Shown: positions 1-64,000 of the stretch, in pieces
Numbering within the stretch: the first letter of the stretch is position 1
How the letters are laid out: every line of letters starts with the position of its first letter
NCBI GenBank assembly: GCA_030694975.1
Contig: JAUYTU010000022.1
Coordinates: forward strand, 1 to 64,000
Source of the DNA: Erysipelotrichaceae bacterium
Lineage (GTDB): Bacteria > Bacillota_I > Bacilli_A > Erysipelotrichales > Erysipelotrichaceae
Direction of reading: 5' to 3'
DNA length: 64,000 nucleotides
Program-made: the position numbers and the translations under genes
Notes under the pieces: generated by a model
Told to the model about the DNA's origin: nothing
The model's input: the letters and a program-made list of their open reading frames with translations, nothing else
The model's database searches: none

Positions 1-77
1 TCAATCATTTACCGCGCAAGATTCTACATTATCTTACGCCTACAGAAGCCATCCTGCTCCACTTCAATCAAATCTAA
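1..77 (+). pseudogene. IS30-family transposase, C-terminal end (cut by window edge)
   Basis: Reading frame 3 from base 3 gives about 24 residues, starting NHLPRKILHYLTP and ending HFNQI before a TAA at 75-77. This matches the usual C-terminus of IS30-family transposases (NxxPRKxLxxxTPxE). The rest lies outside the window, so it may be an intact gene or a remnant. A stretch near 112-140 (GTGGACGACTTG followed by TTGCAATTTGCG) resembles the terminal repeats of this family, which would place the element's right end just before the PTS operon promoter. The assignment rests on a short motif only. Confidence 0.5.
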
Positions 78-203
78 GCAATGAACTGATTCTTGGTTTC
101 CTTTTTTAACAAAGTGGACGACTTGTTATTGCAATTTGCGATGAATTCATAGACCAAAAATTCTCTACATTTTTATGCACAAAAGTATTGCAAGAACTTG
201 GAA

Positions 204-231
204 TTGTAAGAAAATATATAGAGGTTACAAT
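204..231 (+). promoter_or_regulatory. Possible promoter of the PTS/sugar operon
   Basis: TTGTAA (204-209), a 16-bp spacer and TACAAT (226-231) lie about 25 bp upstream of the EIIA start. Each box is 4-5/6 to consensus. The regulator at the operon end is expected to act here. Weak evidence. Confidence 0.3.
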
Positions 232-254
232 AAAGTTAAAGATGGAGAGAAAAT

Positions 255-695
255 ATGCTGAGAGATTTACTAAACAAAGATACAATTGAACTTTCTGTAG
301 TTGCTGAAAATTGGAAAGAAGCAATCACTCGGGGAGGAGAATTGCTTATTAGAAAAGGTTTCATTAAAAAATCATATATTGACGAAATGATCGATTCCGT
401 AAATCAGTTAGGTCCATATATCGTTGTAATGCCAGGTGTAGCTTTTGCACATGCAAAACCGAGCGAATCCGTATTATGCAACGGATTAAGTCTTGTAAGA
501 TTTGAAACACCTGTCGAGTTTGGGAATGTAAAGAACGATCCTGTATCTGTTATGTTTACTATTGCGGCTGTCGACGATAAAAAGCATATGGACGAATTAC
601 AATCACTAGCAATGTTATTAATGCAAGATGAAAACATCGAAAAACTTATGAACTCGAGTAAAGAAGAAATCATTCAATTAATTGAAGGATACTAG
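255..695 (+). CDS. PTS EIIA component, ascorbate/mannitol (fructose-like) type
   Basis: This cytoplasmic phosphocarrier (146 aa) takes phosphate from HPr and passes it to the EIIB encoded next. The family fold is seen in the GPYIVVMPGVAFAHAKPS block, where His66 is the expected phosphorylation site, and in the C-terminal LAMLL helix region. Length is normal for a stand-alone EIIA. The start is supported by GGAGAG 7-8 bases upstream. It is the first gene of a PTS trio (EIIA, EIIB, EIIC). The EIIA domain at the end of the regulator at 11237-13213 is a relative, consistent with that regulator sensing this transporter. The sugar cannot be read from the sequence. Confidence 0.9.
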   Translation: MLRDLLNKDTIELSVVAENWKEAITRGGELLIRKGFIKKSYIDEMIDSVNQLGPYIVVMPGVAFAHAKPSESVLCNGLSLVRFETPVEFGNVKNDPVSVMFTIAAVDDKKHMDELQSLAMLLMQDENIEKLMNSSKEEIIQLIEGY

Positions 696-703
696 GAGGA
701 AGC

Positions 704-982
704 ATGAAAAGAATCAAAATTATTGCAGTTTGTGGGTTTGGTGTTGGAACAAGTTTAATTTTGAAAATGAACATCGAAAGTGCATTTAAGGCAAAAGGGT
801 ACAATGTAGACGTTGATTATATGGATGTTACAACTGCAAAAGGGGCTAACTGTGACATTATGTTCACATCAGCTGAACTATTCAATCAGCTTAAAGATGA
901 AAAGATTCCGGTAGTCGTTGTGGACAATTTTATGGATAAAAACGAAATTCTAGATAAGGGTTTAAAAGCACTAGGACTCTAG
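704..982 (+). CDS. PTS EIIB component, ascorbate (UlaB/SgaB) type
   Basis: A small soluble protein (92 aa) with the phosphocysteine loop CGFGVGTS near its N-terminus (Cys10). It accepts phosphate from EIIA and gives it to the sugar bound by EIIC. It lies 8 bases after EIIA with a clear AGGAGG. The fold and length fit the lactose/ascorbate EIIB class. The family transports L-ascorbate in enterics, but homologues occur with other substrates, and no ulaDEF or lactonase gene is present here. Confidence 0.9.
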   Translation: MKRIKIIAVCGFGVGTSLILKMNIESAFKAKGYNVDVDYMDVTTAKGANCDIMFTSAELFNQLKDEKIPVVVVDNFMDKNEILDKGLKALGL

Positions 983-1045
983 TCGTATTTAACCGATTAT
1001 TCGGTTCAAATAGAACATGTTATTTACAATATAAGGAGGAAAAAC

Positions 1046-2353
1046 ATGGCGATTATTAATTATTTAGCAAGCACATTCTTCAAACAACCACCAATTTTTC
1101 TTGGATTAGTCGCTTTAATTGGTTTGTTGGTACAAGGAAAAAGCTTCAGTGATTGTTTAAAAGGGACAGTCAAAACAATCATGGGGACAGCTATTTTATT
1201 TAAAGCTGTAAACTTACTTGCTGATTCGGTATCCCCATTATCGAACGCATTTGCTAAATTGTATCAGCTCCCGGTTGAAAACGTATTTGATCCAAATGCA
1301 GCATGGAATCTATTAGGAGAATATGGGACAACAATTGGTATTGTACTTGTAGCATCATTTGTGATCAATCTAATTGTTGCAAGATTTACGCCAATCAAGA
1401 ATATTTTCTTAACAGGTCACATTTATTTCTGGATGTCGTATTTATTTGTAGGAGCAGGTGTTCAAGCAGGATTGTCTGGAACAATGCTACTTGTGTTCGC
1501 AATTTTGTTCTTATCAATCTATATAATAGTAACTCCTGCTTTAATGAGACCTCTCGTTAAAAATCTTACTGGTCAGGACTCATTTACCATCGGCCATACC
1601 GCAACCATGTATTGTTTAATTGGTGCAGGTGTGGGCAGAATTTTCAAGGATAAATCTAAATCGACAGAAGATATGCAACTACCTAGCTATCTTGAGTTCT
1701 TGAGAGACACTACAATAACAACTGCGATTGTCATGACACTCATCTATGTTGTAACTGGCTTACTAATTGGAAATGAAAGCGCAACAGCGATTTTCGGTTC
1801 TGCAGGCGGCATCTATGCAATAGGTGGAGCTACTTATGATTTATTCACATTCTCCATTATGGCTGGTATTACCTTCGGTGGTAGCTTAGCTATCCTATTA
1901 ATGGGTGTACGCATGATGATCGGAGAAATCGTTCCGGCATTTAAAGGTATTTCAGACAAGTTAATTCCAAATGCTATTCCTGCATTAGACATCCCTATGG
2001 TATTCCCATATGCGCCTAATGCACTAATGATTGGGTTTGTCGTTTCGATGGTAACAAGTATTGCTACGATTGTAATTCTTGCATCAACCGGAAATCTGCA
2101 ATACGCTGTCATCCCTCTGGTCATAGCTTGCTTCTTTGACATCGCTCCAGGTGCAATCTTTGCAAACAAAGAAGGCGGACGTTTGGCGGTCGTTATTACA
2201 AGTGTTCTAAGTGGAGTGATTATGGTCTTCTTAATCATTGGATCAATAGCGCTATTTAAAGAAACGACAGCTGGTTTTAATCAACTTTATGGAGGTAACG
2301 GTTTCTCACTATGGAGTTTAATCTCGTACTGGTTTGGTCAACTCTTCGGTTAA
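1046..2353 (+). CDS. PTS EIIC permease, UlaA/SgaT family
   Basis: An integral membrane sugar channel of 435 aa with about ten or more hydrophobic segments, matching the usual UlaA length of about 430-460. The N-terminal block (FFKQPPIFLGLVALIGLLVQG) and the later SFTIGHTATMYCLIG and YAPNALMIGF stretches are characteristic of the SgaT/UlaA family. A strong AAGGAGG precedes the ATG. A stable terminator hairpin follows directly (2364-2401), separating the transporter genes from the enzymes downstream. The substrate is probably not ascorbate, given the enzymes encoded next. Confidence 0.92.
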   Translation: MAIINYLASTFFKQPPIFLGLVALIGLLVQGKSFSDCLKGTVKTIMGTAILFKAVNLLADSVSPLSNAFAKLYQLPVENVFDPNAAWNLLGEYGTTIGIVLVASFVINLIVARFTPIKNIFLTGHIYFWMSYLFVGAGVQAGLSGTMLLVFAILFLSIYIIVTPALMRPLVKNLTGQDSFTIGHTATMYCLIGAGVGRIFKDKSKSTEDMQLPSYLEFLRDTTITTAIVMTLIYVVTGLLIGNESATAIFGSAGGIYAIGGATYDLFTFSIMAGITFGGSLAILLMGVRMMIGEIVPAFKGISDKLIPNAIPALDIPMVFPYAPNALMIGFVVSMVTSIATIVILASTGNLQYAVIPLVIACFFDIAPGAIFANKEGGRLAVVITSVLSGVIMVFLIIGSIALFKETTAGFNQLYGGNGFSLWSLISYWFGQLFG

Positions 2354-2363
2354 ATGATTTAAA

Positions 2364-2403
2364 AGCTAGATATGCCGATGAATCGCATATCTAGCTGTTT
2401 TTA
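2364..2403 (+). terminator. Rho-independent terminator inside the sugar operon
   Basis: AGCTAGATATGC (2364-2375) pairs perfectly with GCATATCTAGCT (2385-2396), a 12-bp stem with a 9-nt loop, followed by GTTTTTAT. It sits between EIIC and the epimerase-DhaL gene, on the same strand and only 66 bases apart, so it probably attenuates read-through. Confidence 0.85.
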
Positions 2404-2418
2404 TAGAAAGGACTAAGT

Positions 2419-3903
2419 ATGAAATTTGGTATTCATTTATCGGTATTTACTGAAAACTGGGCGGATGATTTAGAGCAGTACATTTTGAAATCGAAGGAAA
2501 TTGGTTATGACGGGGTAGAAATTCCCCTTATGGATCCTTTTGGTTTGGACATAAAGAGACTAATAAAAATCTTGGAAGATAATCAGATTCTATGTACATG
2601 TGGTACCGGATTAAGTGACCAAACCGATATTTCAAGTGAAGATCTAGTTGTAAGAAGAAATGGTATAAACCATCTTAAAAAATGTATTGATATTTGTCAA
2701 CAACTAAGTTGTGATGTCTTAGGTGGTGTATTGTATTCACCTTGGGGTAAATTATATAGCAGAAAAGATTCAGAAGTAAGAATCGAATGTGCAATAGAGT
2801 GTTTGCAAGAGGTGGGATTATATGCTAAAGAAAAAGGCGTCATACTTGCTTTAGAATCAATCAATCGCTATGAAACTTATATGCTTAACACTATTCAAGA
2901 TGGACTAGATTTTATTAAAAGAGTGGGTAGTGAATATGTGAAAATTCACTTTGATACATATCATGGAAACATTGAAGAAAAGTCCATCCCCGATGCAATT
3001 CGAAGTGCCAAAGGGGAGATCTATCATGTTCATTTTAGTGAAAACGACAGAGGTATTCCTGGATCTGGATCAATTCAATGGACAAAAATCAAGGATGCTC
3101 TGATAGATATTAATTACGACCGCTGGGTAGTCTTGGAATGTTTTGTAAAACCTGATTGTGAAACAGGTACCGGCACAAATACATGGAGAAAAATCGAAGT
3201 TAATGCTGATAAGACGGCGCAAGAAGGACTAAAATTTATGAAAGATTTATTTGGATTAGACCACCAATTAACTAAAGAGCAATGCAAAGAGTTATTAAAA
3301 AGGATTTCACGCATGTTTGATGAAAGACAAGATGAACTTTCTATGTATGACTCTGTAATTGGTGATGGAGATCATGGAATAACAATGGCTAAAGGAGCAA
3401 AAGCAGCTATTGATAAAATCAATCAAACGGAGAATTTTGAAGCAAGTGAGTTATTCAAACTTTATGGCAAAACATTAATATCAACTTTAGGTGGAGCTAT
3501 CGGACCTTTATATGGATCAATCTTTATTGAGCTATCATTAGTAATGAAGAACAAGATAAATGTGGGTCTGGTCGAGTTTGCTACAGGATTTGATCAAGCA
3601 CTTAACAAGGTTATAGAGTTGGGTGGTGCAAAACCTGGAGATAAAACAATGGTTGACTCAATGGTTCCTACCGTGTACTCACTTTTACAGGCAGTCGCAG
3701 AGCAAAAAAATATTGTTCAAGCATTTGAGGAAGCTAAAGCAAATGCGATAATTGGAGCATATAATACAATTCCGATGATTGCAAAGCGTGGTAGATCTCG
3801 CTATTTGCAAGAAAAGGCTATCGGATATCAAGATGCTGGAGCGACTTCATTTGCTTATATGATTGAACAGATATACATATATCTATTAGAGGTATCTCAA
3901 TGA
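2419..3903 (+). CDS. Ketose 3-epimerase (TIM barrel) fused to DhaL-type kinase domain
   Basis: Two enzymes in one 494-aa chain. Residues 1-280 form a xylose-isomerase-like TIM barrel of the D-tagatose/D-psicose 3-epimerase family. The four metal/catalytic residues Glu146, Asp179, His205 and Glu240 have exactly the spacing of Glu152/Asp185/His211/Glu246 in D-tagatose 3-epimerase, and GIPGSG is present. Residues 285-494 are a DhaL (DAK2) nucleotide-binding domain with the Mg-nucleotide motif GDGDHG (Asp311, Asp316, Asp318), then GGAIGPLYG and GDKTMVD. The start follows AAAGGA. It overlaps dhaK by 4 bases. I infer that the fusion channels an epimerised ketose to phosphorylation with the DhaK protein encoded next. 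No DhaM phosphocarrier is seen, so the phosphate donor (ATP or PTS) is open. Confidence 0.88.
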   Translation: MKFGIHLSVFTENWADDLEQYILKSKEIGYDGVEIPLMDPFGLDIKRLIKILEDNQILCTCGTGLSDQTDISSEDLVVRRNGINHLKKCIDICQQLSCDVLGGVLYSPWGKLYSRKDSEVRIECAIECLQEVGLYAKEKGVILALESINRYETYMLNTIQDGLDFIKRVGSEYVKIHFDTYHGNIEEKSIPDAIRSAKGEIYHVHFSENDRGIPGSGSIQWTKIKDALIDINYDRWVVLECFVKPDCETGTGTNTWRKIEVNADKTAQEGLKFMKDLFGLDHQLTKEQCKELLKRISRMFDERQDELSMYDSVIGDGDHGITMAKGAKAAIDKINQTENFEASELFKLYGKTLISTLGGAIGPLYGSIFIELSLVMKNKINVGLVEFATGFDQALNKVIELGGAKPGDKTMVDSMVPTVYSLLQAVAEQKNIVQAFEEAKANAIIGAYNTIPMIAKRGRSRYLQEKAIGYQDAGATSFAYMIEQIYIYLLEVSQ

Positions 3904-4898
3904 AAGCAAAAAAATTCATTAATGAATCGACTAAAATTGTAGATGAAATGATTGAAGGTTTTATCAAAGCAAATCAAGAAATGATAATCAAAATACCAGA
4001 AACAGATGCAATTGCCAGAAAGTCAATTGATCGATCCAAAGTTCAAGTAATAATTGGAAATGGTTCTGGACATGAACCGGCTTGCATAGGATTTGTTGGT
4101 GAAAATATGTTAAGTGCCAATGCTTATGGATCTCTCTTCGCAGCACCTTCGGCGGACACGACATATGAGACAATTAAGTACTGCAATAGTGAAAAAGGTG
4201 TATGTGTGCTCATATCAAATCATGCCGGAGATGTGATTAACTCGAGAATGGCTATTGACATGGCTAAAGATGATAACATTGCTTGTGTAGGTGTAATCTT
4301 ATATGATGATATCGCTTCAGCCTCTAAAGAAGAAATATCAGAGCGAAGAGGTACAGTTGGAACACTGTTTAACTACAAAATTACAGGCGCATATGCAAAT
4401 GAAGGACATTCACTCGAAGAAGTGGTGTCGATGAGTATGAAAGTCAGGGACAATACAAGAACGATTGCGGTCGCATTAAAACCAGGAACTTCTCCAGTAA
4501 CAGGGTTGCCAATGTTTGAGATTTCTGATGATGAAATAGAGATAGGTATGGGCGTGCATGGTGAAGCAGCTGCACTGACTATGAGGATGGGGGCAAGCAA
4601 GGAAATCGCTAAAATTATGGTCAATATGCTTGTTGAAGACAAACCATATGTTTGTGGTGACGAACTGGCTGTAATTGTTAACGGGTGTGGCCAAACAACA
4701 ATCATGGAGCAACTATTATTCTTCAATGACGTTGAAACAGAACTTAAACTGAGGGGAATTGATGTCTTTAAACCTCAGATCGGAAGCTTTATTACAACTC
4801 AGGAAATGGGTGGAATCTCATTGTCCTTTTGTAAAATGGATGAAGATATGAAAAGGTGCTGGTCTGCTAAAACCGATGCTCCATACTTTAAGGCTTAA
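3900..4898 (+). CDS. dhaK: DhaK-type ketose kinase subunit
   Basis: The substrate-binding half of a dihydroxyacetone-kinase-type enzyme (332 aa, usual length). GNGSGHEP is at 53-60, the catalytic Asp111 lies in HAGDVIN, and His220 in GMGVHGE is the residue that binds the substrate carbonyl covalently in this family (His218 in E. coli DhaK). It overlaps the DhaL-containing gene by ATGA, so the two are translationally coupled and should form the active kinase. Relatives of this family phosphorylate dihydroxyacetone, erythrulose and other short ketoses. With an epimerase and aldolase on either side, a C1-phosphorylated ketose is a reasonable product, but this is inference. Confidence 0.9.
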   Translation: MKAKKFINESTKIVDEMIEGFIKANQEMIIKIPETDAIARKSIDRSKVQVIIGNGSGHEPACIGFVGENMLSANAYGSLFAAPSADTTYETIKYCNSEKGVCVLISNHAGDVINSRMAIDMAKDDNIACVGVILYDDIASASKEEISERRGTVGTLFNYKITGAYANEGHSLEEVVSMSMKVRDNTRTIAVALKPGTSPVTGLPMFEISDDEIEIGMGVHGEAAALTMRMGASKEIAKIMVNMLVEDKPYVCGDELAVIVNGCGQTTIMEQLLFFNDVETELKLRGIDVFKPQIGSFITTQEMGGISLSFCKMDEDMKRCWSAKTDAPYFKA

Positions 4899-4900
4899 TT

Positions 4901-5731
4901 GTGAAAGTATTTGAACTATTGGCAAAGGCTAGATTGGAAAAACGAGCGATCCTAGCCGTAAATGTAAGTAATATGGAGACAATCGCCGCTACTTTAGAAG
5001 TAGCAAACAAGGTTAAATATCCGATAATTGTACAAGTTTCACCCATCCAAATTGAAGCGCAGAAACTGTCATACAAGCTCTTTGTAGATTTAGTTCATTG
5101 CTTAGCTGCGCACTATCCGTGTGATTACATTATTCATTTAGACCATGCAACAACATTTGAGGAATGTAAAAACGCAGTAGATGCAGGCTTTGATTCAGTC
5201 ATGTACGACGGTTCTAAGTTGACTTATGAGGAAAACGTAATAAGTACAAGCAAAGTTGTGGACTATGCTCATTCCAGAAATGTAGCAGTCGAAGCTGAAC
5301 TTGGCAGAGTCGGAGGAGAAGAGGGCACTTATAGTACGAATCAAAATGCATACTTAACCTCGCTCGATGAAGTCATAGACTTTTGTTCAAAAGTAAATAT
5401 TGATTCTTTAGCAGTTGCAATAGGTAATGCACATGGATTTTATGGTAATGAACCAAAACTTAATTTTGTTCGACTAAAGGAGATTTCCGAACACACAGAT
5501 TTACCCCTTGTGCTTCATGGTGGTAGTGGAATAAGCGATGCAGATTTTAAAAAGGCAATTAGTTATGGCATAAGTAAGATTAACGTATTTACAGAACTAG
5601 ATAGTGCATTTGTAAAAGGCTTTGTTTCAAAATTCAATGAAGACCGCAAAGTATATATGATGTTTGCACAACGATGCGGAAGAGATGAAATGTCAAGAGT
5701 AATGTTTGAGAAAATGCAAGTCTGTAGATAA
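4901..5731 (+). CDS. Class II ketose-bisphosphate aldolase, GatY/KbaY-like
   Basis: A zinc-dependent aldolase of 276 aa. LDHA contains the catalytic Asp81 and zinc ligand His82. The other zinc ligands are His178 (GNAHGFYG) and His206 (LHGGSG). The EAELGRVGGEEG block is typical of the tagatose/fructose bisphosphate aldolase group. It starts with GTG two bases after the dhaK stop. It should cleave a phosphorylated ketose to dihydroxyacetone phosphate and an aldehyde. In this context the substrate may be a ketose 1-phosphate made by the DhaK/DhaL pair. Annotation as plain fructose-bisphosphate aldolase would miss the context. Confidence 0.88.
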   Translation: MKVFELLAKARLEKRAILAVNVSNMETIAATLEVANKVKYPIIVQVSPIQIEAQKLSYKLFVDLVHCLAAHYPCDYIIHLDHATTFEECKNAVDAGFDSVMYDGSKLTYEENVISTSKVVDYAHSRNVAVEAELGRVGGEEGTYSTNQNAYLTSLDEVIDFCSKVNIDSLAVAIGNAHGFYGNEPKLNFVRLKEISEHTDLPLVLHGGSGISDADFKKAISYGISKINVFTELDSAFVKGFVSKFNEDRKVYMMFAQRCGRDEMSRVMFEKMQVCR

Positions 5732-5748
5732 TTGCAAAGGAGCGCGAT

Positions 5749-7083
5749 ATGAAAATAGGATTATTGGCAGTTGGATTTCCAAATTTCAGGTATGATTATG
5801 CACAGAAGAATTTGGATATCAGTATCAAGAAATTGATATCCAGAGGTATTAGTTTGTTTGGTTGTGAGAAAGTTTTAATTGAGGAATCAATGATTTTTGA
5901 TGAAATCGAACGTCTAAAAAGTGAGCAAGTTGATGTTATGATCATCCAATGCGGAACATACTCTTTTGGGTCGGTCATCTATAAGATTATCGATGAGATG
6001 AAGGAGAAACCGCTCATTTTATGGGGATTTACAGAACCGAGAATTGAAGGTTTTAGAGGGTTACCACTAAACTCCTTGTGTGCGGTAAATATGTACAGCA
6101 GTTTTCTGAAGAGGCTTGAAAAGCCATTTAAATATTTCTATGGAGCAATTGATGATGAAAAGATGTATAACAATATTACTGACTATTTAAAGGCTCACCA
6201 ACTCAAGTTGAAGCTAAAAGGCACAAAGTTTTGTGTCATCGGTGGCCGTGTTCCAGGATTCTACTTATCAAGTGTTGATGAATTGCTTTTTAAAAGGGAA
6301 ATCGGAGTAGAAATTGTATATTACTCACTTGCAGAATTAATATATGATATGGAGAAAACGTCTGATGAAGATGTGAAGCTTGAAGTCGAAAATATCAAGA
6401 GAGTCTCTAAAGTAATAGAAAATTTGGATAAATACCTTAAAGATACAGCATCTATGATAACAGCTATTAAAAAATACAAGGTAGAAAATAAAATCGATGG
6501 ATTTGCCCTAAAGTGTTGGCCTGATATCCAGACAGTGAAAAAAATGAGTGCTTGTGGTGTTGTATCATTTCTAAACAACGACAATATTATGGTTTCTTGT
6601 GAAGGGGATATTACCAGTTTGTTGACCCAATTTATTCAACAGCAGATAACTAATGAACCATGTTTTTTAGCAGATTTAGTAAATTATAATGAGAATGGCT
6701 CATTTAAAACATGGCACTGCGGACCTGCGCCAGCCCGAATTGCTCGAGACCCAGAAGATGTCAAAATAACCATGCACTCAACCATGAAAGAATATGGTGT
6801 TGCGATGGAGTTTGGATTACCAATCAGCGAAGTGACAGTCATAAAGATAAGCGAACTTAATCAGAAATATAGAATGCTCATTATGAGTGGAAACAGTGTG
6901 CAGGAAGATCGAGATATGAGCGCTAATCAAAGTGATATCTTATTTAATGCATCCAAAGATGTAGTGCTAGATACAATTTTGAATAAGGGTTTTGAGCACC
7001 ATTTCTGCATTGTTTATAAGGACATTAAAAAGGAGTTACTGCAATTCTGTGATGTAATGAATATTGAAACAATTGTAATTTGA
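5749..7083 (+). CDS. L-fucose/arabinose isomerase-like sugar isomerase
   Basis: A 444-aa protein of the L-fucose isomerase fold group. FALKCWPDIQ, the CEGD motif, and WHCGPAP followed by MEFGL are the conserved core of short fucose-isomerase-like proteins that interconvert an aldose and a ketose at a divalent metal. It is a relative of the SQ isomerase encoded at 42288-43628, sharing length and the CWPD, CE.D, WHCG and MEFGL blocks. It is therefore likely to act on an unusual hexose rather than fucose itself. RBS AAGGAG precedes the ATG. It ends with TGA, 11 bases before the GH42 gene. Substrate unknown. Confidence 0.78.
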   Translation: MKIGLLAVGFPNFRYDYAQKNLDISIKKLISRGISLFGCEKVLIEESMIFDEIERLKSEQVDVMIIQCGTYSFGSVIYKIIDEMKEKPLILWGFTEPRIEGFRGLPLNSLCAVNMYSSFLKRLEKPFKYFYGAIDDEKMYNNITDYLKAHQLKLKLKGTKFCVIGGRVPGFYLSSVDELLFKREIGVEIVYYSLAELIYDMEKTSDEDVKLEVENIKRVSKVIENLDKYLKDTASMITAIKKYKVENKIDGFALKCWPDIQTVKKMSACGVVSFLNNDNIMVSCEGDITSLLTQFIQQQITNEPCFLADLVNYNENGSFKTWHCGPAPARIARDPEDVKITMHSTMKEYGVAMEFGLPISEVTVIKISELNQKYRMLIMSGNSVQEDRDMSANQSDILFNASKDVVLDTILNKGFEHHFCIVYKDIKKELLQFCDVMNIETIVI

Positions 7084-7094
7084 GGAGATAAAAA

Positions 7095-9275
7095 ATGAAA
7101 GAATTCATGTATGCAGCGGGTTACTATCCGTTAATGCAAAATCGAGAAGACTGGGTTAAAGATATTGAGACAATGAAGCAATGCGGTATAGAGTATATTC
7201 GTACAGCCGAACTTTTCAATGCTTGGGACAGAATTGAGCCGACTGAAAACAAGTTTGATTTTGGCTTCTTGGATGATTTTTTCGACTTATGTCACTTCTA
7301 TGGCATGAAAATCATTCTAGGAACTGGAACAGCATCACCTCCTTATTGGATTCATGAAAAGTACCCAGATGTTAATATACTAAATAATCATGGCGAACAA
7401 TATCCGAATCATGTTTCGTACTCGTGGGCATGTGTTGATCATCCGGGATTCATTAAGTCAGTTACAGAGTATGTTTCCAGATTAGTTAATCGCTATAAAG
7501 ATCACCCGGCACTATTTTGCTATCAGATTCATAATGAGATTTCTTTGCCATTTATGCCAATTCAAGGTGGAGACATTGACCTGTACTGTTATTGTGAAAA
7601 TTCGCAAGAGAAATTTCGTCATTGGCTTAAAAACAAATACAAGACGATAGAACTAGTCAATTATGCTTATCGCTGGGGAGCAACAAACACAGTTTATAGT
7701 GACTTCAGTCAAATAACCGCTCCGAAAACAAAGTGTACAAGTTGGGCTAGCGTGACTCGCTGGTTAGATTGGCGACTGTTCTGGATGGAGAATTTGGTTG
7801 ATTTTGTATCTTTTCAGAATCGGATCATAAAACAGTTTGATTCAAACCACTTAACATCTACAAATATATTCTTTCTAAAATCACAAGATCCTTTGGGAGT
7901 AATTACTGCACTTGATCAATTTGAAATGGCAAAAGCGGTTGATGTTATCGGGTATGACTTGTATCCAGGAAGTGGTAACAAACTTGAAAATTCACACGAA
8001 TTCTCTTCTATGTTTTTAAGTCTGGCTAAAAGCACAGCAAAGCCACTGGGTAAAGATTTCTGGTTAATGGAAACCGAAAGCGGACCAATTGGTGGGTGGG
8101 CATTGGGCCCAAGTCGAACTGTTGATGGAAATGATCTGTTCAGAAACGTTTTTGAAGCAATAGGACATGAAAGTCGAATGACTCTGTACCAAGGATTTAG
8201 ACAGTGGGATTTTCAACCCATTCACTGGGGCGGACTTGTTGATCTGAATGGAAATCATACAGATTTAACAAAAGCTGCGAAAAAAATTGGTGAAATCACG
8301 TCGAATTACAATCAGTATTTCGGTAACGCAAAAAACAATGATGCTAAAGTTGCTATTCTTATCTCGAAGGAAAATGCAATCATTCTTAATGGTATGGATC
8401 AAGACGCTATGTTATTAAAGGCATTAAAAGGCGCATATAGAATTTTTTGGGAAATGAACTTTGATGTTGAATTTGTTACTCCAGAACTAGTTAAAAGCGG
8501 ATATGCAAATCGATTTTCAGTGATTTTTGCTCCTTTTATGATACATGTTGATGAAGAATTAAGTCTCGGCATTGAAAAATATGTGTCACAAGGAGGTATC
8601 ATCATATCTTCTGCAAGATTGGGGTTTTTAGGAGATAGGGGCTGGTATAACCATACAGTTCCTGATCAGCGTTTGTCCTCGGTATTCGGTGTAAAAGTTA
8701 GCCAAGTATATGCAAATACAACTTGTAGGATTACTTATAAGAAAAAAACCTATGATGGTTACTGGCATAAAGAATTTCTAGAAACTGCAAAGGATACGAA
8801 AATATTAGCCAGGTATACAGATGATACTCCTGCAATAACGATAAACAGCTACAGTTCTGGAAAAGCAATTTATATTGGAACACATTTAGATGTCGCCTAT
8901 GTAGAAAATCAATCAATGCTGCTCTGGGACTTGTTGTCTGATATTCTAGCGCAGGAATCCATAGAACCATGTGTTGATGTTAACTATACAAACCGCCAGC
9001 ACAAAGAAATTAATGTAAATTTTCTTAGTGACGGGCATAAAGATATGTTGCTTATAACAAATTATACAAAAAAGAACCAAGAGAACTTTTTCAAAAACGG
9101 TAAAAAACTTGTAGAGATCAAATTGAAAGAGAAGAATTATGTAAAGGCATTCGATTATTTGGGCGATACATTGGTTGAAGTTAGAAATCAACTGTGTGAT
9201 TGCACCATATCTTTAGAAATCAGAAAAAATGAAGTAAAAATCATTCGACTTCAAAAGGAGTTGCGCGATGAGTAA
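7095..9275 (+). CDS. GH42 family beta-galactosidase-like glycosidase
   Basis: A 726-aa protein, slightly longer than the usual 650-690. Residues 1-400 are a TIM barrel with the acid/base Glu148 in QIHNE and the probable nucleophile Glu326 in LMETESG. Residues 400-570 match the GH42 trimerisation (amidotransferase-like) domain, and a beta-rich C-terminus follows. There is no signal peptide, so it acts in the cytoplasm on an imported, possibly phosphorylated, glycoside. It overlaps the phosphatase gene by 8 bases. GH42 enzymes release beta-galactose or alpha-L-arabinose residues. Here it would free the sugar that enters the isomerase/epimerase route. Confidence 0.85.
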   Translation: MKEFMYAAGYYPLMQNREDWVKDIETMKQCGIEYIRTAELFNAWDRIEPTENKFDFGFLDDFFDLCHFYGMKIILGTGTASPPYWIHEKYPDVNILNNHGEQYPNHVSYSWACVDHPGFIKSVTEYVSRLVNRYKDHPALFCYQIHNEISLPFMPIQGGDIDLYCYCENSQEKFRHWLKNKYKTIELVNYAYRWGATNTVYSDFSQITAPKTKCTSWASVTRWLDWRLFWMENLVDFVSFQNRIIKQFDSNHLTSTNIFFLKSQDPLGVITALDQFEMAKAVDVIGYDLYPGSGNKLENSHEFSSMFLSLAKSTAKPLGKDFWLMETESGPIGGWALGPSRTVDGNDLFRNVFEAIGHESRMTLYQGFRQWDFQPIHWGGLVDLNGNHTDLTKAAKKIGEITSNYNQYFGNAKNNDAKVAILISKENAIILNGMDQDAMLLKALKGAYRIFWEMNFDVEFVTPELVKSGYANRFSVIFAPFMIHVDEELSLGIEKYVSQGGIIISSARLGFLGDRGWYNHTVPDQRLSSVFGVKVSQVYANTTCRITYKKKTYDGYWHKEFLETAKDTKILARYTDDTPAITINSYSSGKAIYIGTHLDVAYVENQSMLLWDLLSDILAQESIEPCVDVNYTNRQHKEINVNFLSDGHKDMLLITNYTKKNQENFFKNGKKLVEIKLKEKNYVKAFDYLGDTLVEVRNQLCDCTISLEIRKNEVKIIRLQKELRDE

Positions 9276-10086
9276 AATAAATGATATACAATGCTTTCTG
9301 CTTGATATGGATGGTACATTTTACTTAGGGAATAGGCTAATTGAGGGTTCGCTTGAGTTTGTTAATTTCTTGAAAAGTGAAGGGAAGAGATTTATTTTTC
9401 TGACAAACAACTCCTCTAAGTCAAGTGTGGATTATGTTGAGAAACTTCAGAAGTTTGAATGCTCAGTAGGTAAAGATGATGTTTTCACTTCTGGTGAAGC
9501 AACGACTATTTACTTAAAACAGATTAAAAAAAATGCCAAAGTATTTCTTCTTGGAACAAAAGCGTTAGAAGACGAGTTTACTTCTCAAGGATTTGAGTTA
9601 ATCAATAGTATGGATTCTATCCCTGATTTCGTAGTACTTGGATTTGATCAAACTCTAACCTATAAGAAACTTTGGTTAGCATGTGATTTTATCCGTGAAG
9701 GAATCCCATACATCGCTACGCACCCCGATCTGAATTGTCCTCTTGAAGGTGGAAGGTATATGCCAGACACAGGATCAATGATTGAGTTCGTCAAAGCTTC
9801 TACAGGGAAAGAACCTTATGTTGTCGGGAAGCCTAATTCTTTTATAATTGAAGCTATTTGCATGAAGTATGGACTGCTAAAAGAGAATCTAGCAATGGTA
9901 GGTGATCGACTATATACAGATATTCAAACAGGTATTAATGCCAACATAACATCTATTTTGGTATTGTCCGGTGAAACAAAGTCGAAAGATTACAAACTAA
10001 GCGGAATTAAAGCAGATTATGTTTTCGATTCATTGAGAGAACTGCATCAAGCAATTTTGGAGGATAGAACAAATGAATCCGTTTAA
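9268..10086 (+). CDS. HAD-IIA family sugar phosphatase (NagD-like)
   Basis: A 272-aa haloacid-dehalogenase-superfamily hydrolase. LLDMDGT holds the nucleophile and acid aspartates, TNNSS is motif II, GKPN is the Lys motif and GDRLYTD is motif IV. The cap region size fits class IIA (NagD/AraL/PGP). Such enzymes dephosphorylate sugar phosphates of 2-6 carbons. It is embedded in the operon (overlaps on both sides), so it may remove the PTS-derived phosphate or drain a toxic phosphorylated intermediate. RBS AAGGAG lies inside the preceding gene. Confidence 0.88.
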   Translation: MSKINDIQCFLLDMDGTFYLGNRLIEGSLEFVNFLKSEGKRFIFLTNNSSKSSVDYVEKLQKFECSVGKDDVFTSGEATTIYLKQIKKNAKVFLLGTKALEDEFTSQGFELINSMDSIPDFVVLGFDQTLTYKKLWLACDFIREGIPYIATHPDLNCPLEGGRYMPDTGSMIEFVKASTGKEPYVVGKPNSFIIEAICMKYGLLKENLAMVGDRLYTDIQTGINANITSILVLSGETKSKDYKLSGIKADYVFDSLRELHQAILEDRTNESV

Positions 10087-11224
10087 CTTTTTTCTAGATA
10101 CGAAAATTGATTTCGGTAGTGGTTCTTTGAATCACGTTATCGGTTATATAAAGGAGTTTGGTGCAAGCGTAGTTCTGCTTGTATTGGATAGAAACGTATT
10201 GAAACTCGGATTAGTGGATGAACTGCTTGAGACTTTGTCGAAAGAACAGGTTAACTATCATATTTACGATAATATTGATCCTAACCCAAGGTTGATTCAT
10301 GTTGATATTGGTACCACTCAGTTTAAAGAACATGGATGCAATCTCGTAGTGGCGATTGGTGGAGGCAGTACAATTGATGTTGCAAAAGGAATATGCGTAG
10401 TTGCGAAAAATGGGGGAAAATGTTTCGACTATCTTGATGGTAGAAAAGAAAAAAAGCGAGCAATTTATGATTCTATTCCACTTATTGCTGTACCTACGAC
10501 TGCGGGGACAGGGTCGGAAGTAACCATGTATTCGGTTATTCTTGATAACGATCTCGTAAAAGACTCGATTACCTCAACTCATATATATCCATCAGTTGCT
10601 GTAATAGATCCATTATTAATGAAAAAAATTCCTAGGGAAACAGTCATTTATACTGGTTTAGATGCGTTTGCTCATGCACTCGAAGCCTATACATCGAATA
10701 TATCCAATGCTTTGTGTGATGTTTTTTCACTGGAAGCACTAAGACTTATATTCGAATGGTTACCCATTGCCGTCAACGAAAATACACAGCAATCTAAAGA
10801 AAAGATGGCATTTGCTTCTACGCTAGCAGGTGTAGCAATGAGCCATCAAGCAGCCAATCTTCCGCATGCACTTGGTTGTGCATTAGGTGCAAACTATGAT
10901 TTGTCACATGGACTTGCGGTTGCATCATTAATTCTACCAATGGTTAAGTATAATTCTAGTATTTGCGCCCAAGAGTTTGAAGATATAGTAAACTATATAA
11001 GTCCGACCAAACAAAGAAATAGAGCTGATTCTGCAAAGCAATTAACTGTTATGATAGAAGAACTTTTCAAAAATGTTGGATTTGATTATAAAATTGGTAA
11101 ATACCCAAGTGAAGAGATTTTAAGTAAAATGGTTCACGATGCAAGCATTCACGGTTGTTTGCTCTGTAACAAAAGGATTCCAAGCGAACAAGATATTAAA
11201 GATATGTTTTTGTCTATATTGTAA
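10073..11224 (+). CDS. Iron-containing alcohol dehydrogenase
   Basis: A 383-aa group III NAD(P)-dependent alcohol dehydrogenase. The dinucleotide motif GGGSTIDVAKG is present, as are PTTAGTGSE and the metal-binding Asp and His residues in TGLDAFAHALEAY and PHALGCALGANYDLSHG. It overlaps the phosphatase gene by 14 bases. In fucose and rhamnose catabolism a FucO-type member reduces lactaldehyde. Here it is well placed to reduce the aldehyde released by the aldolase, which would make a diol or related alcohol under fermentative conditions. The exact substrate is inferred only. Confidence 0.9.
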   Translation: MNPFNFFLDTKIDFGSGSLNHVIGYIKEFGASVVLLVLDRNVLKLGLVDELLETLSKEQVNYHIYDNIDPNPRLIHVDIGTTQFKEHGCNLVVAIGGGSTIDVAKGICVVAKNGGKCFDYLDGRKEKKRAIYDSIPLIAVPTTAGTGSEVTMYSVILDNDLVKDSITSTHIYPSVAVIDPLLMKKIPRETVIYTGLDAFAHALEAYTSNISNALCDVFSLEALRLIFEWLPIAVNENTQQSKEKMAFASTLAGVAMSHQAANLPHALGCALGANYDLSHGLAVASLILPMVKYNSSICAQEFEDIVNYISPTKQRNRADSAKQLTVMIEELFKNVGFDYKIGKYPSEEILSKMVHDASIHGCLLCNKRIPSEQDIKDMFLSIL

Positions 11225-11236
11225 AGGAGGGATAAC

Positions 11237-13213
11237 ATGAAGCAACAACTCAGTCGAAGATTGTTACAGATTCTCGAGACGATTCTAAATTACGATTTTG
11301 CTGACAAGGATGAGTTGTTACAAACTTTTAGCATTTCAAAACGTACACTTTATTACGATCTATCCAAACTTAATAATGCATTACTAGAAATGAATCTAGG
11401 TATGATACAGTCAGGTGCTATCGGTTTCTTTATTGAGAAAAAGAACAAAGACAAGATACGTGACACTTTCAATTTAGCGTATAAAGGAAATTATATTAAT
11501 CGAAATCATGAAAGGCTTCACATTATTCTTATTCATCTTTTAAAAAATGATTCAATACTTACTATTGAAAAACTTGAGGAATTATTGTCAGTTAGTAGGA
11601 ATACTGTAGTAAATGACTTGAAGAATGTTCGCGGGTTTTTAGATGATTTTGATTTAATCTTAGAATCACAAAATGGTTATGTTATAACTGGAAGCGAAAT
11701 TAATCGTAGAGCACTGTTTTCTCACGTATTTAACGATTATAACTACTTATTTGATTCGATAGATTTAGACCCTCAACTACTTAAATTGTTTGATCAAGTC
11801 ATCGATAATGAGTACAATGCACGTTATCTAACAACGTTCTACCGCGGCTTTTACCATGGTGTTCCCATAAATACATCAAGCATCAACATGTATATTCGCG
11901 ATTGTGATGTAGCAGTAACTGCTAAAGAGAAGTTACAATGTTTGACTGATACAGTCATATGCAAGGATGAGATTGCTTTTGTATCATTAATGATTTTAGA
12001 CAATCTAGAAATTAGGTCCACATTCATAAACGTTGAACCTAAAAAGTATGAACAGTGGAACCAAATTGTAATGTGCATAATTAAAGAGTTTGAAAGACTA
12101 AGTTGTATATTTATTGAGCAAAAAGTTGACTTGGCAAATAAGATAATTCATCATCTAATTCCATTTATTGTTAAAAGCCGCCTTGGTATTTACTATTGTA
12201 ATGTCATTAAGGACAGTATTAAGAGTAAGTATTCAGTAATCTATTCTCTTACACGTAGAGCTGTTTTGGCATATAAGGATCAATTTGACGGTTTTTTGTT
12301 TAATGATGATATGCTCTCATATATAGTTCTATATTTTGGTGCATTACTCCACGATACATCTGATTTTAATCGAAAACCCAAACTGCTAATCGCGTGTAAC
12401 AAAGGATATGCTACATCTCAGCTGTTGGCATTACAAATTGCGGAATTATTTCCGAATAGTGAAATTGTGGGTGTTGTCAGGTCTGCTGAAATATGTAGAT
12501 ATGCGGGGCACTATGATTTTGTAATTACGAATGAAAAAGAATATTCTGGCGAAAATATAATAAACGTCGAATCAATACTGACTGAGTATGACAAGAATGA
12601 ATTACTATTTAGAATCTCAAATTTACAGATAAACATACGCTCAAAACAAGTCGTTGTAAACCACATTATAGAAAAGATTGAAGAAAACGCGATTATTCAA
12701 AACAAGCCTAAGTTACTTTCTGATATTGAATTTGTTTTAAATAATATTGATCTTAAAAATAATAAATTTATGCCAGCACTAACTCAGATAATATCGATGG
12801 ATGTTGTACAATTTGAAATAAATGAGTGTAACTGGAAACAAGCAATCCAATTGGGTTCAATGCCGCTATTAGCAAACAATTCAATCAACAACAGTTATGT
12901 AGAAGATATGATTTCAACTGTTGAACGGATAGGGCCATATTTCATAATTGGTGATGAATTTGCACTTGCCCATGCATCACCTGATGCTGGAGTAAATCGA
13001 TTAGCTATTTCTGTTACAGTTTTCAAAAACCCTGTACACGTTTCAGATAGGCAGTTCAGGGTACTATTAATCCTCACACCCATAGACAAGAAGAGTCATA
13101 TTAATATTATTGCCGACATCAATCAAATAATTGCGGATGATGATAAATACGCAAAAATAAAAGGTGTACAATCAAAAGAAGAATTGTATGAACTTTTAAA
13201 AAAGCGAAGCTAG
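11237..13213 (+). CDS. PTS-regulated transcriptional activator (MtlR/LicR type: HTH-PRD-EIIB-EIIA)
   Basis: A 658-aa regulator. Two N-terminal helix-turn-helix segments (about 18-45 and 105-130, with SISKRTLYYDL and SVSRNTVVNDL) bind DNA. The middle holds a divergent PRD region. Residues 380-460 form an EIIB-like domain with the CNKGYATSQ loop, and 510-658 an EIIA domain with the phospho-His in FALAHASP. Phosphorylation by HPr and the operon's own PTS is expected to set activity according to sugar flux. It lies last in the operon, 12 bases after the dehydrogenase with AAGGAGG, giving autoregulation. A LicR-type activator is more likely than a BglG antiterminator because the N-terminus is HTH, not CAT. 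Confidence 0.87.
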   Translation: MKQQLSRRLLQILETILNYDFADKDELLQTFSISKRTLYYDLSKLNNALLEMNLGMIQSGAIGFFIEKKNKDKIRDTFNLAYKGNYINRNHERLHIILIHLLKNDSILTIEKLEELLSVSRNTVVNDLKNVRGFLDDFDLILESQNGYVITGSEINRRALFSHVFNDYNYLFDSIDLDPQLLKLFDQVIDNEYNARYLTTFYRGFYHGVPINTSSINMYIRDCDVAVTAKEKLQCLTDTVICKDEIAFVSLMILDNLEIRSTFINVEPKKYEQWNQIVMCIIKEFERLSCIFIEQKVDLANKIIHHLIPFIVKSRLGIYYCNVIKDSIKSKYSVIYSLTRRAVLAYKDQFDGFLFNDDMLSYIVLYFGALLHDTSDFNRKPKLLIACNKGYATSQLLALQIAELFPNSEIVGVVRSAEICRYAGHYDFVITNEKEYSGENIINVESILTEYDKNELLFRISNLQINIRSKQVVVNHIIEKIEENAIIQNKPKLLSDIEFVLNNIDLKNNKFMPALTQIISMDVVQFEINECNWKQAIQLGSMPLLANNSINNSYVEDMISTVERIGPYFIIGDEFALAHASPDAGVNRLAISVTVFKNPVHVSDRQFRVLLILTPIDKKSHINIIADINQIIADDDKYAKIKGVQSKEELYELLKKRS

Positions 13214-13558
13214 ATCATCAAAACTTAAAAAACCTAAAGAATGATTCATTTTGTTTTGTGAGTTAATGCTATTGTCACTTGAAAGTTCAAGTTTTTTTGC
13301 GTATTTAAAAGTCATAATATGTTTCTCATTTTGATAATACGATGTTCTTTCACATTCGTTGCGTTAATATCAACCTTATTGAGAATTGCATTATCCGTGA
13401 TAAAACCTATGAAAATGGACTTTTGTGCGGTATCCGTAATTAACTCCTGTTTTCCCTTGTATTAAAGTAACAATAAAAGTCGCATCATATCATAAAGAAT
13501 TCATAAAGACTTTGAACTTACAAGAGTGATACACTGAACATGTTAAGGTGGTGGTTGT
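13214..13558. other. Intergenic region between sugar operon and ureide cluster
   Basis: It holds the operon terminator (13277-13298), then about 260 AT-rich bases leading to the allH start. No confident promoter, ORF or RNA motif was seen. An RBS (AAGGTGG) precedes the GTG at 13559. Confidence 0.5.
13277..13298 (+). terminator. Terminator of the sugar operon
   Basis: ACTTGAA/TTCAAGT stem followed by seven T residues, 64 bases after the regulator stop. Confidence 0.8.
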
Positions 13559-14437
13559 GTGGTGAACGCACTTTGGGCTGATCAGCAATTCCAATCCTCA
13601 TTGAGTCAGGGTTTCTACAGAGTTCATAGCGTATATGATCACGCGCTAAATCTGTATAACAATCAAGCCATGATTACACTCGTCAGTAAAGATAAACCGA
13701 AAGCCCCTATAACCTGTGTGTGTAATCTGAGTTCATTTTCTAACTATCAACTGAATGTTGGGATGCAAGTAATGTCCTCGCCTCACACCTTATCAATCGG
13801 CTCACTGCAAGTGGACTTGAGAAATGTCCATTCCGATTCATTGGTTGATTTTATCGGATGTTATCCATCTCTTGAAAACATCCGACTTGGACTGCAATCT
13901 TTAGTTCAATGGTTGGATCAACATGCTCATCATGAAGGAGCCCTTGCGGTTTTTAGTTCACCACGCGATGTATTTTCAACTCATGTGGTACACATCCTTA
14001 AGCAGTATTTACAAACCCAAGAACTTCACCTTTTGCCTTCTCTCATTGGCTGCGGAATAGGTCAGACTCCCAGCGGAGATGATGTGTTGGTCGGAATGTT
14101 GGCATTGGCGTACAGCTGTAATCATCTTGAATTTATTAAGGAATTGAAACATTGTTGTGAACCAGTGCTTTACCAGACCACATTGGTAAGTCAAATGATG
14201 TTAAGACAAGCATTTGAAGGTCAATTTAACCAATGGCATCAAGAACTCATTCTTTCACTGAGTAGACCCCTCGAGGTGAAAGAGAGGGCTGAAATATGTG
14301 CAACACTCGGGCATACCTCAGGAACAGATTTTATGGTAGGGGTTGCTGTTTATGGATTAAGTCACAAAAAGGAGAACACATCATGCATCATGCGACAAAC
14401 GTATTTAAAAACCGCTACATCGACTCCGTCAGTCTGA
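13559..14437 (+). CDS. allH: DUF2877 protein, AllH-like subunit of oxamate carbamoyltransferase
   Basis: A 292-aa protein matching the DUF2877 family. The conserved centre is LIGCGIGQTPSGDDVLVGMLA, followed by a LVSQMML region and HTSGTDFMVGV near the C-terminus. Recent work assigned FdrA, YlbE and YlbF-locus proteins as AllF/AllG/AllH, which together carry out phosphorolysis of oxalurate to oxamate and carbamoyl phosphate. The gene starts with GTG after AAGGTGG and overlaps allF by 55 bases, with the allF RBS inside it. It is first in a row with allF, allG and carbamate kinase, the standard arrangement of this energy-yielding step. Confidence 0.8.
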   Translation: MVNALWADQQFQSSLSQGFYRVHSVYDHALNLYNNQAMITLVSKDKPKAPITCVCNLSSFSNYQLNVGMQVMSSPHTLSIGSLQVDLRNVHSDSLVDFIGCYPSLENIRLGLQSLVQWLDQHAHHEGALAVFSSPRDVFSTHVVHILKQYLQTQELHLLPSLIGCGIGQTPSGDDVLVGMLALAYSCNHLEFIKELKHCCEPVLYQTTLVSQMMLRQAFEGQFNQWHQELILSLSRPLEVKERAEICATLGHTSGTDFMVGVAVYGLSHKKENTSCIMRQTYLKTATSTPSV

Positions 14438-15900
14438 TGTCATTAGCCGCAAAAGTTAAGAAACAAGAAGGTATTTTTGAAGTAGTCATTGCGATGGCAA
14501 CCGACATGAATAAGTCCATTATCAGTCAAGTCGGATTATCTAACGCTGAAGTGGAACAGACTTCCGTCAATGATCTGATCATCGGCGTCATTGCGGAGAG
14601 TGAAGAGCGAATTAAAGAAGCTTTTGATCATATTGAAATACAACTTTCGGGAGGAAATAAGACAACCTCCTCATCCGGTGCTGAAAAAATCTACACCAGC
14701 ATTGACGATGTATTAGAGGATGGGTTGAAGCCGGATGTGGCTATTTTCTCCATTCCCGGACAATATGTGGCACGTGAAGCCATGCAAGCACTCAAAGAAG
14801 GCATGGATGTCATGATTTTCTCTGATAACATGTCCATTGATGAGGAAGTCAAACTTAAACAATATGCCTATGATCATCAACGACTCGTAATGGGACCGGA
14901 CTGTGGAACCGCAGTGCTATCCGGTGTAAGTCTTTGCTTTGCCAATGATGTAAGACGCGGCGATATTGGCATTGTGGCGGCCAGCGGCACCGGCTCACAA
15001 GAAGTCATGGTTCAAATCGATCGCTTGGGCGGCGGCATCACTGATGCGATCGGCACCGGCGGGCGAGATTTATCTTTAGCCGTACAAGGCCTGATGATGC
15101 GCGAAGGACTTCGTCGTTTGTCCGAAAGTGAACAGACAAAAGTCATCGTCTGCGTGTCTAAACCACCCGCAAAAGAAGTGAGAGAAATGATGATTCAGAC
15201 TTTAAAAGGGATTACTAAACCCAGTGTCATCTGTTTTTTAGGAAATAAAGAAATGATTGAGGATGATGGTCATCTTCACTATGCATCTAACCTAAGTGAA
15301 GCAGCATACAAAGCCGTGCGTCTGTCACCATCATTTAAAGGAACATTGCCTGCCTTTGAACCATTAAGATTAGAAACTCAATCGTCCGACAATCAACACT
15401 TTGTGGGACTGTATTGTGGCGGTACCTTATGTTATGAAGCGCTGGATCAACTATCACCTCTAGGAGTGATTAAAAGTAATCTCAACCATGATGAACACTC
15501 AATTCACGATATCAGCGGACAATACCACACGTTGCTCGACCTTGGCGAAGATGAGTTTACCAATGGCCGACCTCATCCGATGATCGAACCTTCCTTACGC
15601 AATAATTGGATCATAAAAGCAGCCCAAACGCCAACCACTAGGGTGTTATTGCTGGATTTTGTCTTAGGATACGGAGCTCACCCGCAAGCCGTGGAAGAAA
15701 GCTTGGAAGCGCTCAAAGAAGCGTTTAAACTGGCAGCACACCGCCGCTTTGATGTGGTGGCGTACGTGTGTGGAACTGACAAAGATAAACAAGGACTCCA
15801 CACCAGTGTCAGTGCCTTAGAAGCCATTGGGATTCATGTCGCAAAGAGTAATTTAGAAGCATGTAAAAAAGTAGCCAGCTTAATGAAGGAGGGAACCTAA
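14383..15900 (+). CDS. allF: FdrA/AllF-like acyl-CoA synthetase-type protein (oxamate carbamoyltransferase subunit)
   Basis: A 505-aa member of the FdrA family, related to succinyl-CoA synthetase alpha but lacking its usual partner. The signature regions are VAIFSIPGQYVAREAMQAL, MGPDCGTAVLSG and VAASGTGSQEVMVQ. I chose the ATG at 14383 because GGAGAA lies just upstream; an upstream in-frame ATG at 14296 lacks an RBS and would extend the protein into non-homologous sequence. With AllG and AllH it should transfer a carbamoyl group from a ureide to phosphate in the cytoplasm. The natural substrate here is not proven to be oxalurate. Confidence 0.87.
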   Translation: MHHATNVFKNRYIDSVSLMSLAAKVKKQEGIFEVVIAMATDMNKSIISQVGLSNAEVEQTSVNDLIIGVIAESEERIKEAFDHIEIQLSGGNKTTSSSGAEKIYTSIDDVLEDGLKPDVAIFSIPGQYVAREAMQALKEGMDVMIFSDNMSIDEEVKLKQYAYDHQRLVMGPDCGTAVLSGVSLCFANDVRRGDIGIVAASGTGSQEVMVQIDRLGGGITDAIGTGGRDLSLAVQGLMMREGLRRLSESEQTKVIVCVSKPPAKEVREMMIQTLKGITKPSVICFLGNKEMIEDDGHLHYASNLSEAAYKAVRLSPSFKGTLPAFEPLRLETQSSDNQHFVGLYCGGTLCYEALDQLSPLGVIKSNLNHDEHSIHDISGQYHTLLDLGEDEFTNGRPHPMIEPSLRNNWIIKAAQTPTTRVLLLDFVLGYGAHPQAVEESLEALKEAFKLAAHRRFDVVAYVCGTDKDKQGLHTSVSALEAIGIHVAKSNLEACKKVASLMKEGT

Positions 15901-15901
15901 G

Positions 15902-17302
15902 ATGAGTCAACTTCATTTCCTGAATATCGGAACAAGCATTTTCTATGAGGATCTGAAACATCAAAATCAAAAAGTCAGTCAAGTGAATTGGACACCATTG
16001 GCCGGTGGTGATCAATCATTAATTGAAGCACTGGATTTTTTAAGTCAGGATGAGCGCGTCAAAGCAGCCAACGAAAAAGCGATAAGTATCGTACTTTCAG
16101 GGCATCCGTATCTGGTGGATATGGGATTAGCGAAGGACATGATTGAAGGTTTTCATGAAAATCTCATACTTTATGCAGGTCCACCCATCCGTTGGGATCA
16201 AATGTGCGGACCTATGCAAGGAGCTGTGATTGGTGCATTGCTTTATGAAAAGAAAGCCAACAATGCTGAAGAAGCGAAGGCTTTAGCAGCCAGCGGTCAA
16301 ATAGAGTTTGCGCCTGCACATCATTACAATGCGGTAGGACCGATGGCCGGAGTAATTTCAGCTTCAATGCCCGTACATGTAGTGCTCAATAAAACCTTTG
16401 GTAACAAAGCCTATTGCACTGTCAATGAAGGGTTGGGAAAAGTCCTGCGGTTTGGGGCATATGATGAGAGTGTGATAACTCGTTTGAACTGGATCAAAGA
16501 AGAACTTCTGCCGGTGATGAAAGCAACGGTCTTATCCTATGAAGAAGGCATCGATTTAAAATCATTGATTGCCCAAGCTTTACAGATGGGCGATGAATGT
16601 CATAACCGCAATAAAGCGGCTACCTCCTTATTCTTCAGAGAAGTGGTACCCGCCATTTTGAAAACACCATTTAATAAAGATCATCATGAACGGGTCATTC
16701 GCTTTATTCAAAACAATGATCACTATTTCCTTAACTTATCCATGCCTGCCGCAAAGTCGATCATGGAAGCGGCTCATGGAATTCCATATTCAACGTTAGT
16801 GACCACGATGGCACGCAACGGCGTCGACTTTGGACTAAGAGTAAGCGGAATGGGTGAACAGACATGGTTTGTCTCACCGGCAAACTTCGTACAAGGATTG
16901 TTGTTTGCGGGGTACAGCGATGATGACGCCAATCCTGACTTAGGGGATTCTACCATTACCGAGACCAGTGGTATCGGCGGATTTGCGATGGGAGCATCGC
17001 CAGCGATTACTCAGTTTGTCGGAGGGAATGTGGAGGATGCTATGGCCTATACCTACAGTATGTTTAAGATAACTATGAAAGAGAATGCCTCATTTGCCTT
17101 ACCTGCACTTAACTTTGTGGGGACACCCACAGGCATTGACGTAATCAAGGTTGTAAAACGCGGGATTCTGCCCATCATCAATACCGGAATTGCTCATAAA
17201 GAAGCAGGCATCGGTCAAATCGGTGCAGGAGTGGTTACACCGCCCATGGCATGTTTCAATCAGGCGTTGAAAGCATGTCATAAACAATTTAAGGAGAAAT
17301 AA
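15902..17302 (+). CDS. allG: DUF1116 protein, YlbE/AllG-like subunit of oxamate carbamoyltransferase
   Basis: A 466-aa DUF1116 family protein. Conserved blocks are AGPPIRWDQMCGPMQGA, FAPAHHYNAVGPMAGV, and GMGEQTWFVSPANFV near the middle. It starts one base after allF (RBS GGAGGG) and ends just before carbamate kinase, so all four are expected on one transcript. The usual FdrA-YlbE-YlbF-carbamate kinase order seen in ureide degraders is kept. No transmembrane segments or signal are seen; it is a cytoplasmic subunit. Confidence 0.87.
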   Translation: MSQLHFLNIGTSIFYEDLKHQNQKVSQVNWTPLAGGDQSLIEALDFLSQDERVKAANEKAISIVLSGHPYLVDMGLAKDMIEGFHENLILYAGPPIRWDQMCGPMQGAVIGALLYEKKANNAEEAKALAASGQIEFAPAHHYNAVGPMAGVISASMPVHVVLNKTFGNKAYCTVNEGLGKVLRFGAYDESVITRLNWIKEELLPVMKATVLSYEEGIDLKSLIAQALQMGDECHNRNKAATSLFFREVVPAILKTPFNKDHHERVIRFIQNNDHYFLNLSMPAAKSIMEAAHGIPYSTLVTTMARNGVDFGLRVSGMGEQTWFVSPANFVQGLLFAGYSDDDANPDLGDSTITETSGIGGFAMGASPAITQFVGGNVEDAMAYTYSMFKITMKENASFALPALNFVGTPTGIDVIKVVKRGILPIINTGIAHKEAGIGQIGAGVVTPPMACFNQALKACHKQFKEK

Positions 17303-17303
17303 C

Positions 17304-18215
17304 ATGGCAAAGATTGTAATTGCCTTAGGAGGCAATGCTTTAGGTAATGATTTAAAAGAACAGGACAGTGCACTGACGCACAGTGCCCACATTATAGCTT
17401 CGCTCATTAAGCAAGGCCATGACGTCTTGATTACCCATGGCAACGGTCCTCAAGTAGGTAAGATTCATCAAGTGATGAACACTCAATTAGAGATACCGTT
17501 GTATGTGAGCGTTGCGATGAGCCAAGGCTACATCGGATTTGATTTAACACGAAAGCTACATCACGCCCTTTCATCATTAGGTATCAACGTCCCGGTAGAT
17601 TACGTCTTAACCATGGTGGAAGTGGATGCGGATGATCCGGCATTTCAACATCCGACCAAACCGATTGGTGGATTCATGGATGAAGCGACAGCCGCAGGCT
17701 TAATGAAAGAAGGTATTGCTGTTGTAGAAGATTCAGGCCGTGGTTATCGCCGTGTGGTCCCATCACCAAAACCAAAACACATTACGAATTTAGCATCGAT
17801 TGAAGATTCTCTGAAACAGCATCATGTGGTGGTGTGTGCCGGGGGCGGTGGAATTCCCGTTGTGACATCAAAAGAGGGATACATTGGCGTTGAAGCGGTC
17901 ATTGACAAAGACAGTGCCAGTGCATTGCTTGCGAAAGAGTTGGATGTGGATGTGCTCTTTATCTTAACTGCGGTCGAGAAGGTGGCCGTGAATTACGGAA
18001 CACCACAACAACAATGGCTTTCGAACATGAGCATTGAAGAAACCAAGAGATTTATCTCCGAAGGACATTTTGCCCCAGGTTCTATGCTTCCCAAAGTCGA
18101 AGCAGCCCTATCGTTTGTGAGTGGAGCGAAGAATAAGACGACGATTATTACGTTGCTTGATAAAGCGTCTGAAGCACTTAAGGGTGAAACAGGGACTCGA
18201 ATTGTGAGTGATTGA
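17304..18215 (+). CDS. arcC: Carbamate kinase
   Basis: A 303-aa amino-acid-kinase-fold enzyme that uses carbamoyl phosphate and ADP to make ATP, with carbamate falling apart to NH3 and CO2. IALGGNALG at the N-terminus, THGNGPQVG, and VCAGGGGIPV are diagnostic, and length is normal. RBS AAGGAG precedes the ATG. The position behind allHFG argues for the AllK role in ureide fermentation rather than arginine deiminase metabolism, since no arcA or arcB is near. Its stop is followed at once by the next ATG. Confidence 0.95.
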   Translation: MAKIVIALGGNALGNDLKEQDSALTHSAHIIASLIKQGHDVLITHGNGPQVGKIHQVMNTQLEIPLYVSVAMSQGYIGFDLTRKLHHALSSLGINVPVDYVLTMVEVDADDPAFQHPTKPIGGFMDEATAAGLMKEGIAVVEDSGRGYRRVVPSPKPKHITNLASIEDSLKQHHVVVCAGGGGIPVVTSKEGYIGVEAVIDKDSASALLAKELDVDVLFILTAVEKVAVNYGTPQQQWLSNMSIEETKRFISEGHFAPGSMLPKVEAALSFVSGAKNKTTIITLLDKASEALKGETGTRIVSD

Positions 18216-18662
18216 ATGAAGAGTTTTGTGTTAATCAAACCGGATGCTTTAAAGCGTAAACTTGATCAGGTAATACTTAATGAACTGAAATCTTTGCCCT
18301 GTATCATAACGAAGCAAGCAGAAGTGGTGGTGGAAGATGAAATCATTCTTAAGCACTATCATGAAGTGATTGTGCGACTTAATATACCTGGATTTAAAGA
18401 AATGATTTTAGATGAATTTAAAAATCAAAAAGTGATCATTCTGCAATGTGAAGGCGATGATGATCATCTTATTCAAATGATTCGAACGAAGATTGGTGCA
18501 ACAGATCCATCCTTAGCAGACCCCAACAGTATCCGCGGTCGTTATGGTGAAGATTCATTGGCATTAGCTAAAGCCTCATCACGCATGATCCGAAATCTTA
18601 TTCATGCCTCAGACTCAGTAGAAGCAGCCGAGTTTGAATGTGATTTGTGGTTTAACCGATAA
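18216..18662 (+). CDS. ndk: Nucleoside diphosphate kinase-like protein
   Basis: A 148-aa protein. FVLIKPDALKR matches the NDK start, GATDPSLADPNSIRGRYG the nucleotide-binding loop, and NLIHASDSVEAAEFE carries the phospho-histidine. The middle differs from typical NDK, with a QKVIILQCEGDDD stretch replacing the usual GPVVAMVWEG. Its ATG directly abuts the carbamate kinase stop, so it belongs to the ureide transcript. NDK would spread the ATP formed by carbamate kinase to other nucleotides. Such a placement is unusual and may instead mark a divergent NDK with a local role. Confidence 0.85.
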   Translation: MKSFVLIKPDALKRKLDQVILNELKSLPCIITKQAEVVVEDEIILKHYHEVIVRLNIPGFKEMILDEFKNQKVIILQCEGDDDHLIQMIRTKIGATDPSLADPNSIRGRYGEDSLALAKASSRMIRNLIHASDSVEAAEFECDLWFNR

Positions 18663-18667
18663 ATCAA

Positions 18668-18697
18668 AACACTGGTGTTGAGCCAGTGTTTGTTTTA
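18668..18697 (+). terminator. Terminator of the allHFG-arcC-ndk operon
   Basis: AAACACTGG (18668-18676) pairs with CCAGTGTTT (18684-18692), followed by GTTTT. Confidence 0.85.
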
Positions 18698-18779
18698 TAA
18701 ATAAGTTAAGCTTCTTTTTTGAGCGGATTTTGTAAATTCCTGTTTATCACCATGCCGACCATAGAACTTTGCCTTGGTA

Positions 18780-20342
18780 TCATTCCTTTTGTTTGAAGAA
18801 ATAAAGGTAAATCGTTAGCGCAAAGTAAACTTCAAAGTGAGATTCTTGGTTATTAAATATCGGATAGCCACAGGATTCAATCACATTAAGCCGGTAACGT
18901 AAGGAATTGTAATGAATGAAGAGCTGTGTTGCCGCTTGCTTTGCATTGAACTGACATTCAATGTAGTGATAATACGTCTTGATTAAAGGTAAGTCATGCT
19001 TTTCTTCATAGTCTAGTAAAGGCTTTAAGATTGAATGTGCATACTCAAGTAACATACTTGAATCAAGCTTCTTTAAAATATTCACCATTCGCACATGATG
19101 ATCATGAATGAGGGATGAACTGAGTTGATTGAGACGGGCATGATTAAGAGCTTCATACAAGGAAGTGTAGGTCGTAGGAATATCAGAAGCTTCACCAATG
19201 GGAGTAGAGTACGCAGCTCGAACAAAGGCTTCTTGAAAATGATCCTTTAAAGAATCATGCAAAGCTACCATCATAGATTTATATTGTTGGGGTTGTTTAA
19301 GGTTGGCGATGATTAAAACATGATGATTTAAAAGAATGAGCCTTAGTTCACTTTCATGAATATGACACACATTCACCACTTCATTTTTGATTTGAGAAAG
19401 AATCATCGGTTGATAAGCTTTAATGATGGTTTCTTTAAGATCAATCATCATAAGCATGATTGGGAAAGTAATGTTCCAATTAAAAATTTTCCCTGCTTCC
19501 TTTACTTGCATGTTGGATTGATAATTCGAAGTCATGTTGGCAACAAAATCCATGAGAAATTGGTTTTGCTTAAGAGCATTCTCTTGTTTCTTTTGGTAAA
19601 TGAGAATGATCATAAGTTTAATGATCTCAATATAATTGTAGATGATATGACGTTGTTCATACGGAGTCATGACCATCAAGCGATACACATCCACCCCATC
19701 ATAGTTAATGACTTCATTGATGATGAGATTATCATCGAGAGTATGATACGACGATTGGGCTAAAGGATGTTCATTGTACATGGTGAGTATGGTGTCTGAG
19801 GTGGAGTGGATGTTGTTGTTGAAGAGATTAATGATCAAAACATCAATATCAGGAATGGATTTTAGGGCATTAATGAGTGCTTTGGTAGAGGGTTTTTGTA
19901 CAATGTCTTGAAGAAGTGTCGAATACAGTGCATTGAAATTATTAGTGCTGTATTGTGCGTAGTGTACTTCAGCAATGATTGAGTCAAAGAGCAAAGATAA
20001 GTTAGCATCATACTCTAAAGTAATGATGGGAAAGTCGAGTGCTTTGGCTTTTTCAATAATAACATCAGGAATGCGATCAATGTAGCGCTTGACTTTGACA
20101 ATCAGTCCCGAAGCTTGCTTCGTATGCAGTGAATCTAGAAGCAAAAGAAAACGCTCCATATCATTCTTGATCGGATACAATGTGGTTAAGATGAGAGTTT
20201 TCTCAAGAATGTACTTATCAAAATCAGGTGTTTCCATGATTGAAACACTCTTAACTATACGGTGAAGTTGTGAAGCTCCTGAGTGAATTTCAATTTTTTT
20301 GAAGATATTACGTTCGAGCAAATGCTTTAGTGTGATTTCCAT
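18780..20342 (-). CDS. PucR-family transcriptional regulator
   Basis: A 520-aa regulator. The N-terminal about 130 residues resemble the PucR sensory domain (LKHLLERNIF, METPDFDKYI). The C-terminus carries the PucR-type helix-turn-helix (AKQAATQLFIHYNSLRYRLNVI). This family controls purine and ureide catabolism. It is divergent from the NCS2 gene at 20473, and the 130-bp space between holds three copies of a CAATTRTA element that could be its operator. The start follows GGGAG. It probably controls the permeases, the hydrolase and perhaps the all genes. Confidence 0.87.
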   Translation of the reverse strand: MEITLKHLLERNIFKKIEIHSGASQLHRIVKSVSIMETPDFDKYILEKTLILTTLYPIKNDMERFLLLLDSLHTKQASGLIVKVKRYIDRIPDVIIEKAKALDFPIITLEYDANLSLLFDSIIAEVHYAQYSTNNFNALYSTLLQDIVQKPSTKALINALKSIPDIDVLIINLFNNNIHSTSDTILTMYNEHPLAQSSYHTLDDNLIINEVINYDGVDVYRLMVMTPYEQRHIIYNYIEIIKLMIILIYQKKQENALKQNQFLMDFVANMTSNYQSNMQVKEAGKIFNWNITFPIMLMMIDLKETIIKAYQPMILSQIKNEVVNVCHIHESELRLILLNHHVLIIANLKQPQQYKSMMVALHDSLKDHFQEAFVRAAYSTPIGEASDIPTTYTSLYEALNHARLNQLSSSLIHDHHVRMVNILKKLDSSMLLEYAHSILKPLLDYEEKHDLPLIKTYYHYIECQFNAKQAATQLFIHYNSLRYRLNVIESCGYPIFNNQESHFEVYFALTIYLYFFKQKE

Positions 20343-20366
20343 ATTTTTTCTCCCATATTTGGAGGT

Positions 20367-20431
20367 TCAATTGTAAGATAATACAATTGTAACCGCTTCG
20401 TTTTGTGAAGTCTTGATGAATACAATTATAC
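20367..20431. promoter_or_regulatory. Repeated TACAATTGTA-like elements in divergent intergenic region
   Basis: TCAATTGTAA (20367-20376), the perfect palindrome TACAATTGTA (20382-20391) and TACAATTATA (20421-20430) lie between the divergent PucR-type gene and the NCS2 gene. Three related copies in 65 bases suggest an operator for the regulator. Function is inferred. Confidence 0.45.
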
Positions 20432-20472
20432 AGCATTGTTTTACACTTTACTTGTAAATGATAGGAGGACAC

Positions 20473-21975
20473 ATGAAAATCTGGGTTAAAAGTGACTGGA
20501 ATGGATTCTTTGGATTGTTTAGTAACAATTTAACCAATCTTTTAGTCATGGCGAGTTTACTTTCAGTGGTCGTTGGGTTACCTTTTGATCTTGTGTATGG
20601 TCGTATTCTTCCCGCTGTTGGCTTGTCGATTTTCTTAGCCAGTGCGTATTATACAAAAATGGCGATGACACTTGCTAAAAAAACAGGACGAGATGATGTG
20701 ACGGCACTGCCATCAGGATCAAGTGTTCCCCACATGTTTCTCATTGTGTTTTTGATTATCGGACCTGTCTTTTGGAGTACAGGGGATGCAACATTGGCGT
20801 GGTCAGCCGGTTTAGTTTGGTGCTTGGCTGAGGGGATCATTGAACTTCTCGGATCATTGATCGGTGAAAAGATGCGTCAATGGATTCCACGGGCAGCCAT
20901 GCTTGGCTCGCTAGCTGGGGTATCCTTAACGTTCATTGCACTTAATCCGGCTTTCAGTATCTTCGCATTGCCTTACATCGGACTTGTATCTCTTGCCATT
21001 GTCTTACTGGGATTTATTGGAAAAGTAAAAATGCCTTACAATATTCCGACAGGATTAGTGGCAATTGTGGTTGCGGTGATTCTAGGATGGAGTACAGGCG
21101 TCATGCAACTTGATGTTCTCTTGGCTTCATTTGAAGGAATAGCATTCAATGTACCAATACCATCCTTTATGCGATATGTTGATGGGTTTACAAGTGCTGC
21201 CCCATTTCTTATTGCGGCAATCCCTCTGGGAATCTATAACTTCATTGAAACCATCGATAATTGCGAAAGTGCAGCAGCAGCCGGGGATGAGTACAACACG
21301 AAGGAAGCATTAGTTGCGGATGGAGTCACTTCGATCCTAGCAAGTTTATTTGGCAGCCCATTTCCAACGGCAATCTTTATTGGTCATCCGGGTTGGAAAG
21401 AAGCAGGAGCTCGTATCGGTTACTCCGTTGCCTCTGGCTTTGGTGTTTTAATACTAACGACATTGGGCATTATCTCTGTACTGCTTAACATTATTCCTGT
21501 TGTAGGAGTTCTTCCAATCTTACTTTACATCGGACTTGTGATTACATCGCAAGCCTTCAGTGCTAATGAACATAAATATGCGCCTGCGGTGGTAATGGCC
21601 ATTGTTCCTTCTTTAGCTGATTGGACGCGCAATGCGGTGGATATTGCTTTGAGCAGTGCCAATACCAGTGCCTTAGATGTGGGGTATCAACTCCTTAACA
21701 TCAGTGGATTAAACTATGAAGGACTATTCGTTTTAGGCCAAGGGGCTATCATCGTGGGTATGGTACTAGGAAGCTTAACCGTGTTCATCATTGATCATCG
21801 CTTCAAAGCCGCTAGCATCACTGCACTGCTTGCGAGTGTCTTGTCCTTTTTTGGGATTATTCACAGTGCAGGGGTAGGATTAAACATGCATCCTACAATG
21901 AGTTTAGGATATTTAGGAGTCAGCTTGATCCTGTATCTATATGAAGTATTCTATAAAAAGGAGAGTAAAGCATGA
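20473..21975 (+). CDS. NCS2 (xanthine/uracil-type) permease
   Basis: A membrane transporter of about 500 aa with 12-14 hydrophobic segments. TALPSGSSVPHMF near residue 75-90 and the IDNCESAAAAGDEYN stretch in the middle mark the nucleobase:cation symporter-2 family. I chose ATG 20473, preceded by AGGAGG; an upstream in-frame ATG at 20458 overlaps that RBS. It overlaps the hydrolase gene by 4 bases. A second, related NCS2 gene follows at 22645. The pair suggests import of two related ureides or nucleobase breakdown products. Confidence 0.88.
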   Translation: MKIWVKSDWNGFFGLFSNNLTNLLVMASLLSVVVGLPFDLVYGRILPAVGLSIFLASAYYTKMAMTLAKKTGRDDVTALPSGSSVPHMFLIVFLIIGPVFWSTGDATLAWSAGLVWCLAEGIIELLGSLIGEKMRQWIPRAAMLGSLAGVSLTFIALNPAFSIFALPYIGLVSLAIVLLGFIGKVKMPYNIPTGLVAIVVAVILGWSTGVMQLDVLLASFEGIAFNVPIPSFMRYVDGFTSAAPFLIAAIPLGIYNFIETIDNCESAAAAGDEYNTKEALVADGVTSILASLFGSPFPTAIFIGHPGWKEAGARIGYSVASGFGVLILTTLGIISVLLNIIPVVGVLPILLYIGLVITSQAFSANEHKYAPAVVMAIVPSLADWTRNAVDIALSSANTSALDVGYQLLNISGLNYEGLFVLGQGAIIVGMVLGSLTVFIIDHRFKAASITALLASVLSFFGIIHSAGVGLNMHPTMSLGYLGVSLILYLYEVFYKKESKA

Positions 21976-22631
21976 GAAAGTATGTTGTGGATGCGAAGCC
22001 ATTCGCGTTCGATTTTGATTTAGAGAAGACCGCATTGCTCATCGTTGATATGCAACGTGATTTTTGTGCACGTGGCGGCTTTGGTGAAGCGTTAGGCAAT
22101 GATGTTACTCCAACCATGAGCATCATTCCTACAGTGAAAAAAATCGTAGAAGCTGCACGAGCAAAAGGGATGTTTGTGATTCATACGCGTGAAGGACATC
22201 GACCGGATATGAGTGACTGCCCACCATCCAAACTTCGACGCTCAAAAGCGATTGGTGAAGACGGACCCATGGGACGCATTCTGATTCGCGGAGAAGTAGG
22301 TCATGATATTGTGGAAGAACTTAAACCTTTGGTCGGAGAACCTGTGATTGATAAACCTGGGAAAGGTTCTTTCTATAAAACAGATTTAGAACTCATCCTT
22401 CAAAACAAAGGAATTGAAAGTTTGATTGTCTGTGGAGTCACAACCCATGTGTGTGTTCATACCACCATCCGCGAAGCCAATGACAGAGGGTATGAATGTT
22501 TAATGATGGAAGATGGAACGGCTGCGTTTGATCCGGCGGATCAAGAAGCTGCTATCCGTATGATTAATCAACAAGGTGGTATCTTTGGTTGGACCACCAC
22601 ATCCGATCATTTATTTAAGGTTTTAAAATAA
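21972..22631 (+). CDS. Isochorismatase-like cysteine hydrolase (biuret/ureidoacrylate amidohydrolase type)
   Basis: A 219-aa enzyme with the Asp-Lys-Cys triad: Asp26 in LIVDMQRDF, Lys in DKPGKGSF (128 or 131), and Cys161 in TTHVCV. HTREGHRPD, GRILIRGE and REANDRGYECL closely match biuret hydrolase and ureidoacrylate hydrolase sequences as I remember them, and less so isochorismatases or nicotinamidases. It should hydrolyse a C-N bond of a ureide or carbamoyl compound in the cytoplasm. It sits between two NCS2 permease genes (ATGA overlap with the first), tying import to hydrolysis. The exact substrate is open: biuret, ureidoacrylate or another ureide. Confidence 0.85.
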   Translation: MRKYVVDAKPFAFDFDLEKTALLIVDMQRDFCARGGFGEALGNDVTPTMSIIPTVKKIVEAARAKGMFVIHTREGHRPDMSDCPPSKLRRSKAIGEDGPMGRILIRGEVGHDIVEELKPLVGEPVIDKPGKGSFYKTDLELILQNKGIESLIVCGVTTHVCVHTTIREANDRGYECLMMEDGTAAFDPADQEAAIRMINQQGGIFGWTTTSDHLFKVLK

Positions 22632-22644
22632 AGAGGAAAGAAAA

Positions 22645-24159
22645 ATGAACTATAAATCAGGAGCAAAATGGTGGGTCAAGGGAGACCTTAATGGTTTCTT
22701 CGGCCTATTTTCCAACGTCTTAACCAACTTCTTAGCCGCTATCGGGCTATTGCTTGTAATCGGCATGCCAAACAACATGGTATTTGATAACATCGTTCCC
22801 GCGACTGCGGTGATTGTTGGATTTGGGGGAATTATGCTTGCAATTCAAGCCAAGCGCTTATCCATAAAAACAGGAAATATGGAAGTTACCGCAATGCCTT
22901 ATGGTCTAAGTGTTCCTCACTATTTCGCCGTGGCTTTTGGGGTCATCGGTGTTGTGTATGGAGCAACTCAAAACTGGCAAGTCGCCTTAGCGACCGGTCT
23001 GGCTTGGAACATGGTTCAAGGAATCATCATGACCATTGGGGCTGTGATTGGTCCTTGGATTAATAAATATATCCCTCGCAGTGCAATGTTGGGTTCATTG
23101 GCGGGTTTAGCCATCACTTACATTGCGATGAATCCTATTGGCGCAGTATTTACGACGCCTTATATCGGAATGCTTTCCTTTGCGATTATCTTGGTCGGTT
23201 GGTTAGCGCTTAAGAAAATGCCTTTCAATATTCCGGCAGGAGCCTTTGCGATTATTGTGGGAACGCTCTTAGCTTGGGCAACAGGATACATGAATCCACA
23301 AAGTGTAACAGACTCTTTATCAGGGGTTGGCGTAGCCCTGCCTGGATTCTTTGGTAACTTAATGATCACAGGGTTTGCGACCCTAGCACCTTTCTTACCA
23401 GCCGCAATTCCACTTGCGATTTATGACTTCTTAGAATCATTGGATAACTTAGAATCAGCCGCAGCCGCCGGGGAACATTACAATATCACCCGCGCTATGC
23501 TTATTCCTGGTGTATTAACGATGCTTGGCGCGGCGTTAGGTTCACCATTTCCAACCATCATTTATATCGGACATCCTGGATGGAAGAGCACTGGAGCGCG
23601 CATTGGTTACTCATGGGTTACCGGTGTAGCGGTCTTAGTATTGGCCTTTACAGGACTGATGCAGTTTATATTAAGTTTAATTCCGCTGGTGGCTTTACTT
23701 CCGATCTTAGTTTATATCGGAATGGTCATTACAGCTCAAGCTTTCGCAGTTACAGAAAAACGTCATATGCCTGCGGTCGCCTTATCCTTCTTACCACTCA
23801 TTGCGGGATTTGTGGTCTTAAAGATCAACTCAACCATTAATGCACTGGGGGCAGTCAAAGATTATGCAGCATTAAATGCCAGTGGGGTTCCCCTTCTAGG
23901 ATGGGAACGCTTGGCTGGCGGAGATATCTTAGTGGGTATGCTGATCTGTTCCATTGCCATCTATGTCATTGATCGTAAGTTCATGCGTGCCGCAGTGTAT
24001 TCATTGATTACCGGTGGATTAGCTTACTTTGGATTTGTACATGCGTTAGAAATTAAAGTAGGCGCAGCACCTGAAGTGGCTTTAGGGTATGGGGTTATGG
24101 CTTTAGTGTTTATTCTGATGAGTTTCCTAAAGGATCCTAAAGAAGAAAGTACAACGTAA
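22645..24159 (+). CDS. NCS2 (xanthine/uracil-type) permease, second copy
   Basis: A 504-aa relative of the permease at 20473. It has the same start (WVKGDLNGFFGLFSN), TAMPYGLSVPHYF, and LDNLESAAAAGEHYN with about 12-14 membrane segments. The RBS AGAGGAAAG lies 6 bases upstream. The two copies have diverged clearly, so they likely carry different substrates rather than being a recent duplication. It is last in the hydrolase operon and followed by a terminator at 24278-24305. Confidence 0.88.
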   Translation: MNYKSGAKWWVKGDLNGFFGLFSNVLTNFLAAIGLLLVIGMPNNMVFDNIVPATAVIVGFGGIMLAIQAKRLSIKTGNMEVTAMPYGLSVPHYFAVAFGVIGVVYGATQNWQVALATGLAWNMVQGIIMTIGAVIGPWINKYIPRSAMLGSLAGLAITYIAMNPIGAVFTTPYIGMLSFAIILVGWLALKKMPFNIPAGAFAIIVGTLLAWATGYMNPQSVTDSLSGVGVALPGFFGNLMITGFATLAPFLPAAIPLAIYDFLESLDNLESAAAAGEHYNITRAMLIPGVLTMLGAALGSPFPTIIYIGHPGWKSTGARIGYSWVTGVAVLVLAFTGLMQFILSLIPLVALLPILVYIGMVITAQAFAVTEKRHMPAVALSFLPLIAGFVVLKINSTINALGAVKDYAALNASGVPLLGWERLAGGDILVGMLICSIAIYVIDRKFMRAAVYSLITGGLAYFGFVHALEIKVGAAPEVALGYGVMALVFILMSFLKDPKEESTT

Positions 24160-24277
24160 AAAGAGCATAACCAACAACACCACAGGAACCTTACGGATTC
24201 CGTGTTGACACAAAAGCGCTTGAATTGTAATCATTGCTTCAAGTGAAAGAAAATGCTACTTCAATTGATCTACAGTA

Positions 24278-24305
24278 AAAGCAAGACATTAACATCTTGC
24301 TTTTT
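24278..24305 (+). terminator. Terminator after the second NCS2 permease
   Basis: AAAGCAAGA (24278-24286) pairs with TCTTGCTTT (24295-24303) and is followed by a T run. Confidence 0.85.
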
Positions 24306-24596
24306 AATCTTTTACAATATCAACATACCTGCCTCAGTTAATCTCTTTCGCAAAAACAACTCCTGATCAATCAGATAAACATTTAATATTGATCTCTAAC
24401 CGTAAAGTAAGGTTCTTAAAGAAGGGTAAGTAGTTTATCGAAAAGAGTATATGAAATTTTAGAACTATTTATCAAAATTGAACATGTTAACGTTGATTTA
24501 ATAGTAGTATTGAACTGAAATTATAAAAAAATTTCACATTCCTTTGCAGAAAATGCTTTGACAGTAAAACAAATTTTTATCAGGTTAATTTTACTG

Positions 24597-24624
24597 TTGA
24601 CATTAAAGCGCTATCATTTATAAT
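24597..24624 (+). promoter_or_regulatory. Promoter of the lacI-rbsD-alsEK operon
   Basis: Consensus TTGACA (24597-24602), a 16-bp spacer and TATAAT (24619-24624). A cre-like element lies in the spacer and a palindrome lies just after the -10. Confidence 0.85.
24602..24616 (+). promoter_or_regulatory. cre-like catabolite repression site in promoter spacer
   Basis: ATTAAAGCGCTATCA matches the CcpA consensus WTGNAANCGNWNNCW at all but one position (G to T). It lies between the -35 and -10, where binding would block RNA polymerase. Confidence 0.55.
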
Positions 24625-24631
24625 AAAAATA

Positions 24632-24641
24632 GGAACGTTCC
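24632..24641 (+). promoter_or_regulatory. Probable LacI-family operator
   Basis: GGAACGTTCC is a perfect 10-bp palindrome with a central CG, typical for LacI-family regulators, and lies at about +1 to +10. It likely binds the product of the first gene of the operon. Confidence 0.5.
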
Positions 24642-24665
24642 CAAAATGGCGTTAGGTGCTTATTC

Positions 24666-25649
24666 ATGAACAAAGTAACACTCTTAGACTTAGAAAGAAT
24701 ATCCGGTGTAAGTAAAACGACAGTCTCTAGATATTTGTCTGGAGAACGGGTTAAAAAGGATAAAGAAGAAAGAATCGAACTAGCAATTAAGGAGAGCGGG
24801 TATATCCGAAATAACTTTGCTCAGCTGTTGCGTTCGTCTCAATCCAACTTAATTGGTGTAACTGTACCGGATTTGGATAACCCATTTTTCTTGAAGATCA
24901 TTAAACGATTGGATCAGCTTGCCAGTGAGCGAGGTAAGACGTTAATTATCAAAACAACAAATCGTTCTGTGGAGACCGAGCTTAAAGTGATTGAGTTTAT
25001 AAGAGGGTTTTTGGTAGAGTCCATTTTCTTGTGTCGAAGTGAATTGTCTGAATCTGAAATTACAAAATTGAAATTCAGTGTTCCGGTGATTTCCTTGGAT
25101 AAGGAGTTCTCTAACATTGACTCCGTCGTATCCAATAACTACCAAAGTGCTTATGATTTAAATGTTCATCTGATTAATCAGAGCAAGCAAGTCATGTTCT
25201 TCTCTCGATTGTTTGAGAGCACTTCGGTTCATCAGCGTGTTCAGGGATTCAAAGATTCGTGTGCTGCCTATAAAAAAGAACCGCACGAATACAAATATAA
25301 CGTCAATTTACCGATTGATTTCAATGATTTATTCAATTTTGTTCTATCAAATAAGATCGATGGAATCATTTGCAGAAATGATAATGAGGCCTTAAAAGTA
25401 CTCTCATTTTTCAATCAGAAAAGAGCACAAGGCGATATTTATAAAGTTAAGGTGTGTGGCTTTGACAACATTTCGTTATCTAAACACATTGTTCCAAGAT
25501 TAACCACGGTAGATCAGAAGGTTGAAGAGATGTGTGATATTGCCTTTGAGTTATCTTTGAGAAAAGAGAACAAGGATCCTCAGATTATGGTTCATGAATC
25601 AGAAATTATTATTAGGGAAAGCACTAGAAAAGATGATGATCGGATTTAA
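24666..25649 (+). CDS. LacI-family transcriptional regulator of the allose/ribose operon
   Basis: A 327-aa repressor. The N-terminal helix-turn-helix reads TLLDLERISGVSKTTVSRYLSG, then the hinge region and a periplasmic-binding-protein-like sensor (LIGVTVPDLDNPFF, ICRNDNEALKVL, VCGFDN). It is the first gene of the operon, so it is autoregulated by the GGAACGTTCC palindrome upstream. The effector is probably D-allose, D-ribose or a phosphate of these. Length is usual for the family. Confidence 0.92.
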   Translation: MNKVTLLDLERISGVSKTTVSRYLSGERVKKDKEERIELAIKESGYIRNNFAQLLRSSQSNLIGVTVPDLDNPFFLKIIKRLDQLASERGKTLIIKTTNRSVETELKVIEFIRGFLVESIFLCRSELSESEITKLKFSVPVISLDKEFSNIDSVVSNNYQSAYDLNVHLINQSKQVMFFSRLFESTSVHQRVQGFKDSCAAYKKEPHEYKYNVNLPIDFNDLFNFVLSNKIDGIICRNDNEALKVLSFFNQKRAQGDIYKVKVCGFDNISLSKHIVPRLTTVDQKVEEMCDIAFELSLRKENKDPQIMVHESEIIIRESTRKDDDRI

Positions 25650-25686
25650 GTACTGATTTGATGTGAATGAGAAAGAGAGAAAGACT

Positions 25687-26094
25687 ATGAAAAAAAGAGG
25701 AATTCTAAACAGTGATATCGCGAAAGTTCTGGTTGATTTGGGTCATACAGATAAAATCTGTATAGCCGATGCCGGATTACCGGTTCCCAATGGAGTTAAG
25801 AAAATTGATTTAGCATTGAAAAAAGGTTTGCCTTCTTTCATCGATACGCTTAAAACTGTTTTGGATGATATGTGGATAGAGAAGATCTATCTTGCAAATG
25901 AAATTAAGGAACATAACGGAAAAGTTCTTGGTGAAATTTCGGAATTAGTTGGGGAAGTATCGACAACATACATCTCACATGAAGATTTTAAGGAACTTAC
26001 CAAAGATTGCAAAGTTGTTATTCGAACAGGCGAAATGACTCCCTATGCGAATGTAATTCTACAGTCAAATGTGAACTTCTCCGACGAGGTATAA
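25687..26094 (+). CDS. rbsD: D-ribose pyranase RbsD
   Basis: A 135-aa protein that interconverts pyranose and furanose forms of ribose and related sugars so the kinase can use them. [22 protein letters not shown], the ADAGLPVP motif and the end [12 protein letters not shown] are family hallmarks. The ATG at 25687 matches the family start; a GTG 24 bases upstream (25663) would add non-family residues. It lies between the regulator and the ABC ATPase gene. Confidence 0.93.
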
Positions 26095-26096
26095 GC

Positions 26097-27578
26097 ATGC
26101 GCTTGGAAATGAAGAACATAAACAAATTATTCGGGCCGGTTCAAGTTCTTTACGATGTTAATTTTGAGGTTGACGCCAACTCTATTCATGCGCTGGTCGG
26201 TGAAAATGGTGCTGGCAAATCAACGTTAGTCAAGATCCTGACGGGTATATATACGATGAACAGCGGTGAAATTCGCATTAATGGCGAACCGGTAAAAATT
26301 CACTCCATCATCGACAGCGAACACCACAAAATTGCTATTGTTAATCAGGAATTAGCTGTTTTTGGTGAGATGACGGTATTGGAAAATTTGTTTATTGGTA
26401 AGGAAAAAACATTAGCTGCCGGTATTATCAACAGTAAAGAACAAAAAGAAATAGCGACAGAGATATTTACCCGACTTGGCATTAACTTAGATTTCAATAT
26501 GAGAGTTAAAGAGCTTTCAGTGGGCATGCAACAAATGCTTGAAATTGGTAAATCGTTGGTAAATGACGCAGAACTCATTATCATGGACGAACCCACATCG
26601 GCATTAACGGATCGTGAAATCGATATGTTGTTTAAAGTAATCAGAAAACTGAAAGAAAATGGTAAATCAGTCATATACATTTCTCACAGAATGAAAGAAA
26701 TCTTTGAGATATGTGACGCGATCACAGTTTTGCGCGATGGTAAATTTGTTAAAAGAAGCAATACGAAAGATATTACATTTGAAGAAATCATCCGAAGCAT
26801 GGTCGGGTATGAGTTGGGTAACTTATTCCCCGATAAACCCCAAGTGGCCGTAGGGAAGAAGCTTTTGGAAGTAAAAAATCTGTCACACCATGGAAAATTC
26901 AATAATATATCCTTTGAATTAAGCGAAGGTGAAATCATTGGATTCGCAGGTCTTATGGGATCTGGCAGAACCGAAATTATGAACGCCCTGTTTGGCATTG
27001 ATAAAGTTGATTCCGGCGATGTCATCTTGTTTGGCAATAAAGAACACATTAAGCAACCCTTACAAGCCAAGCGGATGAAAATCGGCTATGTTACTGAGAA
27101 TCGAAAAGAAGAAGGTTTGTTTTTAGATTTTTCAATCAATGAAAATGTTATGTTAAACAATCTTGAACAGCTCAGTAAAAACTTTGTTATTAACTTTAAG
27201 AAATCAAAGAATACGACATTGGATTACGCCGAAAAAGTGCGATTGCGTTATCAAAGTATCGATCAAACAGCGAGCGAACTAAGTGGTGGTAACCAACAAA
27301 AAGTGGTTTTATCAAAGTGGTTAGCGAATGATCCAAGAATTCTCATCTTAGATGAACCTACGCGCGGTATTGATGTAAATGCAAAAAAGCAAATTTACGA
27401 AATGATATTTGAACTCAAGAAAATTGGCATTGGTATCATCGTAGTATCCTCCGAACTAGTTGAATTATTAGGCATAGTGGATAGAATCTATGTAATACAC
27501 GAAGGTGAAATGGCGGCAGAATTAGTTAACGACAATCTCACGGATGAGGTCGTCATGAAGCACATGATGGGAGGATAA
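26097..27578 (+). CDS. rbsA: Ribose/allose-type sugar ABC transporter ATPase (RbsA/AlsA)
   Basis: A tandem ABC ATPase of about 493 aa powering sugar import. Domain 1 has Walker A GENGAGKST, signature LSVGMQQ and Walker B LIIMDEPT. Domain 2 has a degenerate Walker A (GLMGSGRTE), LSGGNQQK and LILDEPT, the asymmetry normal for the RbsA family. I chose ATG 26097, two bases after the rbsD stop, with GAGG upstream; an in-frame ATG at 26007 lies inside rbsD. It works with the permease and binding protein encoded next. Confidence 0.93.
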   Translation: MRLEMKNINKLFGPVQVLYDVNFEVDANSIHALVGENGAGKSTLVKILTGIYTMNSGEIRINGEPVKIHSIIDSEHHKIAIVNQELAVFGEMTVLENLFIGKEKTLAAGIINSKEQKEIATEIFTRLGINLDFNMRVKELSVGMQQMLEIGKSLVNDAELIIMDEPTSALTDREIDMLFKVIRKLKENGKSVIYISHRMKEIFEICDAITVLRDGKFVKRSNTKDITFEEIIRSMVGYELGNLFPDKPQVAVGKKLLEVKNLSHHGKFNNISFELSEGEIIGFAGLMGSGRTEIMNALFGIDKVDSGDVILFGNKEHIKQPLQAKRMKIGYVTENRKEEGLFLDFSINENVMLNNLEQLSKNFVINFKKSKNTTLDYAEKVRLRYQSIDQTASELSGGNQQKVVLSKWLANDPRILILDEPTRGIDVNAKKQIYEMIFELKKIGIGIIVVSSELVELLGIVDRIYVIHEGEMAAELVNDNLTDEVVMKHMMGG

Positions 27579-27579
27579 T

Positions 27580-28557
27580 ATGCAAAAATATTTTGACAAT
27601 TTAAAACAAGTTGAATTTCGGGACAGAAGAAAAAAGGAAATTAAAAGATTTCTTGAAAGAAATATTCCACTCATCGGTTTCTTTGCTTTGTTGTTTGTAA
27701 TGGGATTTCTATCTCCGGCATTCTTCACACAATACAATATTTTGAGCGTTCTTCGACAAGCCTCAATTAACGGACTAGTCGCATATGGTATGTTTGTCGT
27801 TATTCTGACAGCAGGAATCGACTTATCTGTCGGATCCACACTCGCAGTTTCAAGTATGGTCATGGCAAAACTGATTACATCGGGCATGAATTCTCCACTT
27901 GCGATCCTAATTGCACTATTGATTGGTGCGGGTGTGGGTTTAATTAATGGATTATTGATTTCCAAAGGAAGACTACAACCGATGATCGCCACATTAAGTA
28001 CGATGATGGCCTTTAGAGGTGTAACGCTTTATATATCTAACGGAGTGCCTGTGTCCAGACTTGGAGAAGGATTTATCGGTTGGATTGGTAGAGGCAGCTT
28101 CGGCGGTGTGCCATTGCCTGTATACGTACTATTCGTAGTGGCAGTTATCATGGCGTTTGTACTCAAATATACAGTATTTGGAAAACGCGTTTATGCTATT
28201 GGCGGAAATATTAAAGCAGCTAGCTTAAGCGGAATCCGGGTTGAGAGAATGATTATATACGTTTATATGATTTCTGGACTGCTATCTGCTTTGGCAGGTG
28301 TAATACTAACATCAAGAATTGATTCAGCTGTTCCTACAGCAGGTCAGGCCTATGAGTTAACCGCCATCGCATCTGTAGTCATCGGCGGTTCTAGTTTACA
28401 AGGCGGTAGAGGTAGAGCATTGGGGACACTCGTAGGAATTCTGATTATTGCGGTCATATCTAACGGCTTAAATCTTTTGGGAACTTCACCCTATTTGCAG
28501 CAAATTGCAACAGGGCTGATTATCGTCATAGCCGTAATCTTTGATCGAAAAAAGTAG
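27580..28557 (+). CDS. rbsC: Ribose/allose-type sugar ABC transporter permease (RbsC/AlsC)
   Basis: A membrane permease of 325 aa with about 8-10 hydrophobic segments. LTAGIDLSVGS and the GRGRALGTLVGILIIAVISNGLNLLG region are family hallmarks. It starts one base after the ATPase stop with GGGAGG. It is probably a homodimer forming the pore for D-ribose and/or D-allose. Confidence 0.93.
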   Translation: MQKYFDNLKQVEFRDRRKKEIKRFLERNIPLIGFFALLFVMGFLSPAFFTQYNILSVLRQASINGLVAYGMFVVILTAGIDLSVGSTLAVSSMVMAKLITSGMNSPLAILIALLIGAGVGLINGLLISKGRLQPMIATLSTMMAFRGVTLYISNGVPVSRLGEGFIGWIGRGSFGGVPLPVYVLFVVAVIMAFVLKYTVFGKRVYAIGGNIKAASLSGIRVERMIIYVYMISGLLSALAGVILTSRIDSAVPTAGQAYELTAIASVVIGGSSLQGGRGRALGTLVGILIIAVISNGLNLLGTSPYLQQIATGLIIVIAVIFDRKK

Positions 28558-28616
28558 TTATTAAATCACTCAGTGATTTGATATATGGTGGCGACCATTT
28601 ACGCAAGGAGGAAAAC

Positions 28617-29516
28617 ATGAAGAAGATTTTTAGCATTATGCTTATAGCATTCCTGGTTCTAGGACTAGGCGCTTGTGCACCAAGTGAAGATGATGAGCCA
28701 ACATTTAAAATTGGCTTCGCTGCATCAACATTTACCAATCCTTTCTTTAATGACATTGAAGATGGTATTAAGAGTGTTTTAGCAGGAACCGACTATGAGT
28801 TAGTATCCTTAGGCGCTGACAATGATGCATCTAAGCAAGCAGCTCAAATCGAAGACTTAATTGCTCAAAAAGTTGATTTAATTTTATTGAACCCAGTTGA
28901 CAGCACAACGGTTGGTACAAAGATTCTTGAAGCAAACGCTGCTGGAATCCCAGTAATTACAGTTGACAGAAGTGCAGATTCGGGCGAAGTTGTTGCTCAT
29001 GTTGCATCTGACAATGTTCTCGGCGGAAAAATGGCCGGTGAATTCTTGAAAACGTTCTACGCTGAAGGATTCAAAGTATTAGAACTATTAGGCCAACCAG
29101 GAGCATCCGCTGCTACCGATCGTTCAAAAGGATTCCAAGAAGTATTCGGAGCTGCTCTAATCAATCAATCCGTTACTGCTAACTGGAGCCGTGCAGAAGG
29201 TCAATCTGTTACAGAAGCATTCCTTGCTGCTCAAGGCAATCCTGCAAAAGTATTAGTATTTGCTGCAAATGATGAAATGGCATTAGGCGCTGTTCAAGCT
29301 CTTAAAGCAAGCACTGCAGTAACTGAGTTTAAAGTTGTGGGTTTCGATGCTATTCCTGATGCTCTTGCATCGGTTACAGCTGGCGACATGGTAGCTACAG
29401 TTGCTCAACAACCTTTCGAAATCGGTGTTAAAGCTGCACAAGCGGCACTAGATTTCCTTGATGGTAAGACGGTTGCCAAAAATATCCCAGTAGAATTAGC
29501 CTTAATAGAAGAATAA
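28617..29516 (+). CDS. rbsB: Ribose/allose-type sugar-binding lipoprotein (RbsB/AlsB)
   Basis: A binding lipoprotein of 299 aa. The N-terminal signal ends in the lipobox GLGAC, so it is anchored to the outer face of the membrane. The mature part is a type I periplasmic-binding fold (FKIGFAASTFTNPFF, VDRSADSGEVVAHVASDN, VVGFDAIPDAL). The ATG at 28617 is preceded by AAGGAGG; the upstream ATG at 28578 would hide the signal peptide. Alanine-rich, highly regular codon use suggests strong expression. Confidence 0.93.
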   Translation: MKKIFSIMLIAFLVLGLGACAPSEDDEPTFKIGFAASTFTNPFFNDIEDGIKSVLAGTDYELVSLGADNDASKQAAQIEDLIAQKVDLILLNPVDSTTVGTKILEANAAGIPVITVDRSADSGEVVAHVASDNVLGGKMAGEFLKTFYAEGFKVLELLGQPGASAATDRSKGFQEVFGAALINQSVTANWSRAEGQSVTEAFLAAQGNPAKVLVFAANDEMALGAVQALKASTAVTEFKVVGFDAIPDALASVTAGDMVATVAQQPFEIGVKAAQAALDFLDGKTVAKNIPVELALIEE

Positions 29517-29561
29517 CAGTTTAGATTTCGAGTTCATCCATGATATTTGAGGAGGTAAATC

Positions 29562-31106
29562 ATGTATAAATTTAGTGCTTCAATGATGTGTGCAAACCCA
29601 TTTAAGTTAGAATCTCAAATAGAGATAATCGACAAGTACACTGATTATTATCATATCGATATCATGGATGGACATTTTGTTCCTAATATTACATTATCAC
29701 TTGATTATGTTCGTCAATTAAAGAAAAACTCAACGAAACCCATCGATGTGCATTTAATGGTAACAAATCCGGATCAGTATATTGATGAGCTATTGGAAAT
29801 CGGTGTGAACTGCATAACGTTTCACATAGAAGCTGTTTACTCATCAGTATTTCGATTGATTACGAAAATTAAGAAATCAGGTTGTAAAGTCGGCTTTGCG
29901 ATTAGTCCTAGTTTCACAATTGATAATCTGCGTATGTTTTTACCAAACATCGACAAAGTAACCGTGATGACAGTTGAACCGGGATACGCCGGTCAGCCTC
30001 TGATTATCGAAGTTATACCAAAAATAAAAGAGTTTTCAGATCTTAAGAAACAACATAATTTTAATTATTTGATTGAAGTTGATGGATCAAATAATTTCAA
30101 AACATTTGATCGCTATATAGAAAACGGAGCTGAGATTTCTATTCTTGGAACCGCTCTGTTTAATGAAGAAGATTTAGAGAGTAATTTCATCAAAATCAAA
30201 GAATTCGTTTTAAAACAAAAAACATCGAATGTCACATTGTCCATTGACATTGGTGGCACATTCACAAGATATGGCTTAATTGATTCAGACAATAACTTAT
30301 TGGAACATCAAAAGATATCGACCTTTAGAAATAAAGACGATTTGGTCAAATGGATTAAAGAATACACTAAAGATTTAACTGAGAAACACAACGTAAAAGC
30401 GATTGTCATCGGTTATCCCGGTATCGTAAATCAAGCCAACTTAGAAATCATCTCTTTACCAAATTTAAGTGGACTTGAAGGTAAAGATTACCTGACAGCG
30501 TTATATAATGAAATTCAAATTCCAATATTTGTAAACAAAGACACGACACATTTGTTAGAATACGACATTCAACATTTTAATATTACCGATAAAAACGTAT
30601 TGGGATACTATTTAGGCACAGGTTTTGGACATGCAATGCTTTTAAATGGTAAGATTTTTGAAGGAGATACCTATGCTGCAGGGGAAATCGGTCATATCAA
30701 CATATTTGATAACTCCGTTCAATGCGGCTGTGGACAGTTTGGTTGTAGTGAAACTAAAGTTTCCGGAAAGCATTTAAGGGAAATAAAGGAAGAACACTTC
30801 GCAAATACCGAAATTGACGATCTGTTTGTTAACCACACGAATGAACAACCGATACAACAATTCATAAGCGACTTGGCTAGAACAATTTCGATTTCGCTAA
30901 ACTTACTGGATGTTAGTACAATTGTTCTTGGTGGTGGCGTGTTTAATATGAAAGCATTTCCGAATGAGTCATTTGAACAACAGTTAAAACAACATTTGAG
31001 AAGTGATAAATTCAGACAGAAATTATCCGTAATGTATAGTAAAGATATCTCTATCAACGGCATAATCGGTGGGGGACTATTTTTTAATAGAAATGGGAAA
31101 AACTAA
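29562..31106 (+). CDS. Fused D-allulose-6-phosphate 3-epimerase and D-allose kinase (AlsE-AlsK)
   Basis: A 514-aa two-domain enzyme. Residues 1-225 are a ribulose-phosphate-3-epimerase fold closest to AlsE: SASMMCANPFKLESQIE, YHIDIMDGHFVPN (metal-binding His/Asp) and VMTVEPGYAGQP. Residues 228-514 are a ROK sugar kinase closest to AlsK: the DIGGT phosphate loop, YLGTGFGHAMLLNG, the zinc motif CGCGQFGC near residue 390, and VLGGGVFNMKAFP. In E. coli alsE and alsK are separate genes. Together with RpiB next door (allose-6-phosphate isomerase) this covers D-allose to D-fructose-6-phosphate. RBS GGAGG. No frameshift is needed, so it is a true fusion. Confidence 0.88.
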   Translation: MYKFSASMMCANPFKLESQIEIIDKYTDYYHIDIMDGHFVPNITLSLDYVRQLKKNSTKPIDVHLMVTNPDQYIDELLEIGVNCITFHIEAVYSSVFRLITKIKKSGCKVGFAISPSFTIDNLRMFLPNIDKVTVMTVEPGYAGQPLIIEVIPKIKEFSDLKKQHNFNYLIEVDGSNNFKTFDRYIENGAEISILGTALFNEEDLESNFIKIKEFVLKQKTSNVTLSIDIGGTFTRYGLIDSDNNLLEHQKISTFRNKDDLVKWIKEYTKDLTEKHNVKAIVIGYPGIVNQANLEIISLPNLSGLEGKDYLTALYNEIQIPIFVNKDTTHLLEYDIQHFNITDKNVLGYYLGTGFGHAMLLNGKIFEGDTYAAGEIGHINIFDNSVQCGCGQFGCSETKVSGKHLREIKEEHFANTEIDDLFVNHTNEQPIQQFISDLARTISISLNLLDVSTIVLGGGVFNMKAFPNESFEQQLKQHLRSDKFRQKLSVMYSKDISINGIIGGGLFFNRNGKN

Positions 31107-31107
31107 G

Positions 31108-31554
31108 ATGAAAATTGCAATAGGAAATGATCATGTTGGATTGGAGTTAAAGGAAACGATAGTCGAAGAATTAAAAAAGCGAGATTACGAAGTCATTGAC
31201 TGTGGAACCAATTCATCAGACAGAACAAATTATCCGATATTTGGAGAAAAAGTAGCAAAATTAGTTGCGGACAAAGACGTGGATTTAGGTATTGTCATAT
31301 GCGGTACTGGAATTGGAATCTCGATCGCAGCAAACAAAGTCAAAGGAATCAGAGCAGCGGTTTGCTCAGAACCCTACTCCGCAAAATTATCACGCGAGCA
31401 TAATGATTCAAATATTTTAGCAATAGGCGCTAGAGTTGTGGGTAAAGAAGTAGCGAAAATGATTGTAAATGAGTGGTTGGATGCGGAATATGAAGGCGGT
31501 AGACATCAAGAGCGTATTGACTTGATTAGCGAAATTGAAAATAGAAACGATTAA
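31108..31554 (+). CDS. rpiB: RpiB: ribose-5-phosphate / allose-6-phosphate isomerase
   Basis: A 148-aa isomerase. NDHVGLELK, VICGTGIGISIAANKVKGIRAA with the active-site Cys, and REHNDSNILAIGAR with the phosphate-contacting Arg/His are complete. The ATG at 31108 directly follows the alsE-alsK stop; an upstream ATG (31069) overlaps that gene. In the als pathway it converts D-allose-6-phosphate to D-allulose-6-phosphate. Compare the RpiB relative at 45405, which lacks REHN. Confidence 0.92.
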   Translation: MKIAIGNDHVGLELKETIVEELKKRDYEVIDCGTNSSDRTNYPIFGEKVAKLVADKDVDLGIVICGTGIGISIAANKVKGIRAAVCSEPYSAKLSREHNDSNILAIGARVVGKEVAKMIVNEWLDAEYEGGRHQERIDLISEIENRND

Positions 31555-31567
31555 TAGGAGGTTTCAA

Positions 31568-32461
31568 ATGAAGATTCTAAATTTCGGATCCATGAATATC
31601 GACAAAATTTACCACATGAATGATATTGTTAAAGTTAAAGAAACGTTACCATCGATTAAATTGGAAGAGGCTATTGGAGGAAAAGGACTTAATCAGTCAA
31701 TAGCACTATCAAAAACCGGAATCGAAGTATATCATGCTGGAAAAGTCGGTCGATCCGATGGAATGTTTCTGGTGAATGCACTTTCATCAAACCACATAAA
31801 CATCGATAACATTTTCTATTCAGACAGTCCAAGTGGCCATGCCATAATCCAGATTTCTGAACAAGGCGAAAATGCTATCATCGTTCACGGTGGAGCAAAT
31901 CAAGAATTTAATTCGGATGAAATCGATGGAGTACTAGAAAATTTCACAGAACATGATTGGGTGATCATTCAAAACGAGATTTCCAATATTTCTTATATCA
32001 TTACAAAAGCAAAAGAAAAAGGTATGAAAATAGTTTTCAACCCATCTCCAATTAACATCGAACTGTTTGATTATCCATTAGAACTAGTTGATATTTTTGT
32101 GCTAAATGAAGTAGAGGGCAACATCTTATCTGATAAAGAAAATCCAGATGAGATTATCGGTGAGCTAAAGAGCCGGTTTAAGAATGCAGCGTTCTTCTTA
32201 ACTTTGGGAAAAGATGGTTCGCTAACTGAGCTTAACGACAATCTAATCAAGCAAGCAGCATTCAAAGTTAATGCGGTTGATCCAACCGGAGCTGGAGATA
32301 CCTATACAGGATATCTAATTGGACTTTTAGCTCAAGGAAAATCACTACAACTCAGTATGAAATTTGCTAGTGCTGCGAGTGCTTTGTCCGTGACTGTTGT
32401 GGGGGCGTCCAACTCAATTCCTTCATTTGATGAGGTTGAAGAGTTTCTCAGTAAACATTAG
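31568..32461 (+). CDS. rbsK: Ribokinase (PfkB family)
   Basis: A 297-aa sugar kinase. NFGSMNIDKIYHM is the N-terminal motif, EAIGGKGLNQSIA the substrate region, and DPTGAGDTYTGYL carries the catalytic Asp and anion hole. It starts after AGGAGG inside the intergenic gap behind rpiB. It gives the operon a ribose branch beside allose, matching the rbsD gene. It is the last gene before a strong terminator. Confidence 0.92.
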   Translation: MKILNFGSMNIDKIYHMNDIVKVKETLPSIKLEEAIGGKGLNQSIALSKTGIEVYHAGKVGRSDGMFLVNALSSNHINIDNIFYSDSPSGHAIIQISEQGENAIIVHGGANQEFNSDEIDGVLENFTEHDWVIIQNEISNISYIITKAKEKGMKIVFNPSPINIELFDYPLELVDIFVLNEVEGNILSDKENPDEIIGELKSRFKNAAFFLTLGKDGSLTELNDNLIKQAAFKVNAVDPTGAGDTYTGYLIGLLAQGKSLQLSMKFASAASALSVTVVGASNSIPSFDEVEEFLSKH

Positions 32462-32499
32462 TCAGATAGATTTCAACTAAAGAATACCTACCTACTAAG

Positions 32500-32530
32500 A
32501 AGGACTTTACTGGCATGTAAAGTCCTTTAC
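32500..32530 (+). terminator. Terminator of the allose/ribose operon
   Basis: AAGGACTTTAC (32500-32510) pairs with GTAAAGTCCTT (32517-32527). Part of the right arm recurs at 36251-36267 (see repeat). Confidence 0.8.
32512..32528 (+). repeat. Direct repeat copy 1 bounding an AT-rich island
   Basis: GGCATGTAAAGTCCTTT occurs here as part of the terminator and again at 36251-36267, preceded in both by TTAC and one variable base. Confidence 0.75.
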
Positions 32531-32679
32531 TTCATCTTTAATTCATTTACAAAATGTAGGGGGGTAAATACACGTATTGACGATTTGACAATGTGCTATA
32601 AGCTCTATGAATATAAATTTCTAGAAAACTATTGAAGATGCAAAATGTCGCTGACTAAGATCCATTTTCATAAAGCCCA

Positions 32680-32877
32680 GTGATGACAGAGATTTTCCCT
32701 GATCAAGAACATTTCATTTTCAAAAAGCAAATCTGTTGCGAGATCCTTTTTATAAAACTCCAGAAATCATTGCATTATGTCCAAGGTCTATCTAGCTGTG
32801 TTTATAAAGTGAAAGCGATTCAAGAATCTGTGGATGCATGGGAATATGGACCGATCGTTCCTAGTGTTACGATTTAA
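32680..32877 (+). pseudogene. DUF4065 (Panacea/SocA-like) antitoxin-type domain fragment
   Basis: A 65-codon stretch whose middle and end, FIKLQKSLHYVQGL then AWEYGPIVPSV, match the conserved LQKLLYYAQG and AWxxGPVVPxV blocks of DUF4065/Panacea proteins seen in phage and toxin-antitoxin loci. The family is usually about 150 aa or more, so both ends are missing. No RBS precedes the ATG. It is probably a decayed remnant within a laterally acquired island. Confidence 0.5.
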
Positions 32878-33056
32878 GAACGGTTGAAAATCGCTGATCT
32901 TCCATGTAAAGACCGAGCAATTTCGGCTCTTCGAATGGTCGTTATTTTTGTGCTCACAATGAGCCTCCTGAATTTTAAATATGTATCACAATGTGCTAAT
33001 CATATCCAATTGTTGTTTTCCATCAAGCTATGCCAATATTGCTTAAAATTCTAAAA

Positions 33057-33092
33057 AAAACCACAAATTTAGAAAACTAGATTTGTGGTTTT
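33057..33092 (-). terminator. Terminator (16-bp stem), for the minus-strand small membrane protein gene
   Basis: AAAACCACAAATTTAG (33057-33072) pairs with CTAGATTTGTGGTTTT (33077-33092) with an AAAA loop and one G-T pair. Read on the minus strand it ends in eight T residues. Confidence 0.85.
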
Positions 33093-33127
33093 ATAATGCT
33101 ATTGATGGAAAGTGGAAAAGATGCAGG

Positions 33128-33385
33128 TTATTCTTTATTGTCGTGATTCTTCCTCATACTGAACATCATTAAGATGTGCATTAAAGGGCAAAGTAAAACA
33201 AATAAGTATATGAGGGGATTTGATTGAGTATTAATTGTATTACTTAATAAAGGTACAATTAAGACAATCCCCATAGGAATAAGACATAACACAATCATCA
33301 ATAACCCGTGGTTATGGCCTTTATGATTTACTTTTTTTTCATTTTCAGTATTTTTATTGTCGTCTTCATGATTATGACATTTCAT
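33128..33385 (-). CDS. Small His-rich two-helix membrane protein (DUF2933-like)
   Basis: About 85 aa from the ATG at 33385, preceded by GGAG; an ATG at 33412 is possible but poorly placed. A polar, His-rich head (MKCHNHEDD... NHKGHNHG) is followed by two hydrophobic helices with LLCPLMHILMMF near the end, which resembles DUF2933 proteins found near copper genes. The His and Met/Cys residues suggest metal contact. It lies divergent from the cupredoxin gene at 33907. Function is not established. Confidence 0.6.
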   Translation of the reverse strand: MKCHNHEDDNKNTENEKKVNHKGHNHGLLMIVLCLIPMGIVLIVPLLSNTINTQSNPLIYLFVLLCPLMHILMMFSMRKNHDNKE

Positions 33386-33412
33386 TGTTGATTTCTCCAA
33401 TCTTCTTTTCAT

Positions 33413-33906
33413 TTTGTTTAATAAAAGTTTTTACTTACATATTTTATCCATTCATAATTTCAGTCATGTAATTACAAACACCTATCATGTTTTTGGAATT
33501 TGTACTCAATAATTATCGTTGATCAAGAGTACATTTGTTAAAGGAATTATGTTATTACAATAACTTAAGCAGAAACAGGAACTACCAAATCAAGTTAACT
33601 TTGCATACTATAGATTCAACTTTCCTTATAACTATACCTTTCTATGTTTGATAATCTCATTCTATAATATAGTTATGTAAATTTTATGTATTTCGTACGA
33701 TTTTTAACGATCTTTCAAAACAGTAATCTCGTTGAGCAGTCTTCTTTTTCAAGCTGTGTTCAAGGTGCGAAGCTGTTTCACCACCCGACGCTTTTCTTTT
33801 ACTCTACCCGGTGTATGATTTCATTTTACAATCTGCTATTCATAAAAAACACATATTTGAATGATAAAATAGGAATGAAAGATAAATTAATCTGGAGGTA
33901 ACTTTT
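33413..33906. other. Divergent AT-rich intergenic region
   Basis: About 490 very AT-rich bases between the His-rich membrane protein gene and the cupredoxin gene. No intact gene was seen; an ORF at 33686-33901 has no RBS and no family resemblance. An RBS GGAGGT precedes 33907. Confidence 0.45.
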
Positions 33907-34341
33907 ATGAAAAAAAATAAACTTAGCAGAGAAAAGTCGGAAAAAAAAGGCGGAAGATTGGGCTTAATAATATTTAGTACTTTAGTTATATTAATTGCAC
34001 TCATTCCAATTATTGATGGTATTGAAAATTTAATAGAAAAAGAAGGCGCAATTACCATGAATTTATCTATGTCAGGATTTTCAACGAATGAAATAACCGC
34101 AAAAGCTGGCGAACCTTTCAAAGTATATCTAGTTAATCTAGATAACCAATATCACGGAGATGGTGGTGGTTGGCATCAATTTGCTAGTGATGATGCAAAT
34201 TTTAATTTTCAAATAGCACCACTAGATGAAGGTACAGTAACAATAGTCATAGATAAACCAGGTGTTTATGAATTTTATTGCGACATTTGTTGTGGTGGTA
34301 AAGAGAACCCTAGTATGCAAGGAATTATAATAGTAATTTGA
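33907..34341 (+). CDS. Membrane-anchored cupredoxin-domain protein
   Basis: 144 aa: a Lys-rich N-terminus, one hydrophobic helix (about 20-38) and an outside beta-sandwich domain. The copper-type ligand pattern is present, with a His in GGGWHQF and CDICCGG followed by a Met (NPSMQG) near the C-terminus, as in blue-copper/nitrosocyanin-like domains; the Cys-rich loop is unusual. A strong GGAGGT precedes the ATG. It is followed 18 bases later by a CcdA-like gene, suggesting copper handling or electron transfer at the membrane. Confidence 0.75.
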   Translation: MKKNKLSREKSEKKGGRLGLIIFSTLVILIALIPIIDGIENLIEKEGAITMNLSMSGFSTNEITAKAGEPFKVYLVNLDNQYHGDGGGWHQFASDDANFNFQIAPLDEGTVTIVIDKPGVYEFYCDICCGGKENPSMQGIIIVI

Positions 34342-34359
34342 TAAAAGGTGGTAATTTAA

Positions 34360-35205
34360 ATGAAAACACAATTTAGAGGTGTGATTATAGGTCTATCAAT
34401 TTTTATAGTGCTATTTATAATTGCACTTTTTCTTCCTCAAGTAAACTTGATAAATAATTCATTTTTGAATAACATAAGTAGTTTAACGGTTGTAAGCTTC
34501 CTCTTATTGCTTGGATTAATGTTTTTAGCTGGAGTTTTAGATGGTTTTAACCCCTGTGCTTTTAGCACATTATTAATTTGGATGGGCTTTATAATCAATA
34601 ACTTTGGAAACCAAATCGATGATCAAAAGGGAATATTGCAAAAACAAAAAACGATTCAAAGTTTTGCACTATTTTATTCACTAGGAATCTTTGCGATTTA
34701 TTTTCTAATTGGTATGGGGTTCTTTTTGGTAGGAGATATAATAAATCCAAAATACATACCATTAGTTACAAGGATAGCAGGTTTAGTAATTGTCATATTG
34801 GGATTAGTAACAATAAGAGATTCTTTCTCAAAAAGAAAAAATCCAATTATAAAAATGCCGAAAATCCTATATCCAATAGTCCAAAAATTCAGTAAACCTA
34901 CAACTAAAATAGGATCCTTTATAAGTGGAATTATGATAGGTTTATGTACTATTCCATGCAGTGGAGCTATTTACATGGCAGTAATATTTATACTGAATTC
35001 TGAACCATTTGCGATCAAATATCCAATTCTGTTTATTTATAATATTGGCTTCATTTTACCAATTGCAGTATTGGCAATAACAATTTCTAATAAACAATTG
35101 TTAACTTATTTAAGCCAGGACTTTCTAAAAACAAAACTATTAATAAAAAGGATTATTGGGATTATAACCGTAATTTTAGGAATAGTTTCAATTTATTTGG
35201 TTTAA
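34360..35205 (+). CDS. CcdA/DsbD-type thiol-disulfide membrane protein
   Basis: 281 aa with about 7-8 transmembrane helices. DGFNPCAFSTLL and LCTIPCSGAIYM hold the two conserved cysteines that move reducing power across the membrane in CcdA/DsbD proteins. An extra N-terminal helix makes it longer than the usual 220-240 aa. It is coupled to the cupredoxin gene upstream, which it may keep reduced or help load. No thioredoxin-like partner is encoded nearby. Confidence 0.82.
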   Translation: MKTQFRGVIIGLSIFIVLFIIALFLPQVNLINNSFLNNISSLTVVSFLLLLGLMFLAGVLDGFNPCAFSTLLIWMGFIINNFGNQIDDQKGILQKQKTIQSFALFYSLGIFAIYFLIGMGFFLVGDIINPKYIPLVTRIAGLVIVILGLVTIRDSFSKRKNPIIKMPKILYPIVQKFSKPTTKIGSFISGIMIGLCTIPCSGAIYMAVIFILNSEPFAIKYPILFIYNIGFILPIAVLAITISNKQLLTYLSQDFLKTKLLIKRIIGIITVILGIVSIYLV

Positions 35206-35343
35206 AAATGGAATATTTGAACTAAGATGATTTTTATTAACCGCTATCTTAAACCTTGTTGAAGATAGGTACGAGTGTCTGTGTGAAAAGAAAAATTGAA
35301 ATTCCGAAGAAAAAGGTAGAAAATTTATGAAGTCGGTGTAAAT

Positions 35344-36006
35344 GTGAAAATATTAAATAGTAATAAAATAAAAGCAATAGCGATGATTCTGATGACAGTT
35401 GATCATGTGGGATTTATATTTGATCTACATTCAATATACCGAATTGTAGGAAGATTATCATTCCCGTTGTTTGCATTTTTAATATATCAAGGTTTTTTAC
35501 ATTCAAGTGATATATTTAAGTATCTTAGAAGGCTACTTTTATTTGGATTAAGTATTGAATTATTATTAACGGTGGTAAATTTTTATGTAACTATAAACAA
35601 CATACCTAGAAATATATTTTTAACATTATCATTTGGGCTTATTGGATTATTAATGTTAAATTCAAATAAGTCAGTATTAGAAAAGATGTTTATAGTTTTC
35701 CTTCTGTCTTTCATCGCAGAAACACTAAATTTTGATTATGGTTGGTACGGGGTTATACTTGTAATTAGTTTCTACTTCTTAAAAACGAATGTACTAATTA
35801 CTATAATTATTCAATTGACGATTAACTTCATATATTACTACTTTTTAAAATTTGACATACAATTCTATGCCTTATTTAGTTGGGGATTTATATTATTGTA
35901 TAATGGACAGATTGGAACGAAATTGAAACACAACAAACTAATGTATTTTTATTACCCACTTCATTTAACGTTATTATTTCTTATTAAAATCTATATTTTC
36001 AAATAA
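35344..36006 (+). CDS. TraX family membrane protein
   Basis: 220 aa with about 7-8 hydrophobic segments. IKAIAMILMTVDHVGFIF, RIVGRLSFPLFAFLIYQGF and the late YYPLHL motif are TraX hallmarks (a family named for F-pilin acetylation but widespread as chromosomal acyltransferase-like membrane proteins). It begins with ATG after a weak RBS. Very AT-rich codon use, like its neighbours, fits an acquired island. The role here is unknown. Confidence 0.82.
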   Translation: MKILNSNKIKAIAMILMTVDHVGFIFDLHSIYRIVGRLSFPLFAFLIYQGFLHSSDIFKYLRRLLLFGLSIELLLTVVNFYVTINNIPRNIFLTLSFGLIGLLMLNSNKSVLEKMFIVFLLSFIAETLNFDYGWYGVILVISFYFLKTNVLITIIIQLTINFIYYYFLKFDIQFYALFSWGFILLYNGQIGTKLKHNKLMYFYYPLHLTLLFLIKIYIFK

Positions 36007-36250
36007 AAGTGAAAAAAAGTATGATGAGAAAATTCAATTAACCATGAGTGTGTGCTTAATGTAAATAGAATAAAACGGATGATTTTGAAAAATAGAGATT
36101 TAATGATTTCGCTATCGCTATAGAAATAAGTATTTATTCAGCGCATAGCTTAAATCTGCGATGACTCGGAAGAGCAATACGTTAGTGTTGAAGAACTTCT
36201 AGGCAATCATTAATTTCAAAAAAATCCTATTGAACAAATTGGGCGTTACC

Positions 36251-36267
36251 GGCATGTAAAGTCCTTT
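36251..36267 (+). repeat. Direct repeat copy 2 bounding an AT-rich island
   Basis: Identical GGCATGTAAAGTCCTTT as at 32512-32528, but here the left arm of the hairpin is missing. Confidence 0.75.
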
Positions 36268-36425
36268 TAATGCGCTTGCAAAGTTTGTTAGATACGTATA
36301 CTCTCCGGATTTTCCGTTTTTAAGAATACTAACAGGTAATGAAACCAAATCCCCGAGGTAAAAGAATCGTACGACCCAGTAATTTTAATAACCATTACTA
36401 ACAAGTTATTTCATCTTGGATTATA

Positions 36426-36454
36426 TTGACTCAAGAGAAAGGAAAATATATAAT
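36426..36454 (+). promoter_or_regulatory. Promoter of the sulfoquinovose (sqw) operon
   Basis: TTGACT (36426-36431), a 17-bp spacer and TATAAT (36449-36454), with a second overlapping TATAAT at 36454-36459. It lies about 100 bases upstream of the first start codon. Confidence 0.8.
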
Positions 36455-36500
36455 ATAATTAATTAATTAAATAAGTAAACCAATTACTTTAGGCATTAAC

Positions 36501-36532
36501 TTATCGGTATCATTGTTCTGCCGATAAATTTT
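36501..36532 (+). promoter_or_regulatory. Leader hairpin, possible attenuator
   Basis: TTATCGG (36501-36507) pairs with CCGATAA (36521-36527), followed by ATTTTTAT, within the 5' leader of the sqw operon. A weak terminator or an RNA structure is possible. Confidence 0.4.
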
Positions 36533-36542
36533 TATGGAAAGG

Positions 36543-36557
36543 ATGTAAGCGCTAACA
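36543..36557 (+). promoter_or_regulatory. cre (CcpA) site at the translation start of the sqw operon
   Basis: ATGTAAGCGCTAACA is a full match to WTGNAANCGNWNNCW. It ends one base before the ATG at 36559, so bound CcpA would act as a roadblock and repress the operon when glucose is present. Confidence 0.7.
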
Positions 36558-36558
36558 G

Positions 36559-37236
36559 ATGAGTGAAATGATCGATAACCTTCGGGCTAAAAACCCTCAC
36601 ATCCATATCCATTCCGTCTTTGATCCTGAGTTTCAACGTTTCGGGGAAGTTCTGGGTGTTTCCGAATTTATTCCCTTGATTGATTATTTAGATAAGCATA
36701 CGTCTGTTCCAGTTTCTGGTAATGAATATGTGGCCCATGTCGAGGAGGTAGGTAATCTTGTTTCTTCCAGTACCGTCATCCACGACACCTTTGGACTAGT
36801 ACCGCTGGAATACGGCTACGTCAACGGCAATAACTCAAAGCTCAATGCGCTTGAGTTTCATAAAAGCTCTGAAATCAATGTGTGTGTCACACCGCTGGTA
36901 CTGTTACTTGCCGGTATAAATGATATTGAAAGTTCCGCGATTCACTCCTCAAAGGTGAGCGCATTCTATATTCCTGAAAACACCGCAATCGAAGTCTATT
37001 CAACTACTTTGCACTTCTCTCCGTGTAAGGTAGTTGATTCAGGATTTAAGTGCGCGGTTATCTTACCGTATGGTACCAACATGGAATTCATCCGTGCCAA
37101 AGGAAACCAAGGCAAGTTCAGCGAATTTCTATTCAAAACAAATAAATGGTTATTAAACCACCCGGAAAACACTCGAATGGTTGAACTACATGCGACCAAT
37201 GCGATTTTAGGGGAAAACATCGAGATCTACTATTAA
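36559..37236 (+). CDS. DUF4867 family protein of the sulfoquinovose operon
   Basis: 225 aa, resembling the DUF4867 family (N-terminal IHIHSVFDPEFQRFGEVL, middle EVGNLVSSSTVIHDTFGLVPLEYGYVNGNN, and LALLAGI-like core). There is no signal peptide or membrane helix. From memory such a protein also occurs in other sulfoglycolysis clusters, but I know of no assigned reaction. It is first in the operon, with a cre site covering the start. The RBS (AAGGA) is unusually far, about 16 bases; an ATG three codons on (36568) is an alternative. It ends by touching the GH31 start. Confidence 0.6.
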   Translation: MSEMIDNLRAKNPHIHIHSVFDPEFQRFGEVLGVSEFIPLIDYLDKHTSVPVSGNEYVAHVEEVGNLVSSSTVIHDTFGLVPLEYGYVNGNNSKLNALEFHKSSEINVCVTPLVLLLAGINDIESSAIHSSKVSAFYIPENTAIEVYSTTLHFSPCKVVDSGFKCAVILPYGTNMEFIRAKGNQGKFSEFLFKTNKWLLNHPENTRMVELHATNAILGENIEIYY

Positions 37237-39269
37237 TGGAGGAAGTCATGTTAAAGTTGGAAAAGAAAAAAGATAGTTTCCGAGTGATGTTCAAAGGCGA
37301 GTGCGTACTTGAACATTCAAGTCATCATCCGTTTGTATTTGTCGGAACGGGTAATGAGACCATCGAAAGCTATCGCGGTAACTATCAAATTGAAGATCGT
37401 CTGGAGAGCCGGATTCCATTAATAAAAGCTCAGCTAATCGAAAGTGGTTGTGTATTCTCAAGTCATGGCATTTCCGTAACCGTCGAATTTAACGTCGTTG
37501 ATCAACGACTGACTATGAAATTCTCATGCAATCGCTCAAGCGTTAATCGTTTCTGGATTCGCATGAAAGCGGAAGCAAATGAGAAGGTGTATGGTTGTGG
37601 CGAACAAGCATCCTACTTCAACTTACGAAATCGAAATTATCCGCTCTGGACCTCTGAACCGGGAGTCGGACGCGATAAATCCTCGTTAACTACCTTTTAC
37701 GCAGATAAAGTAGATAAGGCCGGTGGCGATTACTACACGACCTACTACCCGGAACCGACCTTCGTATCGACCCGAAAATACTGGTTGCATGTTGAATCAA
37801 CGGCGTACGCGGAGTTTGACTTTCGATCACCAGATTATCATGAATTAATGTTCTGGGAAGTTCCCGGTGAACTGACACTGAATTTCAGTGACAGTTACCT
37901 TGAACTGCTGACTGACTTAACCGAATTTACCGGCCGACCACCCATGTTACCCGACTTCTTACACGATGGAATCATCTTGGGGGTTCAAGGCGGTATTGAA
38001 ACCGTCCGTAAATACAAAGACGTAGCACTTGACCACGGCATTAAAGTCAACGGACTTTGGGTTCAGGATTGGGTCGGCCATCGCTTTACAACCTTCGGTA
38101 AACGACTCTACTGGAACTGGGTGCTCAATGAGAAACTATATCCCAATCTAAAGGATGAGATCGTAGAATTAGGCAAGGAAAATATCGCCTTTCTGACCTA
38201 TATATGTCCGTTCTTACTTGAAAATGAAACTTTGTTTAATGAAGCGAAATCGTTTGGATATCTTGCATTGAATGATAAGGGTGATCCCTACCTGGAGGAC
38301 TTCGGTGAATTCTACTGCGGCATCGTGGATTTAACCCATCCTCAGGGATTTGAATGGTATAAAAACGTCATTAAAAACAACATCATCGCCCTAGGCATCA
38401 AAGGCTGGATGGCCGACTTTGGGGAATATCTGCCCATTGACTGCATCCTTCATAACGGAGTAAGTGCAAAAATCATGCACAATGCCTGGCCGGTCTTATG
38501 GGCCAAGTGCAACTATGAAGCTGTCAAAGAAACCGGCAACTTAGGAAAAATATTCTACTTTATGAGAGCCGGGGGCTTTGGGTCACAAAAATATTGCACA
38601 TCGATGTGGGCAGGGGATCAAAGTGTCAACTGGGAAACCCACGATGGCATTGCCTCCGTCATCCCATCCGCACTATCGACCGGTATTATCGGAAACCCCT
38701 ATACCCACAGCGACATTGGCGGCTATACCAGTCTGCACGGAAACATCCGTACCAAAGAACTGTTTGATCGCTGGTGCGAAATGAATATCTTCTCCTCTTA
38801 TATGAGAACTCACGAAGGCAATCGCCCAAGTCAAAATTTCCAATTCTACAACGACGTAGACACCATGAAACACATGGCACGATGCTCCAATATCAAAGTT
38901 GATTTGAAACCGTATGTATTAAGTTTGGTTGAAGAGGCAAGTCTGAACGGTTATCCGTTGCAACGACCCTTATTTCTTCACTACAGTGATGATCCCGTTG
39001 TATATGACTTACAATACGAATTCTTATTCGGACGCGATCTATATGTAAAACCGATTGTAAAAGAAAATTCACTTTCTCAAAGTTGTTATCTGCCAAGTGA
39101 TACATGGGTACATCTGTGGACAGGACAAGAATACGAAGGTAAAGAAGTGACCGTGGAAGCACCGATTGGATATCCGCCGGTATTCTACCGAAAACAATCA
39201 CCATTTAAATCGTTGTTCGAGAATATTTGTAAGAAATATGGAAAAGGGGGTAGTTCATGGCCAAAGTAA
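37236..39269 (+). CDS. yihQ: GH31 sulfoquinovosidase (YihQ-like)
   Basis: A 677-aa alpha-glucosidase-fold enzyme that frees sulfoquinovose from its glycosides. The nucleophile is Asp394 in WMADFGEYLP and the acid/base Asp461 in WAGDQ, spaced exactly as Asp405/Asp472 in YihQ. The sulfonate-recognition set Gln251, Gln277, Arg290, Trp293 and Tyr497 is complete and aligns residue by residue with YihQ Gln262, Gln288, Arg301, Trp304 and Tyr508. No signal peptide, so it acts in the cytoplasm after uptake. It overlaps the permease gene by 13 bases. Compare the second GH31 at 52064, which lacks the Arg. Confidence 0.92.
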   Translation: MEEVMLKLEKKKDSFRVMFKGECVLEHSSHHPFVFVGTGNETIESYRGNYQIEDRLESRIPLIKAQLIESGCVFSSHGISVTVEFNVVDQRLTMKFSCNRSSVNRFWIRMKAEANEKVYGCGEQASYFNLRNRNYPLWTSEPGVGRDKSSLTTFYADKVDKAGGDYYTTYYPEPTFVSTRKYWLHVESTAYAEFDFRSPDYHELMFWEVPGELTLNFSDSYLELLTDLTEFTGRPPMLPDFLHDGIILGVQGGIETVRKYKDVALDHGIKVNGLWVQDWVGHRFTTFGKRLYWNWVLNEKLYPNLKDEIVELGKENIAFLTYICPFLLENETLFNEAKSFGYLALNDKGDPYLEDFGEFYCGIVDLTHPQGFEWYKNVIKNNIIALGIKGWMADFGEYLPIDCILHNGVSAKIMHNAWPVLWAKCNYEAVKETGNLGKIFYFMRAGGFGSQKYCTSMWAGDQSVNWETHDGIASVIPSALSTGIIGNPYTHSDIGGYTSLHGNIRTKELFDRWCEMNIFSSYMRTHEGNRPSQNFQFYNDVDTMKHMARCSNIKVDLKPYVLSLVEEASLNGYPLQRPLFLHYSDDPVVYDLQYEFLFGRDLYVKPIVKENSLSQSCYLPSDTWVHLWTGQEYEGKEVTVEAPIGYPPVFYRKQSPFKSLFENICKKYGKGGSSWPK

Positions 39270-40159
39270 AGAAAAAAGAGCGAGGCGTGGAATTTAAACA
39301 AAAAGTAGTTCCCTACATGTTCCTCGCACCCAATCTGCTCATCTTCTCCATTTTCATCATATTACCCGCCCTTATCGGACTGTACTACTCCTTTACCGAT
39401 GTAACCTTGTTTACTTTCGATGGCTTTGACTTCATCGGACTGAAAAACTACATAAAACTCATCGACAATCCTTACTTCATCGCCGCCTTTATGAATACCA
39501 TCAAACTGGTACTCGTGGTCGTACCGCTGATGTACGTCATATCTTTGACACTGGCGGTACTTATTGTACAACCGCTCAAAGCCAAAGGACTGTTTCGCGC
39601 CGTCTATTACTGGCCAGTCATGATATCGGCCATCGTCGTCGGTATTATGTGGAACTGGATCCTAGCCGGGAATTTCGGAATCTTCAATGCTTTCGTTAAA
39701 ATGATCGGACTTGAGTCCATGAAGACACTGACAGATCCCACCTTTGCCTGGTGGTCCGTGGTCTTCGCACTGGTATGGTCAAGAGCGGGCTATTACATGA
39801 TTATCTTTATGGCCGCATTGCTCAGCATACCGGTACCGCTCTACGAAGCATCAGACATCGATGGCGCCAATAAATTACAAAAATTCATGTACATCACCTA
39901 TCCGGCCATTCGACCGGCACGACTGATGGTATTTATTCTGACAACCATGGAAATATTCAAAGTGTATCCGCTGGTCGTCACGTTGACCGGCGGTGGACCG
40001 CATCGCGCCACCTACTTCACCGTTCAATACGTCTATGAAGTAGCTTTCAAAGAATATCAGGTAGGATCGGCCAGTGCCATGTCCATGGTCATGTTACTGA
40101 TTGTCACCATCTTCACTGCTGCGAATTTCTTCATCTCGAAAAGAGGTGAGAACGTATGA
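39257..40159 (+). CDS. Sugar ABC transporter permease (MalF/UgpA type)
   Basis: 300 aa, six membrane segments, with the EAA loop EASDIDGANKLQKFMYITYPAIRP that contacts the ATPase. It is the first of two permeases for the binding protein at 41018. The start overlaps the GH31 gene; RBS AAGGGGG. It probably imports sulfoquinovose or sulfoquinovosyl glycerol. No ATPase gene lies in the cluster, so a shared MsmK/UgpC-type ATPase encoded elsewhere is expected. Confidence 0.9.
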   Translation: MAKVKKKERGVEFKQKVVPYMFLAPNLLIFSIFIILPALIGLYYSFTDVTLFTFDGFDFIGLKNYIKLIDNPYFIAAFMNTIKLVLVVVPLMYVISLTLAVLIVQPLKAKGLFRAVYYWPVMISAIVVGIMWNWILAGNFGIFNAFVKMIGLESMKTLTDPTFAWWSVVFALVWSRAGYYMIIFMAALLSIPVPLYEASDIDGANKLQKFMYITYPAIRPARLMVFILTTMEIFKVYPLVVTLTGGGPHRATYFTVQYVYEVAFKEYQVGSASAMSMVMLLIVTIFTAANFFISKRGENV

Positions 40160-40971
40160 AAAAGGCGAGTATCCTATCCTATGCAACCTCGATTTTCTTC
40201 GCATTGATTTTCATATTACCCGTCATTTACATCATCTTCTCCGCATTTAAACCCTCCGCTGAACTGTTTTCAGCCAATCCGACATTTATACCCAAAGACT
40301 GGACCCTGGACAACTTCACCATTGCCCTCAATAAAGGTAATTTCTCATTGTACATTCTCAACACCTTCTTTGTGGCAATCACCAGTACGGTAATCGCGGT
40401 AATTATCAACACCATGGCCGGTTATGCCTTATCAAAATTCCGATTCAAAGGCGAAAACCTCATCATGATTCTGATATTATCCACCATCATGTTGCCTCTT
40501 GAAGTCATTATGGTCCCCATCTTCTCCGTCTTGCGATTCTTTGGACTGTACAACTCGCTGTGGGCTTTGATCATTCCACCGGCCGCAACGCCGACCGGCA
40601 TCTTCTTAATGAGACAATATCTGTTGACCATTCCGGATGAAGTCATTCAATCGGCGCGCATTGACGGCGCATCGGAATGGCGGATCTTCTGGAGCATTAT
40701 CTTACCCAACGCCAAACCAGCCATCGCCACCTTATCCATCTTCTCATTTATGTGGCGCTGGAACGACTACGTTTGGCCGCTTATTGCGATCAACTCGCCA
40801 AAAAAATACACCCTTCAATTGGCCATCGCAAATTTCTCCGGTGAATTTGGCGTCGACTACAACTCCATCATTGCGATGAGTGCTCTAGCCATGATTCCCA
40901 TGCTTATCGTATTCCTGATATTCCAACGTCAATTTGTTCAAGGAACTGTAGATAGTGGAATGAAGGGCTAA
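40156..40971 (+). CDS. Sugar ABC transporter permease (MalG/UgpE type)
   Basis: 271 aa with six membrane segments and the EAA-type loop QSARIDGASEWRIFWSIILPNAKP. It overlaps the first permease by 4 bases, as usual for heterodimeric pairs. Together they form the channel for the SQ-type substrate. Confidence 0.9.
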   Translation: MKKASILSYATSIFFALIFILPVIYIIFSAFKPSAELFSANPTFIPKDWTLDNFTIALNKGNFSLYILNTFFVAITSTVIAVIINTMAGYALSKFRFKGENLIMILILSTIMLPLEVIMVPIFSVLRFFGLYNSLWALIIPPAATPTGIFLMRQYLLTIPDEVIQSARIDGASEWRIFWSIILPNAKPAIATLSIFSFMWRWNDYVWPLIAINSPKKYTLQLAIANFSGEFGVDYNSIIAMSALAMIPMLIVFLIFQRQFVQGTVDSGMKG

Positions 40972-41017
40972 TTACTGTGGTATTAATTAACATTAATATA
41001 AAAAAAGGGAGGATTCT

Positions 41018-42226
41018 ATGAAAAGAATACTTAGTCTACTATTAGTAGTATTAGTCATCTTCAGCTTTAGTGCTTGTACAAAACCTGAGCCTAAAGAACT
41101 ACAAATGCTTTGGTGGAGCGATGGTACCGAAGGTGCAGTCATGAAAACATTGCTTACCGAGTACGAAACTGCAACAGGCGTCAAAATCGAGTTAGTCGAA
41201 ATTCCTTACGCTGATTACGAAGCTCGTTTAGCAACGATGATCAGTGGAGGAGAAGCTCCTGCACTAGCGCGCGTTACCGAAGGACATCTCAATAACTTTA
41301 AAGGAAAAATCCTGAGTTTAAAAGGTGTTTATGACAGCGCTGGATTTACGAACTTATTCTATAATGATGCAAAAGAAGTAATTTCACTACCTATGGATAT
41401 TACGGCTAACGGCTTATTTATCAACGTTGATCTATTGACAAAATATGGCGTAAATTATCCGAAATCGGGCGATGCAGTCTGGACTTGGGACCAATTTGAA
41501 ACTGAAATGAACAAATTGCGTGCCGGAGTTGGCACAGATGTAAACTTCCCAGGTGTATTTGATCATCAAGCTCACCGCTTCTTCCCAATGGTTTACCAAC
41601 ACGGAACGAAGATCTGGGACACTCCGTATACAACGAGTAATTTGACAGGTACTGCTGCAGTTAAAGCCTTGACTCGTCTTGTCAACTTCTATCAAAATGA
41701 TTTGATCGACGATGCAGTATTTGCCGGATCAACAGCCGCTGCTCTGTTTAGAACAGGCGCATACGGTTTCCATATGTCAGGCAACTGGAACGTCAGCAGT
41801 TATCAAGATTTGACATTTGACTGGACAGTCGTACCGATGCCAAAAGAAACCAACCGTGCTACCATTCTTGGTGGAAAATCCATTGCTGCATTTATGGATT
41901 CCAATGCCCCAACAGAAGCCAAGAAGTTCATTACTTGGTTAGCAAAAGGCGAAAACCATGATAAATACACCGGAGGCGTTCCTTACTTAACTCCGCGTTT
42001 AGGCGCAGAAGTTGACTATGGCGCATTTGAAGATGAATACGCAGTATTCCTCGATGAAATCGCTGCTACCGATGCTTCCTTTGTTCAAGACTGGTTAACT
42101 CAAGTCATGGTTCCGGGAATGTATCCGATGATCAACGAAGCTATTCGTAAAGCTGCTGCTAAAGAAGTTACACCGCTAGAAGCCTTAACAGAATTAGAAG
42201 CTAAGCTAAAAGAAGCAAAAAAATAA
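41018..42226 (+). CDS. Sugar ABC transporter substrate-binding lipoprotein (sulfoquinovose-type)
   Basis: 402 aa. An N-terminal signal peptide with lipobox FSAC anchors it outside the membrane. The body is a family 1 extracellular solute-binding protein (LQMLWWSDGTEGAVMKTLL, LSLPMDITANGLFIN, GGKSIAAFMDS). Strong GGGAGG before the ATG. A stable hairpin after the stop (42237-42262) is typical for protecting and boosting binding-protein mRNA. Substrate specificity is inferred from the operon. Confidence 0.9.
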   Translation: MKRILSLLLVVLVIFSFSACTKPEPKELQMLWWSDGTEGAVMKTLLTEYETATGVKIELVEIPYADYEARLATMISGGEAPALARVTEGHLNNFKGKILSLKGVYDSAGFTNLFYNDAKEVISLPMDITANGLFINVDLLTKYGVNYPKSGDAVWTWDQFETEMNKLRAGVGTDVNFPGVFDHQAHRFFPMVYQHGTKIWDTPYTTSNLTGTAAVKALTRLVNFYQNDLIDDAVFAGSTAAALFRTGAYGFHMSGNWNVSSYQDLTFDWTVVPMPKETNRATILGGKSIAAFMDSNAPTEAKKFITWLAKGENHDKYTGGVPYLTPRLGAEVDYGAFEDEYAVFLDEIAATDASFVQDWLTQVMVPGMYPMINEAIRKAAAKEVTPLEALTELEAKLKEAKK

Positions 42227-42236
42227 TTTATACACA

Positions 42237-42262
42237 GGGTGCTATACAAGTGTGTAGCACCC
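42237..42262 (+). terminator. Hairpin after the binding-protein gene (partial terminator or mRNA stabiliser)
   Basis: GGGTGCTA (42237-42244) pairs with TAGCACCC (42255-42262). It lacks a good T run, so it likely stabilises the upstream mRNA and limits downstream expression. Confidence 0.6.
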
Positions 42263-42287
42263 TAATTCTTAAGAAAGAAGGACACAT

Positions 42288-43628
42288 ATGAAACCGTTTG
42301 AATGTCTATATGTACCGATCGGTGTTTCGACTTTTCACCTAGAATCCGCTCAACAAGCGTTTGAGGATTCAATAAAGCTACTTAAAAGCATTGACGAAAA
42401 TGTTGTCGTCAGCAGTGAAATGTTATTGTCTATCGAAACTCTACTTCAGTATATTGATGGGAAAAATCCTGATTTAGTGATCTTGCAGAATGTAACCTTT
42501 GCCAACTCAGCTTATGCGACAGAAGTATTAAAACGTATTTCTGCTCCAGTATTGTTATGGACGCTACGTGAACCTGTCATCGATGGCGGAAGACTCAGAC
42601 TTAACTCATTAACCGGAGCATTCTCAGCAGGGTATGCCTACAAAGCCATGAGAAAAGACAAAATATTCTACATCTATGGCTCACCTAGCGAAGATAGCAT
42701 TCAAAACAAATTAGAAAAAATCATTCGCGCCGCAAAGATGAAGTACGAAATGAAAAATGCCAACCTTTTAATGGTTGGTCACACTCCGCAAGGATTCGGC
42801 TTTGGCCGAGCACTCGATCTGGAAATGTCCTCAACCTTTGGCGTCAATGTTCTCGCTATTGAATCACGAGAACTCACAAAAATTGCCCAGGAAATGAAGA
42901 TCGAGGATGCTTTGAGTGAAGAGCAGGAAATCAACCGTCGCATGGTCGGATTAGAAAATACAGTTAAAAAGAACCGTGTTGACTTCGTTAAACTATACAA
43001 AGCTTATCAAGATTATATTGATAAAAATCAAATCAAAGCCATTGCCTCGCGTTGCTGGCCCGACTTCTTCACCGATTACGGTACTCCGGTATGCAGCGTG
43101 CTCGCTATGCTCAACGATCAAAACGTTGCGGCTGCCTGTGAAGCCGATGCTTACGGTGCACTCAGCATGTACATCGGTCAACAACTTTCAAAAACACCGA
43201 CGTATCTGGGTGATCCGGTTTCCATTGATGAAACTGAAAACACCATTACCTTCTGGCATTGCGGCACAGCTGCGTGCGGATTGGCAAGAAGAGATACCGG
43301 AGCCGCCGTCGGCGTACATCCGAACCGAAAAATCGGACCGACCATGGAATTTGGACTTAGAGAATGTCAAGAAGCCACGCTTTTCAGAGTTGGGCGAAAA
43401 CCCGACGGAACCTTCCGATTCTTTATTTTAGATGGAAAAGTCCTCGATAAGCCCCAACAATTCTTAGGAACCAGTGTGGTCGTCGAAGTGCAACCCAAAG
43501 TTAATCCACTGATCACATCCATGGTTCAAGACGGATGGGAACCGCACTTTGTCGTTGTATATGCCGATATTAAAGAAGAATTGGAATTATTAGCCCAATT
43601 ATTTGCCTGTGAAGTCGTGAAATACTAA
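42288..43628 (+). CDS. sqvD: Sulfoquinovose isomerase, L-fucose isomerase-like (SqvD)
   Basis: A 446-aa enzyme that should turn sulfoquinovose into 6-deoxy-6-sulfofructose. It has the short fucose-isomerase-like pattern ASRCWPDFF, ACEAD, FWHCGTAACGLA and MEFGL. RBS AGAAGGA. It stands directly upstream of the split transketolase, as in described sulfo-TK clusters. It shares the family with the protein at 5749, but the two have diverged widely, with different residues around the WHCG loop (TAACGLARR here, PAPARIARD there), which suggests different substrates. Confidence 0.85.
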   Translation: MKPFECLYVPIGVSTFHLESAQQAFEDSIKLLKSIDENVVVSSEMLLSIETLLQYIDGKNPDLVILQNVTFANSAYATEVLKRISAPVLLWTLREPVIDGGRLRLNSLTGAFSAGYAYKAMRKDKIFYIYGSPSEDSIQNKLEKIIRAAKMKYEMKNANLLMVGHTPQGFGFGRALDLEMSSTFGVNVLAIESRELTKIAQEMKIEDALSEEQEINRRMVGLENTVKKNRVDFVKLYKAYQDYIDKNQIKAIASRCWPDFFTDYGTPVCSVLAMLNDQNVAAACEADAYGALSMYIGQQLSKTPTYLGDPVSIDETENTITFWHCGTAACGLARRDTGAAVGVHPNRKIGPTMEFGLRECQEATLFRVGRKPDGTFRFFILDGKVLDKPQQFLGTSVVVEVQPKVNPLITSMVQDGWEPHFVVVYADIKEELELLAQLFACEVVKY

Positions 43629-43640
43629 AGGAGAACAGAG

Positions 43641-44459
43641 ATGGAAAAAAGAAATTACTTAGAAGAAAAAGCCAAAGAAATCCGCCAAGAGACTTTGCGA
43701 TGCATCGGAACATTGGGTGTAGGGCATATCGGTGGAAGTTTATCGATCGCGGATGTCTTGGCTGTACTATATTTTGAAAAAATGAACATCGACCCCCAAA
43801 ATCCCGGGTTACCTACTCGCGATCGATTTGTCCTATCCAAAGGTCACGGCGGTCCGGCCGTATATGCAACTCTTGCCCTCAAAGGATACTTTGACAAATC
43901 ACTGCTATTGACTCTTAACCAATCCAACACCAATTTACCGAGTCATACCGATAAAAACAAAACGATCGGTGTAGATATGACGACCGGATCCTTAGGACAA
44001 GGATTCTCCGCAGCCGTCGGCATGGCCACAGCGGCTCAATTGGACGGTTCTGTGTTAACGGTATATGCAATCATCGGAGATGGCGAAAGCCAAGAAGGAC
44101 AGATTTGGGAAGCCGCTATGTTTGCGGGAAGCCGTGAACTCGACACCCTGATCGCTTTCACCGACTATAACAAACTTCAAATTGATGGTAATGTCAGTGA
44201 CATCAACGATGTTGCTCCACTGGATAAAAAATGGGAAGCCTTCAATTGGCACGTCCAAGTGATCGATGGTCACGATGTGTTGGCTATTTCTGAAGCGATT
44301 GATATTGCCAAGGAAACCAAGGGAAAACCTTCCATGATCATCCTGAATACGATTAAAGGAAAAGGCGCATTCTTCTGTGAAGGACAAGCCGGATCTCATA
44401 ACATGCCTGTAACCATGGAACAAGCCTTAGAAGCGATTGAGAGGTTGGAAACAAAATGA
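43641..44459 (+). CDS. sqwG: Transketolase N-terminal subunit, sulfofructose transketolase (SqwG)
   Basis: 272 aa, the thiamine-diphosphate-binding half. GHIGGSLSIADVLAVLYF and SKGHGGPAVYA hold the active-site His residues, and GDGESQEGQIWEA then DYNKLQIDG form the ThDP/Mg motif. It pairs with the C-terminal half encoded by the overlapping next gene. In the sulfo-TK pathway it removes a C2 unit first from sulfofructose and then from sulfoerythrulose, passing it to glyceraldehyde-3-phosphate. Confidence 0.87.
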   Translation: MEKRNYLEEKAKEIRQETLRCIGTLGVGHIGGSLSIADVLAVLYFEKMNIDPQNPGLPTRDRFVLSKGHGGPAVYATLALKGYFDKSLLLTLNQSNTNLPSHTDKNKTIGVDMTTGSLGQGFSAAVGMATAAQLDGSVLTVYAIIGDGESQEGQIWEAAMFAGSRELDTLIAFTDYNKLQIDGNVSDINDVAPLDKKWEAFNWHVQVIDGHDVLAISEAIDIAKETKGKPSMIILNTIKGKGAFFCEGQAGSHNMPVTMEQALEAIERLETK

Positions 44460-45403
44460 AATTACATGATCGACAATTACGAGATATATACGTAGATTTA
44501 CTGATTGAAGCCGCAAAGAAACATCCGAATTTAGTGATTGTGGAAGCGGATTTAATGAAGGCTGCCAAGACGACCGGCTTTGCGGAAGTATTTCCGGAAA
44601 GAACCATCAATGTCGGCGTTGCTGAAGCCAACATGATCGGTGTTGCTGCGGGTTTAAGCAACATGGGAAAACTACCATTCACCCATACCTTTACGCCATT
44701 TGCGACGCGCCGGTGCTTTGATCAAGTCATGCTATCGGTTGCCTATGCCCAACTAAACGTCAAAATGGTTGGCTCCGACCCTGGCATCATGGCCACCTTA
44801 AATGGCGGAACACACATGTCCCTTGAAGATGTCGGGATCATGAGAACCATTCCGACCATGACCATCTTTGAACCGGTCGATGGTGTACAGCTGGCCGGCA
44901 TGTTTGATCAAATCATCGAACACTACGGACCCGTCTATATTCGTCTTCTTCGCCAAGAATTCCCATCGATATTTGAAGATGGAACGCAGTTCACTCTGGG
45001 CAAAGCCAGTAAGATTCACGATGGCACGGATGTAAGTATCTTGGCAACCGGTATCATGGTCCATGAAGCACTTGAAGCCAGAAAAATGTTGGCATTGGAA
45101 GGCATATCCGCCAGTGTTGTCAATATTCATACGGTGAAGCCGATTGACAGAGAAGCGATCGTTCTTGAAGCTAAGAAAACCGGAGCCATTGTCACCGCCG
45201 AAAACCATAACATCATCAACGGTTTAGGTAGTGCAGTTGCGGAAGTGTTGGTTGAAGAATATCCGGTCGTTATGGAACGCGTCGGCACCAAAGATCATTT
45301 CGGTGAAGTCGGAAAGAAAGACTTCTTGATGGAAAAATTCGGATTAAAAGCGGTGAATATCGTGGATGCTGTTCACAAAGTTTTAGAAAGAAAAGGTAAG
45401 TAA
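44456..45403 (+). CDS. sqwH: Transketolase C-terminal subunit, sulfofructose transketolase (SqwH)
   Basis: 315 aa, the pyrimidine-binding and C-terminal domains. VGVAEANMIGVAAGL carries the ThDP-activating Glu, followed by HTFTPFATRRCFDQV and GTHMSLEDVGIMRTIP. It overlaps sqwG by 4 bases and is coupled with it. Length is normal for a split transketolase half. Confidence 0.87.
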   Translation: MKLHDRQLRDIYVDLLIEAAKKHPNLVIVEADLMKAAKTTGFAEVFPERTINVGVAEANMIGVAAGLSNMGKLPFTHTFTPFATRRCFDQVMLSVAYAQLNVKMVGSDPGIMATLNGGTHMSLEDVGIMRTIPTMTIFEPVDGVQLAGMFDQIIEHYGPVYIRLLRQEFPSIFEDGTQFTLGKASKIHDGTDVSILATGIMVHEALEARKMLALEGISASVVNIHTVKPIDREAIVLEAKKTGAIVTAENHNIINGLGSAVAEVLVEEYPVVMERVGTKDHFGEVGKKDFLMEKFGLKAVNIVDAVHKVLERKGK

Positions 45404-45404
45404 T

Positions 45405-45887
45405 ATGAAAAAAATCTTTATTGGCTCAGACAAATCGGGGTTTGCTCTTAAAGAAGCCATCAAACAATACTTAGTTGAAGAATCCTATGATGTTGAAGAC
45501 ATTGGTACCACCGATGAAGAAAAACCGGCTCCGTTTTTCGATGTTGCTTTAAAAGGCGCACAAAAAATACAATCTAAAGAATATCAACGCGGTATTCTGA
45601 TTTGCGGTACCGGCATGGGCATGTCCATCGTCGCTAACAAACACGAAGGTGTTTATGGGGCAGCATGTGAATCGGTTTATGCAGCAGAGAAAGCACGCGC
45701 GATCAATGATGCAAATATCCTATGTATGGGTGGATGGATCATTGCGCCAATCATGGGCGTACAAATGACCAAGACCTTTCTAAATACCGAATTTACTCAA
45801 AATCTGGAAGAATGGAGGGCTAAAAACTTAATTAAGGCAAAAGAAGCGGTTGCCATTATTGAGAAAGAAAGCTTTCACCGTCAGTAA
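45405..45887 (+). CDS. sqwI: RpiB-like sulfoerythrose isomerase (SqwI)
   Basis: 160 aa of the RpiB/LacAB fold. GSDKSGFALKEAI and ICGTGMGMSIVANK with the catalytic Cys are kept. The REHNDSN motif of true RpiB (gene at 31108) is here ARAINDAN, and the following GAR is GGW, so the His and Arg that contact a phosphate are missing. This fits a substrate carrying a sulfonate: 4-deoxy-4-sulfoerythrose to sulfoerythrulose. It lies one base after sqwH. Confidence 0.85.
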   Translation: MKKIFIGSDKSGFALKEAIKQYLVEESYDVEDIGTTDEEKPAPFFDVALKGAQKIQSKEYQRGILICGTGMGMSIVANKHEGVYGAACESVYAAEKARAINDANILCMGGWIIAPIMGVQMTKTFLNTEFTQNLEEWRAKNLIKAKEAVAIIEKESFHRQ

Positions 45888-45899
45888 GAAGAGTGATGT

Positions 45900-47141
45900 A
45901 TGATTGAGATTATTGCACTGCTGTCTATATTTTTAGCAATCATCATCGGATTAGTCAAAAATATAAACGTCGGATTAATAGCTTTGGTTTTTGCCTTCTT
46001 TCTTGGAACATTGCTCGGCGGATTGGATGCTCGGTCGATTATTGCATTCTGGCCATTGAACCTGTTCTTCACAACCGTAGGCGTAACGCTGTTCTTCAGT
46101 ATTGCGAAAATCAACGGAACCCTTGAGAATTTATCGAAGTTGATTATCTATCGAAGCAAAGGCAGTAAGATTAAGATTCAGATTATCTTCTTTGTATTGG
46201 CTATGGGCCTTGCTTCGATCGGACCTGGAAACATCTCGGCAGCCGCACTGCTACTGCCCATCGGGTTAGCCATTGCTTATCAATCCAATATGTCCTTGCT
46301 GCTAATGAGCGTCTTGATTATTCAAGGATCGATCGCCGGCGGCCTTTCACCCATTGCCCCCAATGGAATCGTAGCTTTGGAGCTGGCCCGCCTGAACAAT
46401 GTCGGAGAACTGGGATTATCCATCTATCTTTTGAATGTCGTCAGTATCGTCATCTTTTCTGCACTCTTTTTCATCGCCATGAAAGGTTATAAAATGAATG
46501 GGCAGAGAATCGAAGTCTCACCGCCATTGCCCTTCACCTATGAACAAAAACTGACATTATTCAGTATTCTGATCTTAATTATCTGGGTTATATTTGGAGA
46601 AGCGCACGTCGGCTTCGCCGGATTCACCCTTGCTATCGCACTTTTCTTTTTCAAAGCCGGTAAACAGCAACAAGCCATCCAACAGGTTCCCTGGACGACC
46701 ATCTTGCAAATCTGCGGCACTGCAGTCTTGATTGGCGTGGTCGGTGAGCTTGGCGGCATTCAAATGTTGACGAACTTTCTGGCAAATATAATGAACCAAC
46801 AGACGGCCGTTCCAATCATGTCGGTATTATCCGGTACTATGGCAACCTTCGCATCTGCGGTCGGTGTGGTCATGCCCACACTGATACCCACAACGGTTTC
46901 TTTGTCAGAAAATCTGTCATCCGCGGTAAGCCCGGGAGTTTTAACAATGACCATTGCGGTTGCATCGCATATGACCACCATGAGCCCGTTGTCGGTTATG
47001 GGAGCACTTGCTTTAGCCAGTTTACCAGCAGGCGTAGATGAAAAGAATCTTTTCAAAAAAATGTATATTGTAGCATTTGTTGCCATAGCCTTTGTGTCTG
47101 TATTCTTAGGAATATTGAATTTGCTAGGCATCCTAAAGTAA
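45900..47141 (+). CDS. Membrane transporter, MatC/ArsB (ion transporter superfamily)-like, possible sulfoacetate exporter
   Basis: 413 aa with about 11-12 hydrophobic segments. It resembles the dicarboxylate carrier MatC N-terminal family and other ion transporter members (LVKNINVGLIALVFAFFLG, SIGPGNISAAALLLPIGLAIAY, GSIAGGLSPIAPNGIVALELA with the typical re-entrant SPIAPxG). Both such loops are present (the second is VASHMTTMSPLSVMGAL). Within the sqw operon, just before the dehydrogenase gene, the likely role is export of sulfoacetate. The RBS is weak. Direction and substrate are inferred. Confidence 0.72.
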   Translation: MIEIIALLSIFLAIIIGLVKNINVGLIALVFAFFLGTLLGGLDARSIIAFWPLNLFFTTVGVTLFFSIAKINGTLENLSKLIIYRSKGSKIKIQIIFFVLAMGLASIGPGNISAAALLLPIGLAIAYQSNMSLLLMSVLIIQGSIAGGLSPIAPNGIVALELARLNNVGELGLSIYLLNVVSIVIFSALFFIAMKGYKMNGQRIEVSPPLPFTYEQKLTLFSILILIIWVIFGEAHVGFAGFTLAIALFFFKAGKQQQAIQQVPWTTILQICGTAVLIGVVGELGGIQMLTNFLANIMNQQTAVPIMSVLSGTMATFASAVGVVMPTLIPTTVSLSENLSSAVSPGVLTMTIAVASHMTTMSPLSVMGALALASLPAGVDEKNLFKKMYIVAFVAIAFVSVFLGILNLLGILK

Positions 47142-47151
47142 TGGAGGAAAT

Positions 47152-48561
47152 ATGAGTACAAAAGAGTATGTATCGTCTTACGTAAAAAAGGCAAAAGCTG
47201 CCCAGCAACTGATCCAGTCGTACACCCAAGAACAAATCGATGAGGTTTGTGTTGCGATCGGCTGGGAAGTTTACAATGATCAAAACATTGAAATTTTAGC
47301 CAGACTTGCGGTTGAAGAAACCAAAATGGGAAATGTTCAAGATAAAATTACCAAACATAAAAATAAGGTGTTGGGAGTTTTAAAAGATGTTCAACACGCA
47401 AAATCGGTCGGTTGTATTGAGGTTGATGAAGAAAAGAAAATCAGAAAATATGCAAAACCAGTCGGAGTCGTCGGAGCATTGACCCCCGTAACCAATCCAA
47501 CCGCAACACCTGCGAGCAATGGCATTACGATTTTAAAAGGCAGAAACGCCGTTATTTTCGCACCTCATCCAAAATCCAAAAAAGCAACCGCGATGGCTGT
47601 TCAGTTTATGAGAGACGGACTGCGTAAAGTCAATGCCCCTGAAGATCTTATTCAGGTCATTGATGAGCCATCCATTGAAGTCACCGAAGAGTTGATGAAA
47701 CAAGTGGATGTCGTACTTGCAACCGGTGGCGGTGCTATGGTTAAAGCCGCATACTCATCGGGTAAACCGGCATATGGCGTCGGACCTGGAAACTCCGTAT
47801 CGATTGTCGCTGAAGATGCCAATGTCAAAGATGCGGCCACTAAAATCATGGGCAGTAAGATGTTTGACCATGCAACCTCTTGTTCGAGTGAAAACTCGAT
47901 TATTATTCATGAATCGATTTATGATCAAATGCTTGAACATCTCATCGAGTTAGGCGGCTATCTTGTATCTGAGGGTATGCGCGAACGATTGTCAATGTAT
48001 ATGTGGCCAGTCAACGATCGAGGTTATCGTACGATCAATCCGAAAATCGTTGCTCAATCCGCATTGTCCATTGCTCAAGGAGCCATGCTACCGGTTAATG
48101 ACTATGTAAAAGTATTGTTGGTTGAAGGAAGAGAAGATATCGAATCTGACTTTTTCTCTCAAGAAAAACTGTCACCGGTATTAACGGTTTTCAAATATTC
48201 AACCTTTGAAGAAGGATATCGTATTTTACAACGATTAACCGATAATTACGGTACCGGACACTCCTGCGGGATTCATACCTTCAACGACGAGTATGTAGCG
48301 TACATCGGATCAAATATCCGTAGCAGTCGGGTGCTTGTCAATCAAGCACAAGCCGCCGGTAATGGCGGGGCTTTCTTTAACGGAATGCCATCCACCGTAT
48401 CTTTGGGTTGTGGCAGTTGGGGTGGCAACATCACCTCCGAAAACATCACCTTCAAACATTTCATTAATACAACGTGGGTTTCTGAGTTCTTTCCACCCAA
48501 ACGTCCAAGTGACGAAGAAATATTCGGCGCATACTTTGCCAGTGGAAAGCAGGATCGCTAA
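47152..48561 (+). CDS. sqwD: CoA-acylating sulfoacetaldehyde dehydrogenase (SqwD)
   Basis: 469 aa of the acylating aldehyde dehydrogenase family (as in PduP, EutE, SauS). VVGALTPVTNPTATP, ATGGGAMVKAAYSSG, YGVGPGNSV, and the catalytic Cys in ATSCSSENS are seen. It should oxidise sulfoacetaldehyde with CoA and NAD+ to sulfoacetyl-CoA. RBS GGAGG. It stands directly before the two CoA-ligase subunit genes (1-base overlap), the arrangement of the sulfoacetate-forming variant of the sulfo-TK pathway. No reductase for isethionate formation is present in the cluster. Confidence 0.87.
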   Translation: MSTKEYVSSYVKKAKAAQQLIQSYTQEQIDEVCVAIGWEVYNDQNIEILARLAVEETKMGNVQDKITKHKNKVLGVLKDVQHAKSVGCIEVDEEKKIRKYAKPVGVVGALTPVTNPTATPASNGITILKGRNAVIFAPHPKSKKATAMAVQFMRDGLRKVNAPEDLIQVIDEPSIEVTEELMKQVDVVLATGGGAMVKAAYSSGKPAYGVGPGNSVSIVAEDANVKDAATKIMGSKMFDHATSCSSENSIIIHESIYDQMLEHLIELGGYLVSEGMRERLSMYMWPVNDRGYRTINPKIVAQSALSIAQGAMLPVNDYVKVLLVEGREDIESDFFSQEKLSPVLTVFKYSTFEEGYRILQRLTDNYGTGHSCGIHTFNDEYVAYIGSNIRSSRVLVNQAQAAGNGGAFFNGMPSTVSLGCGSWGGNITSENITFKHFINTTWVSEFFPPKRPSDEEIFGAYFASGKQDR

Positions 48562-49685
48562 TGAAACTGTTTGAATATCAGGTCAAGGAGCTGTTTAAGA
48601 ATGCGGGTATCGCCATTCCGAAAAGTCAGCTGATTCATCGTGCTGATGAAGCATCGGAAGCCTTTGAACGAGTCGGTTTTCCCTGTGTCATCAAGTCGCA
48701 GGTATTAAGTGGCGGACGCGGAAAAGCCGGACTGATTCAGTTTGTCAGGGATGAAGGGAAGGGAATGGAAGAAGTAATTCGCTTGTTTTCACTTCCTCAA
48801 AAGATTTCCTCATTGCTCATCGAAGAAGCCGTCGATATTGCCCATGAAGTCTATGCTTCCTTCACTGTGGATCCGGTCAGTGGATCGGCGCTATCGATCG
48901 TCAGTGCGACGGGTGGTGTGGATATAGAAACCTTAGCTGTTGAACAACCCCATAAAATTCTTCAGACGAAAATCGACATGAGCCTGGGTTTACAATCGTA
49001 TCAAGCCAGTCACATCGCCTATGAGTGCGGATTTGATGTCGAAATCGCGAAGAAGTTTACGCAATTACTACATAAGCTCTATGGTCTTTTTGTCAAATAT
49101 GACTGTGAGCTCTTAGAAATCAATCCGCTCTTTATCACCAAATCCAACGAATTGGTGGCTGGGGATGGGAAGTGTTCGATTGATGATAACTCTATGTTCA
49201 GACATGAAGACATCTCTGTACCCCTAGCGGATATTGAAAATGAGGCGGAGCGCTTGGCTATGGAAGAGGGGATTCCTTTTATTCAGTTCGATGGGGATAT
49301 CAGTCTGATGTGTGCCGGAGCCGGGTTAACCACAACCGTGTACGACTTAATTCACTATGAAGGCGGAACCGTCGCAAATTATCTGGAATTTGGCGGTCCT
49401 CACTATAAAAAGGCGATGAAAGCCATGGAAATCTGCTTAAAAGTCCCATCAAAAGTCATTTTGATTGTGACCTTTGGTACCATTGCCCGTGCCGATGTCA
49501 TGGCTGAAGGGATTGTGGAGGCTATCAATAAGCTAAAACCGGATCGTCCGATCGTCACCTGCATTCGCGGCACCAATGAAGTTGAAGCCGTCGAAACCCT
49601 TCGAAAAGCCGGACTTAATCCGCTTTTTGATACGGAAGAAGCCGTTCGCTTAGCGGTTGCTTTAGCGAAGGAGACAACATTATGA
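48561..49685 (+). CDS. ADP-forming acyl-CoA ligase beta subunit (SucC-like; SqwKL sulfoacetate-CoA ligase)
   Basis: 374 aa. The ATP-grasp domain is at the N-terminus (LFEYQVKELFKNAGI, SQVLSGGRGKAG) and the CoA-ligase domain at the C-terminus (GAGLTTTVYDLIHYEGG, YLEFGGP). It looks like succinyl-CoA synthetase beta, but no TCA genes are near and the pair belongs to the sqw operon. With the alpha subunit it should turn sulfoacetyl-CoA into sulfoacetate while making ATP. Whether this is called SqwK or SqwL I do not recall. It overlaps the alpha gene by 4 bases. Confidence 0.83.
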   Translation: MKLFEYQVKELFKNAGIAIPKSQLIHRADEASEAFERVGFPCVIKSQVLSGGRGKAGLIQFVRDEGKGMEEVIRLFSLPQKISSLLIEEAVDIAHEVYASFTVDPVSGSALSIVSATGGVDIETLAVEQPHKILQTKIDMSLGLQSYQASHIAYECGFDVEIAKKFTQLLHKLYGLFVKYDCELLEINPLFITKSNELVAGDGKCSIDDNSMFRHEDISVPLADIENEAERLAMEEGIPFIQFDGDISLMCAGAGLTTTVYDLIHYEGGTVANYLEFGGPHYKKAMKAMEICLKVPSKVILIVTFGTIARADVMAEGIVEAINKLKPDRPIVTCIRGTNEVEAVETLRKAGLNPLFDTEEAVRLAVALAKETTL

Positions 49686-50575
49686 GCATTTTTATCGATA
49701 GAAATACACGCGTACTAGTTCAAGGCATTACCGGTTCAGAGGGCAGTTTTTGGACCAAACATATGATTGACTTGGGAACTCAAGTAATTTGTGGAGTGAC
49801 ACCTTCAAGAGAAGGCCAATCCATTCACGACATTCCGGTTTACCACTCGGTTGAACGGGCACTGCGCAATCATCAAGTGGATGCATCCATGATTTTTGTT
49901 CCACCCAAACTTACCAAAGATGCTGTTTTTGAAGCGCTTTCCAACGGTATTAAGAAAATCGTCACGATGGCCGATGGTATCCCGCTTTTTGATATGGTCG
50001 CCATTCGTCATGCGGCACTCGAGCACAATGCGTTGGTCATTGGCGGAAACACGAGCGGTGTCATCTCTCCGGAAGAGGCGATGATGGGTAGTTTTCCTCA
50101 TTGGATTGAACGAGTTTATAAACGCGGGAATATCGGCGTTATGACACGCAGCGGTTCATTGACTAACGAAGTTACGGCCATGATTGTCAGGCAGGGATAT
50201 GGCGTTTCTACGCTTATCGGTGTTGGGGGCGACCCGGTTCCGGCAACAAGATTTGCAGAAATGTTGCCATTCTATCAACAGGATGAACAAACCGAAGCCG
50301 TGGTCATCATCGGTGAACTCGGTGGAACGATGGAAGAAGAAGTGGCCGAAGCGATGGAAAAGGGGATATTTACCAAACCGTTAGTTGCTTTTTTGGGCGG
50401 AAGAACCGCTCCTAAAGGTCAGAAGATGGGTCATGCCGGAGCGATTATTACCGGAGGTAAAGGTGCGGTTGAAGATAAAATCGAAGCACTGACAAAAGCC
50501 GGTGCTTTGGTTGCGGATCGACCGAGCAAAGTAGGCATATTACTCGAACAACTCAACGTTAAGAAAACTACGTAA
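49682..50575 (+). CDS. ADP-forming acyl-CoA ligase alpha subunit (SucD-like; SqwKL sulfoacetate-CoA ligase)
   Basis: 297 aa. VQGITGSEGSFWTKHM is the CoA-binding start, GGNTSGVISPEEAMMG is the family core, and GHAGAIITGGKG holds the phospho-histidine. Compared with succinate-type SucD the length is usual. It is the last gene of the main sqw transcript, with a strong terminator at the stop codon. The partner is the beta subunit upstream. Confidence 0.83.
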   Translation: MSIFIDRNTRVLVQGITGSEGSFWTKHMIDLGTQVICGVTPSREGQSIHDIPVYHSVERALRNHQVDASMIFVPPKLTKDAVFEALSNGIKKIVTMADGIPLFDMVAIRHAALEHNALVIGGNTSGVISPEEAMMGSFPHWIERVYKRGNIGVMTRSGSLTNEVTAMIVRQGYGVSTLIGVGGDPVPATRFAEMLPFYQQDEQTEAVVIIGELGGTMEEEVAEAMEKGIFTKPLVAFLGGRTAPKGQKMGHAGAIITGGKGAVEDKIEALTKAGALVADRPSKVGILLEQLNVKKTT

Positions 50576-50602
50576 CAGGATGCTTTTAGCATCCTGTTTT
50601 TG
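50574..50602 (+). terminator. Terminator after the CoA ligase genes
   Basis: AACAGGATGC (50574-50583) pairs with GCATCCTGTT (50589-50598) and ends in five T residues. It overlaps the stop codon. Confidence 0.88.
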
Positions 50603-50627
50603 AACTTTTAAACAAGGGAGACTATTC

Positions 50628-52067
50628 ATGAAAAAATCACAATTTTCAGCCAAACTCGCCTATGGAGCAGCCGATATTTACGGTGGCGGATCCTTTCTTA
50701 TCATCAGTATTTTATATCTGGTATTTTTGACGGATGTGGTTGGTTTAAACCCTGCTCTAGCCGGATCGATTCCGATGATCGGTAAAATATGGGATGCGCT
50801 CACTGATCCGATCATGGGAAATATCGTCGACCGTACGCAATCGAAATATGGGGCTAAACGATTCTATCTTCTGATAGGCAGTTTTGCGGGTGCCATCACC
50901 TTTGCGATGATGTGGATAACGATATCAGGCTCTGCCAACACCTTGTATTTCTTCTATCTGTTGATGTATATTTTGTTTTCAACCGGATTTACCATTGTCA
51001 TGGTTCCTTACAACGCCTTACTACCGGATATGGTATCTGACTATACTCAGCGAAGTGCATTCACAATGTATCGCATGATTTTCTCTGCCTTATCGGCGAT
51101 TCTTGCCGGATTAATTCCCAATATGATTGTTAATCGCGTTGGAGCCACTCAGGCACAGGGTTTTCTGATCATGGGGATTACCTTCGGAGTTATCTTCTTT
51201 CTGGCAATCCTCTTCACATTCGCCAAAACGTGGGAAACCATTCAACCGGTCGTCAAAACGCCATTCAAAGAATCTTTTAGGGAATCTTTCAGCGTCTTTA
51301 GAAACCGTTCTTTCCGATTATATCTCGGCGTTTTCTTATTTGGTCAAGGATCTTCCGACTTTATTACAACACTCATCATTTATTTTTTGGCAGTTGTCTT
51401 GCGTCAACCCGAGCAATACACCTTTATCATGTCCGGCGTATTGGTATCACAACTGTTAGCCATGTTTTTCTATCAGTTGGTCTTAAAGAAAACCTCCAAG
51501 AAATTTCCAATATATCTGGGCTTTCCGATCCGTATGATCGCAACATTCTCGATGATTTTCTTCGCCTACGCACAGGCACCGATCTTACCGATCTTCATCG
51601 CTTCATTTATCTCCGGCTTGGGAACGGCCGCTTCCTCGGTAACTTCCTATGCCATTTTGACCGATTTAACGGATGTCGATTACCTGATCACTACCAAACG
51701 TCGCGCCGGAATATACTCGGGAATGGCAACCTTTAATCGGAAAATAGCCAATGGATTGGCGATTTGGCTCATTGGTCTGTTATTAGCGTTTTTCAAGTAT
51801 GATGCAGGCGCTACCGTGCCCAGTGCTGTAACGGTGGATGGTATTAAGTTCATGTTTATCGCTTTACCACTTTTGTTTATGGTTGCAACATTATACTTTA
51901 CTTATAAGTTTCCAATTACCAAAGCCAGCTATGAGTGTATTCAAAAAGAGATTCGCCGGCGCTTAGGGGAGTTGGATGAAAAGGCAACAGAAGAAGAAAT
52001 CAAAATTTGTGAGTCCGTCACAGGTGTATCTTATGATCGACTTTGGAAAGCTGAAAATGCCCGATGA
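50628..52067 (+). CDS. GPH-family sugar:cation symporter (MelB/YihO-like)
   Basis: 479 aa with 12 membrane segments. KLAYGAADIYGGG at the start and DALTDPIMGNIVDRTQSKYGAKRFYL are typical of the glycoside-pentoside-hexuronide family, which includes the E. coli YihO/YihP importers for SQ and its glycosides. It lies after a terminator and overlaps the second GH31 gene by 4 bases, so this pair may be a separate uptake-hydrolysis unit. RBS AGGGAG. Confidence 0.87.
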   Translation: MKKSQFSAKLAYGAADIYGGGSFLIISILYLVFLTDVVGLNPALAGSIPMIGKIWDALTDPIMGNIVDRTQSKYGAKRFYLLIGSFAGAITFAMMWITISGSANTLYFFYLLMYILFSTGFTIVMVPYNALLPDMVSDYTQRSAFTMYRMIFSALSAILAGLIPNMIVNRVGATQAQGFLIMGITFGVIFFLAILFTFAKTWETIQPVVKTPFKESFRESFSVFRNRSFRLYLGVFLFGQGSSDFITTLIIYFLAVVLRQPEQYTFIMSGVLVSQLLAMFFYQLVLKKTSKKFPIYLGFPIRMIATFSMIFFAYAQAPILPIFIASFISGLGTAASSVTSYAILTDLTDVDYLITTKRRAGIYSGMATFNRKIANGLAIWLIGLLLAFFKYDAGATVPSAVTVDGIKFMFIALPLLFMVATLYFTYKFPITKASYECIQKEIRRRLGELDEKATEEEIKICESVTGVSYDRLWKAENAR

Positions 52068-54010
52068 ATGATATCTTGAATATCTTTACTCTTCCAGGAT
52101 TTATTGCGGTCGCAAAAGGCAATGCAACCTATGCGATGAATCGGGGAACGTTTGTAACCAAGGATCGAATTACGGAGAAAAGAACACTGATGCTCATATC
52201 TTCAAACGATCAAAAATTTGTTTACAAAAACGGTGAATCTGAAGTAATTATGATTGTGCAAGTTGAGGACAATCAGGTCAGATGTACTTTTGAATGTCCT
52301 ATCGAAATCAATCGATTGTGGTTACAGTTACCGTCTTCTAAAGACGAAGGTATCTATGGATGTGGTGAGCAATTTACACATTTTAACCTAAAGGGCAAAA
52401 ATGTACCGATTTGGGTTTCTGAACATCACTCACTAAAGAAATTGCTTACAAAAGCGATTCGAACCAAGATACTTGGGGCAAATAATAATCACATAAGTGA
52501 TTATAAGCATCATCAGACCTACATTGCTCAACCGACGTTTATCAGTAGTCATGCGTGGTTGGCACATGCGGATACTTCTTCGTATTGTGAATTCGATTTT
52601 TCAAAAGAAAATCACACGAAACTTCATTTCCGATCGATCCCAAAATCCTTACTGTTTTATCAAGGTGAGAATATCGCCGATTGTTTGCGGTTTCTATCTG
52701 AAAAAACAGGCAAACATCCGCGATTGCCCAAATGGGTTTTTTCTGGAGCAATCGTGGCGAGTCAGGGTGGCTGGGATAAGGCAATAAACTTAGTTGATCA
52801 AGTCTTGGAAAATGGCGGAAAAGTATCGGCTATCTGGTCTCAGGACTGGTCTGGCCAACTGATTACCAAATTTGGTACGCAAGTCTTTTGGAATTGGCAA
52901 GTGGACAATAAGCTATATCCTCAATCAGCAGAGAGAATCAAAGAACTAAATGCAAAGGGAATTCGCTTTCTTGGCTATATCAATACCTTCTTAAAAGAAG
53001 ATACGGTTTTGTATAGTGAGGCAAAAGCAAAGAACTATCTCGTTCTTACACAATCAGCCGAACCGTATCTGATCAAGTCAACCACCTTTAAAGCAGGGAT
53101 TGTGGACTTAACCAACCCACTTGCCTTTGATTGGTACAAAAAGGTTATTCAAAGGGAAATGATTGATTTGGGACTAAGTGGCTGGATGGCTGATTTTGGG
53201 GAATATCTACCGACGGACGCGGTCATTGTTGATTCTAGAGGTGCTCAAGAAATGCATAATGTGTGGCCGGATTTGTGGGCGAGATGCAATTATGAAGCGA
53301 TTGTTGAGCGCAAGAAAGAGCATGATATCTTTGTTTTCAATCGTGCCGGATTTATCCACACACACGCGTATACGCATTCCATGTGGGTCGGTGATCAGCA
53401 TGTTGATTTTTCCAAAGAGTATGGACTGCCCTCGGTCATCGTTGCGATGCTTTCATTATCAATGATTGGCAAAGGTGTTTCTCACAGTGATATCGGCGGA
53501 TATACAACAATCTTCCATATGAAAAGAAGTGAGGAGCTGTTCATGCGTTGGGCGGAAATGAACGTATTTTCGCCGGTGTTTCGTACTCACGAAGGTAATC
53601 GACCGGAAAGTAACGTTCAAGTGAATTCGAGTCAAAAGGTTCTTAAACATTTCAGTCGTATGTCATCTTTATTTTCCAAACTGGAACCATATCATCAGCA
53701 TGTTCTTGATGAGTATCAGTCAAAGGGATTACCATTGGTACGACCGATGTTATTGGAATCAAGTGAACATGAAGCTTTTGATCTTCAGTATCAATACATG
53801 TATGGGGACTCCATCTTGGTGGCTCCTGTCATCGAAGAAAGTGCAACTTCGGTTAGCGTATGGCTACCCAAAGGAACGTGGACACACTTATTTACCAAAG
53901 TGGCGAGACAGGGTGGATGGCATCTCATCGACGCTCCCAGCGGACAGCCGGCTGTGTTTATTAAAAGTGATACTTCATGGTCTGAATTTTTAAGTAATCT
54001 TAGTGTATAA
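52064..54010 (+). CDS. Second GH31 family glycosidase, YihQ-like with altered sulfonate site
   Basis: 648 aa. The nucleophile Asp377 (WMADFGEYLP) and acid/base Asp444 (WVGDQ) are kept with YihQ spacing. Of the five SQ-binding residues, Gln234, Gln260, Trp276 and Tyr480 are present but the position of YihQ Arg301 is Gln273 (FGTQVFWNW), while the first GH31 in this window has Arg there. That Arg holds the sulfonate group, so this enzyme may prefer a different head group or a non-sulfonated sugar. No signal peptide. Coupled to the GPH transporter gene and followed by the ROK regulator gene. Confidence 0.87.
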   Translation: MNDILNIFTLPGFIAVAKGNATYAMNRGTFVTKDRITEKRTLMLISSNDQKFVYKNGESEVIMIVQVEDNQVRCTFECPIEINRLWLQLPSSKDEGIYGCGEQFTHFNLKGKNVPIWVSEHHSLKKLLTKAIRTKILGANNNHISDYKHHQTYIAQPTFISSHAWLAHADTSSYCEFDFSKENHTKLHFRSIPKSLLFYQGENIADCLRFLSEKTGKHPRLPKWVFSGAIVASQGGWDKAINLVDQVLENGGKVSAIWSQDWSGQLITKFGTQVFWNWQVDNKLYPQSAERIKELNAKGIRFLGYINTFLKEDTVLYSEAKAKNYLVLTQSAEPYLIKSTTFKAGIVDLTNPLAFDWYKKVIQREMIDLGLSGWMADFGEYLPTDAVIVDSRGAQEMHNVWPDLWARCNYEAIVERKKEHDIFVFNRAGFIHTHAYTHSMWVGDQHVDFSKEYGLPSVIVAMLSLSMIGKGVSHSDIGGYTTIFHMKRSEELFMRWAEMNVFSPVFRTHEGNRPESNVQVNSSQKVLKHFSRMSSLFSKLEPYHQHVLDEYQSKGLPLVRPMLLESSEHEAFDLQYQYMYGDSILVAPVIEESATSVSVWLPKGTWTHLFTKVARQGGWHLIDAPSGQPAVFIKSDTSWSEFLSNLSV

Positions 54011-54011
54011 T
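53982..54011 (+). promoter_or_regulatory. Possible promoter for the ROK regulator
   Basis: CTGAAT (53982-53987), an 18-bp spacer and TATAAT (54006-54011), overlapping the end of the GH31 gene. Confidence 0.45.
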
Positions 54012-54072
54012 AGCATTAATTTATTGGCGAATTTATATTACAAAAAGAGAAATCGAAAGGGGGTATTAACAT

Positions 54073-55074
54073 ATGATATTTTCCATCAATCAAAGAAAGC
54101 TCATGGGGTTGCTTTTGACTGAAGGCCCACTTTCGCGTAAAGTACTTGCGGCAAAAATGAAGCTGACCAATGCTGCAATTACCGTTATGACTCAATCGTT
54201 GATTGAAGAAGGGCTGATTGTCGAGTTGGGTGAAGTTGAGAGTGGTAAAGTCGGCAGAAAGGAAACGCTTATTGATCTGAGTAGTTCGAAGTACGTTTCC
54301 ATTGGCTTGGATATTCGAATCAACCACACCAACATAAGCATTACGGATATCAAAGGGAAGCAACTTAACTATAAGAAGGTTTTAAGCATCGAGAATGCCA
54401 TCGAGTATCTAAAGCGCAATGTATCGAAAGAGGTTTATTTTCATGAAATAGCGGTTTTGTGCAGGGGTTATCGCGGACTTGAAATATTTGACCAGACAGT
54501 CGAAAAAGTTGAGAAACTGATGGGTGAAGCACAACTGCCATATAAGATTGTTCACAACGTATCAGCGTTGGCCATCCTGCATAAATTCTATCATCCCAAT
54601 GATTCAAATTTTTTGTTGGTAAAATACGGGCCAGGCGTGGGTAGCGCAATCGTTACCAATGGCGTGCTTCTGAGTAACGATCGCAACCGCAGTTCTGAGT
54701 TTGGTCATATGGTCGTAGATCCCCTGGAAACCCAAACGCTGGAAGAATTAATATCGTATGCAACCGTTGCAGAGGATATAGAGGAGTCTGAAGTTGTTGA
54801 GTATTTGGTGAACTCGCGTGCAACGTTGGATTACATTATGGCAAAAATAGCGTTCTGCATTGTCAATTCTCATGTCCTTCTTGGTCTTGATAAAATCATT
54901 GTAGCAGGCAACGTCTTTGTTTACGATGAGGTGTTTCAGGTGCTGAAAGATAAGATCCACAAGTACAATCGCTTTATTAATGAGGATGATTTGGTTCGAA
55001 TTGATGATTATGATGAAAAAGAAAGAAAAATTGGTTCAATTGTTGCTTTATTTCTTCATTTTCTTGATTTATAA
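54073..55074 (+). CDS. ROK-family transcriptional regulator of the sqw region
   Basis: 333 aa. Residues 1-65 form a winged helix (RKLMGLLLTEGPLSRKVLAAKMKLTNAAIT), the rest a ROK sugar-binding domain (LLVKYGPGVGSAIVTNGVLL, SSEFGHMVVDP). The CxCGxxGC zinc motif normally found after the GHM stretch is missing, so it is a regulator without a functional kinase or zinc site. RBS AAAGGGGG. It likely senses SQ or a sulfoglycolytic intermediate and represses the cluster; the target operator is not identified. Confidence 0.85.
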   Translation: MIFSINQRKLMGLLLTEGPLSRKVLAAKMKLTNAAITVMTQSLIEEGLIVELGEVESGKVGRKETLIDLSSSKYVSIGLDIRINHTNISITDIKGKQLNYKKVLSIENAIEYLKRNVSKEVYFHEIAVLCRGYRGLEIFDQTVEKVEKLMGEAQLPYKIVHNVSALAILHKFYHPNDSNFLLVKYGPGVGSAIVTNGVLLSNDRNRSSEFGHMVVDPLETQTLEELISYATVAEDIEESEVVEYLVNSRATLDYIMAKIAFCIVNSHVLLGLDKIIVAGNVFVYDEVFQVLKDKIHKYNRFINEDDLVRIDDYDEKERKIGSIVALFLHFLDL

Positions 55075-55155
55075 TGATAGCAGAACATTTGTAAGACAAT
55101 TATAGTTATGTAGAAAACATTATAATAATTATTCTAACAATAGTTGTTATATTAA

Positions 55156-55184
55156 TTGACATTTGATAGCGACTCATGTATAAT
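55156..55184 (+). promoter_or_regulatory. Strong promoter of the antitoxin-like gene
   Basis: TTGACA (55156-55161), 17-bp spacer, TATAAT (55179-55184). Inverted repeats AATAATTATT (55124-55133) and AACAA-TAG-TTGTT (55136-55148) lie just upstream and may be autoregulatory sites. Confidence 0.85.
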
Positions 55185-55204
55185 AGAGATAGGAGAAAAT
55201 GTAA

Positions 55205-55477
55205 ATGAAAATTTCTAAAGAGGGTATTGTTTCAAATTCGGACATGATTAAGAATTATAAGACGTGTCGTGAAAAAGCTGAAGGTACGGGTCGGTTATAT
55301 ATATTTAAGAATAACCAACTTGATGCTGTGCTTTTCTCACTAAAAGAGTTTGAAAAGCTTACGCCTATATTGGAATACTTTGAGAAGTTAAGTGAAGAAG
55401 ATAGTTTAACTGCAATGAATATGTTGAGAAGTGTAACTCTACCCCATAAAATCAAAGATTTTGATTTTCACGAGTAA
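55205..55477 (+). CDS. Phd/YefM-like antitoxin-type protein (orphan)
   Basis: 90 aa. The N-terminal half (ISKEGIVSNSDMIKNYKTCREKAE, then GRLYIFKNNQLDAVLFSLKEFEKL) follows the Phd/YefM antitoxin pattern of a DNA-binding fold with the typical xNGxxxAVLxSxxEYE strand. Strong promoter and AGGAG RBS. No RelE/Doc-like toxin gene follows; a terminator comes next. It may be a solitary regulator or the survivor of a broken toxin-antitoxin pair. Confidence 0.65.
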   Translation: MKISKEGIVSNSDMIKNYKTCREKAEGTGRLYIFKNNQLDAVLFSLKEFEKLTPILEYFEKLSEEDSLTAMNMLRSVTLPHKIKDFDFHE

Positions 55478-55521
55478 GCTGACAAACAAGTAATTGCTAT
55501 AGACCGACAATCTATTGTATA

Positions 55522-55557
55522 GGTGAGATTTATGGTTAAAGGGTCTCACTTTTTTTA
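55522..55557 (+). terminator. Terminator after the antitoxin-like gene
   Basis: GTGAGA (55523-55528) pairs with TCTCAC (55544-55549), followed by seven T residues. Confidence 0.8.
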
Positions 55558-55612
55558 TTGGAATTGAAGAACGATATACCATAGCTGAACAGCTAGAAAG
55601 AAGAACAGAAGA

Positions 55613-55954
55613 ATGAAAACAGAAAAAAAAGCTAGAAAAGGTTTTAAATTAGGAGTAATTGCTACGATGACTGCAGCCGGCACAATTTATTATTACATGA
55701 AGAAGAACAACAAATCCGCAAGTGATATGATGGATGATGGTATGGCTGTCGTTGAAGATGTAGCTTATGGGGCTAACCGAGCATTGAAAGATGCTACCGC
55801 TTATACTTCAGATAAAGCAAAGACCATGTTTAAGAACGCTAAAGAAGGATTTGAAGATGGAGCCGACAAATTTGAAGACGGAGCTAAAAAAGTTGAAGAC
55901 GGATTCAATGACGTTGCTAAAGACGTAAAGAAGAATATTGACAAAACGTATTAG
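55613..55954 (+). CDS. YtxH-like general stress protein
   Basis: 113 aa: a Lys-rich N-terminus, one hydrophobic helix (about 14-28, GVIATMTAAGTIYYYM) and a long charged amphipathic helix with repeated EDGA/EDG units (GFEDGADKFEDGAKKVEDG). This is the architecture of YtxH-type proteins induced by stress in Gram-positives. It is followed by a second small membrane protein gene, a common pairing. Function is not known in detail. Confidence 0.7.
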   Translation: MKTEKKARKGFKLGVIATMTAAGTIYYYMKKNNKSASDMMDDGMAVVEDVAYGANRALKDATAYTSDKAKTMFKNAKEGFEDGADKFEDGAKKVEDGFNDVAKDVKKNIDKTY

Positions 55955-56011
55955 TAATAATACCCAGTCAACGTTAATGTACAGTTATAGTAATGAAAGG
56001 AAGATACTCTC

Positions 56012-56161
56012 ATGTTAGAAACAATTGCAATCATTTTGGTTGTCCTGTGGTTATTAGGCGTAGTATCCTCAGTGACAATGGGTGGATTTATCCACGTATT
56101 GCTTGTAATCGCTGTGGTGCTAATAATACTTAGACTAATCAGCGGCAAAAAAGTAATTTAG
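56012..56161 (+). CDS. Lmo0937-family (DUF5670) small membrane protein
   Basis: 49 aa read directly: two hydrophobic helices starting MLETIAIILVVLWLLG, a VTMGGFIHVL turn, and a basic end RLISGKK. This matches the short Lmo0937-family stress membrane proteins. RBS AAAGGAAG lies 9-10 bases upstream. It lies close behind the YtxH-like gene, which suggests joint envelope-stress expression. Confidence 0.8.
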   Translation: MLETIAIILVVLWLLGVVSSVTMGGFIHVLLVIAVVLIILRLISGKKVI

Positions 56162-56242
56162 TTGAATTGATTACTTTGCATAGCAATAAGCCGACATCGA
56201 TCATCAATAGGAGACTCATTGGTTAATTGGTATCCGTTTACA

Positions 56243-56254
56243 TTGACATGTCAA
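56243..56254. repeat. Perfect palindrome TTGACATGTCAA
   Basis: A 12-bp perfect inverted repeat downstream of the small membrane protein gene. No obvious gene start follows, so its role is unknown. Confidence 0.5.
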
Positions 56255-56271
56255 CGTAAGAGTTTTTAAAA

Positions 56272-56312
56272 GAAATAGCCCATGACTTTGGTCACTGGGT
56301 TATTTTTTTTAT
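56272..56312. terminator. Bidirectional terminator between convergent genes
   Basis: AATAGCCCA pairs with TGGGTTATT (one G-T pair). T runs on both sides serve the small membrane protein gene and the minus-strand HD-GYP gene. Confidence 0.75.
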
Positions 56313-56377
56313 TGAATTTTTCTTATTGTCGAAGCAAGATACTTTGATTAATCTTCATTTTATCTATAGTATTCCAC

Positions 56378-58723
56378 TTATTTTTGCAACTCCTTGAAAA
56401 ACATATCTACCAATTTTGGGTCGAAGTGCACTCCGCTTTCCATGCGGATATATTCAAGAGCAGTTTCTTTGCTCCAAGCTTTACGATAGGGTCTATCGCT
56501 GGTAAGTGCATCATAAACATCTACAATAGCAAAGATACGTGCTGCAAGAGGGATTTCCTCGTTCTTTAGACCGCGCGGATATCCTGTGCCATCCCACTTT
56601 TCATGGTGACAGTAAGGAATATCTAAAGCATGACGCAAGTATTCTATAGATGACAACATCTCAAAAGCATACACGGGATGCATACGCATGACTTTCCACT
56701 CTTCTTCAGTTAACGGACCGGGCTTCAGTAATATAGCATCCGGAATACCCATTTTACCGATGTCGTGAAGCAATGCACCTCTTCGAACATGAGCCAATTC
56801 CTCTTCATTCATCCCCATTTTCTGTGCGATACCAATCGTCATTTCCATTACTCTCTGACTATGATCTTCCGTTTCTTTATCCCTTAAATCCAACGCATGA
56901 GCCCAACCTTTAATCGTATTATCATAAGACTGTATCAGCTTGAAATTTGTATTTGCTAAATTATGAACCAATTCCGCATTGTCGATTGCCAAAGCTGTCT
57001 GACCTGCCAGAGTCTCTAAAAATTCCAGCCACTCTTCACTTTCATTGAGAGGTTCGCGATGGAATATTTCCAAAACACCTTCTATCCGACCTTTATTAAT
57101 GAGGGGAATTGCATAATAAATCTCGGCTTCTTCTTTCTCCAAATGCGGACCTTGGACAAGATCGTTCTGAAAGTCGCTCCGACTTGCTGCTTGAACAGTT
57201 TTCCTACTTAAAGCGGCTTGACCAGCCAGTCCTTCGCCAATGGACAGATTCAGTTTGGCTGTGCTCGTATGTCGAAATCCGCGCCATGCTTCATATTTCA
57301 ACAGTCCGGTATGAGAATTAATACGTAGGATTGCTGCAGCATCCACATTTAATAAACGGGCAACTTCATCCAAAATGACTCGATATGTGACACGCAAATC
57401 CAGATTGCCGGAAATGGCCATATCTATATTGCGCAACGCCTGTAACTGCTCGATGTGTCGGATGTTTTTATCAAAGAGTCTAATCCGATGGATAGCTGTG
57501 CTGGCTATCTCAGCCAAAGAGGTAAGCAATTTGAGTTCTTGAGAGGTAATGACCCGTGGTTGAACTACAGACACCAATAAGGTGCCCACCACATCTTGAT
57601 CAGCTTTCAGAGGAACACAAACTCCTCCCCATTTTTCAGGGATTTTCCCAATATATTTTAGTGAAGCATCAACAGAGTAATCTTCAAAAATCAATGCCTC
57701 TTTTGAAGTAAATACTTTACCGACAATACTATCGACGGACTTCAAGAAAGCATTATCTAATCCTCTAAACCAACCTTGGGTGGTGGTAAATTGAAGTTGC
57801 TCGTTTGTGCAATTATAAAGACAGATCGCACCTGCAGAAGTATCTAGTACCCTTAGAATTTCATTAAGTAAAAGTGTCAACATTTCATCCAAAGTATTCG
57901 CTGTACGCAAAGCAGCTGATATCGTGTAAATCGCTTCCAATTCGGATAGACGTTTTCTTGTTAACTCCTCAACTACTTTACGCTCTGTAATATCTCTGAT
58001 ATTGCATTGAATTACCTTATTATTACCTTCGGTATATACATTACTTATAAATTCAACGGAAACTTGTTTTCCATTCTGCGACTGAAGTGGTAAATCTTCA
58101 TAACGAATAAATTCTTCCTTCTGTAACTCAATAAAGTTCTGTAAATTTGCGATAACATCTTTGAACGTACCTATTTCCCAAATCATTTTTCCCAACATTT
58201 CATTATCAGCATAACCCAGCAGATTAACAATGAATGGATTAGCATCAATGATCTGACCCGTATTTGCATCTAAAATAAGAATTCCATCTTTAGCACTTTC
58301 AAAAAGACGTCGATATCGCATTTCAGAAATAGCCAGAGTCTCATCCGCTCGCTTCTGTCTGGTAATATCACGGAAAATCGCAATAAAAAAATCTTGTTCG
58401 AGGCTGTAAGCACTAACTTCATACCAGCGATTAAGATAATTAGAGTAGTTTTCGAATCGAACAGGTTTTCCTGTGCTTGCTACTTCACCGTATTTACAAA
58501 TCCAATCAAAACCGTACTTTTCTATTCCGGGTAGAACTTCCGTAGCTTTTTTGTTAAGAATTTCGTCTTTGCTTAGTCCTGTAATATCCTCAAAGACTTG
58601 ATTCACATCAAGAAATATATAATCCACAGGGTCACCGGTACTATTTTTAACAATTTGATGATAGGCATAACCATCCATCATGTTTTCTTTTAGCAATTTA
58701 TATTTATCTACGTATTTGTTCAT
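56378..58723 (-). CDS. PAS-PAS-GAF-GAF-HD-GYP signalling phosphodiesterase
   Basis: About 781 aa from the ATG at 58723 (AGG upstream); an in-frame start up to 58753 is possible. In order: two PAS domains (about 15-130 and 145-260), two GAF domains (about 280-430 and 440-600) and a C-terminal HD-GYP domain. The metal site HDIGKMG begins near residue 650 and HHEKWDGTGYPRGL follows. It should degrade cyclic di-GMP or a related dinucleotide in response to ligands sensed by PAS/GAF. There is no membrane segment, and no GGDEF protein is encoded in the window. Confidence 0.9.
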   Translation of the reverse strand: MNKYVDKYKLLKENMMDGYAYHQIVKNSTGDPVDYIFLDVNQVFEDITGLSKDEILNKKATEVLPGIEKYGFDWICKYGEVASTGKPVRFENYSNYLNRWYEVSAYSLEQDFFIAIFRDITRQKRADETLAISEMRYRRLFESAKDGILILDANTGQIIDANPFIVNLLGYADNEMLGKMIWEIGTFKDVIANLQNFIELQKEEFIRYEDLPLQSQNGKQVSVEFISNVYTEGNNKVIQCNIRDITERKVVEELTRKRLSELEAIYTISAALRTANTLDEMLTLLLNEILRVLDTSAGAICLYNCTNEQLQFTTTQGWFRGLDNAFLKSVDSIVGKVFTSKEALIFEDYSVDASLKYIGKIPEKWGGVCVPLKADQDVVGTLLVSVVQPRVITSQELKLLTSLAEIASTAIHRIRLFDKNIRHIEQLQALRNIDMAISGNLDLRVTYRVILDEVARLLNVDAAAILRINSHTGLLKYEAWRGFRHTSTAKLNLSIGEGLAGQAALSRKTVQAASRSDFQNDLVQGPHLEKEEAEIYYAIPLINKGRIEGVLEIFHREPLNESEEWLEFLETLAGQTALAIDNAELVHNLANTNFKLIQSYDNTIKGWAHALDLRDKETEDHSQRVMEMTIGIAQKMGMNEEELAHVRRGALLHDIGKMGIPDAILLKPGPLTEEEWKVMRMHPVYAFEMLSSIEYLRHALDIPYCHHEKWDGTGYPRGLKNEEIPLAARIFAIVDVYDALTSDRPYRKAWSKETALEYIRMESGVHFDPKLVDMFFKELQK

Positions 58724-58954
58724 TTGAAACCTCATTTTAGCGCAAGAGACCACATTTTGAATGTTTTCTACTCTATGAATATGATTCTAACAACACCTGT
58801 TTTTAGAAGCAAGCTATAAAATGATCAGTAAACTTAACTTAATACAATGACATCATAGCACACCAGCGATGAAATTGCTTATATAATCATATTCACCCAT
58901 TGTGTACTATTGTAAGAGTGCAATAAGATTATTAAAAAGATAATATCGCTATAA

Positions 58955-58982
58955 TTGACTTCTATTACAACGCATGTATAAT
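58955..58982 (+). promoter_or_regulatory. Promoter of the marR-nmrA operon
   Basis: TTGACT (58955-58960), 16-bp spacer, TATAAT (58977-58982). Confidence 0.8.
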
Positions 58983-58995
58983 GTTAGTATACATA

Positions 58996-59013
58996 TAGTT
59001 AGTACACTAACTA
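58996..59013. promoter_or_regulatory. MarR operator
   Basis: TAGTTAGT-AC-ACTAACTA is a perfect 8+8 inverted repeat just after the transcription start and before the RBS of the MarR gene, the usual site for MarR self-repression. Confidence 0.75.
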
Positions 59014-59027
59014 AATAAGGAGAAGTT

Positions 59028-59471
59028 ATGAACCCCACTTTTCAAAAGGATACAGTTTACCAATTGATGAAGGCAGCGAAATTATTGAGGAACAGACTGG
59101 ATGCGGCTTTGAGGGAACATGATATCACATCATCGCAGTTTTCAGTATTAAACATCATCCATCAGAGCAACACTCAACCCACATCATCAGAGATCGCTTA
59201 TATATTGAGTTCAGACCGCCCGACTATCTCTGGAATCTTGTTACGTTTAGAACAGAAGGGCATGATTATCAGGAGTGAAAATCCTTTGGATCGTCGTGAA
59301 GAGAAAATCAGTCTTACGGAGAAATCTCAATCTGATATGAGTTCGGTCATCAATAAAACGGATCAAATCGGAGAAGAAGTTGAACGATTGATAAAAGGAT
59401 CAGAGCAAAAAGATTTTAATCAGATTCTCTTTAATATGATCGAGACTTTTGAGAAAGATGATATCAAATGA
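59028..59471 (+). CDS. MarR-family transcriptional regulator
   Basis: 147 aa, normal family length. The winged helix spans about 45-100 (TSSEIAYILSSDRPTISGILLRLEQKGMI, ENPLDRREEKISLT). RBS AAGGAG. It overlaps the NmrA gene by 4 bases and is preceded by its palindromic operator, so it most likely represses itself and the reductase until a small reactive compound is present. Confidence 0.92.
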   Translation: MNPTFQKDTVYQLMKAAKLLRNRLDAALREHDITSSQFSVLNIIHQSNTQPTSSEIAYILSSDRPTISGILLRLEQKGMIIRSENPLDRREEKISLTEKSQSDMSSVINKTDQIGEEVERLIKGSEQKDFNQILFNMIETFEKDDIK

Positions 59472-60337
59472 ACACGGGGAAAATACTAATCACCGGAGCC
59501 CTGGGCAATGTTGGCGGATACGTTGCGAAATATTGCATTGAAAAAAAAGTGCCTGTCCTATTGGCTGATATTGATTCCGTCAAACTTAGTGAAAGATTTG
59601 GCCAACACGTCGAAGTGGTGAAATTTGATTTTACTGATCCAACAACATTTGAAGATTCACTTCAAGGTGTGGATCGGGTGTTTATCATGAGACCGCCTCA
59701 CTTAGGAAACCCCGAAGATCTAAAGCCCTTTATCGATGCACTCACTCAACATAAGGATATAATTTTAATAAGCTTTCTATCTTTAATTGGCATCGAAAAC
59801 AACCCGATACCTCCTCATTATCGTATTGAGAAAATGATCGAAAAGACAGGTATTCCTTATTGTCATATCCGACCGAGTTTCTATATGCAGAACATCAGTG
59901 GAATTCATGCTTTTGAAATCAAACATTTCAATCGGATCGTCGTTCCAGTTAAGAAAGCTTTAACGAGTTTTATCGATGCAGAAGATATTGGTAAGCTGGT
60001 CTCTAAAGTATTAAGTGATCCGTTAGTTCATCAAAACAAAGCTTATTCCATCACCGGTCCGAGAGCCATTGATTACTTCGAAGTGGCAGATGTGTTAACT
60101 AAGGAGTTAAAGCGGAAGATTGAATACGCGAATCCTTCTCCTTCGATGGCTAAAAGCTACTGGATTGATGTACGAGGTATCGATCGTACGTATGCGACGA
60201 TTATGGGAATGCTTTATATGATGACTCGATTTAACACAGCGAAAAAAGTTACATCAACGTACAGAGATATTATGAATGAAGATCCTACGGACCTAAGTGA
60301 GTTTGTCAGTAAGAATCGCGATGCCTGGATAAATTAA
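59468..60337 (+). CDS. NmrA-like NAD(P)-binding protein (atypical SDR)
   Basis: 289 aa. A Rossmann motif ITGALGNVGGYVA is at the N-terminus, followed by DIDSVKL and a conserved VFIMRPP strand. The Tyr-x-x-x-Lys catalytic pair is not clearly placed, as usual for NmrA-type proteins, which act as NADP sensors or NAD(P)H quinone reductases. Co-transcribed with the MarR gene. Confidence 0.85.
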   Translation: MNTGKILITGALGNVGGYVAKYCIEKKVPVLLADIDSVKLSERFGQHVEVVKFDFTDPTTFEDSLQGVDRVFIMRPPHLGNPEDLKPFIDALTQHKDIILISFLSLIGIENNPIPPHYRIEKMIEKTGIPYCHIRPSFYMQNISGIHAFEIKHFNRIVVPVKKALTSFIDAEDIGKLVSKVLSDPLVHQNKAYSITGPRAIDYFEVADVLTKELKRKIEYANPSPSMAKSYWIDVRGIDRTYATIMGMLYMMTRFNTAKKVTSTYRDIMNEDPTDLSEFVSKNRDAWIN

Positions 60338-60369
60338 ACTACTTCATATATTCTATTAAGAATTTCGTA

Positions 60370-60558
60370 CTAAAATGCATTATTCTCAGCATTGAGATAT
60401 AGCGCTTCTACTTCATCTTTAGAAATCAACTTCGACAAAATGTAAGCTATGATAATGATGCCGGGAATATCGATAAGTAACCGTGTCAACGCAAATTTCA
60501 ATCCAAGGGAAGCTACTTCAAATAAGATCATTGGAATCTTCGTTGTTGACCAGGCACT
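60370..60558 (-). pseudogene. Permease (COG0701/ArsP-like) C-terminal remnant
   Basis: The minus strand reads about 63 codons from SAWSTTKIPMILFEV through ALTRLLIDIPGIIII to a TAG at 60370-60372. This resembles the last membrane segments of the COG0701 permease family (ArsP-like). A TGA in frame a few codons upstream and no start make it a remnant. Its position next to the ars operon suggests that a lost efflux permease once lay here. The family match is by eye. Confidence 0.4.
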
Positions 60559-60622
60559 ACTTAACTCAATACCCCCTCATTATATACCCAATACTCAAAC
60601 ATCAATAAACGAATGAAACTTA

Positions 60623-60651
60623 TTGAACAATATGCCTGGAAGTGATATAGT
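60623..60651 (+). promoter_or_regulatory. Promoter of the arsRDA operon
   Basis: TTGAAC (60623-60628), 17-bp spacer, TATAGT (60646-60651). Confidence 0.75.
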
Positions 60652-60653
60652 AC

Positions 60654-60669
60654 ATGAGTAAATGCTCAT
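60654..60669. promoter_or_regulatory. ArsR operator
   Basis: ATGAG-TAAATG-CTCAT inverted repeat directly after the -10 box, of the form bound by ArsR/SmtB repressors. Confidence 0.65.
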
Positions 60670-60690
60670 ATACTAATATAGGAGGTATTC

Positions 60691-61059
60691 ATGCAAGACT
60701 ACTTTAAAGCTTTAAGTCAGGAAAACCGACTAATGATATTAGCGCTGATGAGAGATCAGCCTTTATGTATTTGCGACATTGAGAGCAACTTAAAAATGAC
60801 TCAGTCCAATACATCAAGGCATGTTTCAGCACTTAAATCAGCGAAAATCATTCGTGGATACAAAACATCTCAATGGGTATACTACGCGATTGATGATGAC
60901 TTCATTCGTGATAATCCTTCATTGTGGGACTATCTTGGGGAGAAGTTCGATGAAGAACCTTATGTAAGTTATCGCAAAAACTACATACAGACTTCATTGT
61001 GTACCGGTCCATATCCTATCCAGTTATTAAGCAAAAAGAAAGAAAAGGTAAAGCTATGA
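60691..61059 (+). CDS. arsR: ArsR-type metalloregulator
   Basis: 122 aa with a winged helix. The Cys pair in PLCICDIE lies at the usual arsenite-sensing site (ELCVCDL in E. coli-type ArsR), followed by the recognition helix TQSNTSRHVSAL. RBS AGGAGG. It overlaps arsD by 4 bases. Binding of arsenite or antimonite should release it from the operator upstream. Confidence 0.9.
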   Translation: MQDYFKALSQENRLMILALMRDQPLCICDIESNLKMTQSNTSRHVSALKSAKIIRGYKTSQWVYYAIDDDFIRDNPSLWDYLGEKFDEEPYVSYRKNYIQTSLCTGPYPIQLLSKKKEKVKL

Positions 61060-61409
61060 GTAAAATTATGATTTTTGATCCGGCCATGTGTTGCCCATCG
61101 GGAATGTGCGGAGTAAGCATAGACCCCGAAATTATCCGAGTTGCAACGACTCTACATACCATTCGAAAAAACGGCGTTGAAATTAAAAGATTTAATCTAT
61201 CGTCGAATCCGATGGAGTTTGTCAGTCATAAAGAAGTAAATCGATACTTAAATGAAAAGGGAGTGGAGTGCTTACCGTTGACGGTTGTCGATGAACAAGT
61301 CGTGTTATCTGGAAGATATCCTACGGATATTGAAATGGTCAAAATGGTCGGATTGCCGGAATCAATTCTGAATGGCCTTCCCAAGGCACTGAACGTATTA
61401 TCCCGCTAA
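61056..61409 (+). CDS. arsD: ArsD arsenical metallochaperone
   Basis: 117 aa. DPAMCCPSGMCG supplies Cys12, Cys13 and Cys18, the arsenite site that hands metalloid to ArsA. The C-terminal Cys pairs of some ArsD proteins are absent, which is common. I used the ATG at 61056, which overlaps arsR; an upstream in-frame ATG at 60999 lies well inside arsR. The neighbour ArsA fits a chaperone-ATPase pair. Confidence 0.92.
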   Translation: MSKIMIFDPAMCCPSGMCGVSIDPEIIRVATTLHTIRKNGVEIKRFNLSSNPMEFVSHKEVNRYLNEKGVECLPLTVVDEQVVLSGRYPTDIEMVKMVGLPESILNGLPKALNVLSR

Positions 61410-61426
61410 ATAGAAATGAGGCCTAT

Positions 61427-63169
61427 ATGAATCCGTTTGATCTTAATCATATACAACTAACGAAATATATATTCTTTACTGGAAAAGGTGGTGTCGGTAA
61501 GACATCGACTGCCTGTGCTACCGCCGTTTCTTTGGCTGATCAAGGCAAAAAAGTTTTACTGATCAGTACCGATCCGGCATCGAACTTACAGGATGTGTTC
61601 AAAATGGAAATCGGCAATCAGATTATTAAAGTTCCGATTCTTCCGACTCTTTATATTGCCAATTTAGATCCTATTGAGGCAGCCGCTCAATATCGTGAAA
61701 AAGTTGTGGGTCCATACAGAGGCAAACTTCCGGATGTTGTCATTTCCAACATGGAAGAACAACTCTCAGGATCATGCACCGTTGAAATTGCTGCATTTAA
61801 TGAATTTACTGCATTTCTTGCGGATAAAGATGCCCAACAAGCGTATGATCACATTATCTTTGATACGGCACCTACCGGTCATACCTTAAGAATGCTCCAA
61901 CTGCCAACAGCATGGGATACATTTATACAAGAAAGTACGCATGGAAATTCATGCTTGGGCCAGTTATCAGGTCTTGAAGATCAGAAAGATAACTATAAAA
62001 TTGCAGTAGCGAACCTAGCCGATGCATCGTTGACGACGATGATATTTGTGGCAAGACCTGAAGTACCAACGCTAATCGAAGCCGCAAGAGCATCGAAAGA
62101 ACTTCGTGAAATCGGGATTGAAAACCAGCAACTTATCATTAATGGGGTATTACTTGAGCATGATGATGCAGTGTCGAATCAGTTGTTTAACAAACAACAA
62201 TCGACCTTAAAATCAATGCCTACAGAGCTAATCAACCTCGTTACTTACATCATTCCACTTCGCTCATACAATATCGTGGGTATTGAAAATGTGAGAAATT
62301 TTTTAGTAAAGGATGATATCGAGAATGAAGAGTTCACAGAGGATGAGGTGAATCATCCAACCCTGAAAAACATCATTGATGATCTTATCGAAACCAACAA
62401 ACGCATCGTCTTTACCATGGGGAAAGGCGGTGTCGGAAAATCATCGATTGCAACATCTGTTGCTTTAGGACTGGCAGCTCGAGGTATCCGTGTTCATCTG
62501 GCATCGACCGATCCTGCCGGAAAATCCGGTGCTCAACACTTCAATGTTGCGAACTTGGAAGTCAGCTTTATTGATGAAAAAGCAGAGTTAGAGCAATATC
62601 AAAATGAGGTGTTAAGCAAAGCCAAGGAAACCATGGATGAAGAACAAATCGCCTATGTTGAAGAAGATTTACGATCACCATGTACAGAGGAAATCGCTGT
62701 GTTTAAGGCATTTGCAAAGATCGTTGAAAAATCTAGTGATCAGGTGGTGATCATTGACACAGCACCAACCGGCCATACGTTACTGTTGCTTGATTCAACC
62801 ATGAGTTACCACAAAGAAATCCAGCGGACACAAAGCGATGTACCGGACTCGGTTAAGAATTTGCTACCTTTGCTAAGGGATAAAAATACGACGGAAGTTA
62901 TTATTGTTGCACTTGCCCAAACCACACCTGTGTTTGAAGCTCAACGATTACAAGAAGATTTACAAAGAGCTCAAATCTCTGTGGGGTGGTGGGTTATCAA
63001 CAATTCAGTGGTTAGAACCAAGACATCCAATAAGTTGCTTCTTGCAAAAGCGTCGAGTGAAGTTGAGTGGATTGATAAAATCGATAAGCACACCAAGGGA
63101 AAGTTTGCACTTGTTGAATATTGCGCAGAAAATATTACACAAACACAATTGCTCGAATGGGCAAAATAG
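61427..63169 (+). CDS. arsA: ArsA arsenite-translocating ATPase
   Basis: 580 aa, two homologous halves as normal. P-loops are GKGGVGKTS (about 19-27) and GKGGVGKSS (about 332-340), each with a DTAPTGHTL switch. The metalloid cysteines lie in SGSCTVEIAAF and SPCTEEIAVF. RBS is weak (GAGG). It energises an ArsB/Acr3 pump, but no pump gene is in the window; see findings. Confidence 0.93.
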   Translation: MNPFDLNHIQLTKYIFFTGKGGVGKTSTACATAVSLADQGKKVLLISTDPASNLQDVFKMEIGNQIIKVPILPTLYIANLDPIEAAAQYREKVVGPYRGKLPDVVISNMEEQLSGSCTVEIAAFNEFTAFLADKDAQQAYDHIIFDTAPTGHTLRMLQLPTAWDTFIQESTHGNSCLGQLSGLEDQKDNYKIAVANLADASLTTMIFVARPEVPTLIEAARASKELREIGIENQQLIINGVLLEHDDAVSNQLFNKQQSTLKSMPTELINLVTYIIPLRSYNIVGIENVRNFLVKDDIENEEFTEDEVNHPTLKNIIDDLIETNKRIVFTMGKGGVGKSSIATSVALGLAARGIRVHLASTDPAGKSGAQHFNVANLEVSFIDEKAELEQYQNEVLSKAKETMDEEQIAYVEEDLRSPCTEEIAVFKAFAKIVEKSSDQVVIIDTAPTGHTLLLLDSTMSYHKEIQRTQSDVPDSVKNLLPLLRDKNTTEVIIVALAQTTPVFEAQRLQEDLQRAQISVGWWVINNSVVRTKTSNKLLLAKASSEVEWIDKIDKHTKGKFALVEYCAENITQTQLLEWAK

Positions 63170-63178
63170 GGAAAGAAA

Positions 63179-63448
63179 ATGAAAATTACCAATGAAGCAA
63201 GAGAAATCGTAGACACACTTCTAAAAGAAAACAATTGCAATACAATCCAAGTCAGCATCATGGGTGGCTGTTGCGGGACATCCGTTTATCTGTCAATGAC
63301 CAACAGTAAAGAAGAATCAGACATCGTCATGGAAAATGGAGTTCAACTGTTATATGTTGAAGATGCACTCGAGCGCACAAGTGAAGTTATGCTTGTTGAA
63401 AAAGATGGGAAATTACTCCTTGAAGACAAACTCGCATCAAATTGCTAA
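63179..63448 (+). CDS. HesB/IscA-like small protein of the ars operon
   Basis: 89 aa. A HesB/IscA-type fold is suggested by VSIMGGCCGTSVYLSM, VQLLYVED and the C-terminal Cys (ASNC). The CC pair plus the last Cys could bind Fe-S or arsenite. Such proteins are seen at the ends of ars operons. It starts 9 bases after arsA (GGGAAAG) and is followed by a terminator. Confidence 0.75.
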   Translation: MKITNEAREIVDTLLKENNCNTIQVSIMGGCCGTSVYLSMTNSKEESDIVMENGVQLLYVEDALERTSEVMLVEKDGKLLLEDKLASNC

Positions 63449-63457
63449 AGTAAAAAG

Positions 63458-63489
63458 AAATGCGGCTCATTATTGAATGGTCCGCATTT
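63458..63489. terminator. Bidirectional terminator between the ars operon and the LTA-synthase-like gene
   Basis: AAATGCGG (63458-63465) pairs with CCGCATTT (63482-63489), with T-rich sequence after it and A-rich sequence before it. Confidence 0.75.
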
Positions 63490-64000
63490 TATTTAACTCT
63501 CATTGTATTGGTCTTACCAATGATTTCATTATTTGCACTAACGATCGCAACACCAATCGTACTTCCCGGACGAACAACATCACTTGAAGCAATCAACATA
63601 CTCTGACTGATGTACTGAGTTTCGACCAGAGCACCGTTAACCATGATTTGACTGTAACGGGTAAAGTTATGGCCGGTTACAATCATTTTTTCATGGAAGA
63701 TTCGAGCTTGAGTCAACTCCTGCATACGGAAGCCAATTTGCAATTTCGATGGCATATAAGAATTCATCTGACTGTACGCATATTTTTCGCCATATAAAAT
63801 ATCAAACTGAAGTAAATGTAAGATGGTCTCATAATTTGGATTATTCACTTCTGATTGATGAATCTGAGTAAACAAGCCTTCGTGAATATTCAACTGATTT
63901 AATACGTGCGCACCTAACTGATACGTTTGCACGTTTTTATTTTGCTTTTCTAAACCGATGTTATCCCAAACTACATAATCGGTTGTGTTTCTGTTTCCGG
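63489..64000 (-). CDS. LTA synthase/alkaline-phosphatase-superfamily protein, C-terminal part (cut by window edge)
   Basis: The frame is open to the window end, so only the last about 170 residues are seen. The first part (TDYVVWDNIGLEKQNKNVQTYQLGAHVL read from the edge) resembles the end of LtaS-type phosphoglycerol transferases, where the sulfatase-like domain closes. The last about 65 residues (MIVTGHNFTRYSQIMVNG, then STIGVAIVSANNEIIG) look like an IPT/TIG Ig-like domain, not part of classic LtaS. It would make or modify envelope glycerol-phosphate polymers outside the cell. The true start lies beyond 64000. Confidence 0.6.
   Translation of the reverse strand, partial: GNRNTTDYVVWDNIGLEKQNKNVQTYQLGAHVLNQLNIHEGLFTQIHQSEVNNPNYETILHLLQFDILYGEKYAYSQMNSYMPSKLQIGFRMQELTQARIFHEKMIVTGHNFTRYSQIMVNGALVETQYISQSMLIASSDVVRPGSTIGVAIVSANNEIIGKTNTMRVK

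Follow-up and report, generated by a model that had tools for sequence, protein, structure and literature searches.

A Conserved Ten-Gene Operon Combining a Divergent DhaK/DhaL Pair with an Isomerase, a 3-Epimerase and a Class II Aldolase as a Candidate Sugar Catabolic Unit

Organization of the Locus

The stretch of DNA analysed here, hereafter the window, consists of 64,000 nucleotides from an Erysipelotrichaceae bacterium. Families were assigned from Pfam and NCBIfam profile matches, the bit scores being read against the curated cut-offs, and the locus comprises the following features:

255..695, + strand: PTS EIIA of the ascorbate/mannitol type (PF00359, 119 bits; NF007694, 98.7 bits, under the cut-off)
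704..982, + strand: PTS EIIB (PF02302; 51-60% identity to orthologues)
1046..2353, + strand: PTS EIIC of the Ula/GAT type (PF03611, 342 bits; ascorbate-type IIC model NF006919, 400 bits, cut-off 380; 58-63% identity to orthologues)
2364..2396, + strand: 11-bp hairpin with a T run after it, separating the IIC gene from the enzyme genes (read from the sequence)
2419-3903: 3-epimerase::DhaL fusion gene, made of the next two domains
2419..3246, + strand: ketose 3-epimerase domain, fusion residues 1-276 (D-psicose 3-epimerase model NF051856, 237 bits, cut-off 300; PDB 8xix, E 5e-55)
3286..3876, + strand: DhaL domain, fusion residues 290-486 (TIGR02365, 177 bits, cut-off 138; IGDGDHG motif)
3900..4898, + strand: DhaK of a divergent clade (PF02733, 316 bits; motifs NGSGHEP / VLISNHAGDVIN / GMGVHGEA)
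4901..5731, + strand: class II aldolase in which the DPR motif of the bisphosphate aldolases is missing (PF01116, 291 bits)
5749..7083, + strand: aldose-ketose isomerase of the AraA/FucI fold, SqvD/SftI branch (NF048012, 255 bits, cut-off 700)
7095..9275, + strand: GH42-family glycosidase having Q for E in its -1 subsite motif (PF02449, 240 bits; PF08532, 81 bits)
9268..10086, + strand: HAD-IIA phosphatase, AraL/phosphoglycolate-phosphatase-like (PF13344, PF13242; TIGR01460, 158 bits, cut-off 100)
10073..11224, + strand: iron-containing alcohol dehydrogenase (Fe-ADH), lactaldehyde-reductase-like (PF00465, 163 bits; TIGR02638, 256 bits, under the cut-off of 523)
11237..13213, + strand: PRD-type regulator with a C-terminal EIIA domain (NF053736, 51 bits, and NF007358, 55.5 bits, both under cut-off)

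All genes named in the initial annotation, which had placed a single operon at 2419-11224, are found there intact and co-oriented, with intergenic gaps of -14 to +65 bp, but the unit extends beyond these limits to take in the PTS genes and the regulator. The UlaABC-type PTS that had been recognized ahead of the enzyme genes is present as IIA, IIB and IIC, the latter passing the ascorbate-type model, whereas the phosphatase described as NagD-type is a HAD-IIA protein closer to the AraL/phosphoglycolate-phosphatase-like models than to NagD itself. The hairpin, whose loop of 11 falls outside the limits of the automated scan, is a possible attenuator; the promoter scan was uninformative, with 53 found for 55 expected. 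Ascorbate catabolism was discarded as a candidate function, UlaG and UlaD being absent from the unit, and so was the D-allose pathway, the window having a separate allose-type cluster.

Distribution of the Gene Set in Other Genomes

Ten families, namely PTS IIB, IIC, 3-epimerase, DhaL, DhaK, aldolase, isomerase, GH42, HAD phosphatase and Fe-ADH, follow one another in the same order in the window and in three loci from Clostridia (L077, L191 and L192), at 40-65% identity and between unrelated flanks. Because they recur in this order with unrelated flanks, the gene set is a real functional unit and not a chance neighbourhood. The search for a conserved gene set that had been proposed for this locus thus recovered it in four genomes in total, and the order kept in all four supports the single pathway that had been supposed. 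The unit is rare, and the four genomes found leave little usable co-variation; the window and the Clostridia genomes apparently belong to different classes, since the two class samples have no genome in common. The least conserved member is Fe-ADH, with 40-47% identity.

The fusion of the 3-epimerase to DhaL is present in the window as had been reported, but it is confined to it, DhaL being a separate gene in the three Clostridia genomes, and it was consequently dropped as a key feature. The regulatory genes also differ in their arrangement. In the Clostridia loci the EIIA domain is joined to the regulator, the first gene of the operon, whereas in the window there is a separate EIIA gene and the regulator gene comes after Fe-ADH.

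The nearest isomerases in the other sampled Clostridia (L179-L188) occur in different clusters, none of them with DhaK plus an epimerase. In L185, sulfo-TK/TAL genes are accompanied by DhaK/DhaL and a dehydrogenase. In the cluster L066, a true AraA (660 bits for a cut-off of 622) stands with a 3-epimerase, a class II aldolase, DhaK and DhaL, so that a similar enzyme logic, as predicted from these families, recurs outside the operon.

The 3-Epimerase and the GH42 Glycosidase

The epimerase domain is close to the D-tagatose 3-epimerase of PDB entry 8xix, stays under the NCBIfam equivalog cut-off, and contains the E/D/H/E metal-site motifs LESINRYE, FDTYH, VHF and VLECF. By sequence, the tagatose-3-epimerase-type barrel recognized earlier does belong to the D-tagatose/D-psicose 3-epimerase family. 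In the GH42 enzyme, the acid/base and nucleophile Glu residues are kept in the IHNE and ETESGP motifs of all four copies, which also read FRxWDFQP[IL]H or WREWDFQP[IL]H in the -1 subsite, with Gln replacing the Glu of the canonical ExxH motif; this Glu is present in the alignment of 9ta3, and in that of 6y2k once adjusted manually. No close relatives of the enzyme occur outside the operon, the next best in 321 Clostridia genomes being 30% identical, and the GH42 family was for this reason abandoned as a clue to the substrate.

These data bear on a reading according to which the locus would hold two things instead of one pathway, a galactoside PTS and GH42 enzyme lying beside an unrelated ketose-salvage set and joined to it by shared regulation. 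GH42 enzymes are mostly beta-galactosidases, and PTS-phosphorylated sugars are not an obvious feed for an isomerase. However, such a division is very improbable: in the four genomes, which apparently represent two classes and differ in their flanks, all ten families keep one order, most of the genes overlap or leave almost no gap between them, and the GH42 enzyme is exclusive to the operon.

The Isomerase and the Class II Aldolase

The isomerase is predicted to adopt the AraA/FucI fold. Its AlphaFold2 model (pLDDT 92.7) finds L-arabinose isomerases as the best PDB matches in Foldseek (E about 1e-28, TM 0.86), and FucI (1fui) is also matched (E 1.6e-20), whereas a sequence search of the PDB returned nothing at E 0.01. 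Residues E285, D309, H323 and H418 are invariant in 75 sequences and, from their spacing and the fold, we infer that they are equivalent to the metal ligands of AraA. The best curated match is the model of the sulfoquinovose (SQ) isomerase SftI, at 255 bits for a cut-off of 700, which the window's own SQ-context isomerase likewise fails to reach (403 bits); the Pfam fucose isomerase C-domain gives 32 bits only. The enzyme, announced as fucose-isomerase-like, is accordingly no close fucose isomerase but a member of the SqvD/SftI branch of the fold. Searching the genome contigs with the window isomerase sequence alone retrieved no relatives, and a family alignment was needed; in plasmid records, the relatives are only 20-29% identical and stand in other contexts (Zymomonas, Chlorohelix).

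The aldolase was aligned with GatY, KbaY, YdjI and SqiA. E. coli GatY and KbaY and the FBA 3q94 carry the DPR motif, which is absent from all four operon aldolases, as it is from YdjI and the SQ-context SqiA, both of which act on ketose 1-monophosphates. The Zn His triad, the catalytic Asp and the C1-phosphate loop are kept (D82, H83, H180, H208, GG[ST]G and the N230 region, in KbaY numbering). We take the DPR arginine to bind the C6 phosphate of the bisphosphate substrate. Since this arginine of the bisphosphate aldolases is missing, the sequence suggests a resemblance to ketose-1-phosphate aldolases. The splitting of a ketose 1-phosphate by the aldolase, as it had been put forward, agrees with this absence of DPR, shared with SqiA and YdjI.

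Both enzymes recall sulfo-EMP2, which combines SqvD and a C1 kinase with a class II aldolase and a reductase (PMC9594981, PMC12890257). The operon might accordingly degrade sulfoquinovose, sulfofucose or some other 6-sulfo-sugar in a similar way, DhaK/DhaL taking the place of SqiK and Fe-ADH reducing the released sulfolactaldehyde to DHPS. The branch of the isomerase, an aldolase devoid of the DPR arginine like SqiA, and the occurrence of a sulfo-TK cluster in the same window are in line with it. Yet where 27 of 28 SQ-context isomerases have the Arg of the RLRLNS motif, the four operon enzymes have Pro, and the operon aldolases form a clade of their own (support 99/96), apart from SqiA. Moreover, the GH31 sulfoquinovosidase, DUF4867 (SqvB) and a sulfonate exporter are all absent from the conserved unit, known sulfoglycolysis makes no use of a 3-epimerase or a GH42 enzyme, and a sulfo-TK route is already present in the genome. 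A sulfosugar is thus an unlikely substrate.

The DhaK/DhaL Kinase

In a motif comparison of 23 DhaKs, the four operon copies read NGSGHEP/ISNHAGD/GVHGEA, whereas the motif-matched DhaKs of the KNY[TS]GD type read GGSGHEP/GIHGEP. On alignment to the E. coli and L. lactis DhaKs, the catalytic His56, Asp109 and His218 are kept, and K104 and Y106 (E. coli numbering) are changed to S and H, respectively, which are S106 and H108 in the window protein; the roles of these five residues are presumed to be those of the literature. The operon DhaKs form their own clade in the tree, separate from other DhaKs, and the window copy remains under the DhaK equivalog cut-off (TIGR02363, 312 bits for 406). The DhaL domain passes its curated cut-off and has the Asp triad (GDGDHG). 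The changed pocket residues set this DhaK apart, and say nothing of what it binds.

An intracellular C1 kinase is required because the isomerase precedes a DHAP aldolase, and DhaK/DhaL is the only kinase within the unit. The pair is therefore best read, from its sequence and surroundings, as probably a ketose 1-kinase feeding the monophosphate aldolase. Its use in place of a sugar kinase, as the initial annotation had it, agrees with its being the sole kinase and with the pocket altered in four of four copies, although the position phosphorylated is not given by the sequence.

The known substrates of DhaK-family enzymes are trioses and tetruloses, and the pair could also act downstream in a triokinase-like manner, on dihydroxyacetone, glyceraldehyde or a tetrulose released by the pathway. 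In that case the PTS alone would phosphorylate the sugar, and the aldolase would split the resulting phosphosugar. Clusters L066-L068 lend themselves to this reading, since DhaK/DhaL adjoin RpiB there, as tetrulose kinases do, and the fructose-type PTS of these clusters could yield a ketose 1-phosphate. In the operon, however, the isomerase must precede the aldolase and a PTS cannot phosphorylate a ketose formed inside the cell; RpiB is absent from the unit, the DhaK pocket matches neither the KNYTGD nor the YGNYAGD type, and the aldolase misses the bisphosphate motif. The downstream role is rather unlikely.

Proposed Pathway and Its Significance

It seems fairly probable that the unit is a catabolic operon for an aldose, working along the following lines. 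In the scheme, of which we infer the order of the steps as well as their substrates, the sugar would probably enter as a glycoside via the Ula-type PTS, the GH42 enzyme would free the aldose and the HAD protein would strip the PTS phosphate at some stage. The isomerase would then convert the aldose to a ketose, and the TIM-barrel enzyme would invert its C3. DhaK would bind the keto group covalently, in the manner of dihydroxyacetone kinases, and with DhaL phosphorylate the CH2OH adjoining it, to give a ketose 1-phosphate that the class II aldolase would split into DHAP and an unphosphorylated aldehyde, reduced to the alcohol by the Fe-dehydrogenase. The chances are about even that the route is an undescribed one for a rare aldose or its glycoside, in which DhaK/DhaL is a neofunctionalised ketose 1-kinase acting on a five- or six-carbon ketose, formed by isomerisation and then 3-epimerisation, and feeding a ketose-1-monophosphate class II aldolase. 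As a guess, the sugar would have no C6 open to phosphorylation, as is the case for a 6-deoxyhexose or pentose (or their glycosides). It counts against the scheme that a PTS phosphorylates on import while the isomerase is expected to act on the free aldose, and phosphorylated import fits only because the HAD phosphatase is assumed to intervene. The literature searched contains no pathway joining DhaK/DhaL with a ketose 3-epimerase, an isomerase and an aldolase, in agreement with the initial annotation, which knew of no such combination.

If true, the covalent-binding DhaK family would include a member working on larger ketoses, and thereby a broader chemistry, and isomerase-aldolase sugar pathways would have a third kinase solution beside FGGY and Pfk/PfkB. 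With its ten conserved genes, the unit opens this question to testing, and NGSGHEP/ISNHAGD in DhaK together with the DPR loss in the aldolase could serve as signatures to annotate genes now called dihydroxyacetone kinase and tagatose-bisphosphate aldolase.

Comparison with Known Systems

With sulfo-EMP2, the operon shares a FucI-fold isomerase of the same branch, a predicted C1 phosphorylation, a DPR-less class II aldolase and an aldehyde reductase. It differs by DhaK/DhaL instead of the PfkA-type SqiK, no PfkA-family kinase, DUF4867 or GH31 being found within the unit, by the additional 3-epimerase, by a PTS and GH42 instead of GH31 and SqvB, and by the isomerase Arg, aldolase clade and exporter discussed above. 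The catabolism of L-fucose and L-rhamnose (FucI/FucK/FucA/FucO; RhaA/RhaB/RhaD) follows the same succession of isomerase, C1 kinase, DHAP aldolase and Fe-dependent lactaldehyde reductase, but its kinases belong to the FGGY and its aldolases to the FucA/RhaD family, in contrast to the DhaK and FBA-II families of the operon, which has an extra 3-epimerase, PTS and GH42.

The ydj cluster of E. coli contains a comparable DPR-less ketose-1-monophosphate aldolase of PF01116, YdjI, along with YdjH, a sugar kinase of the PfkB family; unlike the operon, it has no isomerase or 3-epimerase, and its transport differs. DhaKLM and the tetrulose kinases LerK/DerK share with the operon pair the DhaK and DhaL folds as well as the catalytic residues, whereas the pocket motifs are changed in all operon copies and DhaM, like RpiB, is absent from the unit. 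The L066-type cluster, from a genome of the same family, also combines an AraA-fold isomerase, a 3-epimerase, a class II aldolase, DhaK, DhaL and a PTS, but with a true AraA, RpiB, a fructose-type PTS and a DhaK of another clade, and it is devoid of the GH42, HAD and Fe-ADH genes that the operon possesses. On these sequence comparisons, the operon is best read as joining the known class of isomerase-kinase-aldolase-reductase pathways, as a variant with a DhaK-type kinase.

The operon and its distribution

The first base of the window is also the first base of its contig (C11) in a genome of 2.19 Mb. The families named in the initial annotation of a sugar pathway were all confirmed with Pfam and NCBIfam, and their genes are tightly packed on the same strand:

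255-13213, forward strand: operon with Ula-type PTS components IIA, IIB and IIC; a fusion of a D-psicose/D-tagatose 3-epimerase-like barrel with DhaL; DhaK; class II DHAP aldolase; FucI-like isomerase; GH42 glycosidase; HAD-IIA phosphatase; iron alcohol dehydrogenase (Fe-ADH); PRD/EIIA regulator

The GH42 protein retains its catalytic glutamates, the Glu of the ExxH motif of canonical enzymes being replaced by Gln, and its close relatives were seen nowhere but in the operon. The same operon was recovered at three Clostridia loci. The first, L077 (Clostridiales bacterium GPF-1), was among the matches listed by a genome-wide scan with the isomerase family alignment, and further carriers may exist beyond those matches; its isomerase is 42% identical to that of the window and its surrounding genes form the same operon. 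Two others, L191 and L192, were added by a search of 249 genomes of the order of L077. The proteins align with those of the window over nearly their full length, with identities of 39-63% for L077 and 45-65% for L192. The order IIB, IIC, epimerase, DhaL, DhaK, aldolase, isomerase, GH42, HAD, Fe-ADH is common to all four copies, and the unit occurs in one of the seven genomes of the window genus and in 3/249 genomes of the Clostridia order. The regulator-EIIA gene stands first in the Clostridia operons and last in that of the window, which additionally possesses a separate EIIA gene, and the flanks of the window, of the L077/L191 locus and of L192 are dissimilar. The L192 copy contains a tandem duplicate of PTS IIB (3736-4375). 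Each of the three Clostridia encodes the epimerase and DhaL in two neighbouring genes, which places the origin of the fusion in the window lineage; no second epimerase-DhaL fusion was found in 395 genomes of its class. The operon is a real, conserved unit, undescribed in the open-licence literature searched.

The isomerase

The label "fucose-isomerase-like" holds as far as membership of a FucI-like family is concerned, but the SftI sulfoquinovose isomerase model matches better (255 bits, far under its 700-bit cut-off) than the Pfam fucose isomerase domain, which barely matches (32 bits). In 295 genomes of the window's order, the nearest isomerases are just 26-29% identical, and those of them seen adjoining sulfo-type genes are of the sulfoquinovose type. 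An AlphaFold2 model (pLDDT 92.7) resembles L-arabinose isomerases most closely (E about 1e-28, TM 0.86), followed by fucose and D-arabinose isomerases. Residues E285, D309, H323 and H418, invariant among 75 aligned sequences, fit by inferred equivalence the metal site of the AraA/FucI fold. Twenty positions separate the four operon isomerases from 28 sulfoquinovose-context enzymes, among them P106, which is Arg in 27 of the 28. Taken together, the fold, the invariant residues and these differing positions point to a SqvD-branch enzyme that looks competent as an aldose isomerase but is probably not a sulfoquinovose isomerase.

The kinase, the aldolase and the proposed pathway

DhaK enzymes phosphorylate the CH2OH adjoining the keto group that they bind. 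In the operon DhaKs, the catalytic His and Asp and the hemiaminal His are conserved, and all four display the motifs NGSGHEP, VLISNHAGDVIN and GMGVHGEA. Other motif-matched DhaKs with KNY[TS]GD show GGSGHEP, plus GxGIHGEP where the third motif was found, and the DhaKs adjoining RpiB make up a third class with YGNYAGD. A tree of 24 DhaKs sets those of the operon apart from the rest (96/98); the one row next to them, L049, has a long branch. The window genome contains two more DhaK/DhaL pairs, on contigs C8 and C37, together with a DhaM on C37, so that another ordinary DHA kinase would be redundant. The C8 locus (L071, 6240-9282), comprising a YGNYAGD-type DhaK, DhaL and triosephosphate isomerase-like and RpiB genes, is likely a tetrulose (erythrulose) kinase module.

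A DPR motif near the C-terminus, whose arginine we take to be the residue holding the C6 phosphate, is common to E. coli GatY, KbaY and the FBA 3q94. It is missing from all four operon aldolases and likewise from YdjI, a ketose-1-phosphate aldolase, and from ten SqiA of sulfoquinovose clusters; in the tree, the operon aldolases fall into a clade by themselves (99/96), apart from that of SqiA (100/100). Judging from these sequences, the operon aldolase is predicted to cleave a ketose 1-monophosphate into DHAP and an unphosphorylated aldehyde, which would supply the Fe-ADH with its substrate.

In the proposed pathway, the isomerase and 3-epimerase would act upstream of the DHAP aldolase, C1 phosphorylation by an intracellular kinase would be needed between epimerase and aldolase, and the resulting aldehyde would be taken by the Fe-ADH. 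Because the PTS acts on import only and DhaK/DhaL is the only kinase of the conserved unit, DhaK/DhaL would be this C1 kinase, its chemistry being that which the pathway needs. As PF01116 aldolases give the 3S configuration, the 3-epimerase would be needed for aldoses yielding 3R ketoses; the L-fucose, L-rhamnose, D-arabinose and D-allose types are candidates, as a lead rather than a result. The mechanism initially put forward, with DhaK/DhaL in place of the sugar kinase followed by aldolase and reductase, is the best reading of the gene set, the DhaK motifs and the absence of DPR, and is somewhat more likely than not to be right.

Other sugar and sulfosugar loci

Further features of the window are the following:

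14296-18215: FdrA (over cut-off), carbamate kinase and, between the two, an unnamed protein of 466 aa, resembling the fdrA/ylbE/carbamate-kinase clusters that serve nitrogen use from purines or allantoin
29562-31106: apparent fusion of an AlsE-like D-allulose-6-phosphate 3-epimerase and an AlsK-like allose kinase, the second epimerase-kinase fusion of the window, near a monosaccharide ABC ATPase (26007-27578)
36559-50575: complete-looking oxidative sulfo-TK sulfoglycolysis cluster with DUF4867 (SqvB), GH31 YihQ-like sulfoquinovosidase, ABC importer, SqvD-type isomerase, split transketolase, RpiB-like SqwI, exporter, SauS-like acylating sulfoacetaldehyde dehydrogenase and succinyl-CoA-ligase-like subunits
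52064-54010: second YihQ-like GH31 (737 bits, cut-off 553), 1.5 kb past the sulfo-TK cluster

Several genomes of the genus and family carry the isomerase, transketolase and binding-protein genes of the sulfo-TK cluster at 82-98% identity, and the cluster matches the variant for which PMC11659671 cites Chu et al. 2023. Elsewhere, in L069 (1196-5172) and L070 (275-5072), the companions of a SqvD-branch isomerase are a transaldolase-like protein, a beta-hydroxyacid-dehydrogenase-like reductase and a PTS IIC-like protein, gene names being assigned by eye from the sequences; the set resembles a sulfo-TAL pathway linked to a PTS. At L180 and L182-L184 (names partly by eye), a SqvD-branch isomerase occurs with a class II aldolase, an ABC importer and a SIS-domain-like protein; in L182 and L183, sulfatase-like genes lie close by.

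Comparison with known systems

Sister clusters combining 3-epimerase, class II aldolase, fructose-type PTS, RpiB, DhaK and DhaL occur in the same family as the window:

L066, 5187-12377: with a true AraA
L067, 6323-13154, and L068, 4155-11086: with a cupin-like protein of 304-319 aa

The gene set of L066, an independent cluster, indicates that the combination recurs; we know of no description of this type of pathway. The open-licence literature searched likewise contained no pathway with the gene set of the operon, in line with the initial annotation. Among described systems, sulfo-EMP2 (PMC9594981, PMC12890257) and fucose/rhamnose catabolism come closest: the operon shares with them the scheme of isomerase, C1 kinase, DHAP aldolase and reductase, but its kinase family and its gene content set it apart.
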